From NCBI RefSeq assembly GCF_964340395.1, contig NC_135555.1, positions 6,074,501 through 6,138,500 on the forward strand: a stretch of 64,000 nucleotides of DNA, in the 5' to 3' direction. This DNA comes from Glandiceps talaboti. Taxonomy: Eukaryota; Hemichordata; Enteropneusta; Spengelidae. The notes below the pieces were generated by a model. It did no database searches, had not been told where the DNA came from, and saw only the letters and a program-made list of their open reading frames with translations. Of the stretch, positions 1-64,000 are shown piece by piece; positions within the stretch are counted from its first letter, which is position 1, and each line of letters starts with the position of its first letter. Made by a program: the position numbers and the translations under genes.

Positions 1-16
1 TTATTTTTGGTTACAG

Positions 17-175
17 ATTGAACAGTTGTTCAGTGACATCGGTGGAACACTGGGACTTTACATCGGACTCTCCATTATTACTGTTTTTGAATTTTTAGAA
101 TTTGTTGTTGACGTCCTCGGGTTGTTTACAAAGGGACTTAAAGGTAAACAAGTCAGTATGACCCCAGAGACATAA
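17..175 (+). CDS. Last exon of a DEG/ENaC-family sodium channel (5' part outside window)
   Basis: The exon follows a TTACAG acceptor and encodes 53 residues ending in TAA. It begins with [15 protein letters not shown] and continues into a hydrophobic stretch, which is the pre-M2 and M2 pore segment of degenerin/epithelial sodium channels. GLS matches the G/S-x-S selectivity-filter motif. The sequence is nearly identical in its first 40 residues to the last exon of the complete channel gene at 38496-38630, and both exons start in phase 0, so the two genes are tandem paralogues in the same orientation. After the pore the C-terminal tail differs (VLGLFTKGLKGKQ here) and is short and cytoplasmic. 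The rest of the gene, including any modular ectodomain, lies upstream of the window. Confidence 0.9.
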   Translation: MEQLFSDIGGTLGLYIGLSIITVFEFLEFVVDVLGLFTKGLKGKQVSMTPET

Positions 176-320
176 AGATGAACAAGTGAGTCGGTCCTCC
201 AGGAAGTTAAAAGTAGACAAGTGTATCCGTTCATGGGAAGGTAAAGTTGCTTAAGAAGGCAAGTAAGAATGAGAGAAAGGCCGTCAAACAGATAGCTAGT
301 AGTCAGTCAGGCAGGCAGGT

Positions 321-321
321 G

Positions 322-377
<56 letters not shown>

Positions 378-380
378 TGC

Positions 381-440
<60 letters not shown>
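321..440 (+). repeat. (ACAG)n microsatellite
   Basis: A run of about 120 bases of the tetranucleotide GACA with one interruption (ATGC) near 377. It lies between the first channel gene's stop codon and its candidate polyadenylation signals, so it is probably transcribed in the 3' UTR. The repetitive reading frame across it is an artefact. Confidence 0.95.
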
Positions 441-443
<3 letters not shown>

Positions 444-632
444 TGAACGATCAGTAGATACTAACAGCCATGTACTTGTTAGTATTGCGCTGATAAAGAG
501 TGACAGGGCAAAAGAAAGAGACTGGGGGCTATAATATTCTGTGTAGATATCTTTGCGGTGTTTTTATCAAAAATGTAAAAAAGAAAATTGAATTATTAGC
601 ATTGCACACCTTCTCATTTTTTGATCTAGAGT

Positions 633-662
633 AATAAAAATGAAACACTATGATTAAATAAA
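633..662 (+). terminator. Putative polyadenylation signals of the first channel gene
   Basis: Two AATAAA hexamers, at 633-638 and 657-662, lie about 460 bases after the stop codon at 173-175. They are the first good candidates downstream. Cleavage would place the (ACAG)n repeat at 322-440 in the 3' UTR. Confidence 0.4.
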
Positions 663-817
663 AAGCAATACTAAGCGTTAAAATTCACCAATAGGGTGAG
701 AACCGTTGGAACACGTTTAGCTTATTAATGATGGCAATAACTGCGCAGTATAATTCTACTGTCACACTTTGAAAATATAGGCTGTCATTCACCTGCCTTT
801 GTACTTTCGACTGTTTT

Positions 818-1340
818 TTTTTTTACTTTATTGACCAACACGACTATATACAAATCGAAAAGGAATATGACTTGATAGTTGCTAAAACGAACCACAGCAC
901 ATGACAAATACAGCATGATACCCATACATACAGTACATACAATACTATGGTATAGAATATGATAAAATACTGTAAAATAAGGTAAAATTATACAATGAAC
1001 ACAACAAAAATGATAAAAGGAATTGAACCATTCCGAAAGGTTAGTAAAATAAGTCGGGAAGAGTTTTGCGAAGTAATTGCTTTCGGATAAAAACTATTCC
1101 TATAGTTTTGGTTCTAAAGCTTCTAAAACGTTTCCCAGAGGGAAGAATTGAAAGAGACTGTGTGCTGGGTGGGAAACGTCATCAATGATATTTTCACATT
1201 TGCCAGATAAACGAGCATAATACAATGACTCGGGTAAATTAGCTACAATGACTTTAGAAGCAGTTTTAACTATGCTTTCAAGGTTGTTTTTTTCCTTCTT
1301 TGAAGCACTACCATAGCACGCACACAAGTATAGAGAAAGA
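818..1340 (-). mobile_element. 5'-truncated LINE (L2/CR1-type 3' end)
   Basis: On the minus strand, 1327-1100 encodes residues resembling the far C-terminus of vertebrate/invertebrate L2- or CR1-like polyproteins: a lysine/alanine-rich IVKTASK segment followed by an aspartate-SHP motif (DVSHPAHSLFQFFPLG). The reading frame then stops and an A-rich noncoding 3' tail ends in a T-run on the plus strand at about 818-829, the expected polarity for a minus-strand retrotransposon. Only the 3' end is present, as is typical of abortive target-primed reverse transcription. It is non-functional. The assignment to superfamily is from motif memory only. Confidence 0.6.
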
Positions 1341-4300
1341 TTAAATAATCATTTTTTTAAATGATCAATTTTTAAATTAAATAATCAATTTGCTTATAAA
1401 ATAAACCATTATTTAGATACTGTTTCCCATTCCTATCCTACCCGTTTTGCTATTCATGGCAATTTTTATATACCTAAGGCTAGAATTAATTGACACAAAG
1501 CACATACAATATCAAACATATGTAGCTACTCACCACTGGAACTCACATCAAAGACTTAACTCATAGACACAGTTTCAAAGCAACTTTAAAAGCTCACCCG
1601 AATAATTCGTAGGAAACACGTGTATATATTTCTTTAACTTAATAATATTTGAAATGTTCTCTGACATGTAAATACTATATATCAATCATTTTTATATCAT
1701 ATCAATCACATCATATCATATCATATCATACTGCTGCTAGTATCATTTTTTTCATCTTCCCCTTTCTATTTATTGCGTAGTTACGCATGCGCCCTTGTAC
1801 TTTTATTTTGTTTGTGTCATGACACAGACGACTAGTTCTGATCGAACTATTTATGTGATCCTAGCCAGATAAGTTATCCTGACAACCTCTTCTATGAAAT
1901 GTAAATAATTTATTCTTTTTATATCATGGCGGATAAATCAATTCAATTCATCTATGTTTTCGGATGAAATTAAGACGGGGGGGGGGGTGTAAGAGATCTT
2001 GTATATGTATGCATTTTTGTTTATCTAAGATCTTCATCATGTTTAAATAAGACTTTTGATTAAGAATATATCCTTTTTTAGTCTTGTATTTTTGGCCTAG
2101 CAACAAACATTTTTCTCACACCTAAGTTGTTAATATATAGGAGTAAATTTATCGAAGGGGGAATATAATGACAAATTTGGAACCGATCAATGATCATTCT
2201 CGCAAACCAGCGTTATTATTTCTACCACTACATTTCGAGGCTCGTTAAGAACGTTGCCGTAAAACAGGTCGTGGTTTGCGACGATTGTCAGTGATGTATA
2301 CTTTTAACTGGGGTTTTAGGAGCGATATTTCAACTTGAAGTAACTTTTTTGACATTCATAAATATAAACTACAAATTGTAATAGTGTTTATTAGAAGTGT
2401 GAAGTATTCTTTGTTGTTACATTATGATTGTTATTTTTCAACATTATTTCAGTATTTTGTATAAAAATATGATACATGAGAGAGGGTCACAATGTTAATA
2501 TCAGCACTGTATATAGTGAAAGTTTATGTAACGTTGAATTGGGTTAGTTGACTTTAGTTTAGTTGAGTCCAGTAAAACAACAAGATCGACAGCACAGAGA
2601 TAACAAACTGGTACAAATTGTTAAATTACTTGGAGAACCCACAAAGTCAAAGACTTGTTTCCAGTGGGGTCCAAACAGTGATTCAAGAAAGTGGTTGGCA
2701 AAGGTGTTTAATTACATGGAATGGGAAAGAATACCAAATTTGTAATTACATTTTTACTGCGCCCAATTAAAAAACTGTCAATCACAAGCTCTGTGTAAAG
2801 TTTCGTAATTATTGCAACTGTGTTGAAAAGTAATTTGTAAGGTTATGAATTGGAAATATGTCACTTGCAATTGGGTGATTTATCGTTTACTTTTCAATCA
2901 CAGGTTGTCACAAATTGACATTAGCTGTTATTAGGAAGAGTTTTGAGACTTTTGAAGTGGTACCTCTAGTACTAGTATACAAAGCAAACGCGTTGCTAGA
3001 CTGCTAATGTTGCATTGCATATGTTTTTTTCCATGACGATTATTCTGTAAATCTCTGAAACACAATGAGCCGAACCCCTCTTACTTTGTTGAACCATCAT
3101 GGCGAGTTTTTCCTTCAGCTGAATCAGCTGATCACCCCCGCCCCCCAATACTGACCCTGTACCCATGATTAAACAGATATAAACGTATTGATTCAAACAC
3201 ATTATGAAAACAAAATAATTTTGTTGTTTGCCTTCAACCTAAAAGATGGTTTCTGTTGCCATGAGCCAACAATAATTTCGTCCTAAATTCGCTGATTGCA
3301 AGTAAAAATATAGACACTGTTGTCTGTATCAGCATGATTTACCTTTCCAGTAGTCTATCTGCTAGACCTCGGATGTTCTTCCGATAGAATACGACACACG
3401 CCCGAACATCGCTATCGAGGATGGAACCCTCATTGCGAACTTCGTTCGCTTATAGTATCGAAAGAAAGCCCGGACGTCTAGCAGCAAGACTACCTTTCCA
3501 GTTCCTTTTCTGTTAGAACACAACGGCCTTTTACAGTCCCTCAACTCCCTGGGTGCACACGGTCCATTGCAGTCTCTGTAAACGCATAGGATTAAATTAT
3601 TTCCCATTGCAACTACTATCCTATCAGGTCTCCAATTATACAGCTTTGTTGAGTGGGGGGGGGGGCACAGTCGTGGTTCAATTCATATCTTTCCCAAGGA
3701 CTGTAGCCATTCAGAAACACACGGCAGCGACGAGGCTCAAGACAAGATAAGACAAAATACCAGACTCCTAGAAGATGGCTGGAATATGATGTGCTTGATA
3801 TAGTATGTTCTAGTTAAACCAAGCTTGGTTTACAACACCTATTGAAACGACGGTTGTCTTGGTGTGAATTCAATAATGAAGACACAGTGTAATTAAAGGC
3901 CTTGGTTTTTTGTTCTAATTTAATTAGTACAGTGCTGTTACATTTCCTTGATGTTCATTTCGAATTCATTAGTCGCCAACGTGTTTTATTTATGTATTTC
4001 CTCCTCCCCACACGTGTTGTCATTCCCCGAGAAAACTGACAAAATGAGCTTATCTGAGCTGACGTATTTGTTCAATGTAAACAGAATACTAGTCGTGTTG
4101 GTTGTCGACATGGGGACTCTATTAACTTCTTGTATTTAGATAGCTAATGTTTAGTATATATTAAGGGATGGGAAATGACAGCTTGTATTTGTCTATGCTT
4201 TTAACTATACTCTGTAACGATTTGTATCTATTGAACTTATTTGTGTACATTGGAAATTCAATGAAAACGTCTCATTACCGTGAATTCCACGGCAGATGAC

Positions 4301-4572
4301 ATTTACAATACTATCAAATGGTGACTGCTGGTTCCAGGCATGAATAAGCACGGATGTGATGCTTGCTGTTAGTGTTTTAAAGCAGGGTTGAATGACTTTA
4401 CAATATGTAATAAAGGGGAATGAACATGTGACTGGAACTACTATAAATTCTTGATAGGTGGTTGAAGCATTTGCATCCTTTTTGCATGCTGCGCTCCTTT
4501 CCTTTAAAAAGATAGATGATTTTTTTTAGTTTATTAAACAAAATATGAATATTTTTAGTAGAGGACATTTCC
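1341..4572. other. Noncoding interval, no gene recognised
   Basis: I see no exon with convincing splice sites or known motifs. The stretch contains a short (CATAT)n run at about 1695-1731, a G-run near 1978-1988 and another at about 3654-3664. Open frames here are short and look random. It belongs to the 20-kb intergenic region between the two channel paralogues. Confidence 0.5.
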
Positions 4573-4700
4573 TTAAAGGGGAACACCACTCCATATAAAG
4601 TTCATAAACTTTGGGTTCTAGAGAGTCATTTCATGATTTCGTGTCACATAAATTTCACTCGATTGCCCAGAAACACCAAATTGAAACTCTTTTCACCTCT
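4573..4700 (+). mobile_element. TTAA-bounded foldback element, left arm (family also at 62552-62984)
   Basis: It begins with TTAA followed by GGGGAACACCACTCCAT and continues through TTGGGTTCTAGAGAGTCATT. The inner part matches 62604-62670 in direct orientation. The stretch from about 4610 to 4640 matches the reverse complement of the right arm of the 62.5-kb copy at about 34 of 37 positions. The right end of this copy could not be located, so it may be degraded. A TTAA edge is the target of piggyBac-like transposases, but no transposase is present. Confidence 0.55.
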
Positions 4701-6630
4701 ATTCTAGCCGTGGTACTATGTTCCATTGTGGGTCTTAGCATACATCGTACGTTTCTTTCAATGTGGTAAATTCTGTAGAGGTCTGTGGTAAAATAGAACA
4801 TACCACAGATAAGGAAGTGAATATACTGTCGATTGTGAGCTAATACCATGGAGGTATCTCTCCTTATACATCCATGCTCACACCCTCTTCTTCCCACGTA
4901 GAAGCTCATACCGGTGGTTTGAGGTACTGAGAAGCCCCAGTAGAAGCACACCGGAATGTCTCACACATGAAACGGAATATCCATGACAAAGAATAACCTC
5001 TTACCCTTTGAATTAAAGATGTTTACGCCATTTCACAAAATGAAAACGAATATAGTAAGTTTTCTATTTCTGAAACCGTCATACACACAGAGGTTAAACC
5101 AGACCTTACAAGACATGAACTTCAGCGTTGCTATAGGATCTGAACGAAAATCCCACAGATATTTGAAGGGTTACTGAAATAAAATGTACAAAACACAATA
5201 CATACAAAACTTTTGGCATCTGCCTTTGTGTAGTCGCTGATGAAAAGTGCTTTCCTGTGACATCTTACGGACACTGTCAACCCATCTGACCTACGAGACA
5301 GCCGCATATTGCATGCCAAAGATATAGCAGCGAAGAAATGAAACATTATTTTTGACACAAATTGCCCAAGTAGGGGACAGTAAATCAGTGTGTCCCTTCA
5401 GCTTACCACAATAATGCATTTTTAAAAGATGCATGTAAAAACAACGTGCACGAAAATTATTACTATAAATCGATTTCATCAGTTCAAGCGAACTGATTGC
5501 CATTAACTTTTCAATTTTCATTACATTAATTGCATTCAGAAAGGGGGTGCTTCTACAATATTTATAAATGCCAAAATACCGCCTTAAGCAGTTTTGCCTG
5601 AATTTATTGAATTGATAGAATTTATAGAATGACACCTGTTTTTTTGTAGAAACAATCCCTGTGCTTGAAATTAACATAATGAATAATCATGAGATAACTT
5701 AACACCTTTCTTTGATATCTATTGTAATTGAAAAGTGAAAGTCGCTTGATTCATCAGTGCATCTGAAACCTACCATTACAGCTACAGATCAGTAGTTTTT
5801 CTTTTTAAAAAAATCCACAACTACTAGCTTCCACATTGCTTGTCCGGTTCTCTGGACATTAGAATGGACAACCATGGATTTACGCCCTATCGAGCGAATT
5901 GGCTTTTCGGACAAACGGATAGCAAGCCATCACAAGTAAACAAGTAAGTAACACTTCAATGATTTTACAGCCACTCACAATCAATGACTTGTTAGTTCCA
6001 TTCCTACATGTAAATGTATTCTCACTCGACACAAATCTCATTTCGTTTCCTTTTACAACCCCAGACAAGGTGCTCCGAGTTAAAACCGATTTGATTTCAT
6101 TCCATTTTTTTTGATAGCGTAACAGAGGCAATTCCGATCCGATTTGATACCTGATTATGAAAAATGGAATCAGATTATCCATAGTTTTGAGTCATACTAG
6201 ACCGGTTCAGGTGCGCGTATTTACGCGTGTTCTCTACGCGTAGCGTCATAGTCGAGTCACGTGATTCGAAGCGACCAATGCGTTCCGGATGCTACTTCAA
6301 AATGGCGGTCTACACGTAATTGTAAATACATGTTAAATTTTTATCATTTTTCTTATATTAAATGCCGTATTTTTATACCAAAGTTCGTAAGCATAACTGT
6401 AAACCGATTGTTATTTTTTTTCGTTTGGGTAGTTGCGGGAAAAATGGCAAAAATACCGACATGTTATTATGCTACATATTGTTATGTAAACAAAGTCTGG
6501 CTTCAGGACACACTGAGATGTCAACGCGCGTGTTCACATTTATTCCAATGTTTTCCACATTTGTGTTCTGAACGTGTAACTAAACACAACTTTGCACGCG
6601 TCATTACGTGTACGTACGCCTGTAAGATAA
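4701..6630. other. Noncoding interval, no gene recognised
   Basis: No exon with recognisable protein similarity. The 128-residue minus frame ending at 5291 and the 144-residue plus frame starting at 6261 have no motif I recognise, no splice context and biased composition, so I treat them as chance frames. The stretch may include the decayed remainder of the TTAA element that begins at 4573. Confidence 0.45.
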
Positions 6631-6919
6631 TAGCCCCATCTACACGTAGGTCGTCCTACCTGAGGCAGTCCCAAGTCCTACCTGAGGTAGGATAGATTTG
6701 TGTCTACACGTAGGAAGGTTACAGCGGAGATGTCGCGCCTTCCATCCTGACAGTATATAGGACGAAGTTAGGAGGGTATCGGGAAACCTCTCAAAGGTGT
6801 CCTAATATAAGTCAGGACGGTTTCAGGACAGGTTCAGGACTCGGTTGCGTCTACACGGGCTTCAAACTATCCTGAATCCTACCTCAGGTAGGATTTTTAG
6901 TGCAGTGTAGACGGGGCTA
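6631..6919. mobile_element. 289-bp MITE with TIRs and internal palindromes
   Basis: The left end TAGCCCCATCTACAC at 6631 pairs with the right end GTGTAGACGGGGCTA at 6905-6919 with 14 of 15 positions complementary. TA flanks both ends if the TIR is taken to start at GCCCC, consistent with a TA target duplication as in Tc1/mariner-related MITEs. The interior holds the 15-bp palindrome CCTACCTGAGGTAGG (or near copies) at about 6655, 6678 and 6882. No coding capacity. Confidence 0.75.
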
Positions 6920-7656
6920 ATGTCCCGTACGCGTTCTAACGTGTATCTAAACCTCGTAGTTTTAATACGTCTTGCCAATCACGGAGATGGGATAGAGGCA
7001 AGTTCCTTGAATATTATATTAACTCGGAAGAGAAACAATCAACCACAGAGGGACTGTGAATTAACTCTAAGACTTGGAATCTCTTGATACGTTTTTTATC
7101 CTGCCAGTCACTGTTGTAATACACGCGTAGGTTTTAGAAGTCATCCGGTATATGCCCGGAACAACAGATATACATTTTGATTTGTTGAATTTTTTGGAAG
7201 GACGAGCAAAATTTATTTAAAAAATCAAGATGTCAGTTAGCGGAAATGTTGTAGTAGCGTTACTTACTCCTTCCAGACTATGGGTACGCTACTGGCATAT
7301 GCTATTGATTCCCTGTTTTATCTGCTGTTGTTACTTGTTCGTGGAAAACATAGTCTGAGAGAGATCTATCCGTACGAATTGAAAAACACGTCATTTGCAT
7401 CACTGTGTTTGCCGTAACCTCATTTTTGTGTGCTTATTTAAGTCTACATGAAGCTTGTGCCAAACACTCTAAAATTTGAAGTTGTTCAACTGCAAATATT
7501 GCACTGAAACACTTGCAAAATTCGCCAAGGTCATAATATCAAAATTTGAGTAGTCGCTTTTACATGTCTCGTTCGCATCTTACTTCTGCTTTTCTTACGT
7601 TTATGTACAATTTTCACTTGTCATTGTAATCATTGTTTTCTCGTGTGTGTGTGTGT

Positions 7657-7693
<37 letters not shown>

Positions 7694-8380
7694 TTATCTG
7701 TTTGAACTTCCTGTATCATTGCTGTTGTTTTTTTTGTATGTATTTTTGTGTGTACATTTTAAAGACTTTTTGATTGTCTCTATTACTCCTCATGAAAGGG
7801 GTCGAAGAGTAAAATAAAATAATTATAAGTATAAATTATATGTTTTTCATGTATGTGTCTAGTTCAGGTTTTCCATTGTTTTCCAAATGGTCTCTGTGTT
7901 GTTTATTTCTTCCTGTCAGATGTACAGCCGGCCATTACAGATTGGAAGAACAGTTTTATTTTGTCTTTTTAAGTTGATGTCAGTTTCCGTATCCACTATT
8001 TCTCGTGAGACTTCATAATTTTTGCGATTTTATTTTTTTATCGAATACGTAAAAGTTTTGGGTCGGCAATGAAAATCTAGGTGGGCCGGGGTCGGGTAAC
8101 CGGAACCAAACAATTATTTCTTTAGGTCTAAACTTGGTGTCATGCTTCCCGTTTATTCTTTCCCATACGGGTATCGCGGCATTTTTTTTTGCTGTTACTG
8201 CTAAACCGTTATGGCTTATATTTCGCTGAAACTTTGGTGTATGGTTTATTTACTGACTCCTGATTGGCTGATGCCCTCATTTGCACACGTCAGTGACACA
8301 GGTTACGCCCACCTTGGGTACAAATATATGTACTAGTAATACATATCATGTATGAAAGGCTCATTTGGCCCTTGAATTAG
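6920..8380. other. Noncoding interval with (GT)n repeat
   Basis: No gene seen. It contains a (GT)n microsatellite at about 7646-7690 with an ATGT interruption. Base composition is ordinary for the window. Confidence 0.5.
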
Positions 8381-8384
8381 CAGT

Positions 8385-8894
8385 CCTCATTCAGACGAAA
8401 ACGACGTTTCGCAATCATGCGAGATTTCGCAGTCTCACGACATTTCACTACTTTTTATTAAAGAAAACAAGAAAACATCACAAATAAATGAATACATCAG
8501 AATGAGGATTGCGCCGGTGTATTTCACATAATGATGTCATTGGTTTTGCAGTAGTCAGAAACACAATATTTACATGGGTACGATACCCCAATGTTTATTT
8601 CGAATTAGAAAAAATCTACCCAACCTGACTATTCAGATCTGCTTCGCTTCCGTCTATTTACATTAACGTTACATGCATTGCAGCGTTTTCTCCAATTGAA
8701 CATTGGAACAAAAAAAACCCACAAAAACTGAAGAAAAAATCCTCAAAATCACAACAAACGCTACAATTACAAATGTATTGCAGCTGTAGCAAAGCTAGTT
8801 TTGCCCTGACGGAAGGCATTCAGTTTACATTGAGGTTAGGGACTACATGGCATAGCTATGTTTCACACTTCATATCACATTGCTGTGGAGCAGT
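8385..8894 (+). repeat. Dispersed repeat family A, copy 1 left half (split by a LINE)
   Basis: Shares long stretches with 10257-10740 and 11575-12333, including TTTTGCAGTAGTCAGAAACA, GAAGGCATTCAGTTTACA and CATTGCTGTGGAGCAGT. The copy is interrupted after GCAGT at 8890-8894 and resumes at 10107. The uninterrupted site is visible in copy 3 near 12045-12075. A fragment of the same family lies at about 19240-19300. I see no coding capacity. Confidence 0.75.
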
Positions 8895-10106
8895 TATTAT
8901 TTTTTTTATTTATTATTATTTAAACTTTATTACAGACCCATGGTCCAGAGAAGAACAAAAATATACCACAAGACAGCATAATTTTTACATAACAGACAAA
9001 TACAAACAGAAAATATTACAACAGGTATTATTTTAAAAGAAAAAAAAAAATCAATGTAAAATCTTCAACCAGTGGGCCTGAAGCCCACAGAACCGTACAT
9101 CACAAGTAATAACACGATTAATCAGAACATTTTGGCTGTCAAAAAGACGTAGCATAAACCTAAATGCCGCCTTTCTTCTCAAAACAGAGAGAGAATTAAC
9201 TGAATTGGAGACAAACGTATTAGATGCACTGGCAGAACTTGGAAGTCCTATCAGTCTCCGGAACGCATTGTTGTGACAGACAATTATATTTTGCATACTA
9301 CTTACATTGAAGTCACACCATAAGTGGTTTCCGTAAATGTTATTGCAAAACGCTGTGAGGAGACGCAGTTTCACCGATATAGTACATGCAGAAAACTTTC
9401 TCAATAAAAAGTTGGCTCTACCACAAAGTGCTCTACGCTGTTTCAAAATATCCTGATTGTCTTTCAGGTCATCAGTAAAAACATGTCCCAAGTAATTAAA
9501 ACTTGATACGAATTCGAGAAGATTCCCACAAAGGTTGATTGGGGGAATGACAGACAGTTTTGTGGATGCCTTAAAGTGTACACAATTAGATTTTCTAGCA
9601 TTATAAATGATATCATGATCATCAGCATATTGTTCACAGAGATGAATAAGTTTTCTGAGGCCTTTGATAGATGGAGAGATGAGACACATATCGTCCGCAT
9701 ATGACAAGTTATTAATTGCAATTCCACCCACTTCACAACCAACCCTGGCACGAGACAGTGACCTGTTAAGAGAATCAACATAAGCATTGAAAAGAAATGG
9801 GGATAAGATTCCCCCTTGTCGAACTCCATTAGATACGTTAAAAGACATGGAAAGAGAATTTGACCAACGAGTACAAAACTTTTGTATTACAAACCAATTT
9901 GAAAGTAGCCGAACAATATAGGTCGGTACTGATCTGTCAATCATTTTCTTTAAGAGAGTCCAGTGATTCACTCTATCGAACGCCTTTTCAGCGTCAAGGA
10001 AACATACGAAAACTGGGCTGCCATTCGACTTATAATACCTGATTGTCTCTTTAAGTAGAAATATACACATATCAGTGCCATGAGCTTTCTTAAAACCAAA
10101 TTGATT
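8895..10106 (-). mobile_element. 5'-truncated non-LTR retrotransposon inserted into repeat A
   Basis: A minus-strand LINE fragment flanked by a 5-bp direct duplication, GCAGT at 8890-8894 and 10107-10111. Its 3' end is the A/T-rich (TAA)n-like tail on the plus strand at 8895-8935. The empty target site is preserved in copy 3 of repeat A, where GGAGCAGTGAAGTTCC is continuous. It encodes the reverse-transcriptase fragment described separately. Target duplication, A-rich tail and 5' truncation are the standard marks of target-primed reverse transcription. Confidence 0.85.
9051..10106 (-). pseudogene. Reverse transcriptase fragment of a LINE
   Basis: About 350 residues are open on the minus strand. 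RT motif A (VCFLDAEKAFDRV), motif B (NGVRQGGILSPFLFNAYVD) and the catalytic motif C (YADD) are all intact, followed by thumb-like sequence and a stop at 9053-9051. The endonuclease and the N-terminal RT fingers are missing because the element is 5'-truncated. A methionine-started frame reaches 10121, but its first five codons come from the flanking repeat, not from the element. The QFGF and RQGG signatures fit the Jockey/CR1/L2 broad group. It cannot be autonomous as it stands. No obvious frameshift within the retained part suggests a fairly recent insertion. Confidence 0.9.
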
Positions 10107-10256
10107 GCAGTGAAGTTCCACACGCTATCCTGGACTCGTCTAGGCAAATCACCATAGTACCTGCATAGCACCCGAATCGTAGCGATTCTAATGCTTGGAT
10201 TCGTAAAACAGATTTAATGGGATTATTCAATGTTCAGAACATATTGCAACCTGTCA
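10107..10256 (+). repeat. Dispersed repeat family A, copy 1 right half
   Basis: Resumes at GCAGTGAAGTTCCACACGCT after the LINE and runs through the segment with ACCTGCATAGCACCCGAATC to CCTGTCAC, where copy 2 begins abruptly with GACTGTGCCGATG. It matches 12057-12190 closely. Confidence 0.75.
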
Positions 10257-10745
10257 CGACTGTGCCGATGTAGTTCACAGAATAATGTCACTGGTTTTGC
10301 AGTAGTCAGAAACACATTTGGACAAGAGTAGCTAAAATATTTACACATAACAACACAATTCTATAGAAATCCATTCAGGTTAGAGACTACATGATATTCA
10401 CACTTCATATCACATTGCTGTGGAGCAGTCAAGGCTTTAATCAGTACAGTCAGTCCACACGATATCCTGGACTCGTCTAGGCAAAGCACCATAGTACCTG
10501 CATAGCACCCGAATCGCTACGATTCTAATGCTTGGATTCGCAAAACAGATTTAACTGGATTATTCAATGTTCAGAGCATATTGCAACCTGTCATAAGATG
10601 ATCGAGTGACACACACAACTAGGGGATATAGAACGGAGTAATATATTGTATAAATGAGACAACGGAGAACATCATATATAACAGAGTGCTGTATTTCACC
10701 AAAATATTACATGAAATAAAAAAAAGAACGCAATAAGTCACTGAT
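10257..10745 (+). repeat. Dispersed repeat family A, copy 2
   Basis: Directly abuts copy 1 and repeats the same order of blocks as copy 3 at 11575-12333. It lacks the middle block that contains the TGCAGCTGTAGCAAAGCTAG sequence seen in copies 1 and 3. Ends near GAACGCAATAAG. Confidence 0.7.
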
Positions 10746-11472
10746 ACATTTGTCAGATTTGAACAAAATAAAGAAACAAAGCTTCGATACGTAACTATGA
10801 TGATGACAGGCACGACTACTAATTATCTAACGAATTATAGTCTATGTGGCAGCAAAGTGTGGCAGCAAATAGTCGTTGACGCGAAATGTGGAGTTCGCTT
10901 GGCTTTCAAACAGTCCGTTTACGGCATTGTGTATCAATTGACGCAAGACGAGAACTCGCCCGTTTAGAAGTACCAATTACAGTTCGTGTCCCGTGTGACA
11001 TGCATGACACATGGGTGTTTGCGTTTACCAGTTATATACCACTATCCTATGCATATTCGTGATTGAGTTCATAGGGCAGTGTAGATAGTAAACTTAAGAG
11101 TTTATATTCAATCTCGTGACACAGTGGTAATGTGACATCGACACTGGAGTGTTGGACATTATGTGTGCCATATCGCATTACAACGGTCAAAGCCGTTCGC
11201 TGAGAAGCAATATCGACTCAATCAATCAATTATAAAAGCAAATGTGCATATATAGCAGCCATGGACCAATAGTGTCGAACAAAGATAGCATAGCAACAGC
11301 CAATAGTGTCGAGCAAAGATAGCAAACATGTATAGCCTACTTACTGAAACCATTAATTATGTAAATAACTCATTAATATTCATGGTTTTTCCAAACCCAA
11401 TCTGTTCTTATTAAGAACACGTGCACCAAATTTTGTTTGAATTGAGCCAGCTGTTTCTGAGAAAATGGTCAT

Positions 11473-11511
<39 letters not shown>

Positions 11512-11574
11512 CACGCACGCACGCACACATAGACTGTTCATCCCAAATTTATAACCTTTTTACGGAAGGTAATA
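10746..11574. other. Noncoding spacer with (CAGA)n tail
   Basis: No gene. At 11400-11515 the block CCAAATTTTGTTTGAATTGA, then TTTCTGAGAAAATGG, runs into (CAGA)n and (CGCA)n. That arrangement resembles the 3' end of RTE-type LINEs or their SINE partners, which often end in such tetranucleotide tails. The identification is by arrangement only. Confidence 0.45.
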
Positions 11575-12333
11575 AATGACTACATCAGAATGACGACTGT
11601 GCCGGTGTAGTTCACAGAATGATACCACTGGTTTTGCAGTAGTCAGAAACATATTTGGACAAGAGTAGCTAAAATATTTACATCTGTTCAGCAATTTCAT
11701 TTCAGAAAAATCCACTCAACTTAGCAATTCAGATCTGCTTCGCCTCCGTCTATTTGCTATAGCGTTTCAGGAATTGTAGCGTTTTTCCCAGTTAAACATC
11801 GGAACGAAAAAACCCACAAAAACTGAAGAAAACATCCTCAAAATCACATTACGTTACAATTACAAATGTATTGCAGCTGTAGCAAAGCTAGTTCTGCCCT
11901 TACGGAAGGCATTCAGTTTACATCTTTGGTGGAAATTACCAGCGCTTTTATGTTTGCCAATACACATAACAGCACAATTCTAGAGAAATCCATTCAGGTT
12001 AGAGACTACATGACATAGCTATGTTTCACATTTCATATCACATTGCTGTGGAGCAGTGAAGTTCCACACGCTATCCTGTACTCGTCTAGGCAAAGCACCA
12101 TAGTACCTGCATAGCACCCTAATCGTAGCGATTCTAATGCTTGGATTCGTAAAACAGGGTTATTCAATGTTCAGAACATATTGCAACCTGTCACAAGAAG
12201 ATCGAGTGACACGCACAACTAGGGGATATAGAACGGAGTATTATATTGTATAAATGAGACAACGGAGAACATCATATCATATAACTGAGAGTGTTGTATT
12301 TCACCAAAATATTACATGAAATAAAAAGAACAC
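11575..12333 (+). repeat. Dispersed repeat family A, copy 3 (uninterrupted)
   Basis: The most complete copy: TTTTGCAGTAGTCAGAAACA block, TTGCAGCTGTAGCAAAGCTA block, GGAAGGCATTCAGTTTACAT block, the empty LINE target GGAGCAGTGAAGTTCC near 12050-12065, then the AACCTGTCACAAGAAGATCG block. It ends at AACACAATA, where a TIR element is inserted or joined. Confidence 0.7.
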
Positions 12334-12603
12334 AATAAGGCCGGGATCAGAATTTACGGGGGGGGGGCACGAAAGCAATTGAGGGTTCAAAGGGAGGGGG
12401 GGCATGAAAATTATGATGGTCTGATGGTACCCGAAATATTTTGCTCTTGATTTGAACCGAATTAAACCTCAGGAGCGGTCGTTTACCGAGTAGATTAAAA
12501 AAATTCTCACGGTTTCACCGCAATTACTTCTGCAACCTATGTTCAGTGATACGTTAGGTGACAGCCATGCGAATGCCTATGTGTACGTGTATGCCTTCCT
12601 CTG

Positions 12604-12660
<57 letters not shown>

Positions 12661-13449
12661 CCTTTTTTGAACATTCAAACTTCAGGAGCAGTTGAGTTGT
12701 TTACTTTGTACTTTCCAAATTGTTCACTTCATTTACCTACCATACATTTAATTATGAGGCAGTCAATAGCCAAGCGAATGTGTGTCTGCCAATATATCTG
12801 TGTATAAGTTTAAGTGTAGGTAATATATATATAGCAATACAGTTGTACAATAATGTATTAAGAGTAAAATTTGGGTACTGAAGACAATTTTCAAGTACTC
12901 TATGGCTTCCGGCGATAATGTGTATGCTTTGAAATTGTATGTTAATAAATGGCCTCCTACATGTTCCTATTTTCAAAAATGTGCTTGCCGTGGGAGGGGA
13001 TACCCCTTCCGACATCCTCCCCACAAGTTATCATGGTGATGCTGTTTCTGCCAAAAATTAAGATTGAAAAAGAAAACTCTGCTGGCTAAGTATTTCCAAG
13101 TACATGTTATCCCAATGTGAGACCTTTTTCGCAAAGCCGACATCTATTTGTAAAGAAATATCTTCGCATGTTGTGTATGGACGGTGAAGTTGATTTCCAC
13201 TGTTAGTTTACAGTGTAATGTAGTGTACCATACTGTACATCTCTGAAGTGGAGGGAAGGGGTACTGTATAATAACACATTAAAATATGTGCAGCCGGAAG
13301 GGGGGGGGAGCGACCAAAATATTTTGGTTCATTTCGGCGGGGTCATGAAATATTTTGAGAGCGCGAAAGGGAGCTGCGAAAAAACTTTTGACCAATATAA
13401 TTTCTCCCCATGCAGCCCCCGTGCCGTAAATTCTGACCCCAGCCTTATT
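12334..13449. mobile_element. 1.1-kb element with terminal inverted repeats
   Basis: The left end AATAAGGCCGGGATCAGAAT (then TTACGG) at 12334 is mirrored by the right end, whose reverse complement reads AATAAGGCTGGGGTCAGAAT (then TTACGG), ending at 13449. Only two of 26 positions differ. G-runs follow the left TIR and also occur near 13303. The interior carries a (GTCT)n/(TA)n tract at about 12600-12660 and no transposase frame, so the element is non-autonomous. The target duplication is unclear. Confidence 0.7.
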
Positions 13450-13712
13450 CGATGCTAGGTTTACAATGTTATAATGTACTCTACGTACGTCCATAAATCT
13501 ACTTAGCTTTTAAATCTTTGTTTAAATTTGTTCACTGGTGAAAATTTTTCTAAAGATAGATCAATCACATTGTGTATGGAAAGTCAGCCTTGAGAAATAA
13601 ATGAATATTATCAAATATAACATATGACATGGCGTGCACAACCACATGTACATGGTGAATTAGATGTCTTTCAAAGAGTTTGACAAATACAAGATTGCCA
13701 AACATTATTGAT

Positions 13713-13718
13713 TTTATT
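13713..13718 (-). terminator. Putative polyadenylation signal of the sulfotransferase gene
   Basis: AATAAA on the minus strand, 300 bases downstream of the sulfotransferase stop codon at 14020-14018. No closer candidate hexamer was seen. Confidence 0.4.
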
Positions 13719-14017
13719 TTGATAACTTTTTGGTGGATCTATATGTTTTAGACTGTGACACAACATACTTTTGCTATATCAAGCTATGGGAAGACCACGA
13801 CAGCTATCTTGTGATGGGCCAACGTGGCCATGGCATTGAATGCTTTGCAAACCAGACTCTACATATTGGCCTGAATTTTTTAATGTACCCAAACATTCTA
13901 ACCCGTAGCGAATCTAATAACCATACATTTATTGTCGGTGAATTTCAATGTCGTCGAACTGCTTCGGTGATGACGGAAATCTTCTCTTTTTTCGGTGGTA
14001 AGGCCAATACAGGACGT

Positions 14018-15535
14018 TCAACAGTTCCATATTTCATTTTTCCTGGCAATATTCACACTCATTTTGTGCGATTCTGAATGTAAAAGTTCACAGAATGACG
14101 ATTCGTTGCCATAGACACACAGCCTCCTTACATTATTCCGAAGAGTTTGGAATTTTTCGAGATCAGCTGAAAAATCACCATCATAATTCCGTACCTTTTC
14201 CCAGAAAGTGTTGTTAAAGTATTCGTAAAACATGATATCGTGTGTACCGAACTTGCTTATCATATCTGCCATATCCGTAGTAATTGGAGGCTGATATACG
14301 TGATGAACCTTCATTGGAATGTACACCAAATCTTCGAACTCCCAACACATTAATTTTCTGAGTAGTACCAGTGATTCGTCGTAGTATTCTGTTAACATAA
14401 CCAAGTCAAGTTCTTTGTCTAGTCGTCGTAGTTCTGGTGGTAGTAAGGTGATATCTTTACTTCCCTGTAGGCGAAATCTCCTTAGATATAACTTGAGACC
14501 GTTTAGGCCTTTCTGAATAAATTGGTCATATCTTAATTTTATGTATTCTTTAAGTGGGTTTGAAGAGTTTGGGAAACCTTTGTCTCTTCCAGAAAAATAA
14601 AAAGCAGATTTAAGGCGAGCGTAGGGTGATCTTGCAATTGTTACATACTTGGCATCTCGCGATCGGACTATCTCTTCCATGGCAGGTCGGTTGTAATCTA
14701 TGTGACTCGCCATTATATTGTACCCAGGGAAATCACTGCAATTGTATTCCTTGATAATATAATGCTTTGAAGTTTCATCTTCACTGATAAGAGCACTGAG
14801 ATATGGGTCGACAGCTGCAATAAGATCATGTTTCAAACCATATCTGTAGATAATAGATGACATTGTGCTCCCACCAGTCTTAGCTGTTTTTATGAATACA
14901 ATGTTCTTTTTCGGTAGACATATGGCGTTATCAGTACTACCATTGTCAAGGTTACCGAGTACGGCCGGTTGACTTTCTGCGACCGCATTCTTCTGAACGT
15001 TATTTCCTTTTATTTTTGACCTGTAAAGTAATTACGATTTACTGTGTGAATAGCAAGCATATAAAGCCATCTATCGCCCCCCTTTTCACTGGCTTGTTTG
15101 AAACCCGCACCAAAAATTTAAAAATCACAAGTATTTAAAATGTTAATGAAAGTAATACATAATAGAGAAATATGTTGGCTCCGTAGAGGGGTGAATGCCC
15201 GAGGCCAGGGGTGAATGGTCAAGCGTTCGCACCACCGGACCGACCACTCAGTCCCTACGGAGGCTCGAAAGTATGTGTGTGTGTCGCTGAGAAACTCGCT
15301 CATAATTGATTGCTGTGGGTATACAATGGTTAATCTAGCAGACATTCCCCATGTTGAGGGAATCTTTACAATCCAGGCATGTATTATTAGTCTCATTTTT
15401 CTGAGTTAGTGAAGAACTGCATTGCATCCTCTTCACCCCCCTCTCCCACCTTCATTCAACTAATTAACATCCTTTCGCCCCATCCCACATACTTTATCAA
15501 TTTCAATCATATTGAATTTCGAATGAAATCATTCG

Positions 15536-15621
<86 letters not shown>

Positions 15622-16878
15622 TTAATCAAACGCTGCAAACCCACAACTGTGTCAGTTGATTAACTGTCTGGGCCAATTCTGTGACAAGTGGAAACTTAAA
15701 GCAAACTTTAAGAAAACAAAGGTGGTAACATTTCGAAAGGGAGGTCATAGTTCAAGGAACGAAAAATGGCATTTAAATGGTACGAGTATCGAGGTGGTTA
15801 GCTACTATAACTATTTAGGACTGTTGTTATCATGTAGAAATAAGTGGTCTAAGGCAGTTAGTAATCTAGCTGATCAGGCCCGTAAAGCAATGTTTTCTAT
15901 ATTTAGTTTTGAGCGTAAAGTTGGCGTTATAACCCATGAGGTTTATTTTAAATTGTTTGATAGTCTAATCTTGCCTATTCTTTTGTATGGTTCTGAGCTT
16001 TGGGGATTTCAGCAGTTTATGCAAATTGAAATGGTACAACTTAAATATTGTAAACATTTTCTTGGAGTGCGACAAAACACTACAAATGAAGCGGTACTTG
16101 GGGATTGTGGCAGAACGCCAATTTTTGTAAAATCATTGACGAGATGTATAAAGTACTGGCTACGTCTTACTGAACTCCCCGATAACAGAGTTGCCAAACA
16201 TGCTTATAAATTGATGCTGAAAATTGACGAAAGTGGTCACACGTCTTGGGCAACAGAAGTAAAAAATATTTTGCAATACTACGGTTTTGGTATAGTTTGG
16301 GTGTCACAGGGAGTGGGAGACACTATTTCTTTCGTAACGGAGTTCAGTCAGCGCGTATCCGATATTTATAAGCAAAATTGGTTTTCTGATGTTTGCTCCA
16401 AGGAGTCTTTAAATACATACTGTAATTTCAAGAGCGTATTAGAACCAGAAAAATATTTGTTGCAGCTTTCAGATGTAAGATACAGACATGCATTAGCGAG
16501 GATTCGATGTGGGAGTCATAAGTTACGTATACAGGAAGGTCGTCACAGCGGCTTAAATGTTACTGAGAGAATATGTGAAGTATGTTCAGAGGGTATAGAA
16601 GATGAATTTCATTTTCTATTAGTATGCCCTTTGTATCAAACAGTGAGGGAAGCTTTACTACCTCAGTATTACTGGATATTTCCTACACGTCAAAAGTTTT
16701 TCAATTTAATGAATGTGCAGTCTGCAATATTACTAAGAAACCTTGGTAAATTTATATACAAAGCAATGTACTTAAGAGAGGAATTCTATTCCAGCTAATG
16801 TCATTACACTCTTTCTGCTTGATGTATTATATTATTTTTTGGTCACGTAGGCCTGTGGCCTGTAGTGATAATAAACAT

Positions 16879-16977
<99 letters not shown>

Positions 16978-17217
16978 ACGGAAGGCCAAACAAATGGGGG
17001 TGGAGGGGTGGTGGTTATATTATGATAAATACGGTGATGTAAAGACACGTTTCACTTACGCAATTGATCTGAAATTACAGCCTTCCAAAATGCATACTTC
17101 GACGAAAATCAGAAACAAGACAGCAACAACGAGTATCCGAAATAGTAACACGATACTTCTCCATCGTCCTAGTAGAGAGAAAAGCCATGTTGTTCTCGTA
17201 GTGAAATTGAAACACAT
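14018..17217 (-). CDS. Galactose-3-O-sulfotransferase (Gal3ST-like), 2 coding exons, 386 aa
   Basis: Members of this family (PF06990) transfer sulfate from PAPS to the 3-position of galactose on glycolipids or glycoproteins in the Golgi. Coding exons are 17217-17060 and 15020-14018. The donor is GTAAGT (phase 2) and the acceptor TTTACAG, and their lengths of 158 and 1003 give an exact frame. Exon 1 encodes a short cytoplasmic tail and one membrane anchor (residues about 21-44), the expected type II topology. Residues 97-105 (KTAKTGGST) form the PAPS 5'-phosphosulfate loop. IARSP near 181 is the likely 3'-phosphate site, and [12 protein letters not shown] near 262-273 is a family signature. 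Length is near the usual 400 to 430. The 2.0-kb intron holds a LINE fragment between two (TA)n arrays. The acceptor sugar, and which of the Gal3ST1-4 groups it resembles, cannot be told by eye. Confidence 0.88.
15539..15618. repeat. (TA)n array, 5' side of LINE
   Basis: About 80 bases of pure TA dinucleotide within the sulfotransferase intron, directly before the LINE fragment. A second TA array of similar length follows the element. Confidence 0.95.
15619..16881 (+). mobile_element. LINE 3' fragment between (TA)n arrays
   Basis: A 5'-truncated non-LTR retrotransposon on the plus strand, opposite to its host gene. It carries the downstream part of the reverse transcriptase, a stop codon, a 3' UTR of about 80 bases with AATAAA at about 16870 and then runs into TA repeats. 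It lies wholly inside the sulfotransferase intron. TA repeats on both sides suggest insertion into a TA microsatellite, or a family whose own tail is (TA)n. Confidence 0.8.
15656..16798 (+). pseudogene. C-terminal part of a LINE polyprotein (RT thumb and zinc knuckle)
   Basis: An open frame of about 380 residues. It starts just after where the RT catalytic YADD motif would be ([19 protein letters not shown] is the segment that follows it in LINEs). Then come the [10 protein letters not shown] block and [12 protein letters not shown], and a cysteine/histidine cluster [18 protein letters not shown] near residue 305 that matches the C-terminal zinc-knuckle-like motif of these elements. The catalytic palm is missing, so the protein is non-functional. 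The frame has no internal stop, implying a young insertion. Confidence 0.88.
16882..16975. repeat. (TA)n array, 3' side of LINE
   Basis: About 94 bases of TA dinucleotide, beginning with a CATA transition at the end of the LINE 3' UTR. The repeating Tyr-Ile frames over it are artefacts. Confidence 0.95.
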
Positions 17218-17321
17218 ACATTTGTATACGAAACTAACATTAGCGAGTTCCTACATAGCAGGTAAATCGATTTCAGTTTGAATACCACCCCATCGCTACC
17301 CATATTGCGGGTCCCACTCTC

Positions 17322-17381
17322 CTACCACCACCACCACCACCACCACCACCACCACCACCACCACCACCACCACCACCACCA
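17322..17381. repeat. (ACC)n microsatellite
   Basis: About 60 bases of CAC trinucleotide, some 100 bases upstream of the sulfotransferase start codon on its transcribed side, so it may lie in its 5' UTR or promoter. Confidence 0.95.
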
Positions 17382-20097
17382 AACCGAATTTCGTTTGACT
17401 TTGATAAGCTAAAATATCCCTTAAATTACTAGAATATTTCATTTTTCTCAGCAGTGGTATTTCCACTTCACGCAGATTTTTTTTCTATAAGTGATGCGAC
17501 AGCAGCATTATATTCAACTTGTCAGAATTTGGATCACCATACATTCAGACATGTGTATTTTTCCGGTTAATAGTAAAACGACAAACTTCAAACACGATGC
17601 TATATATTGTCCATTTAGACGCGTTTTTACTTTGTGGCATGAACAGTTGTAGAGTCACGCTACAAATATAAGTAAGGCAATAATTTTGTTTTGTAATGAA
17701 GGAAAAAGAACGTCAATTAATGTGAGCCCTACCTTTAGAATCGGAATAAGAAACCCCATGTACCTGGTTATTTCCAGTCATCTTTTTAACTGCTCTATGT
17801 CACAAACAGCCTCTAGGGTATGACTTTCAAATATCTGCTTTTTAGAATAGACTCATCAATAGATTCATCATTGTGGGCGAGCCACGACATCAATTGGTGG
17901 CGCGCCCTCAACGACAATTAATTCTTCCAGTAAGTAATTAATTACCAACAAGTTTATACCCGTAGTATAGCTGTGGAAAGTTGTCATGCCGAACTAGAGA
18001 AAATGAAATATTATATCAAGGAAAGCTAGAATACATAAAAACAACTGTACACCACGGGTGATAGTGGGGATTGATGAAATACACAAATTTGAATGACAAA
18101 GCCAGTATTTTTCCCAAACTGATAAGCCTACTGGTAGGTGACTTTAAATAAACAACATTGAATCACTCTTGTCTTCTTTTCTTGCTTATATACTTGTAAG
18201 TCGAAACGAACTGGCGAACGAACACAGTGTAGACGCAGGCGATTTTGATGGGATTGCTGGAAATAAGGAAAATATCACACGAATTCTGCTACTGCAAATG
18301 TATCAATATATATACTATAGGATAATATATGTCAAAAAATCAATATTTTAAACTCCATACTAGACTGAGCCTAGCCAACCTGTGTGGCGTGAATTTTGTA
18401 AAATTTGGTAGCTGTTGTCTGTAAATTGCGGCCACCGTCCATCAGAAAGTTGTTTGAATTATCTGCTTACAAAATACCAGGTTATTATATGGCTGTGGAC
18501 AGTTAAATGGAATCTCTGTAACCTTTTTCTTCTTCAAAATAGCCACTGTATACTTGTCTCAGGTGCTCCTGGGGAAAGCGCGAACTACAAAACAGCGTCC
18601 TCAACGGTGGATTTGACGATCACACTTTCCGAGTCTATTCGAGGCTATTTCGAAATGACAGAACAGACAGAAAACTTTACTTCGAGAGTTATAAGAATTG
18701 TCAAATGAAGGGAAATCTCTTATGTATCAGTAGAGATACCCATATTACAAAGCCATCGTAGGAAAAGTTATCTTTAGTGTGCTCTGTTGCTTATTTCAAG
18801 ATGGTTCAAATCACGAATAACGGCCGATCTGCCTTTTTCCCAAAGTTCGGAGATTCCTCTTTCGGACATAAATATTGAAGTTACTTTATTAGATATCATT
18901 TCGACATTCGTTACGAAAATTCAGAAGGCTTTTAGAAGAAAAAAATATTGAAAAGACTTTGTGATATTTATTACATGTACTTTACTGCATATATGCGGCA
19001 TGCAATACCCATTTAAGTTAAATGTTTTTGGATGAATATTCAAACATTAAGGGGACAAAACAGAGAGGAATTAAACTTTGACTAAAATCCACAAATTTCA
19101 AAAGTAACTATTGTTGAGGAAGCAATCAAAGACTGTTAAGTTTTTGGATATCAAAAATAATCTTTCACTACAAGGAGGAGAAAAACAAATTTAAACTACA
19201 TTTCCTTGTACAGATCTAAGATTTCATTTTTTTTATTGGCAAGTCAATAAGAAAACATCACAAATAAATTGATACATCAGAAAGAAGACCGTGGCAGTCT
19301 AACGACTATGTTGCGGTTTCCTTTTTATGGTTGGGGGGGGGGGGGTATTAATATTCAAATTTTATGCACGTTTTGGTTGGTTGATCCTTGTCCTGTGTTG
19401 ATTTAGTTCTCAATGTAAGATCATTTGGTTTGATGTTTCCAATTCTTAGAACTATTGTTGGTACATTTATTTGCGTATAGTAGTTGTGTGTATAGATGCT
19501 AGCATGTCGTTTATCTCTCCTACCCAATCAACTTACAGTATCTCTTTGATTTACATGTAGCAACATCTAGTCTCTGACGAACTATTTTGAGTACAGCCTC
19601 ATCACACGCCCAATTTACGAGAGTAAACATTTTAGTACTTTCATTGTCGCAAATTTTATTGAAACTTTCTTTTTTAATTTTATTTCAATTGTAACAAGGC
19701 TGTTATGATTTGATACTAACCACTTTTTTTTCGGGGAATCACACTCATTTAGTTAGCTTAGAGTTACTCTTACTCAGGAATCGCTGGTCATTGACATCAA
19801 CAAAATCAGTAATTAAGCAGTATCATACACTCTTACATACATTAACCTAAGAAAGCACGCTTGTCCAAAAAACAAAGCCTGTTACCATATTTTTTTAAAT
19901 AGTTTTAATGAGTTATTTGCATAATTAGTGATTCCCTTACGGGAGGCATTCAGTTTAAATCTGGTTCTCTCTTGTTTCTCTGCTTCTTATTCTTAGCAAA
20001 ACCAAAGTTTTCATAGTGACTGTCTAAGAATTATGCAGGCAAAATAGTGGACATTCATCCCACATTACATAATCTATTTCCATATTTCCATTCGCAG
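17382..20097. other. Noncoding interval between sulfotransferase and channel gene
   Basis: This stretch separates two divergently transcribed genes and should contain both promoters plus any 5' UTR exon of the channel. No core promoter was recognised. It contains a fragment of repeat family A (about 19240-19300), a G-run at about 19334-19345 and a piece resembling the GGAGGCATTCAGTTTAAAT block near 19940. The 97-residue plus frame at 18415 has no recognisable motif or splice context. Confidence 0.5.
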
Positions 20098-20167
20098 GAA
20101 CAGTAGTAGTATAACGGTATTTGGTACATACAAACACCATGGTAACGAAGAAATCGAAGTGAACAAC

Positions 20168-21526
20168 ATGAAGAACCAAGGAACAACGACAGGACATGTT
20201 AGCTGTAGTGAAGTCCCATCAGGTTCTCACACTAATATCGATAATATGAAGGGTGACTCAAATACCGTTCCTAGTACTACAATTGTAAAAGGAGATTGGA
20301 ATAAAGTAGCGTCTGACCCGAACAACCAAACGCCAGACTTGAGTGCTGAGAGTGATGCTGGCTTCGTTCCTGTCGTCAAAAGGTTTATGGCGAATACGAC
20401 TGCGCATGGAATTCCTCGTGTTGCGGCGGCGGGAAGTAACCGTGGTCGTCTATTGTGGGTGTCCATTTTTGTCATCGCCATGATAGCATTCGTTGTCCAG
20501 ACTTCTTTGTTGGTGACAGCCTATTTAGACTTTGAAGTGGTTAACAAGGTAGGTACTAACAGTAAAATGTTTACCAATTTCGAAGTGTGATATTTTTAAT
20601 ACACAGAGCAGGTTAACATTTTCAACAACAAACGCCAATGACTTATGTTTCATTCCAGAACGAAATTATAGTAAAAATATGTTTTGATTGAAGCTGCCAA
20701 GTGTCTGCGATCAGACACGGTTGTGATACAGTGCATTGCATGTTACAGTTTACTCGCTGTGTTTGATACAACCATGCAGAAACCAATAACAAACTCCACA
20801 TGCTACAAATCAAGATAATGAATACAGTTTCTTGCTACATTTTGTCTCTAGTGAAATGAACTAACATGAGACTATGCAGGTATCAAAACATTGGCGTCCG
20901 TCTGTCTTCATATGGGAAGTTTAATTGGTTTATTTCGATCAGATCAGATGTAGCAAGGTACAAGAAATTGCGATCTTGCTGTCTTAAAGTGTGGAGTGTG
21001 CATGTGCTGTTTCTCATTGGCTTCGAATTCTGCAAGATTTTATCAAACAATTAAGAGAGTGACAGCAACCTACAACGTGCTGTAATGACCACCAAATTGT
21101 ATACCCTCAACTTATACAGTCATAAAGAGTTTAAATTTTTTACTCTAAATTAAAAAATATTCATCATTTTAAATTTTTTTTATTTTAAAAAAAATTAAAT
21201 ACAATACAATACAATACAATACAATACAATACAATACAATACAATACAATACAATACAATACAATACAGTTTTGATTACACAACCAAGACTTTAACCTGT
21301 AAGCAGTGATTGACGTATTCCATTTATTAAAATAATTTGTCTTGCCCACTTAATGAAGTATCTTTTGTATTTTGTTGACGACAGATAAATGTGGTTACCG
21401 AACCCTCTCTACGGTTTCCAAGTGTCACAGTTTGTAATACCAATAAACTTCGACGATCTGCCATAGCTGAGAGTGTCCACAAAGACATGCTGATTGTTGA
21501 CGGTGACGTCATACTGCCTTATTACA
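20168..21526 (+). CDS. Channel exons 1-2: N-terminus, TM1 and first extracellular strand
   Basis: Exon 1 is 20168-20548 (donor GTAGGT, phase 0) and exon 2 is 21385-21526 (acceptor GACGACAG, donor GTACGT, phase 1). Exon 1 gives a polar cytoplasmic tail of about 90 residues, the [10 protein letters not shown] segment with the conserved His-Gly that controls gating in this family, and TM1 ([20 protein letters not shown]). Exon 2 gives [13 protein letters not shown], the classic post-TM1 strand with its first conserved cysteine. The foldback element at about 20731-21085 sits in intron 1 and an (ACAAT)n array at 21197-21266. Confidence 0.88.
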
Positions 21527-24500
21527 GTACGTTCTCAAATTATTAAAATAATATTCAAAAGACGGTATTTTCTAAAGTTGTAAAACTTTTGTTTTCGTAA
21601 TACTTAAGCCCACTGACAAGTGTTAGCACTTGTATTTAAAAAAAAAAACCACACACACATTTGGATTGCCTCAAATTCGAATCTCGGTACATGTACTCAG
21701 TTCATTATCATAACATTAAAGGTGTTGAGTCAGTGAAGGCTCTTGCAATACGTATTACGGTACTGAAAATTGCAAGTACACCAAATTTTAAGGCGAGTTA
21801 AACCTGTAAATCAAGACCTGTAAAGAAATTGTATTCCACAATTGACTTGAACATTCATAGACAGCAGCAACTCACAGTAACTCATTTCGGATATCTTCAT
21901 TTGTATAGATATAGACATGATATACACTAATTCGTTTCATAATACATGTACTTAAAATGATTGGTGATTTATAGTATCGAATTGTTTATGAACATTTTGC
22001 GCCTTTATTCTACTAACCTTAGTGAATCATTGCATTAACTGAAACCATTGTAGGGTAATATGACTATGAGTGTGCTGGTGTCTTTAAATATTCCCAGGTC
22101 CATGCATACAAGGTGATTTTGCTTGTACGAGTGGTTTGTACTGTATTAAGCGATTCTTGGTCTGTGACGGAGTGAGACATTGCAAAGGTGATAACAGTGA
22201 CGAAGAAGGCTGTATATACGGTAATTATAGTACAGGCATACATAAGTTAATCTAATATGTTCTCACACAATACGAAAGTTCAGAGCACATGCGATAATAA
22301 ATTGAGAAAACGGATAATTATTATCATGAATATCCATCTGACTTTCAAAATATGCCGCCTTTTCAGCACTCTATTGGATACATATTAACACTGAACCATG
22401 AGGGGATGGCCTTCACTGGACTTCTTGGGAAGTGTTTATATAAAAACGTGTCTGTTGTTTTCATCCATCTGGTTATACTCCATTTTCTATAGTTTTAACA
22501 TTTGTTGATCGATTTCTCGTTACTGATTCTAATATTGGTATCAGTAATATAATTACATCATTAATAGCATACTAAATTCGTCTAATTTCATCCAAGACTA
22601 CACATTCGCCAAGTATTGCATGGTTGTATCTAACAGAGCAAGTGAACGTGAACAGTAACGTGACACGCGCTGTACGTACACATTTTACTGGATTACTTTT
22701 GAAAACACAGACAAGTGTACAAACTGATACAACATTGCATGGATTACAGGTGAATGTGGTAGTGACCAATTCCGATGTGCAAGTGGCAGTTTCCTGGGAC
22801 CATGCATACCACAGTCCTACTATTGTGACAGATATATACATTGTTATGAAGGCGAAGATGAGAATAATTGTGGTAAGTAAATTGTCAATTAAATCGAAGA
22901 AAACTATAAGTTGACTTTACTGTAATCTTGAATAATGACGTAATAAAATGTCTAGAAGATAAGATACCCGGTTTCACTCATATTGGGGTTTTCTATGCAC
23001 AGAAAGTCATTTGCCGCTTTAAACACTGTCTGTCACTGAAAGTGGTGTGGAGCAATTTAGGAGAGTTTCACTGTACAGACAAATAAAGTGCTTCATTGTC
23101 ATTTGTAGCATGTATACTGCGACCTTGACCTTCGGAGTATTATATTAAAAATTGTAATTACATAATTATCTTATTTTTGATAACAATTGTATTTCTTGGC
23201 CATGTAGAATGCAAGAGTAGGGAGTTCAAATGCGAAACCAAAGGTGGTTGTGTGTCTAAAGACAAACGCTGTGATGGAACTAAAGACTGTTTAGATGGAT
23301 CAGATGAATCTGGCTGCCCTAGTAAGTACAAATAATTGCCGTTTAATTTGTTGATCTAATGCATGATACAATCAACAATGGATGATTTTTCTTCATATTT
23401 CATCTCGGTCATTGTATGTCTGTTTTTTCTTTAAGGTAGTAATAATTGTGACGGCGATTCCAGATGTCACGCCGGTGTGTGTCCACAATGCTGTGCTACA
23501 GGATTCAAGTGTAACTCCAGTAAGTGTATTCCCGACGAGTTTCACTGTGATGGTTATAATGACTGTGGCGATTGGTCGGATGAGGTGAACTGTACAAATA
23601 ATTCCCCAACGACTGTGGGTAAGAATAATTTCAATTGTTGTCCTTTTCCAAGAATGATATCTAGGATTGTAGGAATGTTCGTTAGAAACCCTTCCATACT
23701 TTACATGAAGAGTCAGAATCATATTTCAAATTAATGACACCAGGGAAGATCACCGTTGAACCTTAATATGCCACTGAAATTGAAGTTGTATTAACATGGC
23801 CTGTGGTTGCTTTCCTCTTTTTAACCGTGAAAAATGACTTTTTAAAAACCGTGCATCCCATCGCATAATAAATAATAGCGGAGCATTTTATATTACGTCA
23901 CGTGATCTATGAAATCAACGTACATAAATAGTTTAAAATGATTTAATTATAACTAGCCGATATGAATCATTAATAACTTCGACACCAAGGGAGAAGTGAA
24001 ATGACATTTATAAAAATGTAACCATCATGTGGAGGCACCAAGTCTTAATTTATATTTGTGTAGTATATATTAATTGTTCTTCACATTTTTCATGGTTTCA
24101 GGGTTTTGTTCCTCGGGTCAATTCAGGTGTTTAAGTGGTCAATGTATCGTACAATACTGGAAATGTGATGGTGAATCTGATTGTTTCGATGAATCTGATG
24201 AAGATTCGAATCTTTGTAGTGATACCGGTAAGTAATAGTTGATTGTTTCTACCAGAGACCAGATTGGCGTTTAAGGGATTTGGCAAATCAATGATCTCAT
24301 TTCATATAAGAACTTATCAATGATCAGTGATATTATTAGCATTGTAGTTCAGCTCTATGGATTTCATATTTTAACAACTTTGCAACATGACCATGAGTTT
24401 TTTCCCCATTTCCCCTATTTGATCTTGTTGATTAAATACGTGTATGTGGAACGCGGGTGGGGATCAAGATAAGTTTTCATTCGACAAAAACTATTTCAGA

Positions 24501-27500
24501 TTTATCAATAACACTATGCAGTGGAAGTGTTTATTTTACGTAAACATAGTACATAGTACCACAGTTTTGCGATTTTATTTGATTACGTACAACATCATTC
24601 TATCACTTCTGTTTTGTTGAAAGGACGCCGATGGCGTGATGATAACAGGTGTGGTCCCGATCATCCTCTGCCTAATGGAGCACCAGCTGAATGTAATCCT
24701 GACAGTTCTAGTCCGTGTTGTTCAACACATGGATGGTGCGGCAATGACTCTGAGTTCTGTGAATGTTTTGGGTGTATCAGTTATGTGTTAGGTATGGCAA
24801 TTTTTTCCATTTTCCCTCTTGGTGTATCTTTTAATTTGGACGTAAATGTCTACCACCCCCTTTCTCATTCTTTGTTTATTACTTGAGATCAAATATAACG
24901 GTATTAATTTACAACTTTCCATTACATCACTGCCAAAGATCATTTGTGTTAATCAGTTAATCTGTCCTCATATCACAATTGCAGGATCGTCTTTTGCCAT
25001 CATCAGAGACAAATCTGTGGCCAAGTGTCAGATTGAAATATAAAGTCGACTCCCATAGAATACAATGTGTACATGAAAGCCCATGAACGACCATGAACCT
25101 GAAAGGTATATTTATAACTAGTGTGACACAGGTCATTCTGGTCCAAACTAAGAATATAAATACTGGGATAAAAAGGAAAACTTTCATCCAAATATTGTTT
25201 TCTCTCTTGTTTGACAGGTTCTTGGCGAAGTGACGGGAGATGTGGGCCTTTATATCTTTTACCTAACGGTAACCCTTCACAATGCAATCCTGATACCCCA
25301 TGTTGTTCAGCTGATGGTTGGTGTGGTATCGGATCTGAATCATGTAACTGTGCGGGATGCATAGATTTTAGACCAAGTAAATATTGTCTAACTTTTTTTT
25401 ACGTCCACAACTGTATATATCTATCCCACAGCAGATAGTGTGTGATCGAATTCCGATGTTGTAATCATGCCTAGCTTTGATTTTTGTCGTTTTATCCTAT
25501 GAACACATTTTGAAAAAAAAGATAAAACCCTAAACACTACATATCGTCAAGTTCAGGCTTATACATTCGAGAGAGATGATGCAGGCAATTTTATCTTTAT
25601 AGCTATTTGCCAATCATAATGTCGGATTTATGTAATCACAAACATCGACTAATATATATTCCCACAGTTGTTCTATAGACAAGGAACATACTTTTCCTTT
25701 CTCTTGGTTGTCCATTGTACAGGTTTCATTACCAATCGCAAACGTATGTTTTGCAGGTCTCTGGAGAGAGGACGCAAGGTGCGGACCATCAAACTTATTG
25801 GTCAGTGGACAACCTGCGGAGTGCAACCCTGCGGGCGATTCGCCCTGTTGTTCAGGCGGTGGCTGGTGTGGCAATGGTCCTGCTTATTGTCAATGTGCTA
25901 ATTGTGTTGATTATTCAGAAGGTGAGTGCTAATTTGTTGCTTACTAATCTTACAAAAAAAATAATATATAACGTTTCATATCAGTTGGATTTGTCAAACG
26001 CCGTCGAAAATTGTTAACATTAGAAAGTTGGAAAGCTTGACCAACGTGGGTTTCTTACAGAAAAATTCAAAAATATTTAACGACATATATAGTCCACTTT
26101 CCTTTAGAAGTACATCGTTCAGCATGACTTTCACTCCAGGGTTTATATAAAGTTCAATAGATTATTTTTTTTTATATTAATGAAATGTTGCCGCATTTTA
26201 TTATTTTACGTCTAAAAGTATTATTTACTCTGTTCAAATCCACTATTTTTAGGTACCTGTCATCGCTTATTCAAGTCAACAAATGGTATAATAAGCTCTC
26301 CAAACTATCCACAACCTTACGATAATAGTTTGGACTGCACTGTCACAATTGACGTCAGAGGAGGGAGCGTGGGAAAAATCAGTTTCCAGTTTCATGATTT
26401 TGAAATTGAAGGTCAAAGTGGCTGTAACTATGACTACGCTCAGGTATTGTAACGAGGCAATAATTTCATGTGTTATCTGTTTGCAAGACATTGTCGTTGG
26501 TGTCACTCTTCTGTCCTACGCGCGCTTAGATTTAGTAGCGCCACCAACTATCGATATCGCATATCTGTCTTTTTCTTTCCATTATTAGAAGTGATCATTG
26601 GACGCCGCTCTAATTTCACACTTTGTGCACTTTCGGCAAATACTTATCATTACGTTTGACCTGCGGACGTGTGAATACTGATAAGATATTTTGTTGTTTT
26701 AACAGTTCGAAGACGGGTTGACATATCGCGTATCTCCAAAGCTGTGTGGAACTGAATTACCAATGCCCTGGACATCTGATTCAGAACTCGTATATGTGAG
26801 ATTTCATAGTGACGGAACTGGCAACAGAAAGCGATACGAAATTACATATAGTTTCCAGCAAATTATTGATAACAGTACAGACGGCAATACACGTAAGTGC
26901 CGGCAATGTCAGATTATGTTTTCACGCGATATAAAAAACATTCATTTTGTGTGACAATGTTAGGTATACTAGCTAGACGTTCTGACGTTACTTTTTATTA
27001 TACATAACTTGGTAGCATGTCTTGTTAGAATGTATGAATTAAACACATCGAAGCCCATCCCTATTGTCAGAAGATGTCAGGAAACATACCGCAAAGATAT
27101 CTTTTTCAATAAGAGTTTGTTTTCGTGCGTAATTACTAAAATTTTAACTTTCAACGCCAGCAATAAACAGTCATGTTCTCCAACACGATTTCGTCACAGG
27201 TATTTGAAAATACAATTCCACGTATGCTTTTTAAATCATGGAATCGTAATTTCATATTACGGTACATAAAAATTATTTATTTTTATAGACCCTTGGAGAG
27301 ATGATGGCAGGTGTGGCGTTGATTATCCGTTAGCGAATGGAGCGCCCTCACAGTGCAATCCTTACAGTTTGTCTACGTGTTGTTCAAGTGCTGGTTTTTG
27401 TGGTAATGGTGACGACTACTGTAACTGTGATGGATGTGTAGATCATAAACGCGGTACAACTTTTTTTTTAAATAAAGTTTGTTACAGCTATATCTGTATC

Positions 27501-29105
27501 TCTGTTAGAAATTTGTCTTGTAGAAAAAGTGTTGAAATTCGTCTTTTTTCATTCAGTTTATAAGTTATGCCATGTTTTCCTAGAGCAATTTAGGCATCTC
27601 TTCTGTACTCTGCTACAGTTAAATATTTATGAGTATCAAATAACACTGCAAGGGATACAGTACAGAAACACAAACAATTAAATGGCAAATATCACAAATT
27701 ATGTCTATATGATAGCGACAATGTATAGGCCTAAATGAATTAATTAAAGGGGAATATATTTATATATGTACCGCTTCTAACGTTTAACAATATCGGTTTC
27801 TTGTACAGATAATTGGCGAGAGGACGGCAAATGTGGTTATTATTTTCCATTGCCGAATGGGGGTGATACAGAATGTGATCCAACGAGTGATAGTCCATGT
27901 TGTTCGACGAGTGGATGGTGTGGTATCGGACCTAACTATTGTGATTGCTATGGTTGCATCGACTATAGACCAGGTAATGTGGATCAAACCTCGGGTGGGA
28001 TATCATGAACGATGACGTAATGATATAGTATGTAAGATGTGTCATGCTATCAGCTTTCACTTTCTTGAAGTGAAAATGCGCATGGTGGATGTGTGAGGGC
28101 GCCCTGTGTCGGCGACCATTACACACTACGCAATCTTAGTGGTGAATAGTATTAACTTTTATATTTGCACCTCGACAACTTTTTGTTGTAGTTTCTTTAC
28201 AAATGTGGATTAATTTTTGTTATGACTTGTTTGTTTTTGAAGTAATTTCGTAGTCTACTACTAGTATACCAGTCTATATATAACGTACATTCACGTTCAT
28301 ATCTTAATGTTATCCTTGCTAAATCTGTTTTCATTGATCAGAGATGTATTGTCACGTATTTAATCAACCAAGTTGAACACTGTATGGAAATTCCATTGAC
28401 ATTTTATTGTCATCATTTTAATTTACATTACGTTCTTAGTCTAGGCTGCTTGGATATTGAACACAGGCTCTGCCTGCATGATAGACAGAGATTATGCTTG
28501 CTGGCTTGTATTTTTAAGGTTGTCTCGAATAGATAGAGATAGAGATAGAGTTCTTATTAGTTATCATAAAAGGATTAGGTATGGTAACACACATTCATGT
28601 ATGGAGTCTTAGTTGAGACTGGCTAGCGACAGAGATCAGAAAGAAAGCTCTGGTATCGTGATAGAAGTACGTGTATACACATTGAATGAATATGTAAATG
28701 TTGGTTAGGAGCATCATATACATTATAGACTGCAGAGTACGTTGCCAGGAGGCATACTTATCAACCCCCTCCCTCATTTGTGGATAGGGATAAGAAGAGC
28801 GCCCACAACGGCTGATCTTTCAGTCTAATACATGAAATACTCGAACTAATCTTTCAGGTACATGTGACGACTTCATAAGTTTGATGTCTGCTACTATTAT
28901 GTCCAGTGATTATCCCGAGAACTATCCTATTAATGAAGATTGTACTCTAACTATCGATGTCAGGATACATGGTGTAGGAAAACTATATTTCCAGTTTCTT
29001 GATTTCGACATCGAATACGAGACTAGATGCAACTATGACTATCTTCAGGTACGGTTGTTTGTAATGAAGTGACGAAGTAGTATTACAAGTAATATTACTT
29101 TTTAC

Positions 29106-29166
<61 letters not shown>

Positions 29167-29191
29167 GCATGTGTGTGTGTATGTCTATGTC

Positions 29192-29240
<49 letters not shown>

Positions 29241-32200
29241 GACCTGTAAATGATTCAAATTAGTGCGAACAGTATTTATATACATAAATTTGAGCCGAAA
29301 TTATGACATACAGTTGCCATAGTATTACCTTGATTAGAACAGTTGTGCACCTAATATTCTATTCTTTGAAATGCGCATTTAATAACTCTATGAGCCATGG
29401 TCGATTTATTGTTTACCGTATCCGTAAGATTTGCCAAAAATTACACTGTGGGCGAAAAATAGTGAAATGTAAATTGCTACAGTGTATAAATCCCAATGCT
29501 ACTAAATCTTTCAACCTACAACTACTATTTAAGCAATAAACCACCCCCTGGGGATGGTATACCAAGAGGTTTTGACCAGTGAACGAAATATATGCACGAG
29601 CGATAGCGAGTGCATATATTGAGTTCACTGGTCAAAACCGAGTGGTATACCTTCCCCAGGGGTGGTTTATCGCTATTATATTATACCAGTATATTGAAAA
29701 TATCGGAAACAAGATAAGAAATAACGTTTTCTCGTTTCATATGCGCCTCTGTGTCTAATTTGCATAACAATAACGCTTCTTTTCAAGACAGCTGATCTTG
29801 GCCTCAATGTGAACGTCGTGCAGCGACTGGATTTATTTTATCTGCTCGTCGTTTCTAGGGATAATCTGTACATTGATCGGCTCATTAAAAGTGCACAGTG
29901 ATGAATAAACAACCTGTTTGACTCAAGGTATAAACTTGAAGTGGTTTATTGAATACAGCGTGCTTCGATCGTTCCCGGCTGAATTCGCGACTCGGTGAAA
30001 TGATGATAGATAGGTTGATATTTACAATGTATTTATATTACTGGAAGTTACGTCAGTAGATTTTCGGGTTTGAGGATTTCCCTCTCGGATTGATGACTGA
30101 TACTCTAGGACAGGATCCCAGACAAATTTCTATTTAGATTAATGGTAAGTCGGCCAGTGTAACCTCTTTCACTTGCTTCATTTTTATGACAGGACAGGAC
30201 AGCTCACCAATGTTTCCACTCCAGCCGCGCCGCGCCGAGGCTGGGCTGGGACCGATCTCGTGCATGCCTAGCGCTATAGCGCCTTGACCTTAGTACATGT
30301 AGTAGGCGATGGTTTGAACAAATACGCGATGACTGGGTTGCTCTCGAAATTTCCTTCATAATTTCTCATAAAATATTGTCTCATTGAGAGAAAATCCTCC
30401 TCTGACAATTCGAAGAGTTCACTATCAGTATCACGGCGGACTACAACTCAACGCTCGTAGACGAACAAAATTTGGACGCGTGCCAGCAGTGCATTATCGT
30501 ACCAGCAGTGCATTATCACTCGTTTTAGACGCGCTAGTTCGATGTCTAGACCAATCAGATCCCTCGATTTCCACCATCAATATACTGGTATAATATAATT
30601 CCATATATTCAACATGTTTGATTTGTATACTTGACATATTGCAGTTTCGGGATGGGATTTCACTACGTGAATCACCGCAACTATGTGGACAAGAATTACC
30701 ATCATGGATATCTGATTCAGGACTCGTGTACCTTCATTTCCATAGTGATGAAGTGTACACTAAGAAAGGCTATGCGTTCAACTATACATATGACACAGAT
30801 AACAATAACTTAACCAGTAAGTATTGTTCGTCGACTTCTTTGTATGCTTATTGCCGAGCTGATATGTACCGTTAGAAGTGTGTTATATGCTCACAAAACA
30901 TCTGATTTACAACCCTATTATAAAGGGTCGGGATTCCAACCATTACATGTATGTAATTACCCGTCGACAGAACTGATATGAGGGCGCATATTGGAAGGAT
31001 ATTCCATTCAAGAAATTACCATATGATGATAAATAGTCCTCCAACCTAGATATTTTCACCACTAGAAAATGTTCTGATTTTACAGTCTTCAGCTAGTTCT
31101 CAAAGACTAATTTTAGTAATTACCAGACTGGTACATTGTGATCATGTACAAGAAAGCATTTTCGTCACCATGTTTTTGTTCGCCAGCGAAAATAAGTGGT
31201 AAGCAAATTTTTAACATAAACATCCCTTTCAGATTCTTGCAACCAGGTGATTACATCAGTGTCTGCTACATTAAACTCACCTAATTATCCTGAAAATTAT
31301 CCTGCTGGAATATACTGTAGTATAATCATTGATACAAGGGAATATGGTCCAGGAATAATTCGTTTCCAGTTTCTTGAGTTTGACGTTGAAGACCATACTA
31401 CGTGTGATTATGACTATGTGCTGGTACGTTCTTTAAATAAATGTCAATGTTCTTAAATTTTGCTCTTTGCATTTTTCGCCAGTGTGTCTACATCCATTCA
31501 AATGCAGTATTGAATGGCAGTTTGGGATTATACCTGTTAAAAACTGCAAACACGCGGTAAAACTTATGTAGTATATTAAAGATAACCCATGTTTAACCAT
31601 TAATGTACTAGTACGACATCAACAGATGATGGTATCAAAAACGTCCATGTCATGAGTGGTCATAGGTTGACTAGAACCACCTTTCTATCATCATCATCAT
31701 CGTCGTAAACCACAGCCCTTTTACGATACCGTACAAGTCACATCGTCAAAAGGATTGTTTGCTGTGACACAGAAAAAAATTAAGCTCTGATTTGCGAGAA
31801 TGTCTATTATCTCCAATTCTATCAACTGTCAGTTCCACGGGACGGGTATATGCCCGGAGTGTGGTATTAGAAATATCACACACATTGCACTGACAAGGTT
31901 ATATGATATATTTATGCCATTTTATACCATCGATACCCAATCTAAGAATTGCAAACATCATCACTGACTTTCCTATATATTGATATAGTTTGAAGACGGA
32001 ATTACTCATAGAAAATCTGAACTGCATTGTGGACAGTTGTTACCATCATCATGGACCTCTGATACTGGATTAGTGTTCGTGGCATTCTACAGTGATGCAC
32101 TTGTCCAAGGTAGTGGGTATTCTATCAACTATACATATGAGATGATAACTGATGAACTAACAACACAAAGCGAAATAGTTCATCGTGTCGTGATGCAAGC

Positions 32201-35200
32201 CGAAACTAGTGAGTATTAGACTTTCACTTTTATTTTTTGTTTACAGTTGCACTTAATACCATATATTTGGACGATGCATATGACCCCATGTCGTGAACAT
32301 GAAATTTGGAATAAATTCCTTTTACTAATTCGTTTGATTGTGATTGTAGTTACAGAGACTAACTGTTTCCTTTGTGACAACGGAACATTATGTATTCCTG
32401 AACATCTGTTGTGTGATTCCACCAACGATTGCCGGGATATGACGGATGAGAACAACTGTACTCGGTCTACAACGACTAAAAGACCAGTATCTGTGACGAC
32501 AACACCTGGTAAGTGTACAAATGTACACGTGGTACTTTCGATTCACATGTATATTAACCAAAATGTAGTAGAATAACGTGCATATGTCCATTTGCCAAGA
32601 AAGTACGAATAGTCAATCTGAACGTCACTGTCCTGTAGGTTTGCGATGTCTTCTCTTGACGGTGTAGAGACTTTAAAAAAGTAATCGTTGTGTAAATTTT
32701 ACACAGTTATGTTTCCTCATCGTTTCAGCTGACCGTGGTTGTAGCTCGACTGAATTTGATTGTGGTGGAGGACGATGTATCCATGGTTACAAGGAGTGCA
32801 ACACAGTCGCCGATTGTCCAGATGAAAGCGATGAGCACTCAAACTGTACCAACAAAGGTGAATACATGTGTATATAATAAATTTGAACTCATTGTTTAGG
32901 TAACAAATGAAACTCATATACCTTTGTGAACGTTCTAGTCCGCCTAAAGTTTGGAATAGTACTTTTAGATTATGCCATTAGTATTCTTCCTGTATCGAGT
33001 ATATACATTTTGGTCAATTTATCTGTGTGATTGAATGTTTTAGGAAGTAGAATGACTTGTAAACTTTAGTTTTTGATATTAGAATCCTTACACTTAACGA
33101 CTTATCCAATTTCTTCCAGTGTACACAATCTCTGACGTGTTTGAAAATGGTTGGTACGATGAGTTCCTGGACTTGTCTGACGACCCTTTCACATATGATA
33201 AATTTCGTCAGAATTACTACCGTGACAATCGTTTTGAAAGGGTTAAAGGTGAAAATCCCCCGGATTGGGAAGGCTTTATGACCTTCAGTTCAACACCCGA
33301 TTTCAGCGATCTAGAAAATGTGCTGAAATTGTCAAAAGCAGAGGTACGGCAATATGGACACCAGGCAGAAGACTTTATTGTACAATGTGCATTTGATGAG
33401 AAGCCGTGCATTGCTAGGTATGGGTCATTCAAAATTTAACACGCGACAATTGTATTGACTGTTGTAAGCCTAACGTATTTGAGACATCACTAGCTACCAC
33501 TGGTACTGACGTACCTGGGTTGAACACTAAGCCGTATATATTGCAAACTTGTCTACATCAAAAGTTATTTCTTAAAATCATATATTTTAACTTGTTAGGT
33601 CCTGGTGATATTTTGCATGTCAGCAAAGTTAATGGTGGTCATGTGTTGTGATTGGTAGAATGTGTCTCAGCAGCATATTTGCCACGAAATCCAAGTTATT
33701 CAAATCTCTCAACGCATTTGTCATATTATCAACAGACAGTTATTTACCATCTTGTCAACTCTCCTTTTCTCCAAATATTCGACGGCCATTTTAGAATCTA
33801 GAATGGGTTACTTTTTAAAGTTTTGGTCCGTCCTTTATAATTTTATGGTGACCCCTGACCTTTGTTATTTTCCTTTATTTCAAGTGAGAATGGGTTGGAG
33901 TTTTGTTGAACAAGGTAACAGCAATAGTTTAAGTGTTTTCTTTTCGAGGCGCGGTTTTCCTATTTATTTGAATATTTCCGTTATTTTTTCATACAGTGAA
34001 GATTTTTACATTTTCGAAGATGATGCGTATGGAAACTGTTACAAATTCAACCATGGCAAATACGGACAACCTGTCCTTAATGCAACTAGAACTGGAGCAA
34101 GTTTTGGTAAGTTTTGTCATGTTTTGGAGAACATTGACAGTCTATGTTAGTGGATTTGGTATGTAGACACACACAGATAAACACCACATTAAATTTTATA
34201 CACAATTCAAGAAAATTTCAATCTTGCCTATGAAAATCCGTCAGTTTTGTACATACAAAGGATGTTGTCACCGGTAAAATATTGACAGGTTTTGTTGTCA
34301 AAATCACCCTGTCTGTATCTGTCTTGAATATTCAAACTATATTCATTTTACAACATATCGTAATGTGTCATTCTGTAATAGATATTCTACATTTCAATTG
34401 ACTATAACGTGGAGGGGTGATGGGGGGGGGGGGGGGCTTTGATTGTCATTTATATTCTGATGCACTACGTTAATGTGAACGAGACATACAAATGAATATA
34501 TTTAATGCTCTGATTGAATAACTTGGTGTCTGAATATTATTGGGTCATACACAGGCCTGTGATAGTTTACTGGCCAATGTTGTCATCATATGCCACTTCG
34601 TTTAGATCAAAATGTCGCAAGATCTTCGCTCTCATTCGAAAACCCCTAAACGAGCCGTAGTTCAGTTTGGTCGACACAAATCAGTTTCAATAATATTATC
34701 TCTAAGATGCTACATTGTTAGATAATATCTGACAATTATAACATCTTCAGTGTAACGTCATTCCCACATACAATGGCTATTATTCTTACATAATTGCAAA
34801 AGAATAGCCCCCCCCCCCCATGTGAGGTTTCATACTGTCATACTGTAACACATGATTAGTTCATGGTTAGAAGGTTCAACAGTTGGAATGGTAGATAATT
34901 TCACATGGGATAACAAAACTACATATCCACATACCTTACGCCGTGTTTTCTCCCTTCTTCGCATATCTTGTTGTAAACTGACAGGGTTGAAATTGACGTT
35001 GTTCATGGAACAGTCTGAATACATTAGTCTGTATGGTCGAGATGCTGGAGCACGTGTAACTATCACTCCCCACGATGTCCCAACATTCCCTGAGGATGAA
35101 GGATTTACCGTGAGACCGGGCACTGTCACGTCACTCGGAATAAGAGAGGTAAAGCATATTTTATGTTCTCGAGATTGTTTGGCGACAATACACGTACTAC

Positions 35201-35625
35201 ATCGAAAACAAGTGGTCCAGGTGTGGTGCATTTATTGAAAAGAACACCTGTTGTAAGACAGGCTTACACATGCAAATTACTTGTGTATATTAACATGTGT
35301 TCTTGTCGAGATATTATAGTTACTAATGGTTCTCCGAAAATCCACCAACTGAAGATGATCTTACCTGTACAACATGCAATATTCACAACGTGTATACAAT
35401 ATTTTTCACTTTTACAGAGCATAATGACAAGACTACCAGAGCCTCATGGATCATGTGGGAACAGTGAAACTACAGAGTTTATATTTGGTAAAGAGTATCG
35501 ATATAAAGTAGAGGTAGGCTGTTTCTACGTTTTTCTGAAATATAACTCAAGACTTGAACAAAACTGTTGCCGATTACACAATACGTTACAAGTTACAACA
35601 ACGGTATGAATGGATATGTATGTAT

Positions 35626-35665
<40 letters not shown>

Positions 35666-38630
35666 CAATAATGATGATGAAGAAGAAGAAGAAGAAGAAG
35701 AAGAAGAAGAAGAAGAAGAAGAAGAAGAAGAAGAATGAATCATCGCACTATGATATCAGGCTTTGGATATACCTCCAATAAATCAGTTATTTATATATCC
35801 CCCATTCTATATTTCAGTCCTGTCAAAAGTCATGTCGTGAGAGGGCGGTTGTCGAGAGATGTGGATGTTCTCTTACAGTTCACTTGGAAAATGCACCACC
35901 ATGTTCCATCCTTAACAAAACTCAAGGTAAAATTTGTGTGTTTGTAATAGCTTAAATGTTTAAGTGTAGCCTTCTTCCAAATTCTATGTATGCTACATTT
36001 GTACAGTCGATGGGAAACAATCAACCTATCATTGAACGCCTAATATGTTGACATGTTGACACATACTAATCATTTATCAAGTTCTACATCGAACCCATCA
36101 AATGTACGAGATATCACGTACCTATGAAATGAAATCCCAGATCACGTACCGATGGTTTTATCTTAAATATTTCATTATCCGATTAACTAGATATTGATAG
36201 CTTTGTTTCTTTTTTCTATCGTCGATTAAACATAATAATTACATTTTTAATCTTCTTTTCGTTTTAGATTTATGTCGTCAGTTGGTTTTCTATCTCTATC
36301 AAGTGAAAGCGCTGAATTGTTACTGTCCACAGCCATGCTGGTACGTCAACATTGGTTTTATTCATACATTAATTGCCATTCCCCTTTGACCCGTGTTCAT
36401 ACTCATTTAGGTGGCTTTACACTTTATACCTTGACGTAAAGGATGTAGAAATCCGTGAAAGACAATCGAAACAATTATACTCGCTCGCTCGCTCGCTCAC
36501 TCACTCACTCACTCACTCACTCACTCACTCACTCACTCACTCGCTCGCTCGCTCGCTCGCTCACTCACTCGCACTCACTCACTCACTCACTCACTCACTC
36601 ACGCACGCACGCACTCACTCACTCACTCACTCACTCACTCACTCACTCACTCACTCACTCACTCACTCACATGATTATTTTTTTCTGTTCTTTGCAGGGA
36701 CAAGTATTACACATACAGTGGATCACATTCTGCATGGCCCTCACAAGTGTACTTGGTAAGACTTCTCTTGTTGTCTCACCTCACCCTTTCAATGTAACAA
36801 ATAGACTAACAATGTGTTCTTCTCTTCCAGTGTAACATATAGGCTAATAAATATACTGTTCTTGAGTTACGTGAGATGATGATGTACGAGTCATCTAGGA
36901 CTCTAGTTGTATGTTTGTCAGCTTGGTTTTAAACAACAGATATTGTGTAAAGTTGTCATATTATTACTAACGACACTAGTGTGTTCTTTTACTGTTCCTT
37001 GAGTATGACATTTTGTATCATGCAATTTTTAATAAAACACTGTCCGTGAAGCAAGTTATTGTTGAAATGTGTTATGGGCTAGTTCCCGTGACATCTCAAA
37101 CTAATAAACAACCGTTTACACCATGTTTAAGTTCAATAGTTTATTAGTAACATCGAGACTTCACCGTACAAATCTCCCTGGTTGTGTTTAACTTGGCATA
37201 ACCTTGAAAACACGTGTCATGATTTTTTATATTTCTGTAATAGAAACATCTATTGAGGTCTTTACATGCCAGTCACAATAAAACACGGAACATGAACAAC
37301 ATGGAGGCTGTCAGGTTAGTGTATAATGCTATAAAGTGTATTAGACTTTACCTGTTATTCAATATAGGAGTATAATACATCGCGAAGAATCTTCCTTAAA
37401 ATGTCTGTCTGAAACTATGAACGGATTAGTGGTGCAACTCAAGACATGGTCTGCGTGGTGAATCATGAATTTATCGAAAAGTTCACGTGACCATAGTCCC
37501 TCTATAGTCATAGAGCTGAATATGTGATTGAAAAACTGATTTACATATGACACAATTTCCCTGGAAATGAAGGAAGCATTACTAAAACCACTACAGTACA
37601 GTATAGTACTTGTAAAACTTTGTGCACAAGTATAGATTCTCTAGTTGTACAGTCAATGTGTTATGCCAGGGCTCTCTTCTTACAACTGTTCTCACATGAC
37701 TTCTACAATATACATGTAATTTAGAACATTTACATTTAGTTACAATGGTACTGTGCGACAAAGGTGATGATGATGTTGTTTTTGTTGTAGAGTTAACGAT
37801 TGTGATACATTTGTAAGGCAATTTTACAGAGTTATAGATTCCGTGACATTTTACATCACATTTATAATTTTTCTAAAATATTACTGCTTTGATATTTTTT
37901 TTCAGTTTGAACTTGGCCAGTGTTGAAATTTACTTCGAAGAACTGAGTTATGAAGTCATCAGTGAACAAGCAGCCTATCCGGTAAAAATTATAGATTATT
38001 CTTTGAAACTCTATTGCATAGGTGTATTGTTATCACGAAAATCATGAACGACTACGTTTCAGTTGAAGTAAACAAATGATCTCGGTGTGGATTTAAATAA
38101 ATATGGTATTCCTTTCTGAAACCTGTGTTAAAATGTAAAGTCATTATATAGGCTACAAATAGTTGGCTCGAAAGATTTAAACCTGCACAGCTGCAACTTG
38201 AATATTTCTTTTCATCAAATAACCAGAATGATATATTCTAGATATTAGTCAATTACTTATGAAAACGACATTGCATCTGTACTGTAAATTTGTGGTCAAT
38301 ATTATCAGTAGGAGGTGTAGTGGCAAGACATTTTAGTTTGAATCTTGAATCTTGTGTTTGCGTCATTGACATGATTGATCGCAATAGACTGTACAATTCG
38401 TTTTTTTTAAATATTGAATTAATATATGGTTGAAACCATAGGTCTTGATGTATGTAACCGAATTTCATGTTATTGTTTTTTTCTTCCCCCATCAGCTCGA
38501 AAAGTTATTCAGTGACATCGGTGGAACGCTTGGTCTTTATATTGGTCTGTCAATCATCACTGTCTTCGAATTCTTAGAATTTGTTGTTGATGTCATCAAA
38601 TTGTGTACTTCAGTTTCTCGATCGAAATGA
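20168..38630 (+). CDS. Modular DEG/ENaC channel with LDLa, hevein-like and CUB domains, 30 exons, 1547 aa
   Basis: I assembled 30 exons (coordinates in the module entries below). Their lengths sum to 4644 bases and every junction keeps phase, giving 1547 residues plus stop. The ends are a DEG/ENaC sodium channel: a cytoplasmic N-terminus with the gating His-Gly (80-81), TM1 (about 95-118), the [10 protein letters not shown] strand, cysteine-rich finger/palm/thumb sequence from 1152, and pre-M2/M2 with a GLS selectivity filter. Between residues 175 and 1152 about 975 residues are inserted in the extracellular loop: LDLa x5, hevein-like x3, CUB, hevein-like x2, CUB x2, LDLa x2. Typical family members are 500 to 700 residues long. 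Such trimeric channels pass sodium at the plasma membrane. The inserted modules suggest ligand or matrix sensing, which is inference. The start at 20168 is the first in-frame ATG, but the frame is open back to an acceptor at 20097. Confidence 0.88.
20731..21085. mobile_element. Foldback (inverted-repeat) element in intron 1 of the channel gene
   Basis: The left arm, about 20731-20853, is an imperfect reverse complement of the right arm, about 20925-21085. Blocks such as TTTCTTG...TGCTACAT and GTTTGAT...AACCATGCAG pair with their counterparts. A third, single-armed copy lies at 38726-38930, starting ATGCAGGCATCAGAACATTG against ATGCAGGTATCAAAACATTG here. No coding capacity. I call it a MITE-like foldback element, with uncertain outer edges. 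Confidence 0.65.
21197..21266. repeat. (ACAAT)n pentanucleotide microsatellite
   Basis: About 14 perfect copies of ACAAT within intron 1 of the channel gene, ending about 120 bases before the exon 2 acceptor. Confidence 0.95.
22098..24227 (+). CDS. Channel exons 3-7: five LDLa modules
   Basis: One LDL-receptor class A module per exon: 22098-22220, 22750-22872, 23208-23321, 23436-23618 and 24102-24227. All introns are phase 1. Each module has the six-cysteine pattern and, in most, the calcium-binding acidic end. Modules 1, 3, 4 and 5 carry forms of D-x-S-D-E (DNSDE, DGSDE, DWSDE, DESDE). Module 2 ends EGEDENNC, missing the serine, and may bind calcium poorly. Exon 6 is longer and has an extra [10 protein letters not shown] segment with additional cysteines before its module. 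LDLa domains usually bind protein or lipoprotein ligands through calcium-dependent contacts. They occupy residues about 175-398. Confidence 0.9.
24624..25921 (+). CDS. Channel exons 8-10: three hevein-like (chitin-binding type 1) modules
   Basis: Exons are 24624-24791, 25218-25376 and 25757-25921, each a single module of about 55 residues bounded by phase-1 introns. The pattern is W-R-x-D-x-R-C-G-P, then PLPNG or similar, C-N-P, C-C-S, G-W-C-G, then C-x-C-x-x-C-x-D/S-Y/F. The core CCSxxGWCGxxxxxC is the signature of hevein-type chitin-binding domains. There the serine after CC, the tryptophan two before the next cysteine's glycine, and a later aromatic contact N-acetylglucosamine. Ser and Trp are retained in all three, and the late aromatic is Phe, Ser and Tyr respectively. 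One of hevein's tryptophans is replaced (His, Asp, Gly). They occupy residues about 398-562. Sugar binding is inferred. Confidence 0.8.
26253..26892 (+). CDS. Channel exons 11-12: CUB module 1
   Basis: Exons are 26253-26443 and 26706-26892, joined by a phase-0 intron and bounded by phase-1 introns. The first half has G-x-I-x-S-P-N-Y-P and the [11 protein letters not shown] strand, then CNYDYAQ, where the D-Y pair corresponds to the calcium site of complement-type CUB domains. The second half has [23 protein letters not shown], the usual second cysteine pair and final strands. Residues about 562-688. CUB domains mediate protein or glycan contacts in secreted and membrane proteins. Confidence 0.9.
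27289..27973 (+). CDS. Channel exons 13-14: hevein-like modules 4 and 5
   Basis: Exons are 27289-27453 and 27809-27973, both exactly 165 bases like exon 10, in 1-1 phase. Module 4 reads WRDDGRCG then [15 protein letters not shown]. Here Phe replaces the ligand-contact Trp while the late Tyr is kept. Module 5 reads WREDGKCG then [15 protein letters not shown] and keeps Ser, Trp and Tyr, so it is the best candidate for sugar binding. Residues about 688-798. The equal lengths of exons 10, 13 and 14 point to duplication within the gene. Confidence 0.82.
28858..30816 (+). CDS. Channel exons 15-16: CUB module 2
   Basis: Exons are 28858-29048 and 30645-30816. The first half is 191 bases, the same length as the first exon of CUB modules 1 and 3. 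It has SSDYPENYP, the [11 protein letters not shown] strand and CNYDYLQ, and the second half [22 protein letters not shown]. Residues about 798-919. The 1.6-kb intron splitting it contains a (CTGT)n array (29105-29240), a 140-bp palindrome and a TIR element. Confidence 0.9.
29105..29240. repeat. (CTGT)n microsatellite in channel intron 15
   Basis: Two CTGT runs separated by a CATGTGTGTGTGTATGTCTA segment, about 135 bases in total, starting 56 bases after the exon 15 donor. The antisense frame across it is an artefact. Confidence 0.95.
29533..30597. mobile_element. Long palindrome plus 20-bp TIR element in channel intron 15
   Basis: 29533-29673 is a near-perfect palindrome about 140 bases long. 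Its arms start AATAAACCACCCCCTGGGGA and meet around CGAGCGATAGCGAG. Immediately after it, 29677-29696 (TATATTATACCAGTATATTG) is the exact reverse complement of 30578-30597, delimiting a 921-bp element. The interior carries a direct duplication (CCAGCAGTGCATTATC twice near 30481-30520) and no transposase. I interpret it as a non-autonomous DNA transposon. The palindrome may be part of it or a separate insertion. Confidence 0.65.
31233..32208 (+). CDS. Channel exons 17-18: CUB module 3
   Basis: Exons are 31233-31423 (191 bases again) and 31989-32208. It reads [10 protein letters not shown], the [11 protein letters not shown] strand and CDYDYVL, then [23 protein letters not shown]. After the last strand exon 18 has a 25-residue extension ([18 protein letters not shown]) that links to the next LDLa module. 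Residues about 919-1056. CUB 2 and 3 lie back to back and look more alike than either does to CUB 1. Confidence 0.9.
32350..32857 (+). CDS. Channel exons 19-20: LDLa modules 6 and 7
   Basis: Exons are 32350-32508 and 32729-32857, phase 1-1. Module 6 has [23 protein letters not shown], a divergent calcium site (DMTDE), followed by a short Thr/Ser/Pro linker ([14 protein letters not shown]) likely to be O-glycosylated. Module 7 has [17 protein letters not shown] with an intact acidic end. Residues about 1056-1152. Exon 19 has two in-frame acceptors six bases apart (TTGTAG then TTACAG), so it may start at 32350 or 32356. Confidence 0.85.
33120..38630 (+). CDS. Channel exons 21-30: finger/palm/thumb, M2 pore and C-terminus
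   Basis: Exons: 33120-33417, 33997-34106, 34985-35148, 35418-35513, 35818-35926, 36268-36340, 36698-36755, 37244-37314, 37906-37981, 38496-38630. DEG/ENaC hallmarks appear in order: [32 protein letters not shown] with [16 protein letters not shown] and [72 protein letters not shown], then [15 protein letters not shown] and the M2 helix. Exon 28 (71 bases) is small but is required to keep frame. The introns are not phase-1 symmetric here, unlike the module exons, so this is the old channel core. The tail after M2 is short (LCTSVSRSK). Residues 1152-1547. Confidence 0.9.
35625..35735. repeat. (AAC)n and (GAA)n tracts in channel intron 24
   Basis: A tract of about 38 bases of AAC is followed by ATGATGATG and about 57 bases of GAA, ending 83 bases before the exon 25 acceptor. 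GAA tracts of this type can form triplexes. Confidence 0.95.
36479..36671. repeat. (CTCA/CTCG)n tract in channel intron 26
   Basis: About 190 bases alternating between CTCA, CTCG and CACG units, ending 27 bases before the exon 27 acceptor at 36697. It fills most of the pyrimidine side of the intron. Confidence 0.95.
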
Positions 38631-38722
38631 TGAATACACACAAATCCAAAAACATAGAAGTTATTGCGTCAATTTTATCACCATTAAATGATGTCTAAAT
38701 GAAATGGATTAAAGTGGGCAGA

Positions 38723-38728
38723 AATAAA
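38723..38728 (+). terminator. Putative polyadenylation signal of the modular channel gene
   Basis: AATAAA 93 bases after the stop codon. It lies at the very edge of a copy of the foldback family whose other copy sits in intron 1, so the 3' end of the transcript abuts that repeat. Confidence 0.55.
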
Positions 38729-38930
38729 ATGCAGGCATCAGAACATTGGCGCCCAAGTGTCTGCATCTAGCTAGTTGTGGGTTATTTCATTCAGACTAAA
38801 TGTAGCAACACATTGCGATTTTGCTGTCTTACAGTGTAGAATGTGCATTGTTTATTGGTTTTTGCACGTATGCATGGTTATATCAAACAGTGAGTGAATA
38901 GTAACATGCAATGCGCTGTATATGAAATTA
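38726..38930 (+). repeat. Single-arm copy of the intron-1 foldback family
   Basis: Begins ATGCAGGCATCAGAACATTG and runs to the TGCAATGCGCTGTA block. It matches the right arm at 20876-21085 directly and the left arm at 20731-20815 in reverse complement. See the entry at 20731. Confidence 0.65.
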
Positions 38931-39977
38931 AATGTGTGTCTGTAAACCCATTAATGTAAACCCGTACATGTGTAAGTTAAATTATAATCCAACGCTCCTG
39001 TATACTTGCATGTATTTACATGAATGGGTCTAACGTTTGTTTGCTCAAGTTTGCGTCATCCGTATCTCGATAACCACATCACTACTTTTGATGAACTTAC
39101 AACAAAAGAAAAAACAGGTTTATTACAATTTTTTTCATGCTTTTCATGTTAATATTTTTCTTGTAAAGCTAACGAAGAAAGATTTGTCCATATTTGAAGT
39201 AATAATCATTTTTTTGTCTGAAAGTTTTACATATCTATTTTCCGTAATGATATTTTTCCGTTACACGACGTCTTAATGCATGTATGTAAGTAAGTTAATA
39301 AATAAAATATATCAAATTCTTTCATAACACATTTATCTTTGAGATCGTGAATTGATTATAACCCCCATCCCTCCTCTCTGTAAACGAACAACAACAGAAG
39401 AATCAACCTCCCTTGATAAATGGTATCAGACAGAGAAAAGAATGTGGAAGCTAACATTTCAAATGCAATAGATAAAGTAACTTCTCTGATAAAAATGGTA
39501 ATATTCTGAGAGATGAAAGATGAATATGACACCAGAAAGATCAACTAACTTGCACAAATGGAATGATTAGACAGATGGTTGTGATCTGTCAAGTTCAAAA
39601 AAGTATGTTGAAAATATGATGCATTATCCTGTATTTTGTATTTTTATCGACAGTCCATCATTTCTGTTAAATCATATCCCGTGAAATTCCAAATATAGTT
39701 AAGTGATTGCATAGACAAAGAGTGAAGTCAGAATTTGACTCTGGTGAAACCTGCAATGGAAGCAGAACAACGCTTATATAGAAAATTGCTGTAACCATAG
39801 TTTACTAAAGAGATCATAAATTGTGAAACTTGCAAACTGTTAAGGTTTTCATGAATTACTAGAATTACAAGTATTTTGTAGACGACATATTCTTCAAATG
39901 ATGACAATATGTAATTGTGAAAAGTATACGCTTTTCACAATTATATCAATAGAAGTGCAAGTATGTCTTCTAAACTA
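38931..39977. other. Noncoding interval between converging genes
   Basis: No exon recognised on either strand. The minus-strand polycystin-like gene should end somewhere in or above this stretch, but I found no exon with a plausible frame. Confidence 0.45.
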
Positions 39978-40041
39978 TATATATATATATTCCTTCGCAA
40001 TTTAGATTTTATTATATATATATATATATATATATATACTA

Positions 40042-40114
<73 letters not shown>

Positions 40115-40270
40115 GGTGAAACGAAAAGCAAAAAAATACAAACTTTGCTAAATTATTCTGAGTATGAACATGATTTGTTCTCATCGAAGAATAAAATTGA
40201 AATTGCGAAGGAGGCTAAATATTGTGGGATATACAATTCCCTCTCAATTGTTGATATACAGGGCATATTA

Positions 40271-40315
<45 letters not shown>

Positions 40316-40515
40316 AAATTGAAATTGCGAAGGAAAATGAAAGAATTATTGTGGGATATACACTTCTCTCAATTGTTGATATACAGGGTGTATTAAACAA
40401 AAATGATATATATATATATATATATATAATTTTTTTATATTTTTTTTTATATTTATATATATATATATTATATATATATATAATATTTATTTTATATATA
40501 TAATATAATTTGGTA
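39978..40515. repeat. (TA)n cluster with duplicated and inverted flanks
   Basis: TA arrays at about 40012-40110, 40277-40312 and 40407-40510 separate copies of a unique segment. AAAATTGAAATTGCGAAGGA occurs directly at 40193 and at 40316, each followed by a block with GTGGGATATACA and CAATTGTTGATATACAGGG. The reverse complement (TCCTTCGCAATTTAGATTTT) lies at about 39991-40010. The arrangement resembles a TA microsatellite that has been duplicated and inverted with its flank. Confidence 0.75.
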
Positions 40516-41207
40516 ATTTTTACAGCATCAGGTCCATCTATCCACGATGGAATAATGTAGTTATATATATGTGTCTTGTAACTTCAACCTTGTGACTTGA
40601 CATCCGATACTTTGTTTTTATTTTCAAGCTTCTATGACGTGCTGAGATGCCTTTTTCTTTAGAAACTGCGGAAGTTTGTTCCCTAACAGCCAGTGATAAA
40701 GAATTGATCTTTGTCTCCAAACACAAGTCGTCTGTTTTATTGAATAATTAAATGAAAAAAGCAATAACGTTTCTAGCTATATGGCAAGCAATTGTGGTTG
40801 TTAAAGGACCATACAGTTTATGATGTGTATGGATAAACCCCAACTAATCCCAGTCAAATTTGAGACAATTATTCACATGTTAATATAGGTATTAAATAGG
40901 AACAGAAGCCATTATCAACTTATGCATATTAACTTGTCATTAATGTTTATCCGAGTGTAATGTGAATTCGAAATTAGGTTCTTACCAAGCATCCATCTTG
41001 CTGCCACTCATTGGAAGTCTCATCTAAGTAACTACATACATGTTGGGTCATGATAAGGCTGGCCGTTGTATCAATATCTAAATAATAAGATAAATGTCAA
41101 ACACCATTTTGCATTTCTTCATTTCATATTCCCATGAATGCATGTGGTGTAATGCTATGCAACATACTATATTACAATATACAATACTGTATCAACACTG
41201 TCATATT

Positions 41208-42052
41208 GTACTGTACTGTACTGTACTGTACTGTACTGTACTGTACTGTACTGTACTGTACTGCACTGCACTGTACTGTACTGCACTGCACTGTACTGTA
41301 CTGTATTGTACCGTACTGTACTTTTTATACACACATCACTCCACAATAAACTACACTACATTATATTGAATGAACCACACTAGATCGATTTAATTCACAT
41401 AATGTACCATACCATACCTTATCCTATATTATACCTTTCCATATCATATCATGTCATGTCATGTTATATCATATATCACATCATATCATATCATATCATA
41501 TCATATATCATATCATATCATATCATACCATATATCATATCAAATCACATCATATATCATATCATATCATATCATATCATATCATATATATCATATCATA
41601 TCACATCACATCACATCACATCACATCACATCACATCATATCATATCATATCATATCATATCATATCACATCATATATCATATCATATCATATCATATCA
41701 TATCATATCATATCATATCATATCATATCATATCATATCATATCTTACTATACCATACCATATATCAAATCATGTCATGTCATGTCATGTCATACCATGG
41801 TCATACACTGGGAACCTTGTACATTCTAGCACAAGGATGTACAGATCCTAGTGCTAGGATGTGGCCACGTCCTAGTGCTAGGAAGGCGAGCACAGCTATG
41901 TACCAGCTGTGTGCTTCTCTGCCCAGTTACAAAGTATATTTTTCCACAGCCCTGGCACATGGTTGTGAAAAATCTTCCTCTTGCATGGATGTGAAATACC
42001 GCTGTCATGTCATGTCATGGTCTGTCATGTCATGTCATGTCATGTCATGTCA
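41208..42052. repeat. Pentanucleotide satellite with changing unit
   Basis: Successive 5-bp arrays: CTGTA (41208-41321), CATAT with CACAT variants (about 41440-41745), ATGTC (about 41770-41796) and ATGTC again (42004-42052). The block between the last two contains a 24-bp tandem repeat (units starting near 41823, 41847 and 41871, with CCTAGTGCTAGG palindromes). The long His/Ser/Tyr-rich frames here are artefacts of the repeat. Confidence 0.9.
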
Positions 42053-42276
42053 TGACGTGCCGTGTCGTGTTATATCAGAATGTATACTATCGTGTACCAT
42101 ACTGTGTCATAACCTATCTTGTCTTATCTTATTGTAACGCATGGTGTGGCATTGTGGCTTTGCATGTATAGCATAAAATTGCATAACGTAGTACAGATTG
42201 TGTTAAATTTCGACCAATCGAAGGGCAAGTTACACGCCTGGTTGTTAAAATTAATTGCAATTATATTTACTCGTAC

Positions 42277-45200
42277 CTGAAGAAAGGTGAAAGATAACTG
42301 TGTAATTCCCTTGAAACTTAGTCTTGTGTTCTGGAATAAACACAGTCGCCTGTTTACCATTTGTTTCAAATGTGGCAGAGTATATAAATTCAATCGAAGT
42401 CTTATTAGGAACGTAGTTTAAATACATTGAAGTATTCGCAAACACATCCTCGTCGCTCTTCAGTGTTAAATGTACCTTTAAGGCAGTATTTGGACGAACA
42501 ATCTGTTGAGAAAAGGTTTGATAATAATAATTTTTATTGTCCATTTGTTAAAAACATATGGAAAATTTTCTTTTTGGCATTACAGGTCCTAAAAACACAA
42601 GCATCACAAAGACATATATACAAAGGTATACGTCAATCAAATATCACACAATGTAAAAGCTCTATAAAATACGATTCCAACCACACACAATTAAAACTCT
42701 GAATTTAAAATGGCAACAGTTTTAAAATGAAGTTACTCATGAATCTTATTATTTTTATTGGTGACTTTCTATCTGTCAATAAACGTCTAGACTTTTGCTC
42801 AATTATACAGGCGCACGTGTAGACTGAACATGAGAGAGTGAGTATTTGTGTTTACTCAGTTTATTTACAAATTACTTCCTTTATCGGCAATAAATAGATT
42901 TTTACTAATTGTTGTTACATTATTTTGCTATAGTTTGTTACGAACACGGACTTAGACTGTAGAAGAACATAGTAAAGTTTTATATAAATACCAATATCTC
43001 ATGTTTTAGACGATACACAGGCTGTATAATGTAATGTTGAAAATAGATACCATAGGTCACAGTGTCAATGCTAACTAGAGGTTTTAAATATTCATGAAAA
43101 CCCTCTTTTACCTTTACATTCCAACTATAAGATGTCCTATTGTCCACTATGACTGGTTCTGTGGTATTTCCATTGTAGTCAGCAAATGTCTGCTTGCCAA
43201 TTCGAATTCGGATGCTTTCTTTTGTGTTATTTACTGTGGAGAAAAGTGACATGGATGTAAAATACAAACCATGCTTTAAAGCCATTCGCAGTTTACCGCA
43301 TCTAACTTCAAAATGCAGATAATTTTAACACGTAGACATAAATTACACGTAGACACTGATAACCTTGTATAGACAAGTTAACAGAAGACACCAGAAACGG
43401 ATTTGTCAACTTGATGAATCTTAAGCTTCGTCTAGTCTTCTACACCTGACGTCATACCAAACTGCAAGCAACAGTGAAATATAACTGCTGGTCTCATATT
43501 TCAACGTTTGTTGAACAGAGATAATACATTACATGTCTGGTCTGACTTTCTAAAACGTACCTTTGATGATACCACCCATATCATCATTGAATGCTAAGCC
43601 GAGTAGTGCATATGTACTTCCTTGATCACTCTTGAGAAAGGGTCCAACATCGATACTGTAAGACTAGCAAAAACAAAATACGTAAAAGAAATTTCACAAA
43701 AAAACCTTCTGTTTTTGGAAGCAATATTCTCAAGCAACATATCCACGTAAGTTCGTCATTTAGTGAAATGAGAGATGAACCGAACCATCAAAATACCTGC
43801 CAGACATTCTTTTAATAGTAATCTACCATTTCTTCACAAAACATAATTATTGCAACATTCGTTATTCGTTTGGGTAATCACACGTCTAAAATGTATGTTT
43901 CACTTACGGTCATATATATGGTAGCATTCCTATCCAACATTGGAAATAATACCGCAGCTGTTGGAATATCAAATCCATTGTTATTACCCAGATCCACTGA
44001 CTTACTACCAATACTTGAGTAGGATCCTGCCTCGAGATGCATTACCACTGAAGACGAGTTGATGACCACAGGGTCAGTATTAAGGTTCATCTTACAAACA
44101 ACAAAGGTAGATAGTACCTGTACAGTTTCCATGATAGTTTTAGAGAAGAATTTTAGGGTGTCTGGCATAAGGTGATCTCTTTCAGATGCGACATAGGTTA
44201 TTAAACCATCGATGGTGAACCCTATTTCTGCAATTAAAATATTAAATGAGGTTTACGTATTATTCATCACATCAGACACCACGATATGTTTGGGCAAGAT
44301 AAAAGGATAGAGTCTCTTTACCTTATGAGTGTCGCAAAACAGAATTAATAAGAGCTACGAAAGTTAATCACCTCTATTAACAGTTCTACAGTTCACAACT
44401 ATAGTTCGCAAGCAATACTTTACCATCTAAACTTTACTGATTTTACTGAAAGAAGAAGGTCGTTTACCTTTAGATATTCTAATAACATATTAAGAGCCAT
44501 TCAAGTTTTAACAGTTTTATTATTTTAACATAACATTTTTTTTATCTCAACCATATTGTCAAAGTTGTTATCATTGTACAGTGGGTAGGTACCTAAACCC
44601 TCACCATGGTTTGTCTTTTAGAAATATTTCTAACTATGGCAGGAACATACATCCGTCGTAAAAACATATAAATCCAAAAAACAATCAATGATAGCACTAC
44701 TGCACAAACAAGTAATAAAATAATATAATGTCCATGTTTATCATAATATATAGTCTTATGCCAGTTGCGAAATACTACTCTCATTAATCAATACGAGAAT
44801 ATTAATTCATACGTACTAGAGATTACTAGCACGGTTGCGCTCATACAGGTGGTATTTTCGCTGCAATGCAATACTGAAAACATTATTGCATACCTGCATG
44901 CAAATAGTACGCAAATAAAGACACGCTCTGTGAGACTGTTATGGATGTTTGCCGTTTCAGATATTATGCATATGTAATAACAGAACCCCACGACACGTGA
45001 GTTTCAGTAACTCGCCACGCTCGTGAAAATATGGGCGCAGAGAACACAACAATCACTCGTGCAAATACCCCGAATACGCCACATTTGCAGTCGCGCGTCA
45101 CAAGGTTCTGTCATAGTACACCTGGGAAATGTTACAGACTGATAGTGAAATAGGTAACTATGTTCTTAATCACATAATTATACTATAGTTTTATACTAAG

Positions 45201-46234
45201 ATGTTGATGGCGCTGGTCTGTGTTATTACACGGTTTGTTGATCTCTCGTTTTGTTAATTACTCTTTTATTGATGCAAAAAAGCATTGTCAATTTATATAT
45301 GCAAAATTCATAACAGCTTACCTTTTGCAAATCTTATTCTTTCGTCTAAAAGAATATCAAACCTAGCAAGGCTAATGGTGGTATTGAGCAATGTACTTGC
45401 AGCCTCCATGATCTATGATTACATTGAATACAGTTCAGAATGGTAAACATCCACACAGTTTGTTTGCCTTGATGAAAACTCATAATTTTTAGCCTTGCCA
45501 ACAATGTAGAAATGTAAACCAATTAAGTTTAATGTATGTATAATAACTAAATCAATAGGTCGGGCTATGTTTTAGGTGTTATCAAACGTATGTCTTTGTG
45601 TTTACACTAGGAGAACTCGCATATTTTCATGTTCAAAATCATCTACAAGGGTCGTTAAATAACATCAACACAAAAACGTAAATCAGTTCTCATGTTATGG
45701 CATTACTCATAATCAAGGTCGAGAAAAGCTCAACCTTACTTCAACCGATGTACGTTGCGAACCCCTAACCCCTCGCAAGCATTTATTTCAGAACGCCCCC
45801 TAGATATTTTAAAATATAATTTCCAACATGTAATTTCTAGATCAAGATAGCTCTGATGATGAGGAGCACGTTGTGTTTGGTGGAAAGAATTAATATAAAT
45901 TTCACACTTGACCTCAAAATCTGCCAGATTGTCCTGTACTATAAGTGATGATTGGTGTAAAAACTAAACTGTAATATATGATGGCTCCTTGAGTAGTATT
46001 ACAATCAATTAAAATAAACTGGTCTCATACCTTGTCATCAGATATTTCTGAATTATTAGTGTTGGATCCTGGTGATAGCGATAGAGTTGACAGCACTTCT
46101 ATCATATGTTCGGTTATTGGACCAGGTGCTGGTATTGTTGAATTGACTGTTAAACAATTTAATGAGGCACACTAGTGTGTAAGTTAAAAACATACATTAG
46201 TTTGCAATTAACCCCCCCCCCAAAAAAAAAAAAA

Positions 46235-46265
<31 letters not shown>

Positions 46266-48783
46266 AAAAAAGAAAAAAGTATCACATACAGTTTGCAAGT
46301 GGTCATATGGATGGGATACGGATATTTATTTTGGATATTCAAAGAATTGTTTTTTCTACTTAACAAACAATATAATTTGTAAAACACCATAAAATGTTCT
46401 ACTTACAGCTGCATAAGAACAAGGGTATTATTTTTTCGATCAGACAAACATATTTTCACTGAAAATTGTTATTATACCAATAACTGTCTTTTTCATCTAT
46501 ACCTTATAAGTAGTGAGTATGGTAATAAGTTGAAATCATTATTCATGGGGAGGGGGGGGGGGCGACGACTGAATTTTGGGTGCAGACCCCAAAATCGATT
46601 TGATATTTGATTTGATATACTGAACCCAATCTGATTAAAATCCGATGTAGTGTACACGGCACGGTTTCATTTTGACTGTTACGTTTAATGTCGTTTGTTC
46701 TTTTGTTCCTCTGCAACCTACTTCCTATACCAAAAGTAACACACATTTCTTGCAACTTACTGAGTAGAACACTGGGTTTCACATTCAATATTTTTCAAGT
46801 ACAAACTCACATAGTAAATTTGCTTTATTGTTATTCTCAGTGTACATCAGTGCCCTACACCAAGGTTGATATTTCCAGCCATTCCCTATAGTTTTCAACA
46901 TTATGACACTTGGCTAGTGGCTAGTGATATTAGAACTAACAAGTAACGCATATATACTTACATCTATCGACGAAGGCAACTGAGATTACACATTGGCTAT
47001 TTGGTATCCTAACCCAGCGAGACGTATAGCTTTCTGTTGTCCATACATGACATTTACTACCAATACCCACAGTTGTTCCTGTATGGTGAATAGAGATATC
47101 GGAGACGCCACCGTTACTATTAGCTAGTGTATACTTTCCCTGTACACCAGGACGCCTGTGTAATTTACCTATTGGGCCTGCAACACCAATTATTTCGGCA
47201 GTATTGGGTAATGTTGACATAGCAGTCATACAACAGCTGTCTGCCATTGGACCAGACCATGTTCCCTGCACACCTGGACGTGTCCACAAGTTCTTGTCTG
47301 GTCCAGCAGCTAGCAAAATGCCATTTGCTAAAGAAGTGACATCCATTACACAACAACTATTTGCTATTGGTCCTTGCCATGCTGCAGCAATATCAGTCCT
47401 TGTCACTAGTTGCCCATCCATATTGACACCCACAATAGTTCTATCAACCATAACAGTTATGGATTTAACGCAACAACTATTCTGGATGGGGCCTATCCAA
47501 CTTCTATTGACGTCACTCCATGTGTATATCATGTTGTCTTCTTGAATACCATACATTTCTGACAAAATACAATAAAACAATTATCCGATTAACACCCTTT
47601 CGTGGACTTATTTTGCAACTTTGGAAACGGGTTAAAGATTTGCGTAATTGGATTACAAACCTAAAGAGTTGAGGCAAACATGGAATCATTTCAGAGTTGA
47701 TAGAAGCGTGTTTAGTATAACTATTATTTTATCATCAAGCTCTAGAGAGCAGTAGAGTAGTCGACTATAACCGTAACTATACTTCATCCATGATGCCACT
47801 CGGGTAAAAGGTTCAGGGTACTAGAACACACTGAAACTTCCATTAACACCACTTATTTCTTTTGTAATTAATTTTACATTTAGTGCCATGTTTCTCAGTG
47901 TTTACTTTCCAAGATATCGTGTTTCTGGTACATGTGCAGGATAGTGACAGTTTCTATTTTCTATTTTCTACTTTTTGGTTGGAGCGGGGGAGAAGCAAAA
48001 TTGAAGGGCAAGATTTGATAAAGGCGCAACTCAAATACAATGTACGATGTTAACAAAAACTGTGTCAAAGCATGACTTGAATTATTAATTGAAGCAAGAG
48101 GGAAAATTGATCATGCTATTAATAATTGTTGATGGTTAAGTACAGTACATGACTGATTTACTTAGCAACTAATTAACCCATCTTGACTCGTTTAAATATC
48201 TGCACAATTTAATTATTCCCAATAAAAGGTGTATATTGTGTGACTACGCTATAATTGATCAAGGGCAATGTGCAGGTTTTAATTTCAAAAACACTTAGAA
48301 TACAAACTCAATACCAACTAGGTTTGTTTCTTACACCCTCTACATGTATCATGGCTGCAGACTGAATATGGTCGGTGCATTAAGAACTTAAGAAACACAA
48401 AGGATATTAAGGGGGATATAAAATGGAAATGATCATTGAAATTGATCAGACTTTAAAGTTTTTATTATATTTTAGAATGCAAATTTCTTCAGTGTACACA
48501 CTTTTTAAACATTATGTCCTTGCTTAGAGGTAAAATGCGTATATGAATAATGAAAACAATGAAATATTATCTTTCAGTTTCTTTTAACCTAAATGATATC
48601 TATTTCTGGTTTGAAAAAACACACGTGTGCGGCAATAGAATATATAGCAACAATCATTAAAACTATATAATTATGAACCTTACCTAGAGCTGCAGTTTTT
48701 CTAGTACTCGAAACCAAACAAAGAACAGCGAGAAAGGTTGTCCTGGAAAGGAGGTCCGTGCCCATGTACATGTTCCCGGCCAA
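42277..48783 (-). CDS. Polycystin-1-like protein: signal peptide, tectonin-like repeats, GAIN/REJ-like region (partial, 8 exons)
   Basis: Eight minus-strand exons join without a frame break: 48783-48684, 47558-46962, 46146-46031, 45412-45322, 44227-43908, 43663-43561, 43233-42992 and 42502-42277, giving 598 residues. Residues 1-33 are a signal peptide. Residues 34-232 hold about five beta-propeller-type repeats. Residues 271-525 resemble the GAIN/REJ segment of PKD1-like proteins (DIPTAAVLF, an INSSSVVMHLEAGS strand, then a DDMGGIIKG turn). Residues 525-598 form a beta-rich segment (LKVHLTLKSDEDV) like the part that follows it in that family. There are many N-glycosylation sequons. Exon 8 ends in phase 1, so more exons must follow, but none was found before the pentanucleotide satellite. 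An adhesion-GPCR-type GAIN protein is the alternative. Confidence 0.65.
42520..42710 (-). mobile_element. Probable LINE 3' tail next to exon 8 of the polycystin-like gene
   Basis: The plus strand reads GATAATAATAATTTTTATTG and then an A-rich, terminator-like noncoding stretch similar in style to the 3' ends at 818-1000 and 8895-8950 (an AAT-repeat tail next to a TTTATT hexamer). The tail end is about 20 bases from the exon 8 acceptor. No coding part is retained. Confidence 0.4.
44593..44784 (-). CDS. Possible transmembrane exon or small ORF nested in a polycystin-like intron
   Basis: A 63-residue minus-strand frame in the intron between exons 4 and 5 encodes a strong hydrophobic helix (YIILLLVCAVVLSLIVFWIY) flanked by basic residues. 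It has a possible phase-1 acceptor at GAGAG before 44778 and could serve as an alternative last exon that anchors a short isoform, with a stop at 44595-44593. Alternatively, ATG at 44784 to the GTGAGG donor near 44606 could be a first exon ending in phase 0. The acceptor has a weak pyrimidine tract. It may be chance. Confidence 0.3.
   Translation of the reverse strand: MRVVFRNWHKTIYYDKHGHYIILLLVCAVVLSLIVFWIYMFLRRMYVPAIVRNISKRQTMVRV
46225..46263. repeat. (AAAT)n microsatellite with flanking C- and A-runs
   Basis: A C-run at 46211-46219, an A-run and ten or so AAAT units in intron 2 of the polycystin-like gene. Confidence 0.9.
46962..47558 (-). CDS. Exon 2 of the polycystin-like gene: tectonin-like repeats with vicinal cysteines
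   Basis: One 597-base phase 1-1 exon encoding about five repeats of 36 to 40 residues. The consensus is W-x-G-P-I-x-N-S-C-C-V near the start of each unit and V-G-x-x-x-D/G-x-x-L-x-T-R at its end. The first three repeats have a Cys-Cys pair at the same place, the fourth has Gly-Gly and the fifth Gln-Cys. Repeats of this kind build beta-propellers in tectonins and related invertebrate lectins that bind bacterial or sulfated glycans. Function here is inferred. The frame is open and the splice sites (TTTGTCAG and GTAAGT) are strong. Confidence 0.75.
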
Positions 48784-51700
48784 GTCGTCTTTCTTGTGAT
48801 GTCAAGCTCTGGTCCAAGTTTTGTGAAGCTTGTTCAGCGCATACACTCGTTATCATTCGTTCCAGAGTGTTCAATAAACGAAAATTATTTTCTTTTGTGA
48901 TACTGAAAATTTCATTAATTGGTGCAATAAACAGGATGTTAAACTCCGCCCATTCCCTATTAGTCATTAACTGAAGCTAAATATTTAATCTAGTAATCAT
49001 GAATTCCACACAGCAAAGTTAAGAACGCACAGACTCGTCAATCATGGTCATAAAATATACATACATGTACATACATATACAATTGATTAGAAGCTAATCA
49101 AAGTATCAATGGTTAAAAATAGAGAAAAACTTTCATTGTTAAACATTGTTCCAAAATTTGTTTGATAGGATCTGTATTAGCGTAAATTAATGATGGGCTC
49201 ATCGAATTATTGGAACAGTTCATTACTAATAATCTCAATACAATAAAAGACATATGAACAAATGAGAACAAGTGAGAAGGATCTGCAGAAGAAATTCGTT
49301 TTAAGATATATCTTCTGTATATTATTCAATCAAACCAAATGTTTAAGCATGGTGTTGGTTCTTATTTTCTGTGTATGTGTTTGTAGCTCTCCTTCCCCTT
49401 TCCTCCCCTCCGCACGCGTTGTATGTATGTATGTATGTATGTATGTATGTATGTATGTATGTATGTAGTTATTTATTTGGAACACAGTTTCTAAGCTTCA
49501 TGTGATAAACATTGAAGCCTACGATATAATTTTACCTTTGCATCCACACTATACGTGTTCCCATTCTCTGATATGGCTCGACACAAACATCTTTAGGGTC
49601 AAACTGAAATTTGCACGACAACTTCAGAAGTTTTGTTGATAAGGTCACCCTGGGAGGGTCAATTCAATTCAATTCAATCTTTATTACACTACACACACGA
49701 CCAGAGTGTGTGGTATGGTAGAAATTGTGAAAAAAACAACATGAGATATATAAAAGGTTCACAGTTGATAAGATTAAAAAGTACACAATCAACTTGCTAA
49801 ATGTAACCATTCAATTGTCTTCATCCATGTTATGAGAGGTAACCTTTCTGATAATATACCAACCCATGACCTCGACGTTCATATCTAAGGTCAATAAGCA
49901 ATTTATCCAATATTAGCAACATTGTGCACATGTATACACATGTGTCAGTACAGCTATACCTGCAAACCGACCTCTGACCTTGACAACCATTATCTAGACT
50001 CGATAGTCATTTGATGAATACAGTAAGTTTTTCTTTCATCTGGACACGATTTAAAGTTTAAGCGCATCTAGCTAGTCAGAGTGGATTTGGCTCATATATT
50101 ACATTAAAAGTCTATTTTGTCTTTTGTACTGTAGTGTATTTTGGAGTATGAGTAGACATTGCTATAAATGATGTCATGAACAACTAACATTCCTTCCATG
50201 ATAGTAGCTTGTTTTGTATTATGTATTAAGGACGAATTTCATTCATTTTCTGAGTAATTTCTCCGTCTGGCTGTGAAAATGTAAACTTTCGTTATGCATA
50301 CACGTATTACCTTGAAAGACTGTGAGCTGATTTCTATGTAGTATACTGATCACGAGTTCACGCTTCGTGGTAAGGGTAAATTGAGGTCAATGAATATATA
50401 ATGAGTTCTAGGAAGTAGAAGAGAAAGAAGTGTCAGATTCGTAGTACAAAAGGTCGTTACAATGGTGCTTGTCTCACCTGTTCCGCCTACTTTATTTTGT
50501 ACATACCAGATCTAGCTGGTGATAGAGCCACCCCTAGTCTCGACTGTTCAGTCTTTGCATACCGACACTGCTTTGGTGAGTTCTCCTTGCATGATTCGGT
50601 CAAGCTGTCATCTTGTGGTAAACACGTCTCTCCGTTGCCAATTGTGCGCCAAATGATGTGACTGTGTAGGTAGTACAGCGGGTCGATTTACAGACGTGAC
50701 ATATGTAGTGAGTATACCCAGAGTATATAAGCCTTATATATAAGATTATGACGTTTTAGATTTATTTCATGATATGATGATGAAATCACATTGAAATGAG
50801 ATTATCGTACTAAGCACCTAACAAATACATGGGGATATTTAATATATGGGAATACTACGTTTATTTTCGATTTACTCTGTCTGGTTTCTTTATTCATATG
50901 TCAATGACCTCATCACTGTGCTTATAGCAATCACGGACTGTGAAGCACTATTTTTATATTACGATGCCGGTAGAACAGAAACCGGTTACTAATAAGTTAG
51001 ATATTTATAAAATGGAAGAAATGACATATTTACACCAAACATAACTGAAATTTAACATCAATTGTTAGCGTTCTTAGGAGTTTTTATAATGTAAAGCTAA
51101 ACAGATCTAACAGGAATGCATTTCTTGTGGTATAACATTTCGGCGTCTGTTAATATATTAAAGCGCCGGCGCAAAGAGGTTAGTGGTTTTACGATGATCA
51201 CAGGAAGGTGTCGCAGAGTTAAGATGCTCGTGTGAACACAATGAGTCCGTGTACATGTGAAGTATATGTTCAGAGATTCCACCAGCGAAGTTTCAAAATA
51301 TGTTTATTTTAACATTTTGAATAGTTACGAATACAACGTGTGATGTATAAATACTACCTGACAATTCCAATAGTGTCAATTTATATGTCTGATCCGGTAT
51401 ATCAACGCTGAGTTTAAAATTAATTTTTTCATAGAGATCAGGGGGTATTTTTTATGTACAGGAAAAAAAATACAACTTGGGAAAAACGGGATTTCAAGCG
51501 ATAATTTGACACGGAAGTGTTAAAACCAGTTAGTTTATATACACCCATATATAGCTCGCACACGGAAGTGCATGTATTGGACCTGAGACTCTAACAATAA
51601 CATACAACCCGTATAGCGGATAATTTAGTAGGCAATTCGTTTAGTAGTTTTGAAGTTTCTCTCTTCAAATTTTACCCGGTATAAACTTATACACGAGTCG

Positions 51701-52420
51701 ACTGTCTTTAAATCGAATGTATGTGCAAATTACATGTCGTGAATATGATATATAGAGGTGACTGAATTCCACTTATCCTATAATACACGATTAATTATAA
51801 CCTTGAATCCATGTCGTCGGTCATTTAGTAGGCCTAATTCTATAGAACCTATACACGGACTTCAAATTCCAATGAAATAAACATGGCGAATCTGGATTCT
51901 ACGAAAACAAAACGAAAGCTTTAGGTTGAGCTTTTTTTTCACAGTAGCAGATCAACACTTGGACTTATGCCAGTGTGTGGGTGGGTGGGTAATGATTAGA
52001 ACAGCCTTTTCAGTTTATAAATGTAAATAACCCAAACTCTACATTAAAACTGCAACTGTTAACTGAAGAAATAACCCCAATGAAACAATTTCGAAAGATA
52101 CTGAAAAAAAACCTAATATGTCAATTGTTGTACAACTGTACCTTCTAGTAGTTGGTTCAGTTCTATCAAAACATTTTGTTATCGTCTTTCCCAGTATACA
52201 TGGAACATGGTTCGTGGTTCGTGCACGTGGTTCGTGGTTCATGGTTCATGGTTCATGGCTCATGTATGTCTTCATGGGAATTATGCATTTAAAAATGTTA
52301 TTGGCACAAAGTTATAATCTTGTTAAGTATAACCAGAAATGCGAGATTTTGTGTGTTAAAGATGAGCCTCCTAACGAATGATAATGTCACTTTCTGTTCC
52401 TAGTTCTTGAACTTTTGCAG
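48784..52420. other. Divergent intergenic region between the polycystin-like gene and ZNFX1
   Basis: These two genes point away from each other, so both promoters should lie here. I recognise no core promoter. It contains a (GTAT)n array (49422-49466), a probable LINE tail on the minus strand with (AATTC)n and TTTATT at 49660-49690, and a heptanucleotide tandem (TGGTTCG/TGGTTCA units) at about 52205-52262. Around 51899-51916 two GAAA half-sites occur in GAAAACAAAACGAAAG, but the spacing is not that of a canonical interferon-response element. Confidence 0.5.
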
Positions 52421-52470
52421 ATGCTGTTTGACCGAATACTCTTCCGTCCCTAGAAGGCAAACTACTTGAA
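52421..52470 (+). other. Likely 5' UTR segment of ZNFX1 after a splice acceptor
   Basis: ACTTTTGCAG ends at 52420, giving a good acceptor 50 bases before the start codon. The 5' UTR is therefore probably split by an intron whose upstream exon was not identified. An in-frame TGA about 14 codons before the ATG excludes a longer N-terminus from this exon. Confidence 0.45.
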
Positions 52471-55400
52471 ATGCATCGACCTTATGGAAGAACACAAGAT
52501 GGGGAAGGCAGGTGTCCAGAAAGGGGGAGAGGGAGAGGTAGAGCGAGGGGAAGGCCTTCTTCAGCAGGACCTAGAATTGAGAATACAAGTGGAAAGAGTT
52601 ATGCTACGCAAGGAGCAATTCCAAAACATTGGAATAATCACAGAAGAGGCACACATAATCATAAACTAACCATCGATACCCTTCAAAATTTGTACGAGAA
52701 GGATACCAGAGAAATCGTTTTCTCTCTTTGCCAGAACACCGGAGACTTTCGCAAATTGTTGAATGAAGACAGTACTAGGTTTCCCAATGATATTATCCTG
52801 ATCTTGAGAGTGATTAGCAGAGCAAGTACATGTACATCAATTCCACAGAATGTCATTAGCCTCCTCAGTACAGTAAGCGCATCTGATTTCCTCACTCGTC
52901 ACGTGCCTTCGCGACTTTCAGCCATCATTGCTGGTATTCTACAAGGAACCTTTGACAGTAATTCAGAGTCTATAATTCGTCACGTGATTGTGATTTTGAA
53001 GGCAATCTTGCAACGCACTCCTAGTCTGTTTATCCAGATGGCTACCACTTTGAATCTCCTGAAGTCAATTGTCAATTTATCGAAAGAAAATGGCGTTGGT
53101 ATGGATGACGAAATATGCAAAGAGGTGTGCAATCTTGATGAAGACAGAGAAGAAGAGCTCAAGAACATCCGTGCTGGCCATATGGAATTGACACTCAAAG
53201 GCCAAAGTCAGACAGCTGGGCAAAAGTTTGATGTTCAAAGTCTTACCCCACCTGATGATTTCCATGACATTCCAACAATCCCCGGTGTTGCTGATATTGT
53301 CATGAATAGACGACCCTTTATTAGGCCAAATATAGCAAAAGGGTCCTTCAAGTCCATTGATCACTATCTAGATGTACAATACCGTCTCTTAAGGGAGGAC
53401 TTTGTTTCTCCATTGCGTGCTGGGATCAAGGAGTATCTTCAAAACCAAGCCTTGCCAAGGTCACAGCGTAGTAGACCAAGTGATGTCCGTATATATGAAA
53501 ATGTATATGTACTGACACCAACCTGCTCCAGAAACGAAGGGATATGTCACACTATAAGGCTCGATACGAATGCATTACGACGTGTCCGTTGGCACACAAG
53601 TAAACGCTTGATATATGGTTCATTAGTATGTCTATCAAGGAACAACTTCAGAACTATACTATTTGCAACAGTCGCAAATAGGGAAATACGAGACCTTGAA
53701 AGAGGAATCACTTCTATAAAATTTCTCCATCTTGAAGATGTTTTGAATGAATTAGATGACCAAGCCTTCGTCATGGTGGAGTCCACTGCTTTTTTTGAAT
53801 CGTATCGGTATGTGTTGGATCAGCTGAAAGAATTCGATGGTGCTACACTACCATTTGCTAGACACGTTGTATTTTGTGAAAAGGATGTAGAAATACCAAG
53901 ATATCTGATGTCTGAGGATGATGATGATGATGACCTGCAGAATGATGTTAATGGAACTTTGGAAGATCTTATATCCTTTGATAGGAACTCAGTTGGAGGC
54001 ATGTCAGCACCACATCATCGAACTAAGGATGGTTATCACTATGACTTCAGTCCAATTTTGAAAGCTCACAAACCCATACAGCAAATGAGACACAGTAACC
54101 ATCTCATACCGCAAAGACGGCACACTGAGCACTTGATACCGATTCTTGAACTGGATTCCTGGCCAACTGCAGATGACTTAGGACTTGATGACTCCCAGGT
54201 GAATGCTTTGAAGACAGCACTCACCAAAGAGTTTGCAATTATACAAGGGCCACCTGGTACTGGGAAGACATACCTTGGTCTAAAGATTGTGCAGATGTTA
54301 CTCTGTAACCATCGTTTCTGGTCCCAACCACAAATAAATGATGATGTAGAAGCCACTGGATCTCCTATCTTGGTAGTATGTTACACAAATCATGCCCTTG
54401 ACCAGTTTTTGGAGGGTATTTTGACTTTTCTCGAACATGGCATTGTCCGTATTGGCAGCAGAAGTAAAAGTGAAGTGCTCGAGCCGTTCAATATAGCCAG
54501 ACTAAGAGATAGAAGTGCTGGGAAACATCTTTTTGATGATATAGCAAATTGCAGTGAAGAGATTATGAAGGCATTCAGTAATGTTGAAAATGGAAGAAAG
54601 TTTGGCATGGGTGAAAATGTGCTCCCCTGTCTCCCACGAAATCATATTGAGAGCCTTATGCAATGTCCTACACAGGGTTTACATGCCCAATATATAATTG
54701 CAGCATTACATTACTGGTTACTCGAAAAGATTCTTGATGAAAAGGAGCCAGATGTTAAGGATCCTGACAAAGTCGTCAATGGCCAAGTCGTCGATGGCCA
54801 AATGTATACAAATGGAAGTGCTTTAAATGAAAATATAGCTGGTAAAGCAAATGATGGCAATGATACCATTGATGTACAAGCTGAAACTGACTTCATTAAT
54901 GAGCTGAGGCAGCTTGATGATCAACAAACTTCACAGACAAAGACAACTGACGACACCATTACTGCAGAAGATTTGGAATTTTGGCACAAGTTATTCGAAC
55001 AGTTTAACCAATCACCATATAAAAAGTCCAAACAAAGACGTTTTGGAGGGAAAAGAGATATACGAAAATGGAAGAGATATCATTCAGAGATACTGCAGGA
55101 TTTCCTAACAGATACAGCTTCAATGACTGAGGCAAAAGCCCAAAGTATAACAAATATCTGGTCACTACATCTTGCAGATAGATGGAGAATATATCGTCAT
55201 TGGTTCTACAAATGGACATCATCTAAATCTGTTGAACTCGCTGCAGTGATACAGAAGTATGATAACCTTATCGGTCAAGTAAAAGAGCATAGAGAAGAGG
55301 CAGACCGACAACAATTAAGTAATGCTAAAGTAATTGGCATGACAACCACGGGAGCATCAAAGTATGGGGCACTTTTAAAGATGATTAAACCGAAAATTGT

Positions 55401-58400
55401 CATTGTTGAAGAGGCAGCAGAAGTGTTGGAATCACATATCATAACTTCTCTTTCTTCAGAATGCCAACATTTAATTTTGATTGGTGACCATGAACAACTT
55501 CGACCAAACCCAACAGTCTTTGAGCTCAACACAAAGTTCAATCTTGGTATATCTTTGTTCGAGAGGATGGTGAAGAATGGATTACACTGTGAGCAACTAC
55601 ATCTTCAACACAGAATGCGTCCAGAAATAGCTGAGATGATGAAATTTATCTATGATAATCTACGGAACCATGATTCTGTATACAACTATGATGACATTCA
55701 TGGTGTGCATAAGAATATCTTCTTTGTGGAACATCAACAGGAAGAAACATTTATGGAGGATATCAGGAGTTTCTCAAGTTCCCACGAGGCAAACTTTCTG
55801 GTTGCTCTGTGCCAGTACTTTCTCAAACAAGGATATGAACCATCTCAGATAACTATACTTACCATGTATACTGCTCAGTTGATACAATTGAAAAATCTGA
55901 TGCCTAAAAGCTCATTTTATGGCGTCCGAGTATGTCCAGTTGATAACTTCCAAGGGGAAGAGAATGACATAATTTTGTTGTCATTGGTCCGCAGTAATCC
56001 ACAGGGAAAGATGGGATTTCTGAATATAACAAATCGTGTTTGTGTTGCATTAAGCAGAGCAAGAATGGGATTCTATTGTATTGGCAATTTCAAACTTCTT
56101 GGAAAGAACCGACTTTGGGGAGAAATCATCAAACATCTTCAAGAAAAGGGAAGTATTGGGAGAACATTGAAATTATTCTGCCGAAATCATCCAGATACTG
56201 TCACTGAATGTTTCAGGGCTGAAGATTTCAAGGCTGTGCCAGAGGGTGGATGTAATCTGCGATGTGAGTGCAGGTTAGATTGCGGTCATGCATGCAGACT
56301 ATTTTGTCATCCAAAGGATGCAAATCATAAGGAATATAAATGCAACCTGCCATGTGCTAGGGAATGTGATGGAGGACATCTTTGCAAACTTCGGTGCTAT
56401 AAGGATTGTGGAAAGTGTATGATCAAAGTTGAGAAAGTAGTCCCACGTTGTAGTCACATTGAGACCATGTTCTGCCATGTCAGGCCTGAAGACCATAGAT
56501 GTCTCGCAAAGTGTCGAACAGTATGTGAACGACATCATCCTTGTCCAGATCCATGCTATGCATATTGTCATCCCTGCAAGATACCAGTTGCAAAAACTAT
56601 TCCTGTATGTGGACACACACAAATGGTACCATGCCATCAAAATCCTGAATCCTTCCATTGCAAGGCACCTTGTCCAAAATCATGTGAGAAGGGGCACCCC
56701 TGCAAACAGCTGTGTCATGAAAGTTGCAAACCATGTAATGTCAAGATTGAAAAGACAATACCTGCTTGTGGACATACTCAAATGGTACCATGCCATCAAG
56801 ACCCGACTACATTTTCCTGTATGGAACCATGTCCTAAAAAATGTATCCGGGGACATCCATGCCCATTAGATTGCCACCAGGGATGTACAGATTGTCAAGT
56901 CAAAATTCCTAAGATAATGCCGTCATGTCACCATGTACAAATTATGAAATGTTCAAAACGTCGACGGGATCATTTGTGCAAGGAACCGTGTGAAAAGATA
57001 TTTGCATGTGGACATCACTGTACAGAAAAGTGTTCTGATAGCTGTCCAGAAGAGTGTCATGTCAATGTAACAAGGAAGTTGCCGATGTGCGGACACACTC
57101 AGTCAATGGAATGTTCAGAAGATGTGAATCTCTACAACTGTGGCCTGCCATGTGAAAGGTCACTACCTTGTGGACATCCTTGCACAAAAAAATGTGGTGA
57201 AGTATGCAATGTTGCATGTAAGGTTCAAGTGCTTCATGATGATTGGCCTTGTGGTCATAAAGTTCGAGGACCATGCCATCTTACTCCTGATCAATGTATT
57301 GAGATCTGTGGCATGAAGCTTGACTGTGAGCATGACTGCAAAGCAATTTGTCATCGCTGTCAAATTTATGGATATGGAAATCATCCACTTTGTGAGATGC
57401 CATGCTCTAAGAAACTTGCCTGTGGGCATAACTGCACAAACCTATGTCATGAAGAATGTACTAGTGGTTGCCTACAGAGTGTAGAACGCAAAATTCAAGA
57501 ATGTGGACATACCGTCAAAATGGCATGTTGCGAGGAGAAGACTTTGCTATGCCAGAAATATTGTGGCTATGCTTTACCATGTGGTCACAGATGTCGTGGG
57601 AAATGTGGAATATGCAGATCACTTGGAAGTCACAACATCTGCAGTCAACAATGTAACCGTCGACTTCTTTGTGGACATACCTGTAGAAGTTTATGTCATT
57701 TACCATGTGGTCCATGCCCCGCAAGGCATAATCAAGTATGTGAGCATGGTACTCGTGGGAGGCTGTGCCATCTGCAATGTGCCTGGAATTGCAAACATCA
57801 CCAATGTTCAAGGAAATGTTATGAGCCCTGTGACAGACCGCCATGTGACCATCCATGTCATTTTAAGCTTAAGTGTAGGCACAAATGTGTTGGCGTTTGT
57901 TCTGAACCATGTCCTCAACTATGCAGAGTGTGTAACAAGCAAAGACTTGAAGCCGCAGCAGCATACTATGGTAGACGCTACTCTGATGATATGCGATTCA
58001 TACAGCTAAGTTGTGGCCACGTCTTCACTGTTGAAGATGTTGACAGATTGATGATGGGCATTTCATCTGTTCATGGGGGTTTTCAAGTTGGCCTCAAAAC
58101 ATGCCCTTCATGTTATAAGCCAATTGAAGGCTGTAGGCGGTACAATTCTGTCATAAAAGATGTCATGGTATCCATAGAGGAGATGGACAGAAAGGATGCA
58201 ATGTTTATAGACCCAGCCAGAGAATACATCAGGAAATTGATTTCAACACATATTTCACAAGAACACAGACCATCATTTGAAGCAATATGTACAGATGTAA
58301 ACACGCTTGAAAGAGTAACACAGACTGAAAAGCACATACGATGGTATAGGACTGTGTCAGTTTGGTATGTTTTGTCTTGTGATGTCCTGAATGCAATACT

Positions 58401-60605
58401 GAATCTGAAGGAATATGGATCCAACTTGAATGATGACTATCTTGAGAAGCTTCACGAAAAAGTAGAAAGTGTGATAAACCTGATTGGGGAATGGAAAACC
58501 AAATTAGCCACATGCAAGTACGACCCAACTGATCCACAACAAGATGAACAAATACATGAAGTACTATTAAGGGGTTTTGTTGCTGTTGCGAGTTTCAAGA
58601 TAGTTGAGAGTGTGGTACACAAAACACCAGATGAAAGACTTGATAGAAAGCGTGTATTTTCATCTACAACTGATGCGACAAGACGAAAAGGGCTGTCTAG
58701 CAGCTTCACACATTTTAACGAAGTGTTTGCTATTGATGATGCTACCTTCTCTCTTTATTCGTCTCCCATTCGGTTGATTTTTCACAGACTTGAGCGACTT
58801 AGGAAAAATCATCGTCAAGAACTCTCTGACTTGGACATTCCAGTAAAGGAAGAGTTGATTGATCAGTACAAATTTAAAAGTTATGCATCCGGCGTTTGGT
58901 TCAAGTGTGGCAGGGGTCATCTATTCTACCATCGACTCCAGCAGATTGCAGCAAGGCATTCACAGCAGGAACAATCTGTCCAATGGCCTACCTGTAAGCA
59001 GTGTGTTCTATTCCCAGCAGATGAAGATGAAGATAAAACATTTGCAAGTTCTTCACAGGAGAAGGTATTTACTCTAAACTTAGTTCAACTGTTTTTCTAT
59101 GAAGGTTGATTTACAGTTTACCTTTGATAGTTTGCTTAGATTCATTAATCCTCCTTAAGCTAAATGCAATGTACAAACTATACAAGCAACGTCTTGCAAA
59201 ATTCTTCATGTGGTAGACGGATGCTATTTCAAAGGACTTATGCGGAAAGAAACTGCAAACCCAATTCCTTTATACCTTTACCTTTTCAATATTTTGTCTG
59301 TTTGGGGGATCACTGTCACTATCTAAGATGTCAAATCCATTTTCATTGTAGAATTACTTAGTATTCTACTTTTTGTATTTCATACCCAGATTTACTGGAA
59401 ATTCGTCGACACTGTAGATTAACGTATGCAAGTCCCTCCTCGTGTTAACATACGATAATGATGAACGTTTTCCTTATGTTAACATTCAATGATTTTCTTT
59501 AAGTAGTGCCATAGTTTAGCTATAAGGTACTAACATTTACTAGTAACACTTTTCATTCTATACAGAATCAAACTACCAAAACCATGAACTGTATCCACTA
59601 ACACATGTTGTGTTCCGTCAACTGTTAGGGTCTTTAGGTCAACAATGTTCTTCCCTCTGGTGTTTCCTAATTTTAGTATTTCAATATTTTTCTCAGGCTG
59701 GTAAACAAAATACAAGTCATGTTGATAGACGAAGTGGAGGATACTACTCTCTTCAGCAAAGTTCTCACATGGTAAGATCCAGTATTTCATCACCTTTATT
59801 ATTTCATTATCTCGATTAGATAACATAATTTCATACTCTGTTTAATATATTTTCAATGACGTAAACCAATTGTTCGATACAAATTACGAATTGCGGAAGA
59901 TTATAACACCGAATTCACTTAAAGTATACACTACATTGATAATGATGAGGTAAAATTCCTTTGTTTTCTGACAGTGTAAAGTATCAACCTGTTTCTATTG
60001 TTGACACTGTATCTGTGTCCTTTGATTATGCCTCCGGGTTCTTTTCTATCACTTTTTCATTTTCGTACATTCTAGGCATCACAAGTTCAGACACCTATGT
60101 CACCCATAAGGTTCCGCCAAAGTCCAGTCCCCCACCCCGGCTTCTACGCTCAACAACATCCGAGATGGGAAAAGGTAAGCATGATTTATGATATTTATCT
60201 CATACATCTTACTGGCAAAGACAAGCGAACCTGGCCAATGTCCAATATACAAAACGTTATGTTTGTGCGCTAGTACGGTTCATATACTATTAACGACTAT
60301 TACTTGGCAATGTGTACTCAAACCTCTCATGAATCAGGCATTCAAGAAATATGTGTGAATGTAAAATTTTGAATGTTTATATAATATTCTCTTCACAGCA
60401 GCCTGGCCGTGGCAATAATCGAGGAACACGTCCGAGAGGTGGTCGCTCAGGTCAACGAGGACAAAGGGGAAAATTCCACCAAGCTCAAACTGATTCTTCG
60501 ACGTCTGGCCCGTCACCCCAGTCTTCCTACGACAACATGCCAAATCGAGGTGCTGCAAGAGGCCGCAGTCGAAGTCGCGGGAAAAATAAGGGCAGACGTC
60601 GATGA
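52471..60605 (+). CDS. ZNFX1: NFX1-type zinc finger-containing protein 1 (RNA helicase), 4 coding exons, about 2324 aa
   Basis: Coding exons are 52471-59064, 59697-59771, 60076-60174 and 60399-60605, all phase 0. ZNFX1 is an SF1 RNA helicase. In vertebrates it senses viral RNA at mitochondria, and in nematodes it acts in small-RNA inheritance. Visible motifs: RG-rich start, Walker A GPPGTGKT at 593-600, VVCYTNHALDQFLE, the EEAAE Walker B box at 980-984, LIGDHEQLRP, LQHRMRPE, VDNFQGEENDIILLSLVRS near 1157 and NRVCVALSRAR. Then come about eleven NFX1-type zinc fingers (about 1235-1815), a RING-like FIQLSCGHVF region, and an RZ-type finger (FKCGRGH with WPTCKQC, about 2140-2180). Human ZNFX1 is 1918 residues, so this one is longer, mainly in the finger array and the C-terminus. 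The first donor is the unusual GTATTT. Reading through it would add only about 14 residues before a stop. Confidence 0.95.
59697..60605 (+). CDS. ZNFX1: ZNFX1 3' exons 2-4 encoding a Gln/Pro- and RGG-rich tail
   Basis: Exons are 59697-59771 (acceptor TTCTCAG, donor GTAAGA), 60076-60174 (acceptor TTCTAG, donor GTAAGC) and 60399-60605 (acceptor CTTCACAG, stop TGA). Lengths of 75, 99 and 207 are all multiples of three, so any exon could be skipped without shifting frame. Together they add about 126 residues, low in complexity. The last exon is an RG/RGG block (GRGNNRGTRPRGGRSGQRG, then RGAARGRSRSRGKNKGRRR) of the kind that binds RNA and is methylated on arginine. Joining them to exon 1 is inferred from phase and position. 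Confidence 0.75.
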
Positions 60606-60612
60606 AAAGACA

Positions 60613-60618
60613 AATAAA
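60613..60618 (+). terminator. Putative ZNFX1 polyadenylation signal
   Basis: AATAAA eight bases after the stop codon. Another hexamer lies at 60975-60980. The first would leave an extremely short 3' UTR, so the second is a fair alternative. Confidence 0.35.
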
Positions 60619-60997
60619 CCGGACAATTGAAAGACGAAAGAGAACAGAACTTTTGGATTACTTTCAACATATCCAGTTACTTACCGTTATTATTTTTTCT
60701 CATTGAACCGTTGCATCTCAATGTAAAGTCAACAACATAACGCATTGTACGAGCATGTAAAAGTTATCAGCTATAATTTGTGATAACTTAATTAATTGTC
60801 AGTTTCCTTGAATAATAGCCGACATACTAGTACTCGTTGATTGATCATAGAAATACAGTGTATCACTATATCATCTTAACGAGTTTGTTTCGGTATCAAA
60901 TACACAAGTGTTTGCGTTTTGAACCGCCAAAGGACTAAATCTTGTACGAGGTAATAATTGATCAAAGTCAACACAATAAATAGTTAATCTATACAAA

Positions 60998-61128
60998 GTA
61001 ATTACAGGTACAGCCAACGAGTCATTTCTGAATTTAATCGACAAATGATAAAAATAGTTAATGAACTTAACAACATGTTACCCATGATAACCGATTAGTG
61101 CTGCTTCGTTGGCTGCGCCTGTAATTAC
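60998..61128. mobile_element. 131-bp MITE with 23-bp TIRs
   Basis: GTAATTACAGGTACAGCCAA (then CGA) at 60998-61020 pairs with 61106-61128, whose reverse complement differs at only two positions. The interior is AT-rich and noncoding. Small size and long TIRs identify a MITE or a solo foldback. Confidence 0.7.
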
Positions 61129-62551
61129 ATGTATTCTGGCATTGTGGGATGACAGTGTTTCAGAAGTACGGTAACCTTCGGAGGCATACAGCCTCCTTCT
61201 TCAGGTGCCAGGTTATTATGTAACATGTGCAATGAAGTCTGTGATTGTATAGTACTGTAAATATCATAGTTGTATAGAATATAGCAAAGTTTTGAATTTG
61301 ACATATACATGTATATGTGTATTTCAAAGCATTCATTGCTGTTTACCTTAAAAGAGAAATCCGTGTGTTACAAATGGGGGCATTAATTATTATGCATGGG
61401 GCTTAACACAATTATGAGTGTCTAATAAACGGACGGCGTAGTAAATTGTACTAGTTAGTCAGTAATTGACATTTTCTAGCTGCATTTTTTTAAGTACTTC
61501 TAGTAAAACAATTAAATTGTTCAGTAACTTACAAAAGGACATTGTACCTGTTAGTGGTCGATTTTATCCGGATCCATACTTAATGTAGAGAAGGTTTAAA
61601 TTTTGATCGATAGCTTGGTTTTGAATCCGTCGCTAGTGTTCAGTTTATATTGACTGGATAGCTATGTATGATGGTGTTAATTTAATATTCAATATCGAAG
61701 CACAAGTTAGGCCATACACTTTCAGTCACTGCGAACGCCATATATTCTTTCACTGTGTGTCCCATGAATGATAACATGCAAATATAAAGTCATGATGTGT
61801 TTTTACCATATTATCTGTACACCTACATACATAAGTTTACCTATCGATGATTCAAATTAATGCACCTCATGGTGTTTAGTCAGAACAAAGTAATTTTAAA
61901 TGGTCCAATTGCAGCGAGTGCAGCTTAGCTTTAGGCCACCACATTCGAATGATACGTAAGAACGTTTAATGAAGGGAATGAAGTTTCAGATGTGTAGACA
62001 GCATTTAACTAAGTTTACCATAAATCATTTTTCTCAATGTACTCTAATGGAGATAGAAGCTATAGGTTGTAAGGAGAACCTCAACAAAGCAGGCAGACAG
62101 ACATGAAGACGCAAAGTAGCATCGATTATGTGAGACTCAGACTCATTTTGATTATCAAAACGCCTGTTAATTCTATGTGGGTCAATTTATGTTGTAATTC
62201 CGGTAGTTCAACAGATGACGTCTTCCCAGAGTGAATTACTCCATTTTTTATATCTATGTATCGCCACGTCTGCCTGTTTTGTTATTTTGATGTTCTCAAT
62301 TACCAATTGGTGTTCTCGATATTATTAGGCAAAGTTGTAAGTAAAACCTCAGACCATTATAGAAACTTTTCTATAGTGGTCTGAGGTGAAACTGTGGAGC
62401 TCCAAAGTTTACGCTATTTTACAAACCAAATCACTACTAACATAACGTGAAACGTGCAGATTCTCTGTCCCCCTTGGTCTCATGTTTCTAGTAAAGTTGC
62501 GTATCTTGATTATTGCAGATATTCGTAAGAACTTCTGTCATCAAAGTTTTA
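61129..62551. other. Noncoding interval downstream of ZNFX1
   Basis: No gene recognised. It contains an imperfect inverted pair around 61185-61208 (GGAGGCATACAGCCTCCTTC) and the 40-base hairpin at 62347-62386. Confidence 0.5.
62347..62386. other. Strong 40-nt hairpin
   Basis: CCTCAGACCATTATAGAAA and TTTCTATAGTGGTCTGAGG pair over 19 positions with one G-T (or A-C) mismatch and a two-base loop. It is too short for an animal pre-miRNA stem of usual size. It may be the remnant of a foldback element. The strand of any transcript is unknown. Confidence 0.55.
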
Positions 62552-62984
62552 TTAATGGCAAACGGCACTCCATGAAATGAAATCTTTTTTGTAATTACGT
62601 CTCGAGTCATTTCATGATTTCACATTAAGTAAATGTCGCGCGATTGCCTACAGACACCAAATTGAATCTTGAGTCATATTCATTGTTCCCTGTTTTATCA
62701 GTTTTCCAGTGTTGACTCATGGGAGTCAGAATACATGCATTTGTATTAGATGAAAAATACATATGATTATTAAGTGCTTATTACCTTCATACAAACAATC
62801 ATGAATATCTATTGTTCATCTAATATATATGCAAATTTGTTAATTCCCATGAGGCAATTCTAGACATTGTTAGGACAATGAATGTTAAAACAAGTTTCAG
62901 TACGTTGTTAAAGCCCACGAGATTCATATGATGTGAGATCATGAAATGACTCTCCAGGACCCAAAATTTATGAAAATGCCTTAA
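62552..62984. mobile_element. TTAA-bounded foldback element (complete copy)
   Basis: TTAA at 62552-62555 and TTAA at 62981-62984 bound a 433-base segment. Its arms share CTCGAGTCATTTCATGAT on the left (about 62602-62619) and the reverse complement of ATCATGAAATGACTCTCC on the right (about 62938-62957). The same family begins at 4573. Target TTAA and long imperfect TIRs fit a piggyBac-type MITE. No transposase. Confidence 0.65.
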
Positions 62985-64000
62985 TTTCCACACACACACA
63001 CAACACACACACACACAACCCCCCCCCCCCACGAAAAACAAACAACAACAAACAAACGAACCCCGAAAGGTATGGTATCTACTGACTATGAATTAATCTG
63101 TTTTCACTGCTGTATCTCGCAATAACAGATATCAAATATATAAAATATGGATACATATCCCAATCTGCAGGATTGTAGTCATTGAAATCTATTTAGTGTA
63201 TTTATTATAGGTGTTGTCTTGAATAGTTATTAGGTTAGCATTAGCAATGTCAATTTCGGGCATGCGACGTGTGTAAATGCGCTCGCAGCATGATAGTGTA
63301 TTTGACAATATGCGAGTTCATGTGTACGCACAAACATATTGCAAATCAGTCCGTGGTACTTCTATAAATTGTTTTTAAAAATACCAGTGACATGGTCATA
63401 TCAGGGTTTTTTAAAAATCTCATGACGTCTAAAGAAATAAAACTTTCGATATTGTGAGTCAGGCCAACAGAATTAAATATCGCTCGAAAGACGACCCTTA
63501 TTTATAAGTAAGCATCCCGTATTACGAAGAACAATTATACGAATACATCATTTGCTGACCACTATAGGCAATATACCTACAACTTTTAATGGACCAATTG
63601 CGAAAATACTAAAGATAGAGTACACTTATTTATCCAAAAGAACTTCATTATTTACTTGAATGTATGAATATAGTACTTTAAACCCTGCATGTACCAGTCT
63701 GACAAAAACGAAAGTAGAATAAAGAAAACAAGACTGTAAGATCATTAGGTATGGCACGGAACTATAAAACTCGTGTGAAATTCAGCGGGGGGAGGGGGGG
63801 TTCGTGCAGTTGTTTTAACCGACATAAGCTAGATTTAAAGACAGATTAGAAGTCAATGCAGTCAAACTCCTCAAATAGGATGACATTTCGTGGTAAACGT
63901 ACACAAGCACAGGTCAGCTAACCCTGTATACCTTTGAATACTTATAATGAGTTCCACGAAGAAGTATAAATAGCGCTACATTCATAGCACACGTTGAAAC
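62985..64000. other. Noncoding interval at window end
   Basis: No gene recognised. It holds a (CA)n stretch followed by a C-run at 62990-63030 and a G-rich run at about 63786-63800. Confidence 0.5.

Follow-up and report, generated by a model that had tools for sequence, protein, structure and literature searches.

A gene at 20168-38630 (+) of the window, the 64,000-nucleotide stretch of DNA analysed here from the enteropneust hemichordate (acorn worm) Glandiceps talaboti, is predicted to encode a DEG/ENaC cation channel subunit, known here from its sequence, whose extracellular loop holds a long chain of LDLa, hevein-like and CUB modules. It is predicted to belong to a large family of modular DEG/ENaC channels, encountered here as predictions only, and hevein modules within the loop appear to be its distinctive part. 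Our best reading as a whole, to which we assign a probability of about 0.5, is that modules and pore form a channel gated via the binding of ligand or matrix.

The gene model was built with a splice-chaining script guided by channel fragments taken from translations, and homologs were afterwards used to adjust where exons 2 and 23 end. The resulting model contains 30 exons with 4638 nt, 1545 aa and a single stop, and every intron is of the GT-AG type. The 30 exons and the exact frame of the original prediction were recovered, but its length of 4644 bases and 1547 residues was not, the rebuilt frame being two codons shorter. Unguided chaining gave 25 exons on the + strand with a score of 197 for the gene region, compared with 4.2-13.5 in 20 first-order resamples of that region, 28 on the reverse strand and 23 for positions 100-19000 (+) of the window, the score being based on codon usage from one ORF of the same window plus a Cys bonus. 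Weak acceptor scores were found for exons 16 (-2.8), 18 (-4.7) and 28 (-3.1), and weak donor scores for exons 2 (-3.0) and 13 (-4.2). Several candidates were rejected during model building. An end at 21502 was dropped for exon 2 and one at 35220 for exon 23, both ends being set by homologs (LPYYxPC for exon 2), the candidate boundaries 32166 and 23478 were dropped for having no GT and no AG, respectively, and the candidate exon 28467-28598 was judged spurious. Among annotated proteins with lengths of ~859-2731 and 270-857 aa, none turned out to be identical to the gene product.

All exons lie on the + strand. Exon 1 (20168-20548, phase 0-0, aa 1-127; paralog exon at C8:6050353, 63%) encodes the cytosolic N-terminus, the HG motif and TM1, and exon 2 (21385-21526, phase 0-1, aa 128-174; homologs, and a paralog exon also of 142 nt) encodes a ten-residue segment, finger α1 and LPYY. 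The insert (aa 175-1149 of the 1545-aa model, 975 residues) begins with five LDLa modules in exons 3 (22098-22220), 4 (22750-22872), 5 (23208-23321), 6 (23436-23618) and 7 (24102-24227), all supported by Pfam and the model and, for exons 3 (80%), 4, 5 and 7, by the paralog. These are followed by three hevein-like modules in exons 8 (24624-24791), 9 (25218-25376; predicted fold) and 10 (25757-25921), the two halves of CUB 1 in exons 11 (26253-26443) and 12 (26706-26892), hevein-like modules 4 and 5 in exons 13 (27289-27453) and 14 (27809-27973), CUB 2 in exons 15 (28858-29048) and 16 (30645-30816), CUB 3 in exons 17 (31233-31423) and 18 (31989-32208), LDLa 6 with a Thr-rich linker in exon 19 (32356-32508) and LDLa 7 in exon 20 (32729-32857). 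Exons 8, 10, 13 and 14 are supported by the model and the Cys pattern, the CUB exons by Pfam and the model, and exons 19 and 20 by Pfam, the model and the paralog. The single-exon modules are all of phase 1-1 and the CUB modules are exon pairs of phases 1-0/0-1; each insert exon is part of a phase 1-1 unit, a mark of exon shuffling.

The finger resumes with α2 and α3 in exon 21 (33120-33417, phase 1-2; paralog C8:6065930, 76%). The rest of the channel comprises exon 22 with YGNCYKFN in the palm/β-ball (33997-34106, phase 2-1; homologs, paralog), exon 23 in the palm (34985-35148, phase 1-0; end by homologs, paralog 94%), exon 24 at the thumb entry (35418-35513, phase 0-0; model, paralog), exon 25 in the Cys-rich thumb (35818-35926, phase 0-1; homologs, model, paralog), exon 26 with LNCYCPQPC (36268-36340, phase 1-2; model, paralog), exon 27 with the SAWPS segment (36698-36755, phase 2-0; model, paralog), exon 28 with a thumb/wrist segment (37244-37314, phase 0-2; paralog exon), exon 29 with an 11-residue segment (37906-37981, phase 2-0; homologs, model, paralog) and exon 30 with TM2 and its GLS filter, the C-terminus and the stop (38496-38630; homologs, model).

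Pfam analysis was run on an earlier 1561-aa version, which differs from the 1545-aa model solely in where exons 2 and 23 end. It detected ASC (PF00858, 4e-73) in two stretches flanking the insert, CUB (5.6e-59) in three stretches with 197.7 bits against a cut-off of 21.4, LDLa (5.9e-43) in seven stretches, and Chitin_bind_1 (1.3e-4) with 22.6 bits, below the cut-off of 27.8. No member of the EGF family was detected in the gene's protein at E 0.01, and it lacks the EGAS-type combination of EGF and ASC. The six-Cys pattern of LDLa is present in all seven LDLa modules, and the acidic calcium motif C[DN]...C.[DEG].[ST]DE in five of them. The channel part matches ASIC2 (6l6p) at 3.8e-46. DEG/ENaC channels are marked by an HG motif before TM1 and a GxS filter in TM2; in the model, HG was read at aa 80-81, N-terminal to TM1, and a TM2 segment of 31 residues was read together with GLYIGLS and its GLS filter. 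The loop enlargement of about 975 residues, the order of the modules and the channel hallmarks from His-Gly to the GLS filter, as claimed in the original prediction, are all borne out by the rebuilt model. ENaC subunits carry a C-terminal PPxY motif, and none was read in the short, ten-residue C-terminus after TM2. In ASIC1, H73 of the palm is the His needed for proton gating; the corresponding site of the window protein is V (EVVNK vs QHVTK of ASIC2), and identity as an ASIC was rejected.

Modules and pore almost certainly belong to one gene and one polypeptide. This status is well supported because a collinear paralog exists in which nine channel exons are alike in length and phase. The paralog lies in tandem on the same strand and ends ~20 kb upstream of the gene's start codon, with its last exon (TM2 and stop) at 17-175 (+) in the window (ASC 5.4e-7) and its other exons at C8:6050065-6074321 (+), outside the window. 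It encodes TM1, five LDLa, one hevein, two CUB and two LDLa modules and then the channel, with the same phases, whereas the window gene has five hevein and three CUB modules. Exons 21-29 and their counterparts are equal in length at 298, 110, 164, 96, 109, 73, 58, 71 and 76 nt. Matches to the window gene served as guides for the paralog model, with splice sites picked by score and a start codon chosen by the script, and seven extra exons in it (2, 3, 13, 14, 23, 25 and 31) were regarded as script noise and left unused. Between the two genes, the channel exons gave a dN of 0.214 and a dS of 1.08 over 502 codons (Nei-Gojobori), six LDLa exons (240 codons) gave a pN of 0.255 and a saturated pS of 0.804, and one hevein pair (54 codons) gave 0.245 vs 0.677 (pN vs pS); for CUB, dN/dS is not one-to-one, several window exons matching one paralog exon. 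These comparisons support purifying selection on the channel and LDLa exons, and the low dN/dS in a collinear paralog suggests that modules and channel are under selection in a common architecture.

The opposite case, in which an LDLa/hevein/CUB gene nested in or beside a channel gene had been wrongly joined to it, is extremely improbable. False architectures do arise from gene-prediction errors, as stated in PMC3927609, and the Ptychodera flava annotation contains apparent N-half (P0016) and C-half (P0161) proteins, seemingly on the same contig, a pair that automated annotation would have handled as separate genes. However, a channel needs both its TM1 half and its TM2 half, and it is these that flank the modules; the exon phases close exactly across the 30 exons, the tandem paralog is collinear, and P. 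flava P0001 joins LDLa, CUB and ASC in one piece. A single polypeptide joining modules and pore, as originally proposed, is upheld by the collinear paralog, the exact phases and the purifying selection.

The insert very probably lies between finger helices α1 and α2, a position assigned on the basis of a relative, P0002, and of alignment. In the AlphaFold model of P0002, the helices assigned as α1 and α2 occupy residues 103-109 and 543-553 with the insert at ~120-519 between them, and the channel part matches ASIC and FaNaC structures. This model (910 aa, 18 sequences, pLDDT 75, pTM 0.57, insert block pLDDT 28-83) is of a protein with neither hevein nor CUB and gives no module orientation for the window protein. 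Wherever both parts of the channel were matched, in 19 proteins, the insert occurs at the same point. We also considered whether an intron at the insertion point is common to module-free channels, and rejected this: in a separate cluster at C8:7.32-7.48 Mb, in 140 kb of which LDLa, hevein and CUB gave no match at E 1e-4, CNNNxx is followed by a good phase-2 donor in three of four members and by no scored donor in the fourth, so that the phase-1 intron is not shared there.

The same α1/α2 position is occupied in ENaC by the GRIP domain, which conceals α2 according to passages of PMC6197857; these passages also present a speculative model in which GRIP cleavage shifts finger and thumb. The GRIP content is unrelated to the window modules, being β-strand material with cleavage sites in the α and γ subunits, whereas the window protein carries a 975-residue chain of foreign modules. 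FaNaC shares the DEG/ENaC fold with the window protein, and its ligand acts at the finger corner. In the passages of PMC11026163 that describe FaNaC1, the peptide binds at the outer finger corner, this corner is said to matter for gating superfamily-wide and is named as a proposed matrix-tethering site, and changes in the finger domain are reported to affect ENaC, ASIC and FaNaC alike; these passages name no modules in FaNaC, whereas the window protein is modular. EGAS-1 to -4 of C. elegans resemble the window protein as DEG/ENaC channels with an added module, but their modules are EGF, and passages of PMC10424705 report that in oocytes they gave no current different from controls.

The enlarged loop is a trait of the modular DEG/ENaC family rather than of this gene. 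Among the best 120 of 339 proteins found with the model, the highest-ranking are DEG/ENaC proteins of hemichordates, which contain LDLa and also bear Pfam labels for CUB, kringle, PAN, F5/8C or FN3, together with two from starfish, of which one has SRCR; shrimp P0052 (16 LDLa, ASC) and amphioxus P0023 (F5/8C, kringle, ASC) rank lower. A search with the C-terminal 490 residues returned 17 proteins, including three feather-star proteins with LDLa and ASC. For the 18 relatives from hemichordates, starfish and amphioxus, the distance between BLAST match ends gives an insert of 304-1170 residues, and for the shrimp protein it gives 918, the last two of these values including some finger sequence; P0017 and P0018 carry further N-terminal parts. 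The domain-architecture search proposed along with the original prediction found LDLa, CUB and ASC combined at the same site in P. flava P0001, a predicted protein of 1312 aa (NCBI 'uncharacterized protein') that contains a full ASC alongside seven LDLa and three CUB. Its insertion point is as in the window protein, but it has no hevein and its modules differ in order and number. In a 20-row tree the window protein joins P0001 (100/100). In a 34-row tree, from which P0173, P0174 and P0175 were dropped and short-match rows omitted, it joins the upstream paralog (99/92), and the pair falls within a seven-member clade (100/99) with another C8 Glandiceps gene, three P. flava proteins and one from Saccoglossus.

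In the Glandiceps genome itself, 48 finger-exon matches were found, or ~45 loci if three close pairs count as one gene each. A module-like exon lies within 1.5 kb upstream at 24 of the best 30 loci, the window gene and its paralog included, and none was found within that distance at L041, L043, L044, L048, L049 and L050. Loci L027 and L030 match the Glandiceps proteins P0018 and P0010 at up to 100%. A literature search of open-licence papers found no description of these modular channels. The tree in PMC10507113 includes uncharacterised echinoderm and hemichordate channels, and its main text does not contain 'LDL', 'kringle' or 'extracellular domains'; PMC9949801 concerns a hemichordate ASIC, in passages in which 'LDL' is absent. 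The earlier statement that no characterised channel carries this set of modules holds in that hevein in the loop is distinctive and the family was met only as predictions, but it does not hold for the loop enlargement, which is a family trait.

Some of these proteins deserve mention for other features. In P0052 from Penaeus vannamei, a DEG/ENaC protein, 16 LDLa modules occupy the matching position of the finger, which may reflect shared ancestry or convergence. P0017 (P. flava) and P0018 (Glandiceps) are predicted DEG/ENaC proteins with a large N-terminal ectodomain and an extra span, followed by the modular channel. By reading, EGF-like repeats and an FN3-like part were identified in their ectodomains, the repeats in both, and two hevein-like modules in P0017. 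These proteins possibly represent a three-span channel, or else the same gene-model fusion made twice. The region C7:20989658-20990520 of Glandiceps belongs to the same observation.

The eight Cys are invariant in all five hevein-like modules. The predicted structure of module 2 has a pLDDT of 90.9 in the best of five models and 48.0 in the worst, two of the five being at 60.5 and 48.0. Its best solved match is a domain of amphioxus PGRP3 (4z8i; 53% identity, TM 0.81, E 1.4e-4), the only match below 0.001, with wheat germ agglutinin next at 0.11; the sequence matches are 4zxm (5.6e-12) and 4z8i (8.3e-12). Passages of PMC4610682 report that the PGRP3 domain binds chitin, that Trp53 and Trp55 are key, and that Lys-type peptidoglycan amidase activity is increased about five-fold. 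The eight Cys of this BbtPGRP3 chitin-binding domain (4z8i, 4zxm) are matched in the window modules. However, the domain is fused to a PGRP amidase and has both W53 and W55, whereas the W53 site in the five window modules is occupied by H, D, G, A and S; the W55 site holds W, W, W, F and W (F in module 4), and the H62 site F, S, Y, Y and Y. Among 72 modules of 27 other proteins fitting the motif, 20 have W, Y, F or H at W53, 36 have W at W55, and 69 have H at H62. Loss of W53 is therefore common in such animal modules, and sugar binding is not to be assumed; chitin binding by the window modules may have been lost. The probable sugar binding of the original prediction is favoured by kinship to the proven chitin-binding PGRP3 domain and weakened by the missing W53 equivalent in all five modules and by a Pfam score that does not reach the cut-off.

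Hevein-like exons are frequent in the Glandiceps genome, where at least 150 matches were scored. Judged from scored candidates and distances, with no full gene models, hevein modules flanked by a TM1 exon on one side and a finger exon on the other occur only in the window gene (five) and its upstream paralog (one), and two further hevein exons lie upstream of the TM1 exon in a C7 gene resembling P. flava P0017. The ASC (PF00858) label occurs in none of the 45 hevein-search hits. Uniqueness of the hevein and ASC combination as such was rejected, as P0017 carries both, its two hevein-like modules being placed in the N-terminal ectodomain, outside the loop. Outside channels, the 45 hits include amphioxus and Glandiceps proteins labelled MACPF; P0127, P0123, P0128, P0141 and P0142 are Glandiceps/amphioxus carriers of the module, four of the five with that label. 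P0124 (unnamed) and P0159 (from the ctenophore Mnemiopsis leidyi) are hits labelled LDLa and rhodopsin-type GPCR, and the hevein-like module may occur on GPCRs as well. In addition, 33 hevein-like exon matches with near-equal scores lie at C7:13493934-13509626 (-), two kinds alternating at ~0.5-kb spacing, which is a putative long tandem hevein array.

As to how the channel might work, the direct gating by ligand, mucus or microbes suggested in the original prediction is a hypothesis; the insert lies in the gating corner, and a gating role for the modules is therefore plausible. In our preferred reading, the 975-residue module string would protrude outward from the trimer and bind a matrix, mucus or microbial ligand, the LDLa and CUB modules probably with calcium. 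Binding, or its pull, would shift α1/α2 and thereby open or modulate the pore, so that the modules would act on the finger lever externally, through a ligand or a tether. That the modules do affect gating through binding of ligand or matrix has, in our estimate, slightly less than an even chance.

Three other explanations were weighed against it. As proposed for degenerins, the module string could act as a mechanical tether that anchors the channel to matrix or mucus, with force rather than ligand occupancy opening the pore. This explanation fits an extended series of adhesion-type modules at the finger corner, a proposed matrix-tethering site in the passages of PMC11026163, but in the relatives the Pfam labels are kringle, F5/8C, SRCR, PAN or FN3 instead, which suggests varied ligands rather than one anchor, and we consider the pure tether unlikely. 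It is less likely still that the insert is an enlarged GRIP domain cleaved by proteases to release inhibition. The insert shares the GRIP position, the furin-type motif RX[KR]R occurs in the inserts of starfish P0009 and P0012, hemichordate P0010 and P0015 and shrimp P0052, and the upstream paralog has RSKR at a predicted exon junction. However, the motif is absent from the 1545-aa model of the window protein, for which an ENaC-type protease reading was rejected on this ground, and it was found in the insert of only 5 of the 28 proteins scanned, some of them partial, and within an LDLa module in P0010 and P0015; cleavage is therefore not a common rule. About as improbable is a role restricted to surface display or trafficking, in which the modules would serve adhesion, scavenging or assembly while the pore leaks or is gated elsewhere. 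The general-purpose nature of the modules agrees with such a role, as does the finding, by our reading of the hevein and finger-exon lists, that only 8 of 150 scored hevein-like matches are located upstream of a matched finger exon on the same strand at a distance of up to 50 kb. Yet the insert sits in the gating element, away from the termini, and proteins from hemichordates, starfish, amphioxus and shrimp all carry it at this position, which speaks against such a role.

If the modules do gate the pore, these proteins would form a class of animal ionotropic receptors absent from the literature searched and would offer a natural design for ligand-gated sodium channels. The many module combinations of this family are natural insertion mutants for studying how a signal in the finger domain reaches the pore. 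A broader and rather doubtful proposal is that hemichordates use the α1/α2 slot for shuffled recognition modules, giving some forty receptor-channels that would turn microbial, mucus or matrix binding into a sodium current. Under this proposal such channels would serve as ionotropic receptors for pattern recognition or contact chemosensation, and the hevein-bearing pair would be one member type.

Several other features were observed in the window. One is a frame of 2225 residues without a stop at 52432-59106 (+), with ZNFX1 and helicase-type AAA domains. On the opposite strand, a galactose-3-O-sulfotransferase-like frame (3e-36) lies at 14021-15031 (-) and a reverse-transcriptase frame (RVT_1, 1.1e-25) at 9054-10124 (-), and a LINE-like-looking frame with no Pfam match is present at 15626-16795 (+). 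Tectonin-like repeats at 46939-47580 (-) scored 20.2 bits and thus fell short of the Pfam cut-off of 30.
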